The notes under the pieces are model-generated. The model saw only the letters and a program-made list of their open reading frames with translations, did no database searches and was not told where the DNA came from. Shown here piece after piece: positions 1 through 64,000 of a stretch of DNA of 64,000 nucleotides. The DNA lies in assembly GCA_963930775.1 (NCBI GenBank), contig OZ005700.1, positions 2,745,476 through 2,809,475 on the forward strand. Reading direction: 5' to 3'. The position numbers and the translations under genes are program-made. Source of the DNA: Cliona cf. orientalis. Its lineage: Eukaryota > Porifera > Demospongiae > Clionaida > Clionaidae. How positions within the stretch are numbered: position 1 is the first letter of the stretch; each line of letters begins with the position of its first letter.

Positions 1-67
1 CCTTACCTCCCTATCCCCCCATCACTCACATACAGTACACACATGCTTAACATACACTCACAACGTT

Positions 68-102
<35 letters not shown>

Positions 103-124
103 TTGCATACACGAACATGTATAG
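1..124. repeat. Intronic CA microsatellite
   Basis: Argonaute intron sequence with a (CA)n run at about 70-98, ending in an AG acceptor at 123-124. Nothing else is seen. Confidence 0.7.
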
Positions 125-3100
125 TTTCGGCCACAGCGTTCTACAAGCAGCAGGCAGTGTTGGACTTTCTCTGTGAGGTACTGGAACTGAGCAACATTGA
201 AGAACAAAGAAGACCTCTCTCTGACTCACAGAGAGTCAAGTTTGCCAAAGAAATCAAAGGTGGGTATATTGTAATATCAGCTGCACGCATTTGCCTGTAG
301 GTGTTTGGGGGTCAGTGTAGAATGCCTTATTTATGCACCCATCTGTATGTATGGTATTAGGTCTGAAGGTAGAGGTCACTCACACTGGACCAGTTAGGAG
401 AAAGTACAGAGTATGCAACGTCACCAGGAGACCAGCGTCTGCCCAAACGTATGTTAAATCTTCGATATCTATTGCACTAGCAAATTTTAAAGTTACGTCT
501 ATCAATGATACTTGAGACTTTTCTCCTTTCTTCCAGTTTCCCCCTGACCATGGAGTCTGGTGACACATATGACTGCAGTGTGGTGCAGTACTTCAAGGAG
601 AAGCACAAGCTACCCCTCTCCTACCCTCACCTGCCCTGCCTTCAGGTGGGACAGGAAAAGAAGCACACATACCTTCCCCTTGAAGTGAGTCTACTGCTAG
701 CCCTGTAATGGTTAGCACAGTACCACCACCACTTGTAATGTACTCTCTCTTATCCACTTGTCTCTCTTCTCTCCCTCCCCCTCCCTTCTCTCCTCTCTCT
801 CTCTCTCCCTCCCCCCTCTCTCTCCTCTCTGTGTCCCTCCCCCTCAGGTCTGTAACCTAGTTCCTGGTCAGAGATGTATCAAGAAGCTGTCAGAGAGTCA
901 GACATCTCGGATGATCCGAGCTACGTCGAGGACAGCCCCTGACAGAGAGAGGGAGATCAACAGATTGGTCAGTGGTGGCTGCATGATAAAACTACATGTT
1001 GAGGTGTTATCCACACTTGTTGCTGTTGTTTATCGACGGTTTTTGTGTACCTTGTGTGTTTGTGTTGGTGTCGGTGTATAAACATCATCATACCGCTAAA
1101 CCTCCCCATCCCACAAACCCACACTACACACACACACACTCACACTCACATGACACGACACATACTGTACACTGCCTCACATGCACATACAAACACACTC
1201 ACACTCATAATATGGCATATCGTATTATCCTTTCATCATCAGGCTACCCTCTAGTTAATCATCTACTCATTCCATCAAGGGTTTATAGAAGTCTATAAGC
1301 TCTTGATTCCATAGCTGGTAATACACTAGGAGATTGTAGACGAACTCACACTAAATGTATATACATGTATATACACTCTACATTCCACTCTACAAACACA
1401 CACACACTTACTTGAGATTGATCGTGCACTCTACATGCCTTCTGCACACACACACACATACCCCCGTTTCATATGACATACACATGATACTCATGTGACA
1501 CTATTACCCATCCTCATATTGCTTTTGCTAACTTTATCTGTGTAGGTTGCAAGGGCCAATTTCAACGAGGATCCATACGTGAGGGATTTTGGTCTCTCCA
1601 TCGATCCCAAGATGGTGACTGTCTCTGGCCGCATTCTGCCCCCTCCCCTGCTCCAGTACGGCGGAAAGGTAAGAAGCTTACTCAGCTATGCATAAACTGC
1701 TTCAAATCAACCTTAAAGTTATAATACAAGTGTGTCAATAGTGGATAATTGTATAAGCATGTCTTAATTGCTACAACTATGTGGCTCTGATTGGTGAGAC
1801 CAGGAGCTTATGAGCGCCTCATAAGCTCCTGGTGAGACTTAGCAGGAGTTCCTGCTGTGATTTACACTTTGGGCAAGTAGCTAGTTAGTGGAACGGCCAC
1901 ACAGCTGGAAGAGGAGCAAGCTCCCATTAACTACCAGGCACTCACTAGCTTGCTCACTGTCTGTAGTTCCAGCTACCTAGTGTGCCTCAGTAGTGCATAC
2001 AGTAACAGTGAGTAGAGCTTCTGAATGAGTCAGTCGTGGTATAATACTATAGTGTCCCGGGTAAGCTTCCGTGTACCATGTTTCAAGGGATCAGTGTAGA
2101 TATTATATTGCAGCTTCCATACAAGTATACACATTGCCGTATGCCATTTACATCCCACTGGGGTGAGCTCCCGTGTGGGCCAAAATCACAAGTTGAGTCT
2201 AAGTTCCAATGGGTGCTTAGTACCCTGGAACTGTACAGTGATAGAATACCTGCTACATGTGTGTATGGTATGTTTGATATTTCCTATTTTCTCTCTCCCC
2301 CACCTGCAGTCAAGAATCCAGGCCCAGCCTGACAAAGGTATGTGGACCACGTTTGATGTTTTATGTTGGAATGATGGGCGGCTGCATCAGTGAAGGCCTT
2401 GCCCACTTGGCCAGCTCAGCCCATGAGTTCTCCATTACTGTAGTAGCATTATTAATCCTTGTAGCCGTCTAGTAGTTCAAGTATTCAGTAGATGTACATG
2501 TACAAGTATCTCTACATGACCCATGTCAAGATGTGTATAGGGATTATCTCCATGTTTAATACTATCTATACATGTACATATGTGCTATATTATAATATTA
2601 TTGTACTCAACTCCCCATTTCCAGCTATTCAATGTTGCACGCTGATACGTTGAAAAGTTTTGGGGGGGGGGGGGGGTGGAGTGGGAGCCTGGGGACAAGG
2701 CTGATTGCCTTTATGCTTAAATTATGAATCAGAGTTTATTCACTATTCTCTAACTGAAGTATGAGCAATTGATTGATCTTTTCCCCCTCTCTCCTCTCTT
2801 TCAGGTGTGTGGGACATGAGAGGGAAGCAGTTCCACAAGGGTATAGAGATCTACTCATGGGCAGTCATCATCTTTGCCCAGTACCGCTACTGTCCCGACG
2901 AAAAGATAAAGTGAGTCCTTCGTCCTTGTTGATCCACTGAGCAGTGCTCTGGAGGAAACACACTTCAGTTTTGTCAACTTACGTGGGCTGGTGCATGTAG
3001 GGGGGGGGGACTCCTTACTGTCATAAACTACATTGTTATGACATCGTCAATGTGTATTTTTGGTCATGTGAGTCATCAATTATTATAGATTTCCCTATCA

Positions 3101-6100
3101 ATCATTTATTATGTATACAGTGATGATAGTTCGTTTTAGCTGGGAAAATTCCCTCCACATAGTACATGTAGTTAACTTTTAACATTGTTTATTGAGCCTA
3201 CTGATAATGTATCATGTGCACATGACATGTATTTTGTAGGCAGTTTATCTACCAGCTTCGTCGAATCAGCAACGATGCTGGTATGCCAGTGTCCAAGGAG
3301 CCATTCTTCCAGCGCTACGTCTCGGGAGTGGACAACGTGGAGCCTCTCTTCAGACAGCTCAAGCAAGACAGAGCCGACCTCCAACTCATAGTCGTAGTCC
3401 TGCCTGGAAAAACTCCAGTCTATGGTGAGTAATTCACTAACATGCATCAGTGATCACCATAATGATCGTTAATGTATGTGTACATAGCGAGGCTATGAAT
3501 GATGGTTTGTTATATTATTATCATGTATTGTGTGTATATAAGAATAGCCTTCATCTACATATTGACTTGGTGTTGTACATGTGTGTTTCATCTCCTCCAC
3601 TTCTCTCTTTCTCTGTCTCTCTCTCACTCTCCTTCCCTCCCTCCAGCTGAGGTGAAGAGGGTTGGTGACACCCTACTTGGTGTGGCCACGCAGTGTGTCC
3701 AGGTGAAGAACATCCTCCGCCCCTCCCCCCAGACCCTCTCCAACCTCTGCCTCAAGATCAACGTCAAGCTGGGCGGCATAAACAGCATCCTCGTACCAGG
3801 AATCAGGTAAGCTAGTATAGGCAACTCAGGTCTTGCATACCATGCAATGTTCTCCCCAAGCAAAATTCAGCCCATGATGGAGGGCACAGTTTTGGTGGGT
3901 GGAGTCAATGGCCACATCAAAGCCTCTTTTATCTCACCATTTCCACACAAAGCAGGCTGACATGCCTTACGTATGTGTATGCCGGAAATAACACTATATA
4001 ATTTTATGAAAAACATTCACTCCCACATCCTGTGTAGATTTGTTACGATTTCTTTGTCATGTGATTGTTGATACATGTATATATATTATATATAATACAT
4101 GTATTGCTGCCACTGCAGGCCGACTGTGTTCCATAATCCTGTCATCTTCATGGGAGCTGATGTGACCCACCCACCAGCAGGAGACGAAAGAAAACCATCC
4201 ATTGCCGCTGTGAGTGGGGGAAACTGTACATGCATACATGTACATGTATATGTATGCGGTAGAAAGATAAACTGATTTGGCATAAATGGTCTGCTGTGTA
4301 CACCATGTACATAAGATTGTGTGACCTGGACCTCTACATGTTTTTCAATGAGATGCATGTATAAAAAGCATATGAAGGCCTGGTTAGGACAACATGCATG
4401 ACATTGTGCATCTATTGCTTATACACATACACTCCTCACACTCTGCTATCACATGCACACCCCCTCACCCTGTAACCCCTCACCCCCTAACACACACACA
4501 CTCTGCTATCATGTGCACACACATACACAGCTTGTTGCGAGCATGGATGCCCACCCAAGCCGCTACAGTGCGACGGTGAGGGTCCAGTCCCATCGCCAGG
4601 AGATCATCAGTGAGCTGGCCTCCATGGTGAGGGAGATGCTCATCCAGTTCTACCAGAGCACACGCTTCAAGCCACACAGGATCATCTTCTACAGGGATGG
4701 GGTCAGCGAGGGACAGTTCCAACAGGTAATGGCCAAAGCCTGATGCTTGGTGGATTAGATGTCTGTTTGGTCAATTTCTACTAGCACCCTTAATAGTACA
4801 TACACTCTGAACTTGAAATCTTGTCTGCAATACACCCTACCTATAGTAAAACCTCCTAGATCGTTTAATCAAACCTTGTGTATTGTGGTTGCTGAGTTCG
4901 GTAACCACCTTATGATACATCCACTTAGCTCAAGCTCAAAAAGTTTGCTTATTGTACACCTCTTTAAGTTAAAATAGCCAACTCTCTCTAGTGCATCCAC
5001 TGGGTTTCATATGAGGTTGTCCATATACTCGTGGTGATGAAAGATACTTTTCTCCAACTGCCTTCCTTTATTATCTCTTCCACTGCTACATGTATATGTA
5101 CATGTACACGCATACACTTGTACTGTAGGTACTCCAGCATGAGCTGCGTTCTGTGCGTGAGGCGTGTATGAAACTGGAAGAGGGCTACCAACCAGGCATC
5201 ACTTTCATTGTGGTCCAGAAGAGACACCACACCAGACTCTTCTGTGCCAACCCGGCGGACATGGTAAGAAGATGACAAATGTGGTACATGTATAGTGCCC
5301 TTCACAAATACAGATAATCCTCTACTCTCTAGATTTTTAAGTGGGCCTTAATTATTGTTCTATGACTGTAGCTATGTCTACATGTACACGTAGTTTGAAT
5401 TGGTTTATGGAAACCACCTCCACCCCATTATAGTAATGCAGTAGAGTACTGAGATTTCATTGCTCGCTGATGATCTGCTTGCTTGGATTGATGATGAAAC
5501 TGAATAATATTATTATGTTTCCTTTGTCCAGATTGGTCGCAGTGGGAACATCCCAGCTGGGACAACGGTGGACATAGGCATCACTCACCCCAATGAGTTT
5601 GACTTCTATCTCTGCTCCCACGCTGGGGTTCAGGTGAGGTTTAGCTAGTGCTTGAGATGATCATTGGTGTGTTTTAATGTGGTTGTGCATGGCTGAAGCA
5701 GCTGCCAGGGAGCTGCCTTTCAACCTAAGGAATTGTTTAGTGACATACGATACCTCATCCCACCACAAACACACACACTCTGAACCCCCTCCACATACAC
5801 ACACACACAAACATTGTCACTCCCACTTACTTCATTCTCCACTTCACCCTGATATGGCTTACTCATTAATATTGTCTATTTCTCCTCCCTCCGTCCCCCT
5901 CTCTCTTTCTCCTCTCTCTCTCTCTCTCTCTCTCTCCCCCTCCTCCCCTTCCCCACAGGGTACCAGTCGTCCCTCCCACTATCACGTCTTATGGGACGAT
6001 AATGAGTTTACAGCCGACGAGCTTCAGTGTCTGACCTACCAGCTCTGCCACACGTACGTCCGCTGTACCCGCAGTGTCTCTTACCCCGCCCCGGCCTACT

Positions 6101-7900
6101 ACGCCCACCTTGTTGCCTTCAGGGCTCGATACCACCTCCAGGAGAGGGAGGATAAGAGGTACGCACATTCCAGCTATAAACAGGGGGAAGGTTCCATGGT
6201 CTCCGAGTAGTATGTGTACATGTCAAAGAAGCAACTCAACTTTGCTAAGCCTTAATTTTGACATACATGTACATGTGCATGCATGCAGGTGTCCGTATTC
6301 AGAGCATTGCATGAGTACATGTAATATTATACATCTAGTGACATACCGTAGAGTCTGGTTAATAAGCGCATGCGCTTATCACTCTCGGTGGTAAGGAAAC
6401 ATGCGCCTATTAGACGATGTGCGCTTAATAGAGAATGAAGTTTTGGCCCCGCCCACTGCCAGCACGTTCGAGCACTCAATCATAAAGCTAGCAAGTTATG
6501 AACACAGCGATTCTTGGACTAAGCTCTGTAATAGTTCATGGGAGTATGATTGGAAGCCATCGCTGGAAGAAACTCGTGGAAAGATAGCCAATTTCTTTGA
6601 CGAGACTCGCTTTGGTCAAGGTCAAGAGTCCGAACCCGTCTCAGTGGAACATCGCAGTGTTGAGTATAGCCGATCTCATGCAGCTGGCTATCCAAAAATA
6701 GGTTGGTAAAATATTTCTAGCCATGGAACACTCTTGATCGAACGGTGAATATTACTGCCGTCTTTATTGGGTGCATGCGCTTATTAGACAATGCTTAACA
6801 ACAGGAAGGAAGCATGCGCTTATTAAAAAATATGCGCTTAATAAGCATGTGCGCTTATTAACCAGACTTTACGGTATGGAATCCTTGAATGAAACTAACT
6901 CCTTTTTCTGTCGGGTGTCTACATGTACCGGTACATATAGAGCTGCATTCCAGTTAGTGAGCTAGGTTTCACAATTTCCAAATATGTTATTCGGTCTGCT
7001 CACTTCTCAGATTTTTAGTCAGACAGGCAGTGTTTCAGTTGCAAAACCTTATATTGACCACTGATAGCAGTGTACTCCATAGCTAGTAGCAGTATTGTAC
7101 TTATGGTGATAGCATTTGTACATACTGTAGCTGATAGCAGTGTACTTTAGAGTACTCATGCTGATAGCAATAGCTAAAGTATATACTGGCGGGGAATCTG
7201 GTGTGCTTCCATGTCACTGAAATTAGTGAACAGCTGTCGATGTGTGTGCTCTGTTTCGTGTACCGGTGTAGTGTTGCGCAGTTTCAAATGCCATCGTGTT
7301 TATTGAGAGTGAGTGCTTCATAGACAAGCTAAGGAAGCACTGTGAAATTAGTGCTTACACTCAATGCATGGTATGGTTTCTTGAAATGGGTATGAGCTGT
7401 GATAGTGGTAACCATCATATCAAAACCTCTGGAAGTGGGTCTTCCTTGTTATTGCACATTAAGTATATACATGTATTGCTGGTAGAGCTGAGCTGAGGGG
7501 TGGGGTGGGGAACAATCTTCCTGCTGTTTCATTTATAAATGTATGTAACCTTTCCCATCACATACACCTCACCCTACACACACACATTCCTCCTCCCTCA
7601 CCCGTCCACCCTACACACACACACTCCTCCTCCCTCACCCGTCCACCCTACATACACACACACACACACACTCCTCCTCCCTCACCCGTCCACCCTACAT
7701 ACACACACACACACACATTCCTCCTCCCTCACCCGTCCACCCTACACACATCACACACACACACACACACACATACACACACCCACAGTGGTGATGGTTC
7801 CTCTACAAGTCAGCAGAGTGAGGAGCCACGTTCCCCTCACGCCATGGCCCAGGCCGTCCGCGTCCATGACGACATCAACAAGGTCATGTACTTTGCTTAA
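125..7900 (+). CDS. AGO: Argonaute (AGO/eIF2C-like), 5' end outside window
   Basis: Argonaute proteins bind small RNAs and slice or repress target RNAs in the cytoplasm. Fifteen exons can be joined in phase: 125-259, 361-448, 537-684, 848-967, 1546-1668, 2310-2337, 2805-2910, 3240-3424, 3647-3806, 4119-4209, 4531-4725, 5129-5263, 5532-5633, 5959-6158 and 7789-7900. They encode about 642 residues beginning at the PAZ domain (ATAFYK), then linker 2, MID and PIWI. The N domain lies left of the window. PIWI has the Asp of GADVTHPP, the Glu of MVREML, the Asp of FYRDGV and the His of [13 protein letters not shown], so the slicer tetrad DEDH is complete. The C-terminus is the canonical MYFA then TAA. 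The first codon is split with an upstream exon. It resembles animal AGO1-4 rather than PIWI-clade proteins. Confidence 0.97.
2041..2250. repeat. Diverged short inverted-repeat element, GTCCCGGG family
   Basis: An Argonaute intron segment starting near TAGTGTCCCGGGTAAGC resembles better preserved copies at 24044-24193, 44326-44490 and 51482-51647. Its right end is eroded. It looks like an old non-autonomous DNA transposon (MITE). Confidence 0.5.
6344..6876. mobile_element. MITE with TACCGTA ends (TTAATAAGCGC family)
   Basis: A 533-bp element in the last Argonaute intron. The left end TACCGTAGAGTCTGGTTAAT mirrors the right end, which finishes ...TTAACCAGACTTTACGGTA. Subterminal GCGCTTAATAAGCGC-type palindromes repeat inside. 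If the outer TA is the target duplication, the inverted repeat starts CCGTA. A related copy starts at 63888. The internal 102-codon frame (6401-6709) has no family I recognise. Confidence 0.8.
7567..7788. repeat. Pyrimidine/CA minisatellite before last AGO exon
   Basis: About four tandem copies of a roughly 45-bp unit containing CCTCACCCGTCCACCCTAC followed by a CA run. It ends directly in the acceptor CCCACAG of the last Argonaute exon, so it supplies the polypyrimidine tract. Long apparent frames through it are low-complexity artefacts. Confidence 0.8.
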
Positions 7901-8846
7901 TTTAATTACCTTCAAGAAAAAGAGAAAAGCTACCGATCACAAAACAAGCAAGAACAAGTATATTATTTTATCCCTTCCACTACCACTCAGGATAATAATT
8001 TATTCTTCTCCCTTTATATATCACCTTATTATTTTTACGGTGTATGTATGTATGTATGAACAATTGATTCAGCTAACAATATCCGTATTATTATTTTACG
8101 AATTTGCCCACAGTTGATTGTTATTCAGGTCTCATTATTTTCGCCCACTTGCAGCATGTATGTGTGTGTGTGTCTAGCATATTATTGTTATTTATTCTTT
8201 TATACCTCTGGAACTATTATAGGTACCTTTCACGGCAGCTGTTTCATATTATGCATCTTTGGACTATTTTGCAGCTGCCTATGTAGGTACAATATTATCA
8301 TGTCATGTGAACTAGGCATCACTCTAGTCACCATAGCAACCTCGGCACCCATTATTATCTTTAACTATCCAATTATTATTATTATTATTGTCACCGTAGT
8401 TATACTATATTATATAGCACCACCAGGCCAGTCAGATGCATGATTTATTATTAATTAGCTACTTTTTGATTTTGCCTCATTAAATTGATTTTTGGTGAGG
8501 CTCAATTAGCTGCAATTTATTTGTTGAGAATCAGGTTTCTTTTTTTGATTTTTGAGATTTTGTAGTTTTCTATGCTCACCTGTAATATCACTAGCTTTTG
8601 ATACTCGATTTTTTTATCTCTGCTACAGCGGACACTTGCAAGCACAAGCACACACACAGACACACGCACACACACACACACACACACGTGCACATACTCG
8701 GTCGGTGACTTGGTGACATGTTGAACATTCAGATCATCAAATTTAAATCCCACCAATTAAGAAGTACCCATTATACAAGTATTTGTGTGTTTATGCATGA
8801 TACACCATCACGATCATAGGCTATGATAAAATTAAATAACAAGCAT
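7901..8846. other. Intergenic region between convergent AGO and SelU genes
   Basis: This should hold the 3' untranslated regions of Argonaute (+) and SelU (-). It is AT-rich with a CA microsatellite at about 8650-8695. No gene is seen. Confidence 0.6.
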
Positions 8847-8920
8847 TAACAACACATGGTAATATCAAGCACACTACAGCACTATTAGCTTTACAAGTGA
8901 GCTCTCATGACGTATTGCTA
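8847..8920 (-). ncRNA. Candidate SECIS element of the SelU gene (type II-like)
   Basis: The predicted 3' UTR can fold as a selenocysteine insertion element, read on the minus strand. A 9-bp helix I pairs TAGCAATAC (8920-8912) with GTGTTGTTA (8855-8847). The core is ATGA (8908-8905) opposite TGAT. An 8-position helix II (AGCTCACT with AGTGTGCT) has one U-U mismatch. The apical region has an AAA bulge followed by a possible AGC/GCT mini-stem. The hairpin starts about 110 bases after the stop codon. It was folded by hand; the in-frame TGA upstream makes it functionally expected. Confidence 0.72.
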
Positions 8921-9030
8921 TCACCTACTAGACTACTAAGTCACAAACCATAATATGGAGGCTACTTACAATCCATGACTTTATCATCAAAACTGATACC
9001 ACCTCAAGAGTCGCCACATAGGATCCAGTT

Positions 9031-10456
9031 TTAGTTACTTCTGATGTTCTCGACAGCTTTGAGGACATCCTTGATATTGGCGCGGTCTCCAAACTCCCTG
9101 GACCGGTACTGGAAGAGGATGCCTTGATCTCCTGGCCCCACCACGAGACTGGACCCAAGAAGAGTTCCATCTCCCTTCATGTTGCCACTAACTCCTTCAA
9201 GCGAGGCATTTAAGAAGGAGCGAATCACACTCCAGCGCAGCAAACCTGAGGGAGAGGAACGTGGGAAAGAGGTATGAATGCTCTTGGTAGAGATATCCAT
9301 TAAATTTTGGAGATTCTGGTCAAGAAAGGACTACTGGACTACACCATGTGCTTGCATGCCAGCAGTCTTGCCTGGAGAGTGCCAGCCAAGAGCCAGGTCT
9401 CTGGTCAATGAGTTTGGCAAACACAGCCATGGTGCATGAGTGTTGTGTACCAGTAAAGTTTCAATGATAACTATACTTACCAAGGACTCCCATCCTTGTT
9501 TCCTTTGGTCCGTAAAATACTTTCTGGGAGTGGAAGATGTAGCAAATCAAACCTTAGCAAGTATTTTTAACAGTAAAATTAATTATCTTCCAACTCACCT
9601 CCTTGTCATAGAAGAGGTCCCCATAGAGGTAGCTCTTAAACTGGTCAGCCCCTAGCTCCTCGTGCAGAATGCCATAGAGAGGAATCTGCCTCCGATCCAG
9701 GTCAGGACGCAGAGAGGAGAGCTGCAGTGCCTCCTATAATTCAATATACAACTATAACTCTTGATAGAATTATGATATCATGGTATATCATGTATAGAGA
9801 CCGGTGATACAATCAATCAAAGCTAAACATATTTCTCACATGCTGTACGAGTCGCCTGGAACCACTCAGCAGCTGCCATGTGATGCACATGACACAACAT
9901 AACAGATTGGAGTAGGATTATATAAGACTACATGTAGCTCATACCACCATACAGGTATTGGTACGGGACATGATTTCACTTGCTATATTGGCCTCACATT
10001 TGCCTCATTATGCAATGCACAGTTACACCATTATTACTCAGTAGATTTGAGGCCAAACAATTTTACTACTGGAACTACTATAGTTGGATCGGAACCATGC
10101 ATTATGACATAATTTGTAGAAGGAGGATGTACCTCTCTGCATAAGGGTCATCCAGGCCTCCTGACGACCATGATGACTGCTCCATGTCCCTGCCACAGCT
10201 CTCTCCCCTTCACCTTCCCTCCACTGCCATCCAGCCTCAACAACACAGCCTTCTCCAGCAAGCTGAGATCATATGGTAACTGCTTTGGTCTGCAGCACAA
10301 AATCAAAGGTGATCAATTGCAATGGACGTTCATTTAGTCTGTTTTAACCACTCACTAAACTATGTACTCTTACACAATTAAAGGTGAGTTTGCAATAACG
10401 ATGGCTGCTCCCAAAGCAGCAGCAGCTCCACCAAGGAGAAGTTTCCACCTCTTCAT
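9031..10456 (-). CDS. SELENOU: Selenoprotein U (PRXL2/FAM213 thioredoxin-like)
   Basis: A peroxiredoxin-like redox protein of the family that includes human PRXL2A, which carries Cys at the active site. Five minus-strand exons join in phase: 10456-10374, 10289-10133, 9733-9599, 9523-9481 and 9245-9031, giving 210 residues including one UGA. The N-terminus is a short hydrophobic anchor (LLLGGAAAALGAAIVIA). The redox motif is RRPG-U-PLCREEA where PRXL2A has RRPGCFLCREEA. Downstream are the family blocks FYGPKE, GVSGNMKGDG and QGILFQYRSREFGD. The TGA (10150-10148) lies mid-exon between conserved coding sequence on both sides, so it is best read as selenocysteine. The start is tentative because the frame stays open a little upstream. 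The NLR stop lies only 115 bp upstream on the same strand. Confidence 0.9.
10148..10150 (-). other. In-frame UGA selenocysteine codon
   Basis: TGA occupies the first position of the U-x-x-C redox motif, aligned with the first Cys of CxxC in PRXL2A. The flanking codons give RRPG before and PLCREE after, so a truncation or pseudogene reading is unlikely. Confidence 0.88.
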
Positions 10457-10571
10457 CTCATGGGCAAGGCGATCACTAACGACCACGTACCGACTAAACA
10501 CAGTACAACATTGACGATCCTTACCATATCAAAAGTTTATTTGCATGTACAATAATATTATAGCTATAGGT

Positions 10572-13500
10572 TTATACAGCAAATCTCAGTTCACAGAGGT
10601 TCGGATCACGTTCAACAACAGCTGTCCGAAGAGCAATCTTTCCCTTGTCAGTCATCCCATGATTGTAGTACATCCTGTAGACGTGTAGAATAGGAAATCA
10701 GTAGTGAGCATTGGGTACAAAATAAGGCCCAATCTCTATATACCTCATCTCTGTTAGAGTGGTAGTAATAGATAAATACTCCGCAAATGCTATTGCTCCT
10801 TCATCTGTGATTTCATTTTCAACAAGACTGTATTGTGCAGAATGGATGCAGGCCCTGAGACAGGTGTGGACATTAAACGTGGATCTCCTACCTCATTTTC
10901 TGGAGAGATTTTGCTTTTTTCAACCCCGGGAGCATATCAATGACCCCTAGATCACCAAGACGATTCTGATAGAGTCTTAAAGAATATAACATAAGAGATC
11001 ATTATAATGGTTAATGCACTTGACATAGAATTACAACAATTGCTATCTGAGACTTACTCAACCCATTCCAGCTTTGGTAGTGCAGCCAGGATCTCCCCTA
11101 AGGGCTGTCCAGCTCCTCCCTTGAGAGAAGTACCACGAAGTCTGCATGGTGGGAATGAGTGGCAGGCTTGTCTACTACAACATCATGTAGTCAGGGCAAT
11201 CAGTGGCTACCCATGATAAAACTTTGGTTGTGAGCAAGCCCACATCCCATGTAGCAGCTACATAATAGTTGCTGATGCACATGCTGCAGCTGGCAAGAGT
11301 ATTGCATGATAATGACCCTCAGTGTCATATGCCCCAACTAATGTATCAATGGATGTAACTAGTCACTTAGTGACATCTTTCATACGATATACACTCTTAC
11401 CCAAGAATCTTCAGGTTTTGACATTTCAGCAGGCCACGTTTCATGTCCTTTAGACCACTGTCCTTGAGTGGGTTATAGCTGAAGCTGCATTGCAACATTA
11501 TTATGTACATCACATTGGTACATGCAGTGAAACCTCTTACTAGAACATTTCCAATTGTGAGAGATTTTCCAGAGCACCAGCAACTGTAGCACCGGTGCTC
11601 TCATTTAAGTCATTTCGTGATAAGCTACATAATATGAAAATTGCTTGAAAAAAAAGCTGGTTCCCGTTCTCACATACCGGCATATATGTACCGGAATCTA
11701 CTTACATTAGATTCTTCAGGTACTTCATACGAGCAATCATTGGTGACAGGATCTTAAAGTGACTGCTCTGGAGCTTATTTCCATATAGCCTACAAAAAAA
11801 CATGCTTATACCAAAATCTTTTTGAAAATTATTGGACATATATACCTTAGCTCTTCCAAATTTGGAAGTCGTTCAAGAAACTTCCTCAGGGCGATAGCTC
11901 CCTCTGATCCCACAGGATTGTAGTCTGTCCTTGCTCGCAGCCTGAATTCATCACGAAAAGAGAGTTAGTTGTGAAGGACATACAATATAGCTATTATGCA
12001 AATTTTACCTCAGCAACATGGTTTTTGAAAGTTCTTTGGTCACCTTCTCAGAGAGTGTCTGGATTCCAACTGGACCGATGTGGCAGTAGCTCAAGTCCAG
12101 TTCCTTCAACTCTAGAGGAGCCTTTGAGAAGACATCCCCCAAAGCAGCACAGTCGGATGGATTCAGAGCTATATCTTGAACATCCACTGTTCCTTTGAGC
12201 TGGTGTAGGACCTCAGCACATGATTCTTGCATTCGAGATTCAAAAGCACAGTGCATGAGATGGAGGTGACCCAAGCGATCAGATATATTAAGCCTCGTAA
12301 GACTCCTGAAGGCATCAGTGAATATCCTAGGCCTACTGGTCTTTATAGCATTGAGACCACAGTAGAATTTCCATACGACCCACATGTGGATACTTCCTCC
12401 GAGATTGTCGATCAGCCCCAGCTGCTCCACTTCATTAGTGTACTCAGTGAGGTAGACGGCAGAGAGAAACTCCTGTAGCGTCAGGTGAAGGAAGCTGAAG
12501 GTCTTTGTTGGAAGAGAGCTCTCAGCCGTCATTTTGTCAACCAAGAGAAGCCCCAGTGAGTTGAAAGATCTCATATCCGGCTCCACTGGAAATTTGTAGT
12601 TTGACTCCAAGATCTCCTTGCCTGTGAAGATTTGCTTCTGATCACGGGTTGCTTCAAATGCTAGCTGGCACACACTCTTGAAGAGATCTCTCTTTTCGAT
12701 TGGTATCTGTTCAAAGGAGTGAAGCTCAAAGTCATCGGCATCATCAACATCCATGTCACGCTGTATGGCACGATAGAGAGTATGGAGGACAAACTTGTCA
12801 TATAGATTGGTCTCAGTGTCTGGGAGGTGCTCGGGACCAAGATCGTACAGGTACACAATCATGGCAAGATGAAGTGGGATGTAGCACATTCGAGCGATAT
12901 TTGGATGATCTTGAAGGTATTTCCAAAGTGAACTTGCCTTTATTGAATTGTCTTCATAGTAGTCGATGATATAATTATGAACCTCTGTCTCCAGAAATCC
13001 AATGATTTCAATGTTGTAAGTGAGTCGTGTTGAATTTCGCAACCGATGAGATCCAGCAGGACGAGAGAGCATATAGATGCTAGCATTGGGTAATTTCTTC
13101 CCACCAATAAGCTCCTGGATGAGGTTCCCACTCCTGAACACATCTTTGTACTCGTCTAGACCATCAAAAGCAAAGCAAACGCCTTTTCCTCCGGTTTGCG
13201 AAACATCCTTAACCAAGGAAGAGATAAGGGAAGCCTGAGGGCTATAAATGCCAAAGATATCTTCAAGAGTAAGCTTGGTTCTTCCAAGAAAGCGTCGAAG
13301 TCGAACCAAGACAAAGATCTCAACATCTTGCAGGATAGCACCATTGGCCCAGTCGATGCTAACTTTCGTGATAAGCGTTGACTTACCCGCTCCAGGTCTG
13401 CCCTCGATGAGGACAATGTACCGCTTTTTGGAACCGATTTTTGCTGGAAATATATCTTCGAACTCAATCGGGCGTTTCTCCTTGTATATGTCATCGACAG

Positions 13501-15241
13501 AGCCACGAATGGTTGCCCTACTGAAGAAGTCCTGTCGTGACATGTTCTGAGAAGTAATGAGAGCAAGGCTGACGTAATGCTGCTTCTTCACGGGTGGCCA
13601 AGCGTCAAGTGGAAGGATGGGCATGCTCTTATAGGTGTCAACCAGAATGTGGGCATAGACTTGTCGGGCTATAATAGTGAAATTTTAACAAAATGAGGTA
13701 AACAACAGCTTGAATATGGCACAAATGCACTGGATTATAATAATCCCGTGGGATGGTCTATCCATCTACTGCTATTATGTAGCTACTTAAGCTATTAACA
13801 TAATACGTCCACACTTAAGCTCCGAATGGGTCCTTCAAGTCATAAAACTGATCTACTGATTATGTCCCTCTACAGGCACCTATATTAAAATTTTTGCATG
13901 CCAGACTCTCCTATATACGCAATGGGAGAGAGATTCTGGAGGAGAGTATTTTTATGGCACGTAAGACATGGTACTGAAGCTCAAATTCTTTTTTTAGAAA
14001 ACGCATACCGTATAGCCAGAAAATTTGGCGGGGAATTAAATTTGGCGGTTTGGCGGTCTATACTACAACCGCCAAATTAAAAATCCGCCAAAATTTCCTA
14101 CTCTCATATATACGTATGGCAATCCCGTAACGAATCGCCAAATTTAAATCCGCAAATATTCTTGCAACAGCGATTTTGGGCTCAACCGCCAAATTTAATG
14201 CCCGCCAATATTTCCGGCTATACGGTAATAATATTATATAGCATGAATCATGGAATAAACAAGTTTATCATGGAATGCAATGCCGCCTAACTCTATTGAG
14301 ATCTATTGCATGATAAAATTATCAGTTACCACACCCACATTGTTGTGTTGATGGGTGTGACTGCCAAATCACTAGGCACCCCACGACAATTACCAATCAT
14401 CCACCCCAATTAATGCTTGGCTATTTTTTACCAGCAGGTCAAGGTTGTGTCTACCTAGTCTACATTTCTTACCGGATTCGTCCAGGCTAGATTTGGGGTC
14501 ATCTCCAGTTCCAGATAGTTCTGTATGTGTTAAATGCAGTACATAAAATCTGGCATTAATAATAATATTACTAATTAATAATAATGCTAGCTTACTATTC
14601 ATTTCCTTCAATACTGCAAGGGAAATAGGACGATAAGGATTATAGTTGGCAATATGGTCCTCCACCAGGTCATGTCTCTCCACCTCCTCAAGCCACTTGG
14701 AAGCAAGCTTCAAATTTTTGTCTTTTGGATCAAGGAGACGCTTTTCCTCCAGCATTTCGAATACCTTCAGAAGCGGTATTTTGCCGCCTTCAAACCTATC
14801 AGAATGCAACTGGAGATGCTCCGATGCCAATTGAATGAAGTTATCGGCTTGACCGGATAGCTGATTTGTAATCGTGGCCAGGGTCAGGCGGAGCATGAGG
14901 GATGGAATACATAAATCTGACTCATACATGGTATTCTTCCGAATAAACTCTTTGATTTCTTCCCTCCAATTGGGTGGACAGGCCTGCACGAACTGAATGA
15001 TAAACGAAACGAGGGAGAGAGCGGTTTGGCAGTAGTTGGACTGCCTCAGAGCCAAGTAGGAGTCGACAATCTTCCTGGGCGGTTCCAGCGATGGAAGCAG
15101 CCCCCGAAATTCGTACAATGCTTGCTCTAGTTCGGAATCACTTGCTATGCCCTCTATCTTCTTGAGGAGCTCCAATATAGCCTGTTCTCCTGGAGGTACA
15201 AGAGACTCCAAGTGCGCGAGGCTCACAGTAGATACAGCCAT
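10572..15241 (-). CDS. DED-like/NACHT/LRR immune receptor (NLR)
   Basis: A putative cytosolic pattern-recognition ATPase. Minus-strand exons 15241-14596, 14520-14473, 13668-12009, 11941-11846, 11789-11706, 11624-11541, 11484-11401, 11141-11058, 10975-10892, 10827-10744 and 10674-10572 join in phase to 1018 residues. Residues 1-215 form an all-helical region ending in a death-effector-like fold (LLKVFEMLEEKRLL... KWLEEVERHDLVEDHI), matching the C-terminal part of the three DED proteins to the right. The 1660-bp NACHT exon has Walker A GRPGAGKST (about residue 321) and Walker B CFAFDGLDEY. Six consecutive LRR exons are each exactly 84 bp (28 residues). The combination is a canonical NLR; the ligand is unknown. 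The N-terminal class (DED rather than CARD or Death) rests on sequence feel and the local paralogs. Confidence 0.93.
14006..14227. mobile_element. MITE with TACCGTA ends (AATTTGGCGG family)
   Basis: A 222-bp element in an NLR intron. The left end TACCGTATAGCCAGAAAA and the right end TTTCCGGCTATACGGTA are inverted repeats. The interior carries repeated TTTGGCGG/CCGCCAAA blocks. A diverged copy lies at about 37456-37682. Confidence 0.85.
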
Positions 15242-15458
15242 TTCTAGACCTCTTTCCGCAAATCAGCACCACAGTCACATGCACAATTGGTACCACCCAT
15301 ACCCCTCCCCCATGCAGCTGCAGTGAACTGCAATAATGCACATTATTCACATCCACACAGAGCAAAAAATAGTGAGGGTAACAAACAAACTCTTAAGCAT
15401 AAAAAACTTTCATTTAATAAACAGCGAAGCATATTATCACACAAGTTTGATCATTCTT

Positions 15459-18400
15459 TCAGCCATTCTTTTGAAGAACAACGGTATCAAACACTTTTCC
15501 ATCATCATTGTGAATGTACTCAAACACCAGCGTTGTTGCATTGGCCACAAACCGACAATACCCCCAGTGCTGTATTCAGATAGCCAATTATTTTTAGCAC
15601 TGTTTAATAGGATCAATGAAATTCCTTACATTTTCGTCCACAACTCTGACAAAATCAGGCTTGACTGGTCTGTAGGTAATAAAGATTATTAGCTATAGTA
15701 ATACTGGAATCAGATCACTTTAAAGAAAAACGTCAACGGAATGCATACACTGATAAGAAATTAAATTTCCTGGCCTGCCTAGCTGTGAGTCACTTTCGAG
15801 TAAGGATTATCAGCTCTCCAGCAGCTTTTCAATGTTACACACAAAGCTAGAGGGCGTTTTTTTTTTTTTCTATGTGTAATATTGAGGGCCTGGGGACGTG
15901 GCTAGGCAAGCGAGAGAGAGCCATTATTGAAAATAACAGAAAAGGCACCTGAGGTTATGGAGCAGTGATCTCCCAGCCATTCCAATGATGATGTGTGTTG
16001 TTGCTCCTTCAGTGCACTGGTTGTTCACGATGGGGCACATCCGCTGGTAGGTATGGTGGTGACCCCAGAAAGCCAGGTCAACTTTATATTTCTGGGGAAG
16101 AAACATTAGTATCATTATCAACAGCGAGTCCATTATAACAATAATAATTAAAATATCTTACTTGCAATAGTGGCTCAATATGCTGAATCATCAGCCGTGA
16201 GACAGGCATCTCTCCAGATGGCTCTGTTTCATTCGTGCTATCCACATACATTGGCCTGAAATACATACATACAACTACAATAACATTGAAGTGACATCGT
16301 TATCAGTTGCTATCTGCATGAAATAAACTAGAGCTCTGTAGAGCACATACCCCACGCGCTCTGTAGCCACTTTAGCGTATATTATAGTACTGCAACACTC
16401 TGCGGCATAGTTCACCTCGCATAGTTGTTTTATGACCTGACGACCCTTTCCAACACTGAGCTTGAGCATGCACAGTCGCATCAGCATGCTAAAAGAGTGG
16501 GTGTGGTTGATAAACCACAGGCACATTGAACAGAAAATGGCGATTTTCGTGCCGATGACGACAACAACAACAGCAACAACAGACAGACAAACCAATTGCT
16601 TTACCCCTTGTGCATGTGCGCGGGGTAACAAAGATCCTCTGCGGATAACTTATATTAACAGTAAAATTTGGGAATCTTCGTTTAGTTTATAATAACATTT
16701 TTGCACACTTAGCTAAATTTAAGGATTATAGTATAATACAATTATACTAAGTGTTGCTGTACCTGTGTCCAGAGAATATGAGCCATGGTGTCCTCGTTCT
16801 ATTTACAGTCTTAAAGTGTTCGTCGAGGAAGGTCCACTGCCGTGAGGTATTCCGGTAGTCATGCTCAGTGCTCATCATCACCACATGGATTGAACCAAAG
16901 TCAAATCCATACCTATCACAATTATTTTGTGTAAGTTAATCAATGCTATGCTAGGCTGGTAAAGTTGCATATGAAACTCACCAAGGTTGGTCAGGTCCAG
17001 GGCGAGGCATAGCAAATCGGTTGATGTAGGGGATGTTGCACTCCCCACCAGAGTCATGACCTTGATAGAAGGCACTGATGACAAAGATAAGAAAATATGC
17101 CAGCAATACAATATCAGTGCATGCCTATCAAAAACCACAATGCACAGTGGGGTACCCCATTAGCTTACTCTGAGTTCTTCGAATCACTTTCATGATTGCC
17201 TGGATTCACCATATAAGGTAATCCAGCCATCACCTCCTTTACTTGGTCAAAGTACTCGTCCCACTAAACAGTAACAAGGGGAGTACCCAAACATAATGAG
17301 CTGCTACATCCAATAATACTATTCATATGTTTACAATTGGTTCGTATCCATCAGCATAGCTCAAGTCGCCCACGTGCAGCACCAGGTCGTGTCTGCTCAT
17401 CTCACTGACCAGGTGTCTGGTGGTGTTGATCGATGGCTGCTCCAGCTTTAGAACCTGGCGGCTGTCGTCAAACTCACCATGACCTAAATCTTTACAATCA
17501 TTGCAAATTTAGTGCAACAGATCATACAAAAAATGAAAGTAGCTATGTACCTCCAAAAGTGAGCACCCTTGTGGTGACGTTGGGTCCAGGAACTGGTGCA
17601 GAGGTGAAGTTGAATTCGTTGCTCCATCCATAGGCATCATCACCAAACCGATAGAAATACTTAGTACTAGGTGTCAAACTACAGAGGTACAGTAATACAC
17701 TTTTTTTATAAAGGTACAATGAATATTATTGCAGGTAACAGCTACTACTGAAGTGTAACTGCAAGTCAGCAGTTTTTGTACAAAGTGCATCTGGTATAAT
17801 GTAATCTTTGTGTAAAGATATTCATTGACTGACTTGTCCAGGGTGACCCTGTGTATCATGCCCGGGTCAATCCACCCATAGTCCTTAGCCGGGCTGTCAC
17901 ACATGTCCGTTGCCTTGTACGTACTACTAGTGGCCTGAATAAACACACACACACACACCAAGAAAAGAAAGCTTACTTAAACACGTGATTAAGTACTATA
18001 GTGTTTGACGTACATTTTTTGTGCGAAGGTAGTTGTTTGTCTGAGTCCCCCACTTGACCTGTGGATTACTTCTATCTCGAGTAACCCACATTAACCTGTA
18101 CAGAAATACTTGATCTGCTTAAAGTGATTAATTAATAATTATAACACCATACACCATCTCAGTGATGTCGTTGGTGAGTGCCAGATGACCGTGAAGTGGC
18201 TCGTTAGGGTTCTTAAAGGTAACTATGTTAGATACAGCAGCCAAGGTGGGGTTATCAAATCCTGAAAATCAATATCATAATATTAATTATGGGGGAAACT
18301 TAATTAAACATACCTCCTCTGAAGAATCCAAATTGAAAGACACCACGCATGTTGACCATGTAGAAACTCAGGGTACCAACACCCTTTAATAAGTGGGCTT

Positions 18401-18999
18401 CAGACACATAACAATACTGTAATCAGCATCAGATGAACGTGTCAATTTCTGCTAGGATGTCACAAATAAGCCTGGACCCCTAGGCTTTGTCAGCGTTTTC
18501 ATTTACAAAGCCGAGGCAAAGGGTTGATGACAAATTAATGGCCTCTTAAACAATTAACACTCCTTAGAACGCAGTCCACTAATACCGCTAGAACCATCTT
18601 TTGCTAGAAATATTCACGATTGGCCATTGTACCTGATATTTTACAGGAGCTTGTTTCTTTGCATCGATGGAGAAGGAGTCATTTGGCAGCAACCACACTC
18701 CAATCCAGTCCAGCTTCCGAGGGAGTATCACCCCACTCCAGTTCACCCTCACCCATTCTCCAGACTGGTCGAGCATGGACGGTCCGGCCACTATTTTGAT
18801 GCTCTCTTCTGTATGAACACAAAGAAGCTGCGTTCACCGGGGTAGCTGAACACCTAAACACGTAAAATAATTTATGTGACTTACCAAACCTTGAGGTTGC
18901 CCTTTCATGTCGAAGCGATGCCAGTGGATTTGCTTCGAAATGCAGCCAACACACATTTGCTAAGGAAGCAAATACAAGTAGATGTACTCTAAGAAACAT
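15459..18999 (-). CDS. Purple acid phosphatase, copy 1 (PAP1)
   Basis: A secreted metallophosphatase resembling plant-type large PAPs and animal ACP7. Fifteen minus-strand exons join in phase: 18999-18885, 18808-18633, 18416-18314, 18261-18153, 18095-18014, 17934-17834, 17678-17551, 17483-17335, 17263-17169, 17074-16982, 16912-16763, 16255-16162, 16091-15949, 15669-15630 and 15569-15459. This gives 562 residues, or 569 from an in-frame ATG at 19020; the MFLRV start is shared by all copies. It has a signal peptide, an N-terminal beta domain (exons 2-6) and metal motifs HVGDLSYADGY, NPGNHE, FSGHRPMY and FWGHHHTYQRMCP. The first motif, normally GDxG, reads FGGHGEFDD here, so the expected Asp is absent. 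Identity to copy 2 is high. Confidence 0.93.
16327..16628. mobile_element. Insertion in PAP1 intron, absent from PAP2
   Basis: A roughly 300-bp insertion starting ACTAGAGCTCTGTAGAGCAC and ending GTGCGCGGGGTA. The same intron in PAP2 (near 20162-20175) lacks it and reads straight from ATGAAATAAA into TAAAGATTC, so it inserted after the PAP duplication. Related elements lie at 29457-30040, 31330-31843, 34985-36486, 40339-40940 and 61243-61757. Confidence 0.8.
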
Positions 19000-19074
19000 C
19001 CAAACACTCGGCCGCTGCATACTAGCTAGCTAGCTCGATCCTGACAAACCACGCCCACAAGGTTGTATCCATAC

Positions 19075-19086
19075 TGCGCATGCGCA
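19075..19086. promoter_or_regulatory. NRF1-like palindrome upstream of PAP1
   Basis: TGCGCATGCGCA matches the animal NRF1 consensus YGCGCAYGCGCR. It lies 55-90 bp upstream of the PAP1 start, and equivalent sites precede both other PAP copies. Confidence 0.5.
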
Positions 19087-19089
19087 CTC

Positions 19090-19240
19090 GATATTCTGGA
19101 AACCTTTGAGGAGCTCCAGCTCTTCTGGAGGCACAAGAGACTCCAAGTGCAGACATAGATACAAATCACACACAGAGCAAAAAATAGTGAGGGTATTAAA
19201 CAAACAAACACTTAAGCATAAAAATTTCATTTAATAAACA
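19090..19240 (-). pseudogene. Remnant of the NLR first exon, duplicated with PAP
   Basis: Minus-strand 19150-19098 encodes HLESLVPPEELELLKG, matching the NLR N-terminus HLESLVPPGE...LELLKK at 15215-15150. The sequence above about 19175 continues with the PAP 3' flank, exactly as 15353 onward does next to the NLR. The tandem PAP duplication therefore carried the start of the NLR gene and left this scrap. Confidence 0.75.
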
Positions 19241-19275
19241 GCGAAGCATATTATCACACAAGTTTGATCATTCTT

Positions 19276-22200
19276 TCAGCCATTCTTTTGAAGAACAACG
19301 GTATCAAACACTTTTCCATCGTCATTGTGAATGTACTCAAACACCAGCGTTGTTGCATTGGCCACAAACCGACAGTACCCATAGTGCTATATTCAGAGAG
19401 CCAATTTAAATTTTAGCACTGTACAATAGGATCAATGAAATTCCTTACATTTTCGTCCACAACTCTGACAAAATCAGGTTTGACTGGTCTGTAGATTATT
19501 AGTAACATTGGAATCAGACCACTTTAAAGAAAAACACAAACGGAATGCATACAGTACACAGTAACAGTAACACTGATGAGACATTAAATTTCCTGGCCTG
19601 CCTAGCTGTGAGTCACTTTCGAGTAAGGATTATCAGCTCCCCAGCAACTTTTCAATGTTACACACAAAGCTAGAGGGCATTTTTTTTTCCTATGTATAAT
19701 ACTGAGGGCCTGGGGACGTGGCTAGGTAGGCGAGAGAGAGCCATTAATATTAATATTAATTTTGGCACAGAAAAGACACCTGAGATCATGGAGCAGTGGT
19801 CTCCCAGCCATTCCAATGATGATGTGTGTTGTTGCTCCTTCAGTGCACTGGTTGTTGACGATGGGACACATCCGCTGGTAGGTATGGTGGTGACCCCAGA
19901 ATGCCAGGTCAACTTTATATTTCTGGGGAAGAAACATTAGTATCATCAACAACAGTGAGTCCATTATAATTATGATCTAATCAATAAAATATAATATATC
20001 TTACTTGCAATAGTGGCTCAATATGCTGAATCATCAGTCGTGAAACAGGTATCTCTCCTGATGGCTCTATCTCGTTCGTGCTATCCACATACATTGGCCT
20101 GCAATACGTACATACAACTACGATAACATTGAAGTGACATCGTTATCAGTTGCTATCTGCATGAAATAAATAAAGATTCTCTACGGATAACTTAACTGTT
20201 CAGTAAAACTTGAGAATCTTCATTTATTTTATAAGAATATTCTTGCACACTTTATAGTATAATACAATTATACTAAGTCTTGCAGTACCTGTGTCCAGAG
20301 TAGATGAGCCATGGTGTCCTTGTTCTATTTACAGTCTTTAAATGGTTGTTGAGGAAGGTCCACTGCCGTGAGGGGTTCCGGTAGTCATGCTCAGTGCTCA
20401 TCATCACCACATGGATGGAACCAAAGTCAAATCCATACCTGTCACAGTTATTATGACATTGTGTAAGCTAATCTGTAATGTTGCATGTGAAACTCACCAA
20501 GGTTGGTCTGGTCCAGGGCGAGGCATAGCAAATCGATTGATGTAGGGGATGTTGCACTCCCCACCAGAGTCATGACCTTGATAAAAGGCACTGGATGGCA
20601 AAGATAAGAAAATATGCCAGTACAATACAGTATCAGTGCATGCCTATCAAAAACCACAATGCACAGTGGGGTACCCCATTAGCTTACTCCGAGTTCTTTG
20701 AATCACTTTCATGATTGCCTGGATTCACCATATAAGGTAGTCCAGCCATCACCTCCTTTACTTGGTCAAAGTACTCGTCCCACTAAACAGTAACAAGGGG
20801 AGTACCCAAATATAATGAGCTGCTACAGCCAAGAATACTATTCATATGCTTACAATTGGTTCGTATCCATCAGCATAGCTCAAGTCGCCCACGTGCAGCA
20901 CCAGGTCGTGTCTGCTCATCTCACTGACCAGGTGTCTGGTGGTGTTGATTGATGGCTGCTCCAGCTTTAGAACCTGACGGCTGTCATCAAACTCACCATG
21001 ACCTAAATCTTTAGAATCATAGCAAAATTTAGTGCAATAGATCATACAAAAAAATGACAGAATGAAAGTAGCTATGTGCCTCCAAAAGTGAGCACCCTTG
21101 TGGTGACGTTGGGTCCAGGAACTGGTGCAGAGATGAAGTTGAACTCGTTGCTCCATCCATAAGCATCATCACCAAACCGATAGAAGTACTTGGTACCAGG
21201 TGTCAAGCTACAGAGATACAGTAATAGACTTTTAAAAAAGCACAATGAATATTATTGTAGGTAGCTACTACTCAAGCATAACTGCCACAGTTTTTGCTGA
21301 GTACAAAGTGCATTTGGTATAATGTAATCTTTGTGTAAAGATAGTCATTGACTGACTTGTCCAGGGTGACCCTGTGTATCATGCCCGGGTCAATCCACCC
21401 ATAGTCCTTAGCCGGGCTGTCACACATGTCTATTGCCTTGTACGTACTACTAGTGGCCTGAATAAATACATACACACACCAAGAAAAGAGAGCTTACTAT
21501 TAAAACATGTGATTAAGTACTATAGTATACATTGTACATTTTTTGTGCGAACATAGTTGTTTGTCTGAGTCCCCCACTTGACCTGTGGATTACTTCTATC
21601 TCGAGTAACCCACATTAACCTGCGAAAAGATTTTGATCCACTTACTGAGCCAAAAGTGGTTAAACAACAACATACACCATCTCAGTGATGTTGTTGGTGA
21701 GTGCCAGATGACCGTGAAGTGGCTCGTTTGGGTTCTTGAAGGAAACAATGTTAGACACAGCAGCCAAGGTGGGATTATCAAATCCTAAAAATTAACATCA
21801 TAATATTATTACTTTTTTTATAAATCATGGGGGAAACTTAATTAAACATACCTCCTCTGAAGAATCCAAATTGGAAGACACCACGCATGTTAACCATGTA
21901 GAAACTCAGGGTACCAATACCGTTTAATAAGTGGGCTTCAGACACACAACAATACTGTAAATCATCAGATAAACGTGTCAATTTCTGCTAGGATGTCACA
22001 AATAAGCCTGGACCCCTCCCTAGGCCCTGGCAGCATTTTAATAAAGCCAAGGCAAAGGGTTGATTAATTATGACAAATTAATGTCCTCTTAAACAATTAA
22101 CACCTCGAAGAACACAGTCCACTAATACCACTAGAACCATCTTTTGCTAGAAATATTCACGATTGGCCATTGTACCTGATATTTTACAGGAGCTTGTTGC

Positions 22201-22529
22201 TTTGCATCGATGGAGAAGGAGTCATTTGGCAGCAACCACACTCCAATCCAGTCCAGCTTCTGAGGGAGTATCACTCCACTCCAGTTCACCTTCACCCATT
22301 CTCCAGACTGGTTGAGCATGGATGGCCCGGCCACTAGTTTGATGCTCTCTTCTGTATGAACACAAAAGAAGCTGTGTTCACCAGCACCTGAACACATAAA
22401 ATTATGTGACTTACCAAACCTTGTGGTTGCCCTTTCATGTCGAAGCAATGCCAGTGGGTTTACTTCGAAATGCAGCCAACACACATTTGCTAAGGAAGCA
22501 AATACAAGTAGATGTACTCGAAGAAACAT
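19276..22529 (-). CDS. Purple acid phosphatase, copy 2 (PAP2)
   Basis: A tandem paralog of PAP1 with the same exon order and phase, so a secreted metallophosphatase of about 560 residues. It starts MFLRVHLLVFASLANVCWLH (signal peptide). It keeps HVGDLSYADGY, GNHE, GHR and FWGHHHTYQR and shares the unusual FGGHGEFDD first motif. It ends with the VVLQKNG-stop exon at 19276. The donor after the FGG exon is GC (minus strand, 21079-21078) where PAP1 has GT, so splicing there needs a GC-AG intron. The start faces the DED-ZU5-S8 gene head to head across about 160 bp. Confidence 0.9.
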
Positions 22530-22691
22530 CAATGATCCTTTCACTCAGTTTCAGCACGTGTCTAATAAACCACGCCACAAGGCTGAATCCATACCGCGCA
22601 TGCGCATTCGATATAATTTTGGAAACACTGTGTATGTAGCTGTGTTTGTCAAACAGACCTCACCTCAGGCTACTAGCTACTAGGCTAGATC
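22530..22691. promoter_or_regulatory. Putative bidirectional promoter, PAP2 / DED-protease
   Basis: A compact divergent intergenic region with the perfect NRF1-type palindrome CGCGCATGCGCA at 22595-22606. The same layout recurs at 49568-49777, and PAP1 has the site too. It probably drives both genes. Confidence 0.6.
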
Positions 22692-25600
22692 ATGGCTGCT
22701 GGTGGTCGAGGTAGTGCTCTGACAGAATTATTTAAGATCGACGCTGAATACGCTGTTAAATCTGAGAAGCACTACACCTTTTGCTTCTTGGCCGATCCGT
22801 TCGTGGACGGTCCAGCTCGAAGCGATTTCTGGAGCAAGAAGCTGTCCGCCACGAAGCGGGTGTTTGAGAATCAATATGGAGATGAAGCCATACCCTTGAT
22901 GTGTATGATCCTCTTGGATTGTGGCGACTCTAATTCAAGTGATCGGCTGGCGAAATACGCCCCGTCTCCGTTTGCTGGCTGGAAGGTGAAGGAAGAGAAA
23001 AGGATAGCGTACAACTTGCGTTGTTTATTTGTGAGTATTGCGAGTAAGCTGGACTCTGAATCCAGGGAAAACATGGTTAAATTGCTACAAGAGGAGCTGG
23101 ATAACCGTGAATCGGTGGGAACCAAATATCAGACGGTTTTGCTGCTACTGGAAAAGGCCCATCAAGCAGGCGTAATTTCACCACAAGAGCTGACTCAATT
23201 AGAAGAGTGGCTTGGATTCGTTGAAAGAGATGACTTGATCAAATTGTACTTTGAACAGTTTGATCCCAATAAGCAATTTCCAGGTAGATATAATATAACA
23301 CATGTAAAGTACATGTACCGTTTTATAATACTTCATTTGGGTAAATGGCATGAAACTACAAATACGCTAGCTATGGTATAGGCTGGCCATAATGTCGTGC
23401 ATTTGGGACATGGGATAGTGATCATGCAAATTAGTGATGTCAATCATGCCCTCCCTACCCATAATTATTATCGAGAAGTTTAGTTGGGTGGTACTATAAT
23501 AATATTATAGTCATACCAACTTTCATTGTCCAAATCCTTCATTGGCAGGGCTGATGCTACTAATAGTCCGGGTAGCTAAGCACCTTGTCTAGTGACCATT
23601 CATTTTAGCCAATTTATTACAGGCCATGAACAGATGCAGGAAGCAAGCTCTCCTCCTCCAGCAGTCGAAAGGCAGTGCAATAAGACTACTGGACAAAAGT
23701 GTGGGTCTAGCTTCCCCCCTCCCCCTTTCACTGTGTTGTACTCATAGACTAAGTGTGTTTATTCTTATGTAATTCTTCTATTATTCTAACCAATAATAAT
23801 TATTATGCTTGCATACCAATGACACTTATATGGCAATTTAAATTCGCCAAATTTAATTCTCGCCATGCACTATACATTACTGTCATGTCATTGTGGTAGT
23901 CTTGTGATAATTATCAACCATCAATTTGTAACAGTATTAGGTATTCTTTGTGTTTTTCATTTTCAGATTCAAGATCAAGGTCTTCATCTCATGGTTATCG
24001 ACCAACTTTGGGTGAGTAGATTTATATAATATAGCACTTCAAGTACCGTAATGTCCCGGGCAAGCACCCATGTACTGCATTTTAAGGGGCCAATGTCATG
24101 TAGCAGCCTCTATATAAATGTATGGAAATTATATCCCCATGCGGACCCAAAATCGTTAAGTGCCCATGGGCACTTACACGGGACACTACGGTATAATATA
24201 TGAATATTGCACCAGATCTGCCTTTAAAAGTTTTGATCAGACAATCTTATCATTCTGTTATAGCGTCCTATGGAAGCTCTGATCAATACTCTAAGTTCCG
24301 AAGTGATAGCATAGGTGAGCTCACTGCAGCTGGAGTCGTTTAATCATTATAAATTTGGGGTACTGTATAATATTATACCTAGGCATTGGGATAATTAAAT
24401 AGTTTCATATATTTTTGTATTAGGAAGAGTACACAACTCCTGTATGTTGGTACTGCACTTATGTTGTGAGATGGCAAGTACATGATTTATTGGGGTGAGC
24501 CTGAGCGAGCCCCACATAAACGTGCAAATTTTATGTTATTATTATGGTACGTCGGTCACGCGATATTATATCCCCACTAAGGCTCTATGAACATAAATGT
24601 GAAATATTCTATTGCGTATTTTCATGCCTGGGCTACGTATATACGTAGTTCTAATTTAGCAAATTGCAAATTTACACCAGTGCTTGATGATCGATGACCG
24701 AGCAAGCTACCTGAGCTACTGTACCATGCCGTACAGAAGTATACTAGTGACACGCAGGGACTGTTTGGGGCGAGCCTGAGCTGAGCCTCTGAAAGTCTCT
24801 TGTCAGTAGCTACAACTCAAAAACTTTAATAAAGCCCGCATAGCATGATAGATCTTGAAGACCACTGATACAGATCGAAGCAAACAATGACAGACAGTCT
24901 CATAGTGCCGTGTAGGCCTGTGGGTCTACAGCTGCATGATAGTCCCCTCCATCCTTCAGTGCCGACAGTCAATACAAAGTTTACTATTGCCTCTGTTATC
25001 AGAGTCATCAGTGAGCAGCACGTCTAGTCTATCTTTATTGTGTTCTTAGCAGGTTCTTGCGCTATTGAGCTGATATTGTCATTGACAGGCTCTATCTCGC
25101 TCAGAGTCTCCTCCTTTGGAGCCTTCTGCCTGTTTCTGTACAGCGCGGTACGGTAGCTTGCTTGATCAATGCAAGCACGAGTGTAAATTTGCAATTCACT
25201 AAATTACAATGGCGTATAATATACGGCCCATGTCCCGGGCATGAGAATGCACAATTGAATGTTTCGTGTTTATGTCCGTAGAGCATCACTGGGTATATAA
25301 TTTTACGTGATCGACGTACCATAATAATAATATGAAATTCGCGCATAGCTGTACCGTTTATGTGGGGCTCGCTCAGGCTCACCCCAAATAAAAGGCTCCA
25401 AGGAGGAGAGAGCGAGACAGAGCTCATCATTAGCTCAACAGTGCAAGGACCACCTAAGAACGCGATAAAGATATATAGACGTGCTGCTCACTGACTCTGA
25501 CAACAGTGGCAGCTAAACAATTATTGACTGTTGGCACTGTAGGATAGACACTGTGTCATTATGTGGAGGCGTGACTATCATGCAGCTGCATACACGGCAC

Positions 25601-28600
25601 TATGAGACTGTCTGTCATTGGGATCTGTGTCAGTGGCCTTCAAGATCTATCGTGCTATGGCTTTATTACAGTTTTCGAGTCGCAGCTACTGACAGAGACT
25701 TTCAGAGGCTCAGCTCAGACTCGCCCAAACAGGCCCTGCATGACACTAGTATAATATTTATTTATGAGGACTGCGTGGCCACAACCCAGCTATCAGCTAC
25801 ACTCATAAAATTAATGGTATTCTTTTGAATGCATTGTAACGACGCAAATGTGATCCCGACCCGTTCGCGATACGCCGATACGTACGCCGCCGCGAAACGC
25901 TGGACGATATGGATGGGAGGGGCTGGAAGGTCAGGGGATGGGTTGCGAATGGTTAGCAGGGTTAGTGTGTGAGGGGCTGGGAGGTCTGGGGATGGGTTGC
26001 GAATGGTTAGCAGGGTTAGTGTGGGAGGGGCTGGGTTGTATAGGGTTTATCTATAAAATAGTTGAAATAATGTCTGCTAGCAGCAACAATGGTTGTGGCT
26101 GAGTGCTCTAATGTATTGGACAGAATAGAGCGGGTTCGAATCTTGCCGTACACTTTGACTTTTTTTCTTTTTTTTTCCCTGTCGAATTTTTCTAAGTGTT
26201 GATAGATCACATTTGTGTTAGATCGCATTTGCGTCATAACATGCGTGACACATAATTGCACACCAAGGTCATGTGATGTGCATCATGTCAAATCTCCTCT
26301 GGTGGGGTTAGTTCTGACCAAATACAGCAGCACACCTGCAACTACACGGCCATCATGTGTAAGGTCATGCACTGAACATGAAATCCATATTGCTGTTGTC
26401 TGTGGTTAGGCTTACACACATAGGGACTGTATACGTACTCTTTCTAATACACTCTTGATTCCATTGATTCTTGGTAGATACTTGGTGTTGCAACGTACCA
26501 ATATATTAAATTTTTGTGATATTACTAAATACACCATAATATTATATGAGTGTCGCACATTTAGTCTAGTATCAGAAGAATTTAATATTATATTGGTGCG
26601 TTGCAAAACCAGGTATTCACCCCATTCTTACTTTCAACACTAGTATCATCCCAAGGCATAGGCTGCTCCTGTGTCTTCATTGTTATGCACAGAACCACCC
26701 CCCTCCAATTTTCCACGTGTAATATTGAAATCGTAGGAGTGGACAAGGCTAATTTTACATACTATGTATTATCTCATTGATTACCTCGTAAGCCCCAGTT
26801 TACATTATAGGCTTTTGAACCGCTTTGGAAGCCAGCTTAGTATGAATGTGCTTAACTGCTTTATAAGCCGCCTTCTAAATTTAATTGGTTTGTAAACCAC
26901 GTCTGGGAGGTGGTTTGAAACCGGTTCAAACCTGTCTAGGATATGCTGCTGTATAAACTGTCCAGTATAAACGCTAAGCTGCTTATATAGCTACATAAGC
27001 TGGATTACGGCCCTATGTGTAACACGATTAAAGCGCATTCCATAACGGTTTAGTCTAAGCCAGCTTACAAATGGGGCTATAGATTATGCCATATAATTAT
27101 GTAATACCTCATAACCACAGAAAAGCAAATTGCTACCAGTCTAGCTCATGGCAGGTGGAGGTCATATCCGGGTCAGCCGGCTCACTCCTTGCGTATGCAA
27201 TACAGAGCATGCGCAGTTAACCATGCCCACAAATGTTTGGGCACATGATGGATGCGAGGCCCGCTCGCGCTAGCGCTAGCTAGCTGGCTCGATCGATCGA
27301 GCGCTTTAGCGTTTACAGCAGGGGCGGATCTAGGGGGGAGTTGCTGAGGTTGCAACCCCCCAAACAATTTTGAGCAGCCCCTCCCACTTACGTACAAGGC
27401 TTACTATAGCTTGGCACAGTAGCTGCCACTGTATGGTTAGCAGCAGACAAGCTTATAATTGGCCTCAAACCAACAGGTAGTGCACAGTGGTTAGTGGTAC
27501 ACCCTGAACATGGCTTCAGCTATGAATAATCTACTGTAGACCACATGAGTCAGCTGTGGTGCTAGGCGTGGTAAAGCTCTATACTTACAGTGTTACAGTG
27601 CCTTACTAGATCACAGTCACTCCCTGGGGCGCGAGATGATGATTAAAGTGGGCGTGGTCGCAAAATATTCGCACGCTTTGCGCGCAATTATACCTATCCA
27701 AAGTTTACGGTATTTGTATTAATGCTTCCACGTTTATCATAGAGAAACTCTTAAGATTGAATATACAGTCACTGTCACTAGAGCTGACAATGATCAATAA
27801 ACCCTGATAGCTAGATGTCTACCAGAGAGATTGGCGCTAGCTAACTCTCTGTTCTTTTTTCTATGTATAGATCTGCTCTAATATACTGACACTCAAACAA
27901 GCCATTAGCTGAATTTATCTTTCTGTTAATGCCAAACAGCCATGTTATTGGTCGTTCGGATAATTAGAGCAAGTATGGTACACCAGGTCTGCCTTTGATC
28001 AGATGCTCTTGTCTGTTGTAGCGTCCTATGGAAGCTCAGATCAATCCTCTAAGTTCCAAAGTGATGATTCAGGTGAGCTCACTGCAGTTGGAATAAGTAT
28101 CGTAATCCCGAGCGTGCATGCACAGCAAGGCTTAATTAGTCTGTCATCATTAGCATGAAAATCGCCTTAACTTAAGATCTAAGTATCTGAGCAACTCAAA
28201 GATTGAAATCATTAAAGAAGTTGCTTCAAATAGTTTGGTAAGGCCCAGGGAGCATCATAAACACTGCTTTTTTATTGGCTACATGCACCTACATGTATAA
28301 ACCGCATCCACTGCTGGCCTGCTCATGTGCACAACCTAGCATCTAATCTAGCATAATATGTAGGTAAAGGTTATCAACAGGCTCAGACATTCTCTTGTAG
28401 CACTCATCTCCATGCAAGTGGATGCAGATGCAGTGTTTTCTCTATATAATTTTTCACCAATTTTGATCACTCTACTTAATATAAAATGTAGGTCTCAGGA
28501 TGATGCTATGTGACATTAATGACATCATGCATTTGATTCTTTCTCAGCTCTTGCACTTGATGTTTCCACACATAATTTATTTTACTAATCTTATCCAAAT

Positions 28601-31600
28601 TCCCGCTGCAGAGGATAAAGGACCCAGAGATGTCGCAGACATGGTTTCCGGTTTGAAGCTGGAGCAAGTTCAACCACACTTTTCTGCTCATGCAACCTCA
28701 ATATTATGTAGGTAAAGGTCATCAACAGGTGCATGCTAGCAGATACTACAATGCATATCAGATAGATGTACTGCTGGATGCAGATACATATGTGCTCTAC
28801 AGACGAGTTGTGATGTTTAGTACCACACTACAACTAAATGATTTGAAGGCAAGCTTTTCAACGATTTCAACCGATTTGTTATGCTTACCAGTCACTCAGA
28901 TGACTAGATCTAGAGATCTGTCCACAATATGATAGACAGATAACAGACAAACTGATTGCTTTTAAATTACACACATATAGGGTAATAATTATGCCTTTCT
29001 ACCCAAAACTAGTTCCTAGCCTTTAAGTGACTATTTGGATCAGGCCTGAAATGCAAGAAAGATACAATGATGTTTGGTCAACCAATCAGATTTAAGTATT
29101 GAGCGGGTTTTTTTTAATATTTGGCGCCAAAATGACCTATGTATACCCTTCTAGTATTACTCTACCCTGTATGCATGGTAAAGTAATTGGTTCTGTCTGT
29201 CTATCAGCACATAAATTCACCAAATCTAGGGATCTAAGCACCTGAGTGACTCGAAACCATAACATATCAACACTTGATCTTATTATGTTTGACACGGCAT
29301 TTGAGCATAAGATGATAGGGTAAATGAAAACCTGCCTCTCTGGCTACAGAACTGATAATAATGCATGCAACTAAGATCAAACATAGCATACTTTGGCAGA
29401 AAATTTATTCAAAAACAGATTGACTGGACTGATGGGGCTGGCAGTTTCTCTCAAAAACTAGAGCTCTATAGAGCACATACCCCTCGCGCACATTGTGCAA
29501 TCTATAGAGTTTCTTTTGTGTACATGGCTAGCTATATAATTTTGTGAGCTTCGGAAAATTAGTGGAAATGCTGCTTAATGTGTACGTAGCTACCAGAGAT
29601 CCCAATGACAAAAAGCACTCTCTCTGCACCAGATCTATCTGTATAGCTGTGTTACATTATGATTTGCAATTGAGGGCTGCAGATTTCAGGTCCGTCAGTA
29701 GATTTCACGAGTATGCATTATTGATTTTGACGATCTTTATCAGTCATGTTCTTCGCTACTTAGTTGTGCGCATGAGCAATGGACATGCATTATGCATTGA
29801 TGAATTGAGTAGGCACTGTCGATAGGCGTGGCTACGTTAGCCAACAAAAAGGCACTATTTGTGACGCCCGTGGACCGTGTCCATCGATTTGACGCACACT
29901 GAAGACAGTTTTTCGCCAGAGTCGATTGATTCGTTGTGCTTACGAGTCGCTTAGATGCCTACATCTCGAGATATGGCGACTTTTGTGCTCACGACAACGG
30001 CGACACGACCAATTATTACGAATGCGTGCGTGCGGGGTAATGATTGAAGTGCGTGTGGTTTTACCAAAAGTGGGTGTGGCTTCTAGAATTTCATATGCAT
30101 ATTACATGCCACAGTATACAGAACCCTCTTTAAGAAATCCTGAGTCCGCCACTGATGAAGCTTGATAGATTTGTTGTATTCATGAGTCATCCAGATATCT
30201 ATTTTATGTAGATAACTGACAAAACTGATTGCATTGCTGCACATGCATGTATGCAATGCTGCACATGCATGTATGCAATACAGTTAATCTTAGCTGGAGT
30301 CTTAAGAAATATTGTAGGCAAGTTTGCTTTCATATCTGAGTTGGAATGCAGGGTTCGAAAGTCCCTTTTTCCACCTACATCCATAGGGCCTATACATTTC
30401 CAATCACACGCCATGTTTATGTTCAACCATTTGCCACCTTAATGTTAAGAAGCAAAGAAGGCAGTACGTGGTGATCATTTCCACTAGTTTCGAACAAAAC
30501 AAAGTGTTTTCAACGAAATTCACACAATGCATACCTTGAAAATGCCATAAGAGCCCTTATTTTCAATGTACCAGTGCTGCCAAAAAACTTGTATTTTGAC
30601 CCTCGTCGCATGCGCGAGGGGTATGGTAATTGTTCTGTGTGTGTTTATGTGTGTGTGTGTGTTACCATGCCAGCTGCTACATACCTGGTTTATATGATGC
30701 AAATAAGGTACCATCAGGCTTTTTACGGCATTTTCAAGGTATGTATTGTGTGGATTTGTTGAAAATGCTTCGTTCAAAAGTTCTGGCAACATTTGCTGAC
30801 CACCATGGCCTTCTTCGCTTCTTGATGAGTTGTTGAAGAGACAGCGATGGCTTCATTTCAAGATTAGTAGTGTGTAGCTCTAGTGATAGTTCTTAGAACT
30901 TGACTGACTCTTCACTGATCTCAGTAGGCTATCAACTACACTTCTTGGCTTTACTATGTTCCCAGACCCCGCCCCAAAAAGAAAGGGAAAGGGTCTGGGG
31001 ACTGGTGAGCGTTTGCTGGGTTTGGCCGGCTTTGCACCGACACCACCAGCGCTCAAATAAACCTCGAATCCGATTGGTTAGTAGGCTCTGCTGTTACATT
31101 CCTGCAGGCAGTGAGTCATATGACTATGCCAAAGCTGTGATCTGATTGGTTTACCTGAAAACAAAACTGCTGATGATGCACAACCAAGAAAACGCTCGCC
31201 AGTCCCCAGACCCTTTCCCCTTCTTTTGGGGACGAGACTACTAGATATGCTGATCTGGCATGCACGTGGTACTATTATTACGTAATTACGTGCAATACAT
31301 ATTAGTGCATTCTTGTGATTACTCTCTACAACTAGAGCTCATAGAGCACCATACCCCGCGTGCCATGGCAATATCACCCATGGCCATGCCTCTTCTTAGA
31401 GGACTCTATTCTTTGTAGTTTAATCTCTTGCTACTGACAAACTTTTTCGTTCCCTTCTGAGATCCATGCATGATCATAAATGACATTAATCTTTGTGCTA
31501 GAAGCATGCTGTAGAGAAGCTTGAGCATGCGCAGTAGACTCTAGAAGCTCAAGCATGTGCAATTGACTTCATAAGCTACTAGGTGGGTGTGTCAGATGTA

Positions 31601-34600
31601 GGCGTGTCCGACATACTTGCACGATTTGTAGCTTCCCTGAGTACTGCCTAGGGTTGAGAACCAGACAAAGGTGTTTTTTCGCTGTCTTACACCATTTATC
31701 CCATTTATTGACCATATCTTCGCTTAGATGTTGATATTTGCTGATTTTTATGCTGACAGACAGCAGACAATAGACGATGACGACAGACGACAGACAAACC
31801 GATTGCTTTACCCCCTTGCTGTGCATGCGTGCACGCGGGGTAACTATAGTAAACTGAACTATACAATAGCAGTATTGCTTGTTTGCAACATGCACACTAG
31901 CTATAGCTAATGCCCTAAGGGTTTTGCACTATAGTGCTTCATTAGAGTTTTTGAGCTTGAAAATTGGCTAGTTAGCATATACATAATTATTAGGATTATT
32001 CTACTGCTTATTCCATAAGGCCAATACATTTGCCATGGTATTCATGTCATCACTTGAACAGCGCACTGTTGGATGTTATGTATATATTTCCTATACTACT
32101 AAGTGCTATTGAATGAGAGATGCATTGTTGTTTATATGCTGTATATTGAGTGAAGTGGGCGCTCCCGATTCATAATATACTAGTGTGATGTATTTCATTG
32201 TGGGGGCGAGCGTTCATGAGTTTGTGTGTGCATGACACACGTAGCTCTGCCGGGCACACATTCTGCAAGAGATGTCGACATCAGCACGCGCGCGTCTCGG
32301 ATTCTATGGTTCTGGCCGTCCTTTTATTCAACTACTTAGCAATGGACTTGTAAATATGAGTTTGTTAGAGTGCCACAATCTGGAACGTACTGACCGTAAG
32401 CTTACTGCGAGTCTGATCCTTTCGTTTGTCGCTTCCATCCCGAGCTTGAGCTCTCTTTTACCGCGCTCAATCTCTGTTGCTCTCTTCTCTGTCTATTTCG
32501 TTCTCTAGCTAATGTTGGATCCGACATCCTCATTCTTAGACCTTTCTTTCCGATTCTCTCGATCTCCTTTGACTCTGGTCATTTGATTTGAGTATGCGCA
32601 AATAATTGGCAAAGAGGCGTGGCCCAATAGAGAGCACGTGTTATTTTCGCGCGCATGCTCAGTCAGCCAAAGTGGACACACGGACAGACAAACTTCCGCC
32701 GAACAATCAAATGTGGGGCTCGCTCACGCTCGCCCCCAAATATATCCAAACAAGCACCTGGGTGTTTATACACCTGGTAGTGGATACTTGCCCAGGAACT
32801 AGAGTACAATGATACAAGATTGGATCCTGAACAAGTTATATTGTATCATCATACATTCACACCCATGTATGTACACTCTATTCAGGGGTGGATCTAGGAA
32901 TCTATTAATAATTATGGTGGGGTTGTAAGAAAAAGATTTGTAACCACGCCCATTTTTAACCACAACTACCCCCAAACATCGATCTGTCTTATCTGCTGCT
33001 AACCATACAGAAACCCTGCAGTGGCAGCTACATGACATTGTACTATGCCAAGCTATAGTAGGCCTTGTATGTAGAGGGGTAGGGTTGCTCAGAAGTATTA
33101 TTGGGGGGGGGGGGGGGGGGGGGAGGGGGGGAGGTTGCAATCCAGGGGTGTACCTTAGTTATTCTTGTTGCCTGGAAACCCCGCTTGGCAGTCAAATTCA
33201 GAGCATGATCTTAGGATCTTAGTATGATTTAACTGCTAGGAAACCCCCTTAGTTTCCAGATTTCAATCTGCAGGTACTAAAATCTCTTAAAACTTAGCCT
33301 AGATCTCCTCCTCTGGTGCTTTTTTGTGATAATCTTGCAAACTGTTGCTAAAACAGTGATCGTTAATTAGAGGGTATGGCCCAAAAGTGGACGTAGTTGC
33401 TAATTTTTTTTGCCTATGCTTCACGTGCAACTGCTTAGACACCCCCTGCATAAAATCCCTGGGTACGCCCCTCCAATCCCCCTCCACCCCTGCTAATCCA
33501 TTATGATTTTGAGCATACCGTAGACCAAATTGCTGTATGTAGCTAACGTGTAGGTAGCTTACTCAGACTACAATGTATGTGTAACCTAAATTACTGGTAT
33601 ACTATCTAAGTGAAATTATTCCCATTATTAATTGCATCAATACTGTAAACTTTTAGACTAAAGAGATCCCGCCAAAAAGAAGGGGAAAGGGTCTGGGCAC
33701 TGGCGAGCGTTTTCTTGGTTGTGCATCATCAGCAGTTTCAATTGTTTTCAGGTAAGCCAATCAGATCACAGCTTTGGCACGGTCATATGACTCATTGCCT
33801 GCAGGAATATAACAGTAGAGCCTACTAACCAATCCGATTCGAGGTTTATTTGAGCGCTAGCGGTGTCGGTGCGCGCACCCAAAGCCGGCCGAACCCAGAA
33901 AACGCTCGCCAGTCCCCAGACCCTTTCCCCTTCTTTTGGGGGCGGGGTATGGGAACGAGACTATAAAGCTTTATGCAAATGATATGATTCAAGCGCCCAT
34001 TGCATATGTTTGTATTGCATAATTTTTTATTGCACCATACTATATTGCAGTTTTAAATAGACATTTTCGAGACTCCTATTTTGACTGATTCACATAATTT
34101 CATTATGCACATAAAATATTACTTTACGGTATTCATGTGATGTCATATTCAGCAATGGATCCTCCCAGTTCTGTTCAGCTGATGAATAGACAAGGTCAAT
34201 TCAGGTGGGTACCCATTGACTCCTGTAGCTACTCCCGTTTGTTATGCCATCACAACCAACTGCAGTACTCCGCGTAGTGCTATGACTACAAAACAAGCCA
34301 CTACCAGCTACACAATTTCAGAGCCAACAAAAGATGTGATTGTTAGTGATTTCAGTGTTAAGAATGTGGTCTATGAAAATCTAAATTTGCTAGTCACACC
34401 TCAAGGTACGTGCATGTATATATGTTGTAGAGTATGAGGGGATAGAGATAAAACAAGTATGTTTGATGTCATAACCTGGATGAAAAGGAACACATGCGTG
34501 TACGTGTGTGGTTTATTGTTGCAAATATACATCGGCTACTAAGCAATAATGACCCAGAGTACCGCCCACTATATGCTTGCTTCAACATCAAAACACCGTT

Positions 34601-37600
34601 GTCATTAATCATTTTTGAACTGCTTGCACTCACGTGTTGAGCATGACTAGATATTGAACGGTCAATGTTTCACGTATATCCACATTGTACCAAGGGCTTA
34701 TAGGGTCTATATACGCCCTTGGTAACTCACGCTAATCATGTATTTGTGCAGTCCTTTTCATCCAGGAATCATGGGATAACGTGGCCAAGAGTGTATTATA
34801 GGAAGAGTATGTAACCACATGGGTGAGCAAGCTCTAAGCTATGTAGTGGTTGCATCATGTGTGCCACCTAACCATTGCTATACATATTTAGTTTACACAG
34901 TGATCATACATGTACATGTGGATACCCTACAGTATTATTCATAGGTTTGTGGCCACACATAATCATGTACTTGTACAGCATTAATTACCCTGTGTGCGCG
35001 CATGCACAGCAGGGGGTAAAGCAATCGGTTTGTCTGTCGTCTGTCAGCATAAAAATCGGCAAATCTCAACATTTAGGCCAAAGTAGGCTCAATAAATGGG
35101 ATAAAATGGTGTAAGATAGCAAAAAAAACGCTTTCTGTCTCGTTCTTAACCCTAGGCAATACCCAGGGAAGCTACAAATCGTGCAAGTATGTCGGACACG
35201 CCTACATAGGACACGCCCACCTAGTACTAGCGTGTCCAAAGAATTTCGAAAAGTTCTGAAAAGTGGTACAAGGATGCTACAGGCATGAAGAGCAACCTTA
35301 GAGCAGCCGAACAATATGCATATTGCTGGGGATTTACTCTGTTTTCTTGGTTCTACAACCTTTTGAAGTTACTCACTACTGTCTCTCTTTTTGCTCCTTG
35401 CACAGTACTACAGACATGGCACCATACAAACTATGGGCCACCAAGGGTCCCCAGATAATCTACAATATCTCAGCTCTGGTTAGGAGTCAAGTCACGAAAC
35501 AAATTGCACCAGATAGCGCACAGAATGAGCTATCATTTGACCTCTTAACCATGTAAATTGGTTGCACAGACACGCCGCTAGCTTCATTTTTGTTTGTATT
35601 AAGTTTATATGGAGAAAGTGGTTTGGATGGGTATGCCATATTGCCTTGCAATGTTTTTATTTTAATTACGATTATGTTACAAATACTGTTGGATAGCACT
35701 TGCAAATACCGGTAGCATGATAGTGGGACTTCAATACTGCTTTAGGTTACTGCTTAACCTGGGGCCTCTGTATATTAACTATCTTTAGAGCCCAGCAGAG
35801 TGAGTTTCTTTCCACAATACCAAACTATAACTATTTCTATAATGAAATTACCTAAAAAGTATATTCCACAAAAATGTAGGCCATCAATGACCTGCAATGA
35901 TGCATATTATTGAAATCAGCACTAGAAAAAACCTATATGTCACAGTAAGGACCACTAAAAGTTTTGGAGGTAACAAGTACTCACAAACCTAGGCAGAAAC
36001 AGCAGAAATAAGTGCCAGAAAAATTATGTCTTGATGTTGCTTACCATCAAATCCAGAAAGTACAGCAAAAGAGCTGCCGATTGACGTGCGAAGCATGGAA
36101 AACGGTCGAGAATTGGCTTGTGGATATGAAAATATGTAATGTCACTTTATGGTGCCGCGTTTAGATAGAGTATAACGCGTAAAAACAAGCGACGCATTTT
36201 TGCGGGTTAAAATTATCCTTTGGACTCGCTACTAGTACCTTATGAAGTCTATGGCGCATGCTTGAGCTTCTCTACTATAGGAGTCTCTACTGCACATGCT
36301 CAAGGTTCTCTACTGCAGCATGCTTCTAGCAATGTCCTTTGTGATCATGGATCTCAGAAAGAACAAAAAAGTTCGTGAGTAGCAAGAGAATAAACTTCAA
36401 AGAATACAGGTCTCTAAGAGTCTATGCGCACGGCCATGGGCAATATTGCCATGGTACGCGGGGTATGTGCTCTATGAGCTCTAGTTTTGTCTGGTATCTA
36501 CTATGTGCTGTAATGGCACCATCTCAGTGCAATACTGACATAAACAGAAGTTGCATACTCTTCCTAATCCTAATCCACTCTTGATACGTCCCAAAACATT
36601 GACCACGCCCCACACTAACACAGTCTTTAAGATACAAAGAAGGCTGTTTTAGGCCTTGCAGCTAATTAGGGGGGTGCTCGAGCTCCCTGAGCCCCCCCTG
36701 CTGGACATGCCCCTGCTACATGACTAATATTATGCTTACATGCTCAGAGAAAATCATCTCCCTAACTACTTGTTAAAATTAGAAAATGGCCTTCATTTTT
36801 CATTGTAATTGTTTCAGGTAATCCAATGGCTTCTAAGATTCCATTCATCATACCACCACAATTACTTGAATTTAATTCGACTGGTGCTGATTTTGTTGGC
36901 TTTGATGAGATCAGAATCCAAATTCCCCCTCATGCAATCCCAGAAGGAAGCACCAGACAGCTCAAAATTGGTGTTTGCCTGTATGGCCCATTCTTATTTG
37001 AAGAGAATTATAGACCAATCTCTCCAATCTTGTGGCTTTGTTTACAAGGAGGGAATACCCATCTTGATAAGCCTGTGAATGTGACCCTCCCACACATCCT
37101 CCCTGACTTATCCAAAGAAGAGCGGGCTTACTTCAGAGTCAGATTTGCAAAAGCAAACCATGACTGTGTCACTGATGCGAGTGGAGAATGGGTGTACAAG
37201 TTCCAGCCATCTTTGGATAAGCCTTTCTACTTCAGTGGTGGAGGCAAAGGTTATGGAACTCTCCAAACAGATCACTTCTGCTTTATGTGTCTGGTAGCTG
37301 AAAATAAGATAACTGATGGTGAGGCTAAACGTGTGGGGTACTGCCTTACTAGCGTGCAAGGTCCTTCTCGACTCCATGTTTATGCAAGCTATTTCCTGGA
37401 GACTTGTATTGCTGTAAGTGTACTATAAGGGTTAATTAAGTGTAAACTGAGTACCATATACACAGAAATTTCGCCAACTTCACCACCACCTGCTCTCATT
37501 GGCGAAAATAATTATTTGTTATGCTAAGTTTTGTTAGGATTGCATAGATGATATGGTGACCTTTCGGGAATCAAGTTTGGCGGATTGGCCTCAACCAGTG

Positions 37601-40600
37601 AGAATAAAAAAATTTGGCAGATTTTAATTCGGCGGATGGCTGGCTGATCTGCCAAACTGCCAAATTTTCTGGTTATATGGTATACGTTATTATAATAAGT
37701 ATTTGTCTCATTTCACCTAAAAATGTCACTGGCCTTGAAATGGCTTATTAGGAAACTTCGTACTATGATTAGCTGAAAGCAGGAGCAGTCAACTTGGGGG
37801 CCTGCCCGCCTCTGAGTCTCGTAATAATAGTTATTATGTAAGTTATATCATGGGTACAAGGGATCTATGTAATATATTGCACCGAAACTTGAGGGCGCTT
37901 CACTATAATATGCCGTAGATCCCGACATATTATCATTATAGTATAGGTGCATATCGATAACCCTTGGAAATCTAGCTACTCTAGATTATATGTTTATCTG
38001 GGCCTTCAAATAAAATCTTTCTGCAATGAATATTTCAAGGAGCACAGCAGCTATGTACAGGTTGTGTATTGAGGTGCAGGTCTCTACTTTGGCCCTCGCA
38101 GTTGTTTAAATAACATAGAGACCAAACTGAGATTATAATAATATAACAGACTTGTACCATGGACTATGTGGCCCTGACAATGCGTCGTCTGGTAGGAATG
38201 ACAGCGCTGGCTGTAAAAGTCAACCCAGCAATACAGCAAAATCTTTTGAACTGTCATGACTGTGAAAGCTGTGTAGTATTTAATTACGCTTGCTATCAGC
38301 TCATGGCCATGCTTCAAGAAGGCTAAGATGCTTCGAACTTCCACAACAATAGCTTTCTTGTACTCAGCATCCAGTTACTCCATCCACTTATGGCCATTAC
38401 TTCACCATGGTACATACGTGTAGTGCTATAGACTTACATATTGATGTACATGGGTCTGGGGTAGGCTCTGATATTGTGGTATAATGTTCTTTGATAAGGT
38501 GGTTAAATATGACGTTGGTTATGTGCTGGTATAGGGTCTGTGAAGGAGCTGCACCACTACTTTTAAAAAAGGAGGTCCAGTTATCGGCAAACTCTTTAGT
38601 GGGTCTCAGTGTATAATAGCGCTCCCAAAATTTCTCTTTTTGGGTAGAAATCTTTTTACACTCTGTGAAGCACCCCTCCAAAGTAGCCATGGACTAGTTG
38701 CCCAGCAAATGCTTCCACACTATCTTCATTTTTAGTGCACCAAGTCAGCACACACTCTGCACCCTTTCTTGTTGTAACAGCTGGCTCATCCTTCAGAACT
38801 GACTGTGATAAGGACACCTATGAGTGATAATAAATCTTAACTGGTATTGATAACACTATGTCAACACACTTACCGTGAGCTTCCCTGGACATCCTAAAAG
38901 TGTGTTGACCACAAAACAACTGCTAGCCACGCTGTAGCAAACTGCTATAATATTATAAGTGAGCACGTACTTGAGTGCTTATCTGCAATTCGCCTGGTAA
39001 AGTGCAGCTGCATATGCGCATGCAATACTACTTGGGCATATATGGGACACGGATTGCCCGCGCATATATATTGCTCATGTGAGCAGTTTCTACGTAAGTC
39101 TATAATATTTATGATCAGACCTTGTTTATAAATACAAGGTTTAATGATTTATCAACCTCATAATTATGGAGAACTTTCATTGGTCAGAATTTAATTACAA
39201 CCATGGTACAAAATATTAATTATCATATACTGTGACCTTAATATCATTCATACATGACATTGTATACGTATGTATAGGCATTAGAGAAACAAATGGATAA
39301 GGATGATAGAAAACTCACTTCGGGGCGTTTTACTTTACGCCAGGGTTGTGATCACATAATAGTTTCTTGCAATCCTAGGGAAGCTGTTAACATGATCCCT
39401 AGCAATGGAAAGGTGTGTACAATTAACACAGAAATTACATCAACATGCACTATGATATGTTTTTGAATCATATTATATAGATTCGTGTAACAAATATTGA
39501 TTTCTGGGGCAGTGGAAAGAGTTATGAGGAAATGAAGCTTGAACATGACCAAAAGATGTATCCACCTAAAGTAGTAATTAGTACAACAGATTTGAGCTCC
39601 ATGCAGAAGATTACAGTGATGTTTTCCAATCTGAAAGAAGGAGATGATCTTGATATAGATGTTACTCTTTGTCAAGGTGCATATAGTTATGTTATTACCG
39701 CATAATAATAATATTATTATACAGTCGAGCCTCTGATAACGGACCCTCCGAGAAGCGGACAACCTCTCTACAGCGGACAAGTGTCGTGTTACCGATTGAA
39801 TTTAGCATAGTTATATAGTACATTAGCAACCTCCGAGAAGCGGACGCTTCTCGATTCCGGACAGCGGACAAGATCCAAGCTTCCAACGTGACTTTTCAAT
39901 GCAAAACTGCCTCTAAATAGCGGACATCCGGAAACCACACCCTTAAAATTAACGATGCCATGCCCACCTTTGTCGCAATCTAGACGGTCAAGTGCATGCA
40001 CGATAATAATTATTAGCCTTGAAACAATTTGGAGTATATAGCCAGTACTTCAGAAACAAAAAAATTCAGCCTGTGTTATGTTGATACTGAAAACAGAACA
40101 TACCAACCACTTGATTATCATCTCTATACTGCTCTTATTATGCATTTCAGTGCACTATATAGAAATACAATCAAAATGGGTTGAAAGTTCATGAACCTCC
40201 GAGATAGGGACAACCTCCGAGCAAAGGACAAGAGGCCCATTCCCAAAGTGTCCTTTGTTCGGAGGCTCGACTGTATGTTCTAATATGTATGTATAGGCAC
40301 CACCCTAATTTAGGCCCCCTTTAAGACCTGCACAATTATTACCCCGCGCGCATGCGCAAGGGGGTAAAGTAATCGGTCGTGTCGTCGTCATTGTTATTGT
40401 CATTGTTGTTGTCGTTGTTAGCACAAAAATTACCATATCTCGAGGTCTAGGCACCTGAGCGACTAATAAGTACAATGAATCAGTCGCATTTGGCAAAAAA
40501 CGAACTTCAGTGTGCCTCGAATCGAGGGATATGGTCCACAAGCGTCACAAATAGTGCCTTTTTGTTAGCCTTCGTAACCACGCCTATCGACAGTGCCCAC

Positions 40601-43600
40601 TCAATGCATTATGTATACAGGCCTTGTGCTTTCAGCTCATGCGCATAGCATTGAATAATTATGGATGGTAAAGGTCGTCAATAATGCTAGTGCCACATGT
40701 TTGGCGGACTGGCCTGGAATGCAAAGCCCCAGAATGTAAGATACCTATATCTACCTAGTCTAGATCTGGTGCAGAAAGAGATTCAGTGATGTTTTGGCTG
40801 ATATCACCAAGAGCCCTATATATTATACAACCAGGGGCTTATGGGGTGTATAAGTCCTTGATGTAACCAAGCAACAACAAAACAAAACCTATAGATTGCG
40901 CAATGTGCGCGCGGGGTTTGTGCTCTATAGAGCTCTAGTTTTAGTTCTAATTCAAGGTGCCTTTCCGAATATCAATTATTTCTAGGCAGTGCCTATTTTA
41001 ATAATTGGAATATATCATACTCACTCCAATTATTCAAACATTCTAATAGCCCAAATGGAAAGTTTACGTAACTTACTTCCTTTCTAATTCATTGAACATC
41101 TTGAACTTCAAGTTTTCTCACCAGCTCTAAATCAACAAAACAGCCACGCGGTACAGCATGGCAGGAGCTAGCTTGAGACAACTCTTAATTCCACATTCAT
41201 CAAAGATTGTGGCTACCACATCTTGGACAGCATATAAGAGCGGAAAGGTAACACGGACTTAAGCTTACACCATAAACCCAAACCCAAACCCCTCTACTAT
41301 CTAAGCTTACACAGATGGTGATTGTTTTGCGATCTCTCAGAGCTCTAGAGGCGACGATTATAAACCTATAGTTGGACATCGACTGCTGTTTCTTTGTTGC
41401 TATAATAGTGCTTTCTTCATTTGCACCAGATCTGTTCTATTTATACTCGAACAAGCCTTTGCCCAACTTTCTATTTAATACCGAACGGTGATATTAATTA
41501 TTATTTTTGGCTGTTTGGATAATTAGAGCGAGTATAGTATTGCCACACTTCGTTGCAACAGGTTAGAATATAATATTATACCCCTCCATAGCTATATTAA
41601 CTATTATATTATATCCTGCTTCCCATTGGTAAATCTACACAACTAATGTGACAAAGGAAACATCTTATAATTGTCAATTACAAGTTTATACAAGTAGAGG
41701 GATTTATCAGGCCACAAACAGGGATTTATCACTTATAACCATCCTTGTTGCCTAGGATACAGGCTAAATAGGATATAATATTATTATTATATAGTTTACT
41801 TGTATAATTGTGTATCCATCTGTTTGACCCCATCTATTTACTGCAAACTAATAATCTTCAACATGTAAGCGGGTACAACTACGTTTTCTACTATGTTTTG
41901 GCCACTACCACAAAGTGACAATTTGTGCGAATTGAGTCAATATAATTATACTGGTCACATTTACCACATCGATTTAACAGAGCTTGAAAAAACAGCCGGA
42001 CATTGGATATTTTCCGCACATTCTGCCCAAATATCCAAGCATAGCAGCTGAGCACTGTGGTTGCCTACCAACTAATTGCTCCAAGTGCTTCTGGATAACA
42101 GTATACATTAGTACTACTATGTGTCAACCCACAGTCATATTTGTCCAGTCACAAGTGAATGCCATGCCCTTTATATTCTGATATAATTCCATGGGGCTAG
42201 TGAAGGCAAACAAGCCTCTCTGCTATGTATAATAATTAATTGCATCATGTTATGTACAAAATTTAATATTGTTTGTACAGATGCAGGTATTATGGAATGG
42301 CCATCTGCAGATGTTTCCTTTACACGACAAGAAGGTATGATCACAAACATGATGTAATGCACGACTGTGTGGTCAGGTGGCTATACACACTACTAGGGTG
42401 ATGTAAACCATCGAGGGGGCGAGCCTTCGCTCACAGTATAGTAAAGGGTTGTCCCCTCTATTATCTTCGATCCAAAGTATATGTAAAAGTAGCTATAGCT
42501 ATCGTCATTCTGAGCACAATCTATTGTAATCAAGAAAGGAGGAAAAATATATAGTTTAATATTAAACATGCAGTTGTGTACTACATTCCCAGTATGTCGG
42601 GAGCTTTGGCCCCTATAAGGCTACAGAATTGTCTGGACAACTATAGCTAGCTTGGACCTAGTCTCGTGAACCTACTTCCACAGCGCTGGATGTATTACAT
42701 CACCAGCACACGGAGAGAGAGGGTCTGGGTGCTTCACCATAATATTGCCTTGGAATGTAATCATTGTCAATGTCACGTGTAAAATTAGAAATAGACTGCA
42801 TGGCAACATCATTAGCCATCACGCTGCGAGCGTCTACATGAACTCGATTATAACATTTTTGTGGACGCAGGCCTCGATATCATGTGACCACTGCAATCCC
42901 ATTGGCTCTGCCGACATTCCTGCAGGCGACACAGCGGAGTGTCCAGAGTTCCCAGACCCTCTCTCTCCGTGTACTGGTGATGCAATACATCCTGATAGAG
43001 GCTGAAAGATGTGAGCATTCAATCGATTTTATACATTTGTAGAGCATCCACTTGGGCTTTAAGCGACTACCACGAGATCACACCCCCAGTATGATTAATT
43101 AGTTATGGCTTGATGATATCCAGCCGAAATCTGAATATCAAAAGTATACATGGGGGGTTTGATGTACGTGTGGGTGGGGACGAGAAACAGAAAAAATGAT
43201 TTTGCATGGCCTTATACTAGCACCTGGAGTAACTAGTGAGGCTATTACATCCAGGAACACTGTATGGTGTATGGAAGTGATTGGCTATGCTTCACCAAAT
43301 TGTCCTTGATCGTAACCTATGCATGGACCTTGACCTATTGGGTGGGTGCCAGAATATCTAACCTCAAAATGTCTAAATCTCAAAATGTCTAATAAGTTCC
43401 CAGGATGTCTAATCCTCTAATCAATTAGCGGGTACACACTGACTGCATACCTATTGACAGGGGTTGTATGTAAGTAGCACACTTCACAACACTGATCAAT
43501 TAGTGGGTACACATTGATTGTACCTGTTGACAGAGGTTGAGTAGTCATACATTTGTATATAAGTAGCACACTTCACAACATGCTTACAACCACGATGGAG

Positions 43601-45583
43601 TTCATCACCAACCAGAAGGGTAACAAGTCACTGCTTTGGAATGGTAGCAGATTCACTGTCAACCGCAAGATGGACAATGGAACTATCTACTGGAGATGTT
43701 GCAAGAGAAGCTGCCCAGCAAGAGTCACCACACAAGATTCCGAGCTAGCCCAAACGAATGGGCATAATCATCCGGTAGATCCCACTGAGACGAGAGTGGA
43801 GGAAATCAAGAGCAACCTGAGAAAGAGAGCAAGAGAAGAACTCACTCCAGTTCCTCGCATCTATAATGAAGCCCTTATTGAACTATCAACTCAAGAAGAT
43901 CGTGACAGTGTGGCTGCACAGCTACCTATGTTCAGCTCACTCAAGTCATCTTGGGAATTCATTGAGCTGGTACAGAAGGAGCAGGCTTCCACTGAGGTTG
44001 CCATTGAGCAAGTTGCTGCTGGCAGAAGGAGAAGAGCAAAGAGAAGGAAGGTGGTACAGCATGAGGAGCAAATCAAGAGGCTAACTGACGAGTTTCGAGA
44101 TGGTGATAGGTCCCTTGACTCACTTCTGAGCAGCATGTCACATTGTGTTGTATTTTTTGACTATTAAAATTAATTGTATTGCTTCATTAAATACATATAA
44201 ACAGTTGTTGGCACCTTTTAGACATTATGGGATGAATTACTTTAGTTAGACATTTTGGGATTTAGACATTTTAGGATTAGACATTCTGGGAACAATTCGA
44301 CCTATTATCCCATGATCCAGTGAGATAGCGTCCCGGGCAAGCACCCACTCCTGGGTTAGCGCCCATGTACTACATTTCAAGGGGTCAATGTAGTAGCTTC
44401 TATACCAGAATCCCAGGTAAGCACCCACATGGGCCAGATCACGAGTAATTTTTAAGCGCCCATGGGCTGTCCAGTAGTACCACGGGACCAGTTACATCTC
44501 TATGGTTTTAATGACATTTAATTGTGCTCACTCATGTCCATAATATCAGAATAGAGCACTAAAAGTGTCACAGGCATCCACATCTTATGGGTCTCTTTAG
44601 CAATTGCTAGTCCTCTTGATTTTCATATACTCCTTGACATAATATTAGGTGATAAATCTGACTTCAAGATGACAAAAGCAAAAGCAAACTATAGTGCACA
44701 TGTTCCCCTTCGTTGGAACCTTGAGGGGGCACATCAAAAAGGAGTTGATGGAGAAGGAATTACTATAGCTGTACTTGATTCTGGTGTCAATCGAAACCAT
44801 GACGCTTTTGCTAAAACAATTCTAAGTGGAAGGAACTTCATTGATGGAAAAGGACATGACTACTGGTGCTCTAACCGAGAAGCACATGGCTCTATGGTGA
44901 CAGGTATTATTACAAAGTACGCTCCTAAGGCAGAGATATATGTTTGTTGTGTGTCTGAAGAGAACAGATTCAAACCAAAAGCCATCATCAGAGCACTTGA
45001 ACATCTACAAAAAAGTTATGAGGATGAACATATTAGCGATAAAAAGAAATGTCAGGTGATTGTTATGTCATTTGGGCATTACAATAGGGAAGAATATCCA
45101 GAACGTAAAAAATTGATTAGTGATCTAGCCTGTAAAGGTGTGATTTGTGTGGCTGCTATAGGTAACTATGGTCTATATGCTGACCAGCTTGCTTACCCTG
45201 CTCTTCTTGATGAAGTGATTGCTGTTGGTGGCTTAACTGAGTTTGGTCACGAACCAGCAACGTTTAACCCTCCAGGTAAAATTGATGTGTATGCTCCTGG
45301 AGAAGCTATATGTTTTCCAGCTGATACTAGCAACAGGAAGTATCGAAAGGGTGGTGGAACTTCTTGTGCAGCCCCAGCTATCGGGGGAATTGTGGCTCTT
45401 CTCATGCAGCTGGCACGTAAGAGTGACGATAAAATTAACAACACCAAAGCAATTAAGATGATCTTTTCACATATGAAAAGAAAAGTAACGGAAAAGAAGA
45501 TAGAAGTCCTTGACCCAAAATATTTCTTTGATGAATATGGAACACCAGATAAATTCAAAATTTTTTTACAAAAGTATAACTGA
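22692..45583 (+). CDS. DED-ZU5-UPA-subtilisin (S8) protease, novel architecture
   Basis: Eleven exons join in phase to 969 residues: 22692-23283, 23623-23700, 23967-24011, 24264-24314, 28022-28072, 34229-34405, 36818-37413, 39278-39412, 39481-39676, 42281-42334 and 44649-45583. Residues 1-198 are helical, with a DED-like fold at about 105-190 (KLLQEEL... LLLLEKAHQ... DDLIKLYFEQF). A Ser-rich linker follows. A ZU5 domain (IPFIIPPQ... IQIPPHAIPEGS) leads to DHFCF at 483-487, where PIDD1, NLRP1 and CARD8 self-cleave at HF|S. A UPA-like region (RLHVYASYFLETCIA... EKQMD) spans about 500-640. The C-terminal S8 domain (about 659-969) keeps Asp702 (VLDSGV), His738 (AHGSM), Asn831 (IGNYG) and Ser897 (GTSCAAP). 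There is no signal peptide or S8 propeptide. Exon linkage across the large introns is inferred from phase and paralogs; two separate genes remain possible. Confidence 0.72.
24044..24193. mobile_element. MITE with TACCGTA ends (GTCCCGGG family), copy A
   Basis: A 150-bp element with inverted ends TACCGTAATGTCCCGGGCAA and CGGGACACTACGGTA. A copy sits in the same intron of paralog B (51482-51647), so this insertion predates the gene duplication. Confidence 0.85.
24490..25750. mobile_element. Composite foldback element in DED-protease intron
   Basis: Long inverted arms at 24743-25110 and 25395-25750 (ends ACTAGTGACACGCAGGGA and its inverse) make a foldback of about 1.0 kb. A second inverted pair, GGGGTGAGCCTGAGCGAGCC at 24492 and its mirror near 25363-25385, overlaps it. 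A single-arm relative lies at 54935-55565. No transposase is seen. Confidence 0.75.
26086..26180 (+). repeat. tRNA-derived SINE-like fragment
   Basis: TGGCTGAGTG resembles a tRNA A box and GGTTCGAATC a B box about 45 bases later, with a plausible T stem and then T runs (pol III terminator-like). The acceptor arms do not pair, so this is a decayed SINE or tRNA pseudogene rather than a working tRNA. Confidence 0.4.
27740..27980. repeat. Truncated copy of the CGTACTCGCTCTAATTA element
   Basis: The right part ends GTTCGGATAATTAGAGCAAGTATGGTA and resembles the right halves of the elements at 41013-41540 and 47735-49161. Confidence 0.55.
28612..28715 (+). CDS. Alternative terminal exon of the DED-protease gene (short form)
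   Basis: After the acceptor CTGCAG, a phase-1 exon reads EDKGPRDVADMVSGLK... then stops. It matches the final exon of paralog B (EEKGPKDIEVMVSGLKIK-stop at 52766-52821). Joined to the first five exons it would make a DED-only protein of about 305 residues. It may compete with the long ZU5-protease form or be an inherited relic. Confidence 0.6.
29457..30040. repeat. Interspersed element, TAGAGCTCTATAGAGC / GCGGGGTAA family
   Basis: Starts ACTAGAGCTCTATAGAGCAC and ends GTGCGTGCGGGGTAA. The interior contains a block resembling CGCTTAGATGCCTACATCTC, shared with 40339-40940 and 61243-61757. It is non-coding. Confidence 0.65.
30963..31243. repeat. Palindromic element, copy 1 (AAAGGGTCTGGGGACTGG)
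   Basis: The left arm with AAGGGAAAGGGTCTGGGGAC and the right arm with GTCCCCAGACCCTTTCCCCT form a long inverted repeat. A second copy lies at 33667-33955. Confidence 0.75.
31330..31843. repeat. Interspersed element, TAGAGCTC / GCGGGGTAA family
   Basis: Begins ACTAGAGCTCATAGAGCACC and ends GCACGCGGGGTAAC. The interior resembles 34985-36486 in inverse orientation, with shared GGTGGGTGTGTC and GACAGACAAACCGATTGC blocks. It is non-coding. Confidence 0.6.
32880..33490. repeat. Repeat-like intron segment with poly-G tract
   Basis: Contains AGGGGTGGATCTAGGAATC, related to 27322 onward, and a poly-G run at about 33104-33130. No gene is recognised; the poly-G is a likely assembly weak point. Confidence 0.45.
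33667..33955. repeat. Palindromic element, copy 2
   Basis: Arms match 30963-31243 (AAGGGGAAAGGGTCTGGGCA and its mirror). It lies in the same long intron of the DED-protease gene. Confidence 0.75.
34985..36486. repeat. Composite interspersed element, GGGGTA / TAGAGCTC family
   Basis: The left end carries GCGCGCATGCACAGCAGGGG and the right end TGCTCTATGAGCTCTAGTTT, the family termini in inverse orientation to 31330-31843. The middle has unrelated AT-rich sequence, possibly a nested insert. No protein is recognised. Confidence 0.55.
37456..37682. repeat. Diverged MITE of the AATTTGGCGG family
   Basis: Ends ACCATATACACAGAAATTTC and CTGGTTATATGGTAT with internal TTTGGCGGA blocks, an eroded relative of 14006-14227. 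Confidence 0.55.
38438..38690 (-). pseudogene. Unrecognised coding-like exon, opposite strand in intron
   Basis: An ATG-started frame of about 85 codons ends at a good donor (ATAT then GTAAGT) and contains FWERYYTLRPTKEFADNW and LYQHITNVIFNHLIKEHY, which look protein-like. Upstream sequence is coding-like in another frame, and a further minus-strand frame lies at 38344-38084. I do not recognise the family. It may be a degraded gene or transposon relic inside the intron. Confidence 0.3.
39722..40273. mobile_element. pogo/Tigger-like MITE with TA duplication
   Basis: A 552-bp element: left end CAGTCGAGCCTCTGATAACG, right end TTCGGAGGCTCGACTG, flanked by TA on both sides. The CAGTYRAGCCTC terminus resembles Tc1/mariner-pogo elements. 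The interior has repeated AGCGGACA/TGTCCGCT motifs. A relative lies at 59480-60036. Confidence 0.85.
40339..40940. repeat. Interspersed element, GCGGGGTA / TAGAGCTC family
   Basis: Begins TTACCCCGCGCGCATGCGCA and ends GTGCTCTATAGAGCTCTAGT, inverse to 61243-61757. No coding sequence. Confidence 0.65.
41013..41540. mobile_element. Uninterrupted relative of the CGTACTCGCTCTAATTA element
   Basis: Left end ATACTCACTCCAATTATTCA, right end TTGGATAATTAGAGCGAGTA. It is the intact, roughly 530-bp form of the element that at 47735-49161 carries a nested insert. Confidence 0.75.
42688..42992. repeat. Palindromic element (GGATGTATTACATCACCAGC)
   Basis: A 305-bp inverted repeat with outer arms of more than 40 bp (GGATGTATTACATCACCAGC... 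and the mirror ending ...GTACTGGTGATGCAATACATCC). Confidence 0.75.
43349..44289. mobile_element. TIR element carrying a FLYWCH protein gene
   Basis: An element of about 940 bp. The left end CCAGAATATCTAACCTCAAA and the right end TTTAGGATTAGACATTCTGG are inverted repeats built from AGACATTTTG units (about 45 bp, near 90% match by eye). It encloses one intronless reading frame. No clear target duplication is visible. The tandem copy of GCGGGTACACACTGACTG (about 43420-43490 and 43500-43580) lies inside. Confidence 0.7.
43580..44167 (+). CDS. FLYWCH zinc-finger protein (transposon-borne)
   Basis: An intronless frame of 195 codons. Near the N-terminus is one FLYWCH-type zinc finger: FITNQKGNKSLLWNG, YWRCCKRSCPARV and NGHNHP supply the Cys2His2 ligands. 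A basic stretch (RRRRAKRRK) and a helical C-terminus follow. FLYWCH domains bind DNA and occur in Mutator-like transposable elements. No transposase core is present, so the element looks non-autonomous, or the protein could be an accessory DNA-binding factor. It sits in the intron just before the S8 exon and in the same orientation, so it may be transcribed with the host gene. An internal ATG at 43595 is an alternative start. Confidence 0.75.
   Translation: MLTTTMEFITNQKGNKSLLWNGSRFTVNRKMDNGTIYWRCCKRSCPARVTTQDSELAQTNGHNHPVDPTETRVEEIKSNLRKRAREELTPVPRIYNEALIELSTQEDRDSVAAQLPMFSSLKSSWEFIELVQKEQASTEVAIEQVAAGRRRRAKRRKVVQHEEQIKRLTDEFRDGDRSLDSLLSSMSHCVVFFDY
44326..44490. repeat. MITE, GTCCCGGG family, copy
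   Basis: Starts near AGCGTCCCGGGCAAGCACCC and ends CAGTAGTACCACGGGAC, like 24044-24193. It lies between the FLYWCH element and the S8 exon. Confidence 0.7.
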
Positions 45584-46732
45584 TCAACCAGCATGTCACT
45601 AAAATGTACCAGAGACCTGCAGCTATGGTTTATTACTTTTTCTTGTAATTATTAAATGTTATGTCAATGTAAAATTTTCCAACCTCTTGAGTATTCATGC
45701 TATTAGTAGCTGCCTGGAAGACTGCTTCCTAGCTGAATCCATTCATACATGTTCATAGCTCTTTTATCATAATTGATGAGTTTGTTGCATGCAGAACTCG
45801 AACGTTAGCTGACCAAGGCGAGGGCAATATTCATATTACCCAGGATGTGGTTGGTTAAGGCAATATGCCACATGGGTGCGCGATCATTGCATTTTTTCTG
45901 GCTGTTTGATGGGCAAAACTTGAGAAAATGACATGTAAGGCATACTGACACAAATAGCAAGTTTGCTAGCTGTAGCTATGGTTTTTATTGGCTTATAGAC
46001 TCCAATATCTACATTGTACTGTCGGGTGGGGGGGGGGCTTATATACGAGACAAAACTACCTATGCAGAAACATGAGCCAAAGTGCAGGGGGGCTTATGTG
46101 TACGGGGGGGCATATTTGTGGGATTATACGGTATTACCCAGCCACAGCCACTCTTGCACCATGATCTTTGCCATATTATTATAAGCTATGTCCAAAGCAA
46201 TATCTATGTATGTATGTACAAACACATTAGATGGGCATTATGGATGTTTTTGGCTGTCTTGACTTCTGGTGATTTAAAGGTGCTCTGAAACGAAAGTTGA
46301 ATCGCCCACCTACATTTTTGAATTCCTGATCCGATTTTCAAAGCTCAAACCTGATTGGTCAATCTAATGTCATCGCAAAGGAGTAACCAAGTGATATTTT
46401 CGCGCTTGTGCTTGCACTGATTGAGAGGTACATGTAAGATGCATGAACGATCAATCAATTCACAAGGTGAAAGGTAGAGAAGATGGCTCATGATCCTGCT
46501 ATCATCGACATCGATCAAGCGGGGTGGTAAACGTCCAGGAGGTGGCCTCGTACTCGCAAACTTTCTACACTACGATAATAATTATGCAACGCGCCATGCA
46601 TGCGCTTAGTGCTTTCACGTGTTGTTTGATTACATAATGACTTCCATTTCAGAGCACCTTTAATCACTATTTTAATCAGAGGAAAACTAGTGCAACGAAT
46701 CACATACAAGAAATGATCAATATATCTCCAAA
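45584..46732. other. Intergenic region after the protease gene
   Basis: Holds the likely 3' UTR of the S8 gene, a G-rich run at 46024-46040 followed by an end GATTATACGGTATT (possible MITE relic), and AT-rich sequence. No gene is recognised. Confidence 0.5.
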
Positions 46733-47734
46733 AGTGAGTACCCTCGTGATGATATTGGGCCTAGGAACTGGTGCAGAGGTGAAGTTGAATTCATTGCTCC
46801 ATCCATAGGCATCATCGATATCACCAAACCGATAGAATTACTTAGTACATAGGTATCAAGCTACAAAGATAGACTTGAAAAAAGCACAATAAATAATATA
46901 TTATTTTAGCTACTGCCGCCAGCCAGCAGTTTTTGCTGAGTACAATGTATAACGTAATCTTTGTGTAAAGATATTCATTGACTGACTTGTTCAGGGTGAC
47001 CCTGTGTATCATGCCAGGGTCAATCCACCCATAGTCCTTAGCCGGGCTGTCACACATGTCCATTGCCTTGTACATACTACTAGTGGCCTGAATAAACATA
47101 CACACACACACACCAAGAAAAGAAAGCTTACTTACTAAAGCACGTGATTAAGTACTATAGTATACATTGTACATTTTTTGTGCGAAGATAGTTGTTTGTC
47201 TGAGTCCCCCACTTGACCTGTGGATTATTTCTATCTCGAGTAACCCACATTAACCTGTGAAAAATACTTGATCAGCTCAAAGTGGTTAGTAATTATTAAT
47301 ATTAAACAACATATACCATCTCAGTGATGTCGTTGGTGAGTGCCAGATGACCATGAAGTGGTTCATTTGGGTTCTTAAGGTAACTATGTTAGATACAGCA
47401 GCCAAGGTGGGGTTATCAAATCCTGAAAATCAACATCATAACATTATAAATCATGGGGGAAACTTAATTAAACATACCTCCTCTGAAGAATCCAAATTGG
47501 AAGACACCACGCATGTTGACCATGTAGAAACTCAGGGTACCAACACCCTTTAATAAGTGGGCTTCAGACACATAACAATACTGTAAATCATCAGATAAAT
47601 GTGTCAAATTACTGCTAGGATGTCACAAATAAAGCCTGGACCCCTAGGCCCTGTCAGTGTTTAAAGCCGAGGCTAAGGATTGATTAATTATGACAAGTTA
47701 ATGGCCCCTTAAACAATTAATACCTCTGAGAATG

Positions 47735-49161
47735 TACCGTACTCGCTCTAATTATTCGAACATTCTAATAGTCCGAACGGCAAGTTTAAATAATTTATTT
47801 CCTTCCTAATTCGTCGAACATCTTGAATTTCAAGTTTTCTCATCCGCTTTAAATCAACCGAACGGCCACGCGGTACAGCATGGCAGGAGCTCGAGACCAC
47901 TCTTCCACATTCATCGAAGAGTGTGGCTACCACATCTTGGACAGCATATAAGAGCGGAAAGGTATTAAACAGACACAGACAGCGATCATTTTGCGATCGA
48001 TACTGAGAACTCTAGAGCTGACAACGATAAACCTATTGTTGGACATCGACAGTCTACACTAAGACCTACCGTTTAATGGCAAAACGGAAATGATGTTTTC
48101 CTGCGTATGATTACGCACACGTGCGTACGTATTACGCGGGTACACGCAATAATCTCGTATATGTCCGTATATCTATCCGTGTACCGCGCCCTACCCAGGA
48201 CAGAATGAATTTTTCTCGTTTTCGAAGGCTCGTTTCTCGAAGCGCCTCGAGCGGTTCTGTTCCACGCTACTGATATACATTGCCACTATGGTATAGACAT
48301 CGAGGATGCCTCGTTTTTCGTTCTGGAATGAGTGTTACAGATTTGCCCCGAATTCAAAGTTCCATTCAGCCAGAAAAGATCAAGAAATGGACGAGCGAGT
48401 TGAACTGTCACGAAGAAAGTACTCAAGACGAAGAGTTGATAGCTATAACTTAGCTAATTTAGTAGCTAAAGTTTAGTATTTTCTTTAGTTGACAGTCTAG
48501 CTAGCTACTATCAAGAAAATATAACAGGCTAAAGTGATTAATTATTTTAGATTTTCAAAGAGCGCTCGTGGTGGCTGAGTGACCCTGGAAGACTCGGGAT
48601 TCAGCGGAGTAACTGCTCTGGTACTTACCTACTAGTGGACCAAGTCCCCTAGCGCTGGTGTGAGTGTTACAGATTTGCCCCGAATTCAAAGATGCCATCA
48701 GCCATACGCGGCTGAAAACTGGTTCATGTCTACATCCGTCATCTCGGCACGCTTAGTCTTGTTCTTGGTATCAATGTGAAGCTCAGCTCCTCTTCTTTAC
48801 AGTGGTACTTTAGATAGAACGATAGCTAACTCACAATAGAAGATACAGTTGTACATAGACATGCACTATTTTTGACCCCACGTGTATGGCATGCATATCA
48901 TTAACCCCCATAGGCGCCATGCAAACCGCGCGTTGACATTAAAATGTATTGTACGTATATGGACTTCCGGTGGTCTTAGTGTAGACTGTCGATTGCTGTT
49001 TCTTCGTCGCTATAATAGTGCTTCCTCCATTTGCACCGGATCCGTTCTATTTACACTCGAACAAACCATTGCCCGAATTTATTTACTTTCTATTTAACAC
49101 CGAACGGCGATATTAATAATTATTATTTTTTGCCGTTCGGATAATTAGAGCGAGTACGGTA
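47735..49161. mobile_element. TIR element (TACCGTACTCGCTCTAATTA) inside PAP3
   Basis: 1427 bp. The left end TACCGTACTCGCTCTAATTA and the right end TAATTAGAGCGAGTACGGTA are near-perfect inverted repeats, with TA as likely target duplication. It splits PAP3 between exons 2 and 3. About 940 bp of its length is a second, nested element. No transposase is recognised. Confidence 0.9.
48050..48988. mobile_element. Nested TIR element, TCGA target duplication
   Basis: 939 bp with 16-17-bp ends CAGTCTACACTAAGACC and GGTCTTAGTGTAGACTG, flanked by TCGA at 48046-48049 and 48989-48992. The relative at 41013-41540 shows the empty site CATCGACTGCTG. The interior has a tandemly repeated GTGTTACAGATTTGCCCCGA motif and no clear gene. 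Confidence 0.88.
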
Positions 49162-49567
49162 GTCTCCTAAAACCACTAGAACCATTTTGCTAGAAAATAT
49201 TCACATGATTGTACCTGATATTTTACGGGAGCTTGTTGCTTTGCATCGATGGAGAAGGAGTCATTTGGCAGCAGCCACACTCCAATCCAGTCCAGCTTCC
49301 GAGGCAGTATCACCCCACTCCAGTTCACCCTCACCCATTCTCCAGACTGATCGAGCATGGATGGCCCGGCCACTATTTTGATGCTCTCTTCTGCATGAAC
49401 ACAAAGGAAGCTGTGTTCACCATAGCTGAACACGAAAAATTATGTGACTTACCAAACCTTGTGGTTGTCCTTTCATGTCGAAGCGATGCCAGTGGGTTTA
49501 CTTCTAAATGCAGCCAACATACATTTGCTAAGGAAGCAAATATAAGTAGATGTACTCGAAGAAACAT

Positions 49568-49777
49568 CACTGATCTTTCAGCACCCGTGGGGCTGGGCTA
49601 CGTAGCTCGAGCCTGATAAACCACGCCCACAAGGTTGTATCCGCACCGCGCATGCGCACTCGGTATTTTGGAAACCCCCTCTTGACTGACTAGTGCATGT
49701 ATTATCTCTGCTAGTACACACACACGCACCTGTGTTTTTCAAACATACCTCACCTCAGGCTACTACTAGGCTAGAGC
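49568..49777. promoter_or_regulatory. Duplicated divergent promoter with NRF1-like site
   Basis: Paralogous to 22530-22691, with CGCGCATGCGCA at 49647-49658. It lies between PAP3 and DED paralog B. Confidence 0.55.
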
Positions 49778-52700
49778 ATGGCTGCTGGTGCTCGAGGTGG
49801 TGCCCTAAAAGAATTGTTCAAGATCGACGCCGAATACGCTGTTGGATCTGAGAAGCAGTACACCTTTTGCTACTTAGTCGATCCATTCGTGGACGGTCCA
49901 GCTCGAAGCGATTTCAAGAGCAAGAAGCTGTCCGCCATGAAGCGGGTGTTTGAGAATCAATATGGAGATGAAGCCATACCCTTAATGTGTATGATCCTCT
50001 TGGCTTGTGGCGACTCGAGTTCAAGTGTCCGGCTGGCGAAATATGCTCCGTCTCCATTTTCTGGTGTGAGGGTGAAGGAAGAGAGAAGCCGGATAACATA
50101 CAATTTGCGTTGTTTATTTGTGAACATTGCGAGTGCTTTGGACTCTAAATCGGATAATATGATCGAAGTGTTACAAGAGGAATTGCAAAACCGTGAATCG
50201 GCGGGAACCAAATTTCAGACGGTTTTGCTGCTACTGGAACGAGCTCATCAAGCCAGCATAATTCTGCCACAAAAGCTGACCCAATTGGAAGAGTGGCTTG
50301 GAGTCGTTGAAAGAGATGACTTGATCAAATTATACCTCGAACAGTTTGATCCCAACAAGCAATTTCCAGGTAGATATATAACACATGCTAGTAAAGTACC
50401 ATTATTTAATACCTATTTTGGGTAAACGGCATGAAAGTCAGTACAAAATTAATATGCTAGCTATAGTATATATTATAGGCTGGCCAGAATGTCGTGCATT
50501 TGGGATAATTATGGGATAGTGATCATGAAAATTAGTGATGTCAATCATGCCCTCCTTACCCATAATAATTATTATTATCGAAAAGTTTAAAGTCACTAGT
50601 ACCAACTTTCATTGTCCAAACCCTTCGTCCATAGGGCTGATGCTATTTATAGTCTAAAGCACCTATTTTTTCGTTATAACAGGCCATGAACAGATGCAAG
50701 AAGCAAGCGCTCCTCCTCCAGCAGTCGAAAGGCAGTGCAGTGAGAAGGCTACTGGACAAAATTGTGGGTACTACTAGCTCCCCCCTCCCCCTTTCACTGT
50801 GTTGTATTCATAGTGTGTTTATTCTTATCTGTAATCAGTGCGTTGTGACCAATTTCTTGTTGTTGTGAAGTTTCTATAATTTTTATTAATGAGTATCTGA
50901 CCTTAGACCCTTCAATACACCCCCATACCAAGATGCCCTGAACCAGTCCTATTCTTGCTCAATGAATATTCATTGCTACTAGTCAACAGTACTTATAGCT
51001 ACGATATCACAAAAACGCATGCATTCTCTTAGTGGTAGTTATGAATCAGAATCTGATATGTTTTTTTTTCAGCCACTACTGTTCCTCAACCAGGACATAC
51101 TTTACCCAAACATCCAAGCATTGACAGTGCTTACGGTGAAGAAGGTAATTAAGGGAATACCGTATAGCAGGGATACTTCAGCGAGGTCTTTAAATTGGCA
51201 AATTATTGGTAAAGATCAACAAATTAAACCTAACCAATAATAATTATTATGCTTGCACACCAACAATACGTATTTAAATTTGCCGAATTTTAATGCTCAC
51301 CATGTACTAGCTATACACTACTATCATGTCATTGTGGTAGTCTTGTGATAATTATCAACCATCAATTTGTGACATAGTACTGAATATTCTTTGTGTTTTT
51401 CATTTTCAGATTCAAGATCGAGGTCTTCATCTCATGGTGATCAATCAACTTTGGGTGAGTAGATCTATATAATATAGCACTTACCATAGTGTCCCGGGCA
51501 AGCACCCATATGTACTGCATTTCAAAGGGCCAATGTAGCAGCCTCTATATAAACGTATGGAATTTGATCCTGGGTAAGCGCCCATGTGGGCCAAAGTCGT
51601 GAGTTACGTTTAAGCGCCCATGGGCGCTTACCCAGGACACTACTGTATAATAATATGAATTGCACCAGATCAGACAATCTTGTCATTCTATTGTAGCATC
51701 CTATGGAAGCTCTGATCAATCCTCTAAGTTCCGAAGTGATAGCATAGGTGAGCTCACTCCAGCTGGAGTAATTTAATCATTATAAGTTTGGGGCACTGTA
51801 TATACCAAGGCATTGGGATAATTATTATGTGTGGAGATTTTAAACAACGTCATGTATTTTTGACCAAGAGTGTATTAGGAGGAGTACACAACTCCTGTAT
51901 GTTGGTATTGCACTTATGTTGTGAGATAGCAAGTACATGACATTTATTTGTGACGACTGTGTGGCCACAAGCCTATGAAGGGTAATGGGGTACAGAGGAG
52001 GTTGGACACAATTACGTGAAGTGAGTGTGTGACACTGTATAAAATGTAAGTCAATTTTAAATGTGAAAGCTGATTGAAATCCACAAGAAAAGAAAATCCA
52101 ATGCCATACCCCACCTGTCCAACCCTCACACTTCTTGCAAATCAAGAAAACTAGTTACTCAGAATGGTAACCAAAAACAGTATTTATCTATACAGTTGGC
52201 TTCTTTTACTGTTACAATCTACACGATTCATCTCTATTCCAGCTTCAGATTTGGCCCTAGTTTACAAACACAAACATTTTAGCTAGCTACCAGCTACTGT
52301 CATAAATGGTATTCTTTGAATACATGGCACATAATTGCATACCAAGGTCATGTGATGTGCATCATGTCCAATCTCCTCTGGTGGGGGTAGTTCCAACCAA
52401 TACTGCAGCACACCTGCTCATCATGTGTAAGGTCATGCACTGAACATGAAATCCGCATTGCTGTGGCCTATGGTTAGGCTGACACACGTAGGGACACGCT
52501 TGCTCATGCAGTTATATACTCTTCCTAATACACAGACTATTGATTCTTTCAACACTAGTGTCATCCCAAGGCCTAGGCCACTCCTGTATCTTCATTATTA
52601 TGCACAGATTCAATGAGAACCCCCAAATTTTCCACATATAACATTGAAATCATATATTATAGGAGTGAATGAGCTAATTAGCTAATTAGCCGCTAATTTT

Positions 52701-52821
52701 ACACATTATGTTCGTACTGACGTTTAGCTTCTTATCTATCAGATTCTAAATCTCCCACACTGCAGAGGAGAAAGGACCCAAAGATATCGAAGTGATGGTT
52801 TCCGGTTTGAAGATCAAGTAA
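49778..52821 (+). CDS. DED-like adaptor, paralog B (no protease)
   Basis: Exons 49778-50369, 50683-50763, 51073-51144, 51410-51454, 51697-51747 and 52766-52821 join in phase to 298 residues. The first exon (198 residues) is a close paralog of the DED-protease N-terminus, with DED core VLQEEL... LLLLERAHQ... DDLIKLYLEQF. The linker exons repeat the HEQMQEAS, DSRSRSSSHG and ASYGSSDQ modules of the long gene, and the last exon ends MVSGLKIK-stop. ZU5, UPA and S8 are absent. It probably acts as an adaptor or decoy for other DED proteins, which is inference. It sits head to head with PAP3, as the long gene does with PAP2. Confidence 0.85.
51482..51647. mobile_element. MITE, GTCCCGGG family, copy B
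   Basis: Ends TACCATAGTGTCCCGGGCAA and CCCAGGACACTACTGTA. It occupies the same intron position as 24044-24193 in the paralog. Confidence 0.85.
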
Positions 52822-53601
52822 CCACCACAACGATTAGCACAGTCATGCCATGACATATCCTCACACCTCGTAGCTACACTCCTCATCTGATGACCAACCG
52901 TAAAATAGATCTAACATAGTACTGCAGTCATTCTTGAGTTTACCATTCATATCTCCAACATTTAATAAGTACATTAATTTTGTTAACACCTGGAGACATT
53001 GACTAAAGGATGTCTGGTGCATCCTTCACAGTTCCATTCCCAGACTCCCATGCTCATGCAAGAGAGCGGTGATTTCTGGCACACATGAGATGCTGCATAT
53101 CTTGCATGTATATGTACATAATATTATGATTACACATCCATAATAATAATATTACACAACTTTTGCCGCTTGAAATGCAGCGCCATTAATGCATGTGATG
53201 CCCAGTGATTTTTGGGTGGTCATTAGGCACTAGGGTAGGATCCAGTGAGAGTGCATGCACGAGTATGAAATAAGGAAGTGTACGTGCACCCCCCTATTCT
53301 ACTATCTCCAACTTTCAGTTCCGCAGCTACACGCTGTATAATGGTGCCGGTGGTAGGAGTCACAGGACCTCAACAGGAAAATTGGGGGTGGGATAATAAT
53401 GGTGAAGAGCATTCCCCTAGCCTGGCCGATTTGGCTGATGGCTGTAATTTGTGGTTATCACCAGGACCGCAACAGGAAATAACCATGGATGAATATAAAG
53501 CGGGAGTTCATGCCAGTCAAAGTTCACCATCATCACCAATTGATTATCAGTTGAATTCATGAAGCAAGCTGTTAATTAAGTCTCTCACAGTAATTTGATG
53601 T
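52822..53601. other. Intergenic region between DED paralogs B and C
   Basis: AT-rich with the 3' end of B and the upstream region of C. A CCCCCCTATTCTACTATCTC block at about 53289-53310 recurs inverted near 60395-60415. No gene is seen. Confidence 0.5.
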
Positions 53602-56600
53602 ATGGCGCTGTCAAAACTATTGCAGATCAGCCGCCGCTATCCTCCCGGCTCTGACGAACACTACGTGTTTTGTTATCTAGCCAAACCTTTCGTGGCCATG
53701 GGCGGTAGTGGCTTTACCCAAATGAGGATCTCGGCTATGAAAACAGTGTTTGATAAGCAGCACAGTGAAGAAACTATACCGTTGATACGCATGCTACTTC
53801 TAGAGTGCGGCGATAAGAAATCAAGTGATGCGTTGAAGGAAGTAGATGCCAACAGCTGCTGTACAAATCTCGCAGCGATATCTTTCACAGGCAAGACAGT
53901 GGAGGAAGATAAAAGAATTTTATATAACTTTCGTTGCATGCTAATGTACGTTGTAACCAACTTGGATGACGGGGAAAGGGCTGATATGATTACTCTAATG
54001 CAAGATGAAATAAGCTATGAACCAGAAAAGAACGATTTTCAAACCCTGTTACTGTTGTTCGAAAAGGCCACTCAAGGTGACATAATTCTGCCACAAAAAC
54101 TTGATAGACTGAAGGACTGGCTATTGGAATTTAACAGAGAAGATTTGATCAGATACATCAATCAATTTGAACCCAAGAAGCAGTTCCCAGGTGAGTGTAC
54201 AATATCATATGCATGTCAGTACATGAATACTAAAACCATAAATTATAGCAAGAGAATAGCATGTGGGACCACTTCGGATCTCATTTTTGTTTGTATATTA
54301 TTATAATATAATAATATGCATCCATCACGCTTTGGAATGCTGATGTTCTATGTTGTATGCGTTATAAGTATACATATATCCTGATTCACCCTTGTATCCT
54401 AGGTAACAGGGGTGTTATAACTAAAATATTGACCTCCCCCAGGCAATTATAATCCCCTGTGAACACCATAGTGCACTGCACTAAAAATATGCCAGCCAAC
54501 AACTTCTACCAGCTAAATGCAACCACTAAGAAACTGACCAATCAGGATATATATCAGATGTCGCATGGTAGGCACGTGTATTATGGATTATAAAGCCCCT
54601 CCCCCTCGGGCTGCGCCCTCGGGGTCGTGGGCTTTATAATCCATAATACACTCCCTACCATGTGATATCTATTACATATGGTGTGTGCATGTCACAGCTG
54701 CACTGACTATTGTCTGTGGGGCTCAGTGCACACTAGGAGTGCATGCATGTGTGATAGCATGAGTTTGGAAGAGTGCAATCTACTACAGGTATTCATAATA
54801 TTGACCTCACTATCAGTCATCAATTTGTAGGTGTTTTATCAATTAGTGTGGTCAAGCTGTAGTAGCTGTGGCTTGCCTGAGTCAGAGGAACACCTCTACT
54901 GCACTGTTTATACTGCTATACAATTACTAATGACATGACATGCAGGGCCTGTTTGGGGTGAGCCTGAGCTGAGCCTCTGAAAGTCTCTGTCAGTAGCTGT
55001 GACTCAAAAACTTTAATCAAAGCCATAGCACGATAGATCTTGAAGACCACTGATACAGATCCAAGCAAATAATGATAGACAGTCTTATAGTGCCGTGTAG
55101 GCCTGTGGGTCTACAGCTGCATGATAGTCCCCTCCATCGACAGTCAATACGTACAACGTTTTACTATTGCCTCTGTTATCAGAGTCATCAGTGAGCCTCA
55201 GTAGCATGTCTAGTCTATCTTTACCGTGTTCTTAGCTGGTCCTTGCGCTATTGAGCTGATGACAGGCTCTATCTCGCTCAGAGTCTCCTCCTTTGGAGCC
55301 TTCTGCTTGCTTCTGTACGGCGCGGTACGGCAGCTTGCTTGATCAATGCAATACAGGTTTGAGTGTAAATTTGCAATTCGCTAAATTAGAACGGCGTATA
55401 TACGGCCAGTGTCCCAGGCACGAGAATGCGCAATAGAATATTTCGCGTTTATGTCCGTAGAGCATCACTGGGTGTATAATTTCGCGTGACCGACGTACCA
55501 TAATATATATATACAATTCGCGCACAGCTGTACCATTTATGTGGGGCTCGCTCAGGCTCGCCCCAATTACATCACCACTGCCATGATAGTATTAATTCGT
55601 GAATACAACATGTAAAACGCTGTCTGTACGCTGTGATATACTTGTAGTTGCACGTTCTGTACTCTTGGTGGATTCGTATTTCTATACTGATAGCCTACTC
55701 TCACTACATGTGTAAGCAGGTAGTATACATTAGGGTATTCTATGAGATTTTGTGGCTAGAGTACCAGCACTGCATCTTCTGGTGCCTGAGCAGACTGTAG
55801 AGGTGGTATATATATATGGAGGTACGTACCAGGTTTGAACCTTACTTGAGGCTTTGACATTTTTTTCCCTTTCTGTTTCAAGTTTTTAGTTGCAAGTTTG
55901 CTTGAATATTATAATCAATAACCTCTGGTTATATTATCATTCTAAGCAGACACAACAAAAATGTTATTATATAGAAAACAGCCAAGACTCTCTATTAGGT
56001 TTACGTCTTGCCAGTGTTTAGATGTTGCATATAGTTATCCTGGTCGAGGATAGGAGCCTAGCCCTCAGATTCTTGGTCCTCAGCAGGGCCCTGATTGTGG
56101 GGATGCATGTAGTCGAAATGTTGATAAGTTGTAAACCGACCGTTCACTAACAGTTATTTGCAAAGAATCTTATTGCAACTGAGAACCATGTCACTTACTT
56201 ATACTACTATTTATTTTTGATTCTGAAACTAGAATTTAAGTATACAATATCTTCCAGGTCTGTCAACTCCCATTCTGGAAACAGGGACTGCTCGTGTTCA
56301 GAGACAGTACAGTGACTTACAGCAGCAGGCTGTCTGTGAGTTTAATTACCTCAAAATCAAATTAAGCTAAGCTATATACCCACCTATATAATTATGTGCA
56401 TGGAATTTTGCTCAGTGAACAGTGACCTAGCTAGACTTCACTGATTGAACCTCTACAGAGCCTCTTCGCCACACCTGTTCGCTATATATTAGTTAGACAC
56501 TGTTTAGGAGGTTTTTACGTGATTTAGAAGACCGAAGGGCTCTATGTAGAATCCCGAGCGCAGCGAGGGTTCTACGGAGCCCTGAGGTCTTCTAAATCAC

Positions 56601-57990
56601 GTGGAAACCGACTAAACAGTGTCTAGTAAGTTTAGATCATAATAGTAAAACACTGTAATAACCCGAGGATACAAAGTTGTAGGGGTTCTATCAAAATCTT
56701 GTAGGGGTTCTATCAGACTTGTAGGGGTACTATCACATTTAATATATATTTAGGTACCTGCTAATGACCAATCAGATTGCAGTATTTGTTACAGCTATGA
56801 TCTAAAGTAAAATAATATATCATCCCCTTCTTCCTGTTGCTTTCCTTCATGTACAATGACCATTGAGAGTTCCAAGTCTGTAAACGCTTCAGTGGACATG
56901 AATGCGTAAACTATTACTATGCTGATAAGAGATAGTATGTACTTACACTACCCATGATATTTGTCATGGTACACTGACAGTGCTGATGCATGCTTATAGT
57001 TATAAAATTTAATTGAGCACAAAATGTGACATTAAGACCACCACATGATGTACATGCCTGGATTATTGCTCATCTTGTTTATCATTAGTGTTACTATAAT
57101 TATTATTAATTTTTGACTGATTGCTTTTAGCCACTACTGTGCGTCCTGAGATGCCTACTGCAGAGGTAGTGGCAGGTGGTGCTGCAGGTGTTGGCGTTGC
57201 ATTCACAGGACCTGATGTCACTAGGAAAGCTCACTTGGGCAGCACTGGCAAGCAGGAGAGTGCTGACAGTGCATATGGAGAAGGAGGTGAGAAAGGAAGG
57301 GTTGAGGGAGACTACCTTGAGCTAATTACTATGGGTGTACTACCATGCTATCGCTGTGGTCCGTATGATGCAATAATTGGTTGACTATTTGTACTTTCAG
57401 ATCCCAGAGAAAGATGTGGATCTTGTGGTGAGTTGACATACAACAGTGATTATTCTGCAGGGTTGTAAAATGAAACTCTGCTTGAAAGTTGTTCTGATAT
57501 GGTAGCATCATCTTAGATTCATAGAGGAAAGCATAGAACTCCCTCCACTGTGATGCAATTTTAATGGTCTAGACACATCCAATGTAATCAGCATCGATCA
57601 CATTTCTGCATCTCATGGAGAACTCTATTATGTCTCCTGAAAATACCAGCTATTGTTATGTATGCAGCTCAGACAGTGTAAGATAGCTGGGTACCGGAGA
57701 CTGCATGTGCTCCGCTATAATAATATTATGGCTTCCTTCCTGTTCTTGAATATAGTGTATTGTGCCGCTCAATTGTAGGTTGTTACCCAGTCCTATTGTC
57801 AGCTGCTACTAATCACTATCACTGTGGAGCTAGTGGATATGCATAGATAAAGTATGACATTGTACTGTAATGGTTACATAATATTTTACTTGTTGCAGAT
57901 GAGGCAGTGGGAGGCAAAGTTACTGAACTCGTACTACAGCGGAAAAATAACATCAGTCCTAATGGATACTCATATCGGAAACTCACATAG
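53602..57990 (+). CDS. DED-like adaptor, paralog C
   Basis: Exons 53602-54190, 56258-56335, 57131-57286, 57401-57427 and 57899-57990 join in phase to 313 residues. The first exon matches paralogs A and B at a lower level (LLQISRRYPPGSDEHYVFCYL; DED-like core TLLLLFEKATQ... EDLIRYINQFEPKKQFPG). The tail is Ser/Gly/Ala-rich (TTVRPEMPT, DSAYGEGG) and ends YSYRKLT-stop. Every linker exon is phase 1-1, as in A and B, so linker modules can be shuffled without breaking frame. No enzymatic domain is visible. The function is probably homotypic DED interaction. Confidence 0.82.
54564..54662. repeat. Perfect-arm hairpin in paralog C intron
   Basis: TGTATTATGGATTATAAAGC and its inverse flank a GC-rich loop (CCCTCGGGCTGCGCCCTCGG). 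Arms extend to ATGGTAGG/CCTACCAT, about 37 bp. Confidence 0.75.
54935..55565. repeat. Relative of the foldback element
   Basis: Starts GCAGGGCCTGTTTGGGGTGA and ends GTGGGGCTCGCTCAGGCTCG, a single-arm version of 24490-25750. Confidence 0.7.
56493..56626. repeat. Foldback hairpin TTAGACACTGTTTAG
   Basis: Arms TTAGACACTGTTTAGGAGGT... and the inverse ending AACAGTGTCTAG (about 40 bp each) flank GGGCTCTATGTAGAATCCCG. It lies in the paralog C intron. Confidence 0.75.
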
Positions 57991-58442
57991 CTAATAATTG
58001 TATCAATTCAGTTTTGACAGTTTTTAACTCTTTTCCTGTAATACAGTATATACCACAATTAAATTTGCATGTCACTGGCAGAATTAATATTCTCATACCC
58101 AGCTGCAGGCCTTCCCACATTCCAAAACATGGCCGGGAATTTGTAGTTAACCTCTACTAGGCACTCACTATCACTTACGAGCCATGGCCAATGACTATCA
58201 AATTGCAACTCGGCTCAATAATAATTAGTTTGCCCATAATAATATTATAGATACTAAATTATTGAACTGGGGAGGAGAGGGATTGAAGTTTCCAGGATCC
58301 TACAGTGGCCCTGACTCAGTACTACGGTATTGGTAAAGGTCGTACACGGAACAGGTATACTCGTTCCATATAAAGAGCACTCACCTAGCCATGTGGCTGT
58401 AGCTGTACTGTGAGCTGTGGACTGCCTTGTAGGACGTTCAAT
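57991..58442. other. Intergenic region upstream of LTV1
   Basis: Between the paralog C stop and the LTV1 ATG. AT-rich; it should contain the LTV1 promoter. No motif is recognised. Confidence 0.5.
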
Positions 58443-61400
58443 ATGGTAAGCTAAGAGGCAGTTTCTAAGTTGAGGTGCGATTTGCAAGGAATTTGTTGTT
58501 GCTCAGGGTCGCAAGAAGAAGCCATTTATCGACAAGAAGCACGCCCAGACGTTCAGCCTCGTCCCCAGGAGTCAGAAGGACCCTCTCCATGACGACCCAG
58601 AGGAGGCACAGTACGTACTCAAGCAAGTCAAGGTACTACTGTCTTCAGTAATTCTGAGCAAAGCGAGGTTCTCACTCGGGTCCTGGTTGCACTTTAATAC
58701 GATTCACTGCCACGAGATCAATTCTCATTAGATCAACTCCCACAAGATCAATTCTCAATTCTTGCCAAATCAACTTGTCACGAGATCAATTCCCATATGA
58801 TCAACTCAATTTGTGGATGGGACATTCTCAATCTGCCCATCGATTTTCCATCAGGTCCAAATTTAACCAATGATCTATGCCTTGCTTCCTAACAAACAAC
58901 GGAACTCGCACAACCATTCATACATGTTCCTGAAAAGATGCCACCTTACACCTTGGACTAACACTCTCTTCATACTTGTGCAATTTTGAATTGGAAATCA
59001 TTCAAGCATGGTTTCCAGTGCACACGCAAATAACTATGGCATTCATAGCTAACAATGAAGATGAAGATGCAGGTGTGTGAGTTAGGAGCTACACGGCCTC
59101 CATGAAGACTAAGGGTCAAAGAAAGAGAGAGAATTCAGACTTTTGTGGAACAGTTAGTACGTATCAAGAATCAACAATATTAGCATGTATATGAAAAGAT
59201 ATGAGTTGATTAAACTGAAACTGATCTCGTGACAAGTTGATTTGGCGAGAATTGATTACATGAGAATTGACCTCGTGGGAGCTAATCTAATGAAAATTGA
59301 TCTCATGGGAGCACCCCTTTAAGATTTACGTGATTTCCCCCAAATAATTTTCTAAAAAGCGCTCCTGGCCACCAGAGCAACACAGGCCAGTGTTTACAGT
59401 TTATCAACTGTTGATCTGATTGCTAACCTGCTACCAAGTGTACAAAGCCATGCAATGCTTCATCTTGCCTAAGTGTGTACAGTCAAGCCTCCGAACAAAG
59501 CACACTTTGGGAACTGGCCTCTTGTCCTTTGCTCGGAGGTTGTCCCTATCGCGGATGTTCATGATTTTTCGACCCATTTTGATTGTATTATCCTTAACAA
59601 GTAAATCCACTGAAATGCATGATAAGAGCAGTAGAGATGATAATCAAGTGGTTGGTATGTTCTGTTTTCAGTATCAGGCTGAATTTTTTTGGTTTCTGAA
59701 GTACTGGCTACTCAAAAATCGTTATCTGGATTCAAGACTAATATTATTATTGCGCATGCGGCACAATATCGCGACCACCTAGATAGTGGCAAAGGTGGGC
59801 ATGGCATCATTAATTTAAGGGCATGGTTTCCGGATGTCCGCTATTTAGCGGCAGTTTTGCATTGAAAAGTCACGTTGGGAGCTTGGATCTTGTCCGCTGT
59901 CCGGAATCGAGAAGCGTCCGCTTCTCGGAGGTTGCTAATGTACTATAACTATGCTAAATTCAATCGGTAACACGGCACTTGTCCGCTGTAGAGAGATTGT
60001 GCGCTTCTTGGAGGGTCCGTTATCAGAGGCTCAACTATTTGAAAAATTGTGCAGCTCCCTTAAAGCCTGCACTCCACTATCACAGTTGTGGCCCCTATTT
60101 GATTACTACTCACAGATTGGCTGACTTTCAGACTCCACCTTGCCAGAGACGGCCAAACAGTTCTACAGGGTTTAAGCACCACCTGACTCGTATCGATACA
60201 AACTTGCCCCACCCTATACGCTTAGCCTTGTGCTTTGGCACGTGCCAAGGCACTTGGGCTGTGCATAGTGTCCTAATTAATTTTAGGGGAGATATCCGCA
60301 TTTCAGGCCCTGTGACTCCTAGCCTGCAACCATTATACAATGTAGCTGCTATGGAACCATAGATAATAATAGAGGGGGTGGAACTGAAAGTCAAAGATAG
60401 TAGAATAGGGGGATGCACTGTCTTATTTCCTACTCATGTACTTCCACCAGATGCCTGGTGACTCAGTCTACTTGCAATTGTGGGGTGTGGTGCAACACTA
60501 AATCCCTGTACATGTGGCTTATGCGCTGAACAAGGGAATTCCTGCACTCATGTGTGTCCCTAGTAGTAGATCAGAATATTATTCAATCTTGTTATAATAT
60601 TATAGGCCTATAGGCAGTTCATACTATGCTCCATCTAGTGCTCTTGTAGCCTCATCCTCATCCCCAGGCCACTCACATGTGGTTTTATTTCCATGTTTGC
60701 AGGACTCTAAATCTGGTTCAGTTCCCTCGTTGGACAAGGATGACCGTCTCTCCGAGCAGCAGAAGTATGGCATCTACTTTGACGATGATTACGATTACCT
60801 CCAGCACTTGAAGGAGCCTGGGGCCACAGTGCTGGAGCCAGTTGGGGACTCACTCCAGTCTTCCACTGATGGAAAGGTACATGTATGTCTGTGTAGCCTT
60901 GTCCCGGATTCTTCCTCTTTCTCCTTTTCCCATCCTTAAATGTGTGGCCCAGCTAGACCCTTGTCTCCCTACAGTGGAATCCCTCTATTCCTCACATCTT
61001 TGGGACAGCTTCAAGTATCCTGATTAAAGGAGGTATCCTCATTTCAGGGTTGGATTTGTACACTTGGGCTGTGCATACTGTCCTGATTAAGGGAGATGTC
61101 CCATTTCAGGGGTATTCTTATAGTCTGTGTCCTGAAATTGTCTTCACAAACTGCCAAGTTATAATCTGCCAATAGGGCCTACTCACATAGCAATCCAGTA
61201 CTCTACCTCTTAGTTTAAATCCACCAACATCTTTTCAAAGGTAACTAGAGCTCTGTAGAGCACATACCCTGCACGCACATTGCGCAATCTATAGATTTAC
61301 TTTCGATGCATGGCTATAATTTTGTGAACTTGAGAGAAATAATGAAAATGCTGCTTAATTGTTCTGGTGACACTTTAAACAGCGTTCTCTGCACCCAGAC

Positions 61401-63822
61401 CAGGAAGACACGAACTTGTACCTATTTTAGAACATCGATGATCTTTACCAGTCATACGCTTGTTAGTTGTGTGCATGAGCAGAAAGCACAATGGTCATGC
61501 ATCATTCATTGATGGGCACTGCCGATAGGCGTGGCTACGATGGCCAACAAAAAGGCACTATCTGTGATGTTCATGGACCGTATCCCTCGATTTGACGCAC
61601 ACTGAAGCTATTTTTTCGCCAAATTCGATTGATTCATTGTGCTTACAAGTCGCTTAGACGCCTACATCTCGAGATATGGCGATTTTTGTGCTAACGACAA
61701 CAACAACGACGACGACACAACCGATTACTTTACCCCTTGCGCATGCGCGCGGGGTAATAATTGGGATCTATAGCTATACACTTAATATTATACTCTTGAC
61801 ATTTAAAGAATGGGAAAGGAGGAGTGGATATAGCTGGCCAGACTAGCATGATGTAGAACCTTGATGCTGTGCATCCCTACAATTAATACTAATCTCTTGT
61901 CTTATTTTAGCCGTTGCTTCCTAAGGACTTGTTTGGGTCAGAAGTCCAGATTGAGGGACGTGATGAAAGGGTGCTACCAATCTCAGGTATGGTAATTATC
62001 AGGAGTCCATGAGCCTCATGATTGTGTGCCTGTATTCAGGTCCACAGCCAGGTTGGGATCCAGACATTGTCGCTGCTCTTGAGGCAGCAGAGACCTCCAA
62101 CACTCTCGAAGAAGATGAACTGGAGGATGATTTTGTCACCATGGTGAGACTCCTTCCCTCTACTTGCTACTTAAATGATACTAATTGCATATTTTTGTCT
62201 ACTTAGGCTAATGGTGGTGAGGTTGGACTTCCAGTTCATGTCACAGAACACTTGGAGTGAGTTGTCTTGTATTGGTTAGCTAGAAATCCTTACATCATTC
62301 ACATGACAGTATGCTTTTGCCTGTGATTGCCTTCTCTCTGGTTGGAGTGCCAGTTCAGTGTAGTTAGAAACATATCCATGTGCCATGGAAGCCAAATACA
62401 CTGTATATCAATATGAAATGTACCTCCATCTTGTGGGCTGTTATGACACTGCTCTAGCAGTGCATTGTGTGATTTTGGGAGGCAAGACCAAGTGTTCATT
62501 TTATGATAAATGATGTTTTCTTTTCCCAGTGATGGTGATGATGATGGTGGATCTCCCTGGTGGGCTGGTCGTGGTGACTTTGCCCATCCAGGACTGGGCA
62601 GTGCCTCCGGAGTTCGAGACGAGGAGCTGTCTGATGTCTCCAGCGGTAGAGCGGGTGGGTCTAGTCAGAGAAAGAAGGGAGCAGCTCAGTTCACAGAGTA
62701 CTCCATCACTTCCTCTGTTGTTCCTCGCAGTGAAGGTACAGCTACGAGAGCTTCATGTGTACATGTGCTTCATTACTGTCACATGATGTGTACATGTAAA
62801 TTACATGACATGACACGTGTAGCTTGTCACTTGTTTTAAAAACCCCAGTACAAGATTTACAATGTTGTATAGGTGTAGGTTATCAAACTCACAAGTGCTT
62901 TGTATTTATGTATATTTATTTGTTCTCCTTCCAGCCTTGACACTACTTGATGACAGATTTGAACAGGTGAGCATCGAAATATCTTTGCGTGTGTATTAAA
63001 GCGATACTATGCATGTACGCAACATTTGCTCAGTAGAGATTGAATTGACTAGTGCAACTACAAACTGTTCTTCACTCCCTCAGTTTATGGTTGGTTATGA
63101 TGACAGTCAGCTTGGAGCCCCTGAGGAGGAGGAGGAGGAGGAGGAGGAGGGAGATGGTGGTGGTGAGCTAGGAGAGGATGGTGACGTGGGAAATGGGCGG
63201 ATCAGGGGAGGAGCCATAGTGCGGTCTGACTACAACAAGCTACTGCTGGAGTCGGCTGTGGAGGAGTTTGAGAGGAACTTTGCTCACCACCTGCAACAGT
63301 GAGTACCCTGCATGACTGTACATGTGTAATCGCAGCTGCAGCACTGTACTTGACAGCTAGGTATGCTCTTGCATGATCAAAATTCATGCATTATCTGAAT
63401 TGTTGGTTGATGGTGGACAACAGCTACATACGGGTGTATTATGTATACTACCTCCTGAACACTCAGATCAGACAAAATTAACACTTAGCTGCTAGTGTTT
63501 GTGTTGAAGCTTAGCTTCTTCCTTGTCCTCTGTTTAAATATCGGTATTCATGTTATGGCAGGGACGAGGAGAGTGGGAGTGAAGATGATGATGATGATCT
63601 GGATACAGATTCTGACTCTCAAGAAGCACCTGAGCTTGTTCCCATGGCTACCAGTGCTGACACAAGAGATGCTGACAAACAAATAGTTGAACCTGAGGAA
63701 TCTGCTGACATCAGTGATGAAGAAGAGGAGGAGGAGGGGGAGGATAGTGATAGAGAGAGTCGTGTGCTGGTGGAGGTAGATGAGAGACCACGTGAGCAAT
63801 GGGACTGTGAGAGCATTTTGAG
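58443..63822 (+). CDS. LTV1: LTV1 ribosome biogenesis factor, 3' end outside window
   Basis: LTV1 assists late 40S subunit assembly and export. Exons 58443-58445, 58507-58632, 60703-60876, 61911-61986, 62040-62143, 62207-62256, 62530-62735, 62935-62966, 63084-63298 and 63562-63822 join in phase to about 415 residues and continue past the edge. The N-terminus GRKKKPFIDKKHAQTFSLV and the block YFDDDYDYLQHLKEP match LTV1 closely. FTEYSITSSVVPRSE, LTLLDDRFEQF and EQWDCESIL are further family signatures. Acidic runs (EEEEEEEEE, EDDDDD) are typical. The initiator ATG forms an exon by itself, followed by a 61-bp intron, because no other ATG precedes GRKKKPF in frame. Confidence 0.95.
58700..59316. 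repeat. Inverted clusters of GATCAATTCTC repeats
   Basis: Short repeats such as CACGAGATCAATTCTC (58710-58830) recur inverted as GAGAATTGATCTCGTG-like units at 59217-59316. These are the two ends of a non-coding element in LTV1 intron 2. Confidence 0.65.
59480..60036. mobile_element. pogo/Tigger-like MITE, second copy
   Basis: Left end CAGTCAAGCCTCCGAACAAA after TA and right end TATCAGAGGCTCAACTA. It is in inverse orientation to 39722-40273, with shared TGTCCGCTGTAGAGAG-type interior. Confidence 0.75.
61243..61757. repeat. Interspersed element, TAGAGCTC / GCGGGGTA family
   Basis: Starts AACTAGAGCTCTGTAGAGCA and ends GCATGCGCGCGGGGTAA. It lies in an LTV1 intron. Confidence 0.7.
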
Positions 63823-63887
63823 GTGAGTGGTACCAGTGTGTGTGTGTGTGCTTCAGGCAAGAGTTTGTGTGTGTTTATAATTATGAT

Positions 63888-64000
63888 TACCGTAGAAACT
63901 GGTTGTTAAGTGCATGCACTTATATCACGTGGCAGCAAGAAAATATGCGCTTAACAAAAAGTATGCTCTTAACAGGAAGCATGCACTTAATTAAAAGTGC
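63888..64000. mobile_element. Left end of a TACCGTA MITE cut by the window edge
   Basis: TACCGTAGAAACTGGTTGTT followed by AAGTGCATGCACTTA blocks, related to 6344-6876. Confidence 0.65.

Follow-up and report, generated by a model that had tools for sequence, protein, structure and literature searches.

Genes and exons in the window

The window, i.e. the whole stretch of 64,000 nucleotides analysed here, corresponds to C12:2745476-2809475 in the genome of the sponge Cliona cf. orientalis, of which 149 contigs comprising 217 Mb were searched. Six-frame open reading frames (ORFs) of the window were analysed with Pfam, and exon borders were assigned from splice sites in the sequence. This revealed a DED-like exon, a ZU5 exon, a peptidase S8 exon and a FLYWCH ORF which was absent from an earlier sequence-only reading of this DNA. 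A search against Rfam gave no match. The features relevant to this study are:

22692..23283, plus strand: apparent tandem DED exon with ATG start and phase-1 donor after KQFPG
23967..24011, plus strand: candidate small linker exon of the DED gene, phase 1-1, with pyrimidine-rich acceptor and GTGAGT donor
34143..34405, plus strand: broken fn3-type exon, its second half (34205-34405) phase-compatible
36818..37413, plus strand: ZU5 exon and start of the putative UPA, acceptor phase 1, donor phase 0, in-frame Met-Ala-Ser at 36826
37273..37281, plus strand: His-Phe-Cys motif, predicted self-cleavage site HF|C
39278..39412, plus strand: first of two putative UPA exons, phase 0-0, with a homologous exon in three sister loci
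39481..39676, plus strand: second of two putative UPA exons, phase 0 in, phase-1 donor into S8
43541..44164, plus strand: FLYWCH zinc-finger ORF inside the UPA-S8 intron (PF04500, E 2.1e-13)
44649..45583, plus strand: peptidase S8 exon, phase-1 acceptor, stop at 45581-45583 (PF00082, E 6e-29)
49778..50369, plus strand: DED exon copy 2, a separate gene, 82% identical to the DED exon at 22692-23283
53605..54190, plus strand: DED exon copy 3, a separate gene, 42-45% identical (DED E 9.8e-7, below cut-off)

Translation of the ZU5, UPA and S8 exons from the first in-frame Met, which belongs to the conserved Met-Ala-Ser, yields a protein of 617 residues. Its N-terminus may be longer: an upstream coding exon is possible, because four copies of the gene retain the acceptor in front of Met-Ala-Ser and the frame upstream of other ZU5 exons is open. 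The FLYWCH ORF is probably a separate or transposon-related insertion; no tblastn match to it was found among the loci compared, the sister ZU5-UPA-S8 loci included.

Recurrence of the ZU5-UPA-S8 order

A genome search with the ZU5 exon of the window gave 50 matches, including cases in which a single exon was matched in pieces; the three best (68-74% identical) are located on C15 (two) and C8 (one). A 10-kb stretch around and behind each of these three matches was compared with the window by tblastn. The ZU5, small, UPA and S8 exons were found in identical order and on the same strand at C15:7.00 Mb and C8:7.61 Mb, both with an intact S8 exon, and at C15:6.98 Mb, where S8 is decayed. The sister S8 exons are 71%, 55% and, for the decayed fragment, 40% identical to that of the window. 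All four copies agree in the splice phases of their ZU5 and UPA exons, and the three intact ones also in the phase of the S8 acceptor; in the two intact sister copies, designated A and C, the reading frame is open throughout and gives proteins of 629 and 633 residues. The ZU5-UPA-subtilase order is real and recurrent in this genome, in line with the proposal of the sequence-only reading that ZU5-UPA carries a protease as C-terminal cargo.

One could argue that ZU5-UPA and S8 are separate neighbouring genes which were duplicated together as a block. In the window, the two parts are separated by the FLYWCH ORF, and for some S8 copies (C15:6.964 Mb, C3:5.54 Mb) the sequence read did not include a ZU5. 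The window S8 exon contains a Met seven residues in (44669) as a possible stand-alone start, and reading beyond the UPA donor of the window meets a stop at once. However, the phase-1 acceptor of S8 is kept in the intact copies and matches the phase-1 UPA donor, copies A and C contain no Met from the S8 acceptor to the catalytic Asp, and P0004 on another contig carries an UPA-like exon and S8 (48% identical) in a single open frame, in which about 70 residues between the two parts may represent an intron read through. Two adjacent genes appear quite improbable, and we infer that the ZU5, UPA and S8 exons form one transcript.

In the sequence preceding ZU5, similarity among the four copies was limited to a repeat-like block of 377 bases, found in the window and the 6.98-Mb copy (87% identical), and to short stretches, as judged from 2.7 kb for the C8 copy and 1.3 kb for the 6.98-Mb copy. 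Searches of viral contigs with the DED and ZU5 alignments and of genome contigs with S8 yielded no relatives. A protein search with the full model retrieved two ZU5-type proteins and two distant S8 peptidases, and none of the four combined DED with ZU5 or ZU5 with S8.

Two further arrangements were observed. A decayed tandem S8 lies behind copy A and was kept out of the S8 locus count given below. At C6:119706-128100, an S8 copy with stops lies about 7 kb from a partial ZU5 with an UPA exon on the opposite strand; this reads as a rearranged or decayed relative of the ZU5-UPA-S8 gene.

The ZU5-UPA part and its predicted self-cleavage site

The sequence-only reading had placed ZU5 and UPA domains between 36818 and 39676. 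Pfam detected ZU5 there weakly, below the cut-off, as in copy A, and found no ZU5 match in copy C; UPA was not matched in any of the three intact copies. Structure prediction of the ZU5 exon, which the same reading had suggested, gave a fold close to ankyrin-B, UNC5b, CARD8, the NLRP1 FIIND and GAIN domains. The model comprised this exon alone, and the structural alignments with UNC5b and CARD8 reach its end. Sequence searches of solved structures with ZU5-UPA returned the ZU5 of ZO-1 as the only match. For the UPA part, the second UPA exon (39481-39676) has tblastn matches at 21 other loci (E <= 1e-3), and exons homologous to the UPA of the window precede Death domains in relatives. The window gene contains a ZU5 domain.

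Passages of PMC3210808 describe cleavage of PIDD and Nup98 at HF|S and of CARD8 at SF|S, and an important role of the Phe. In contrast to the HF|S of PIDD, the window gene carries HF|C at this position. Among the 30 aligned rows covering the site (L034 stops short of it), the Cys is present in 30, the His in 27 and the Phe in 14; the Phe is kept in the S8-linked clade and replaced by another residue in the remaining 16 rows. The Cys is invariant in alignment A3 as well. The Ser in front of which PIDD1, NLRP1 and CARD8 are cleaved is hence absent, Cys taking its place in 30 of 30 rows. Judged from these residues, the likely self-cleavage site is HF|C rather than HF|S, and the ZU5 of the window, though outside the HF|S and SF|S class, may work like a self-cleaving ZU5 or FIIND. 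Self-cleavage at a Cys at the ZU5 motif position was not found described in the literature consulted on the site.

Probable exchange of the C-terminal cargo

Sixteen other ZU5-UPA loci were listed, with flanks ending about 1 kb behind UPA, and ten ORFs picked by eye were analysed with Pfam. Nine of these ten showed a Death match behind UPA (E 6e-8 to 0.012), five of them above the Pfam cut-off. In an unrooted FastTree phylogeny of 29 ZU5 exons, from which L034 and L036 were left out, the four S8-linked exons formed one clade (support 1.000) with Death-linked exons on both sides of it. As Death domains follow UPA in the relatives and the S8-linked ZU5 exons form a single clade, ZU5-UPA-Death looks like the common form in this genome and the S8 form like a variant, in which the Death cargo was probably swapped for a protease. 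The C-terminal cargo in the window is S8 and not a death fold (Death or CARD).

The subtilase domain

The S8 domain of the window exceeds the Pfam cut-off clearly (101.7 bits vs 21.8). The catalytic residues named by the sequence-only reading were located at 44777 (Asp), 44885 (His), 45164 (Asn, oxyanion) and 45362 (Ser), and all four are present in both intact sister copies as well. Among solved structures, the S8 chains nearest to it are annotated as intracellular serine protease (E 2.3e-20); we take these chains to be of bacterial origin. Since the S8 exon starts only about 33 residues ahead of the Pfam match, no classical propeptide is visible, in agreement with the earlier reading, and the ZU5-UPA part would be a natural candidate for restraining the protease.

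Stops interrupt several S8 copies (on C15, C6 and C14), as would be expected if S8 were a degrading or dead enzyme under relaxed constraint and without present function. Against this view, the three intact ZU5-linked S8 copies retain the full frame and all four active-site residues, and dN/dS values among them are below 1 both for S8 (0.35-0.63) and for ZU5 (0.38-0.47). We consider decay of these copies very improbable. The small exon and the UPA exon are fast-changing between copies A and C, with dN/dS values of 1.25 and 0.95, respectively.

The DED exon and its proposed link to ZU5

The sequence-only reading had joined DED and ZU5 in one protein of 969 residues. In our model, inclusion of the exon 34205-34405 gave 884 residues. 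The DED exon is present in the window, 13.5 kb upstream of the ZU5 exon. The stretch 34205-34405, the sole sizeable phase-compatible open stretch found between them, was rejected as a linker, being the second half of a frameshifted fn3-type exon. The complete exon (34143-34405) is 75-78% identical to open exons at C1:3.64-3.68 Mb, but in the window it carries a 4-base frameshift and a 9-base gap and has a coding score of 4.6 bits; an fn3 Pfam match (E 0.005, below cut-off) was obtained for one of the three relatives scanned.

A single DED-ZU5-UPA-S8 protein, in which the tandem DED is spliced to ZU5 directly or via a small linker exon, would agree with the splice phases: the two exons lie on the same strand, and phase 1 is shared by the donor of DED and the acceptor of ZU5. 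Continuation of the DED exon into a further exon is suggested by its 14 outside relatives, which all diverge at one place, and the ZU5 exon seems to receive an upstream exon. The phase-1 segment 23967-24011 is a candidate coding linker judged from its splice sites, both of which are kept in DED copy 2 at 51410-51454, within a longer stretch with an overall identity of 84% across 1290 aligned columns. The DED-ZU5 interval contains one plus-strand stretch with a coding score above 20 bits (30636-30815), which lies inside a repeat shared with the upstream region of the C15:6.98 Mb copy. At the C8 locus (L049; C8:7615001-7625000, minus strand), ZU5-UPA-S8 is preceded by a COR-type NTPase ORF (E 1.1e-6, not reaching the cut-off) and by three death-like exons, one with a Death match (E 0.016) and two recognised by eye, that have phase-1 donors.

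The comparison with other loci nevertheless speaks against such a fusion. DED was not found in about 10 kb upstream of any of the three other ZU5-UPA-S8 loci, and a genome-wide DED search found none on C15 or C8. Within the window, neither ZU5 nor S8 follows DED copies 2 and 3, nor is there another match close by on C12, where the ZU5 exon at 36818-37413 is the only ZU5 match near copy 2. The DED copy on C6 runs to a stop 11 residues past the donor position, as in a stand-alone protein, and the 13.5 kb separating DED from ZU5 contain repeats besides the broken fn3 exon. One continuous protein is unlikely; a neighbouring death-effector gene that begins with this DED exon is the more likely reading. 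The blocks 22640-23747 and 49730-50813, which include DED exons, are 82% identical, and tblastn among the ORFs behind the three DED exons revealed nothing in common.

Subtilase exons behind other receptor-like domains

The 28 S8 matches in the genome were grouped into about 21 loci, and 5 to 11 kb of upstream sequence were read at 13 of them. In eight of these 13, ZU5-UPA (4), Death (2) or NACHT-LRR (2) exons were found upstream on the same strand. Of the remaining five, one has a death-like ORF recognised by eye without Pfam match (C6:7.01 Mb), while no ZU5-UPA, Death or NACHT-LRR was found in the upstream stretch at C15:6.964, C3:5.54, C12:2.15 and C12:1.34 Mb. These upstream domains are same-strand neighbours and candidate fusion partners of S8.

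At C15:7.02 Mb, S8 is preceded by two Death exons with a compatible phase-1 donor (E 0.001 and 2e-4, neither quite reaching the cut-off), and at C1:2.02 Mb Death matches are found upstream of S8 (E 6.9e-9 and 0.003, one exon above cut-off). Single Death-S8 neighbours could be due to chance, since Death domains are abundant in this genome (150 scored of 1292 first-look candidates). In the C15 stretch (L050; C15:7022601-7032600, minus strand), a protein kinase, the two Death exons and the S8 exon were seen in a row with matching phase-1 sites, and a TSP1-like part (by eye) and further death-like ORFs lie upstream.

Two S8 copies on C16 have NACHT-LRR upstream (NACHT E 2.1e-20 and 3.7e-18). Here, two tandem NACHT-LRR ORFs are each followed by S8 on the same strand (L057:3-7200 and L062:3837-9569; C16:5.57-5.586 Mb), with half-death-domain-like exons (by eye) and linkers in between that have no Pfam match. 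By their exon order these are candidate NLR-subtilase genes. The sequence-only reading had assumed a DED-NLR next to the window gene and an inflammasome-like pathway. The neighbouring gene on the minus strand (12008-15262) indeed has a NACHT domain (E 3.3e-16) and a weak LRR (LRR_6, E 1.4e-4, just below cut-off), but its DED-like first exon reached only E 0.13. An inflammasome-like pathway would be conceivable, and is less far-fetched in view of the C16 NACHT-LRR ORFs with S8 behind them.

A subtilase output may be a recurrent design in this genome. Four ZU5-UPA-S8 loci (one decayed), the Death-Death-S8 locus at C15:7.02 Mb, Death/S8 at C1:2.02 Mb and two NACHT-LRR/S8 loci on C16 suggest, tentatively and with nearly as much to be said for as against, that subtilases serve as built-in output of death-fold and NLR receptors by exon swapping. 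This would constitute an animal counterpart of fungal NLR-subtilisin pathways, with UPA-S8 as the released protease.

Proposed mechanism and relation to known systems

We propose that the ZU5-UPA-subtilase gene probably encodes a ZU5-UPA protein of the UNC5/PIDD kind, with its C-terminal death domain replaced by a subtilase and with self-cleavage, restraint and release of the enzyme. Self-cleavage in the ZU5 part would occur at HF|C, after the Phe and before the Cys; the resulting pieces would remain associated, and the ZU5-UPA fold would restrain the subtilase. Removal or rearrangement of the N-terminal piece would then free or cluster UPA-S8, which could execute a defence or cell-death response by cleaving targets in the cytosol. 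Gasdermin, the natural guess for a substrate, was not found in a genome search run without positive control.

The ZU5-UPA proteins NLRP1, CARD8 and PIDD1 deliver a death fold, which recruits a protease. If the protease itself is the cargo, as it seems to be in the window gene, this adaptor step would fall away. UNC5, PIDD1 and ankyrin resemble the window gene in the ZU5 fold (ankyrin-B, UNC5b) and in the order ZU5, UPA and C-terminal cargo, whereas the relatives in this genome have a Death exon in the place of the subtilase. In NLRP1 and CARD8, whose FIIND corresponds to ZU5-UPA followed by CARD, the effector is the CARD instead of an enzyme, and self-cleavage of the window protein is a prediction. 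Intracellular subtilisins, whose kind of name the closest solved S8 chains carry, are presumably free-standing enzymes without ZU5-UPA. The title of PMC6220982 refers to inhibition by a pro-peptide.

Fungal NLRs and gasdermin-linked S8 peptidases (HET-Q2 and relatives) likewise have a subtilisin-type protease through which an immune or cell-death receptor acts, according to parts of PMC12881547. In the fungal NLRs the protease is the N-terminal module, while it is C-terminal in the window gene, and the portions of these fungal S8 accounts consulted make no mention of ZU5-UPA. Peptidase_S8 is a minor type in fungal NLRs, rare or absent in Sordariales, in sections of PMC12258605. Bacterial polymorphic toxins combine a ZU5 releasing autopeptidase with peptidase toxin domains, and a ZU5 expansion in sponges was previously noted (both in excerpts of PMC3482391); unlike the window gene product, these toxins are proteins secreted by bacteria. 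The 12 of 26 places of PMC3482391 covered contain no description of an UPA-subtilase. Extracts of two further papers mention NACHT-ZU5 genes in early animals (PMC12909245) and TRADD-N combined with FIIND or UPA-ZU5 (PMC8195603).

Our literature search on ZU5 with subtilase, subtilisin or peptidase S8 and on sponge ZU5, UPA and DED found no ZU5-UPA-subtilase, so that the claim of an undescribed order holds for this combination; as far as searched, it is a new arrangement. It hints at a cell-death or immune pathway with a subtilisin output, would show that animals, like fungi, wired subtilases into death-fold signalling, and would allow restraint by ZU5-UPA and the release of an enzyme to be measured directly within a single protein.

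Other genes in the window

Three copies resembling what we take to be a purple acid phosphatase gene are located on the minus strand at about 16000-18850, 19700-22550 and 46500-49400, and two of them adjoin DED exons in a back-to-back arrangement. An ORF at 60598-60936, which lies behind the third DED exon, presumably resembles the ribosome-assembly factor LTV1.
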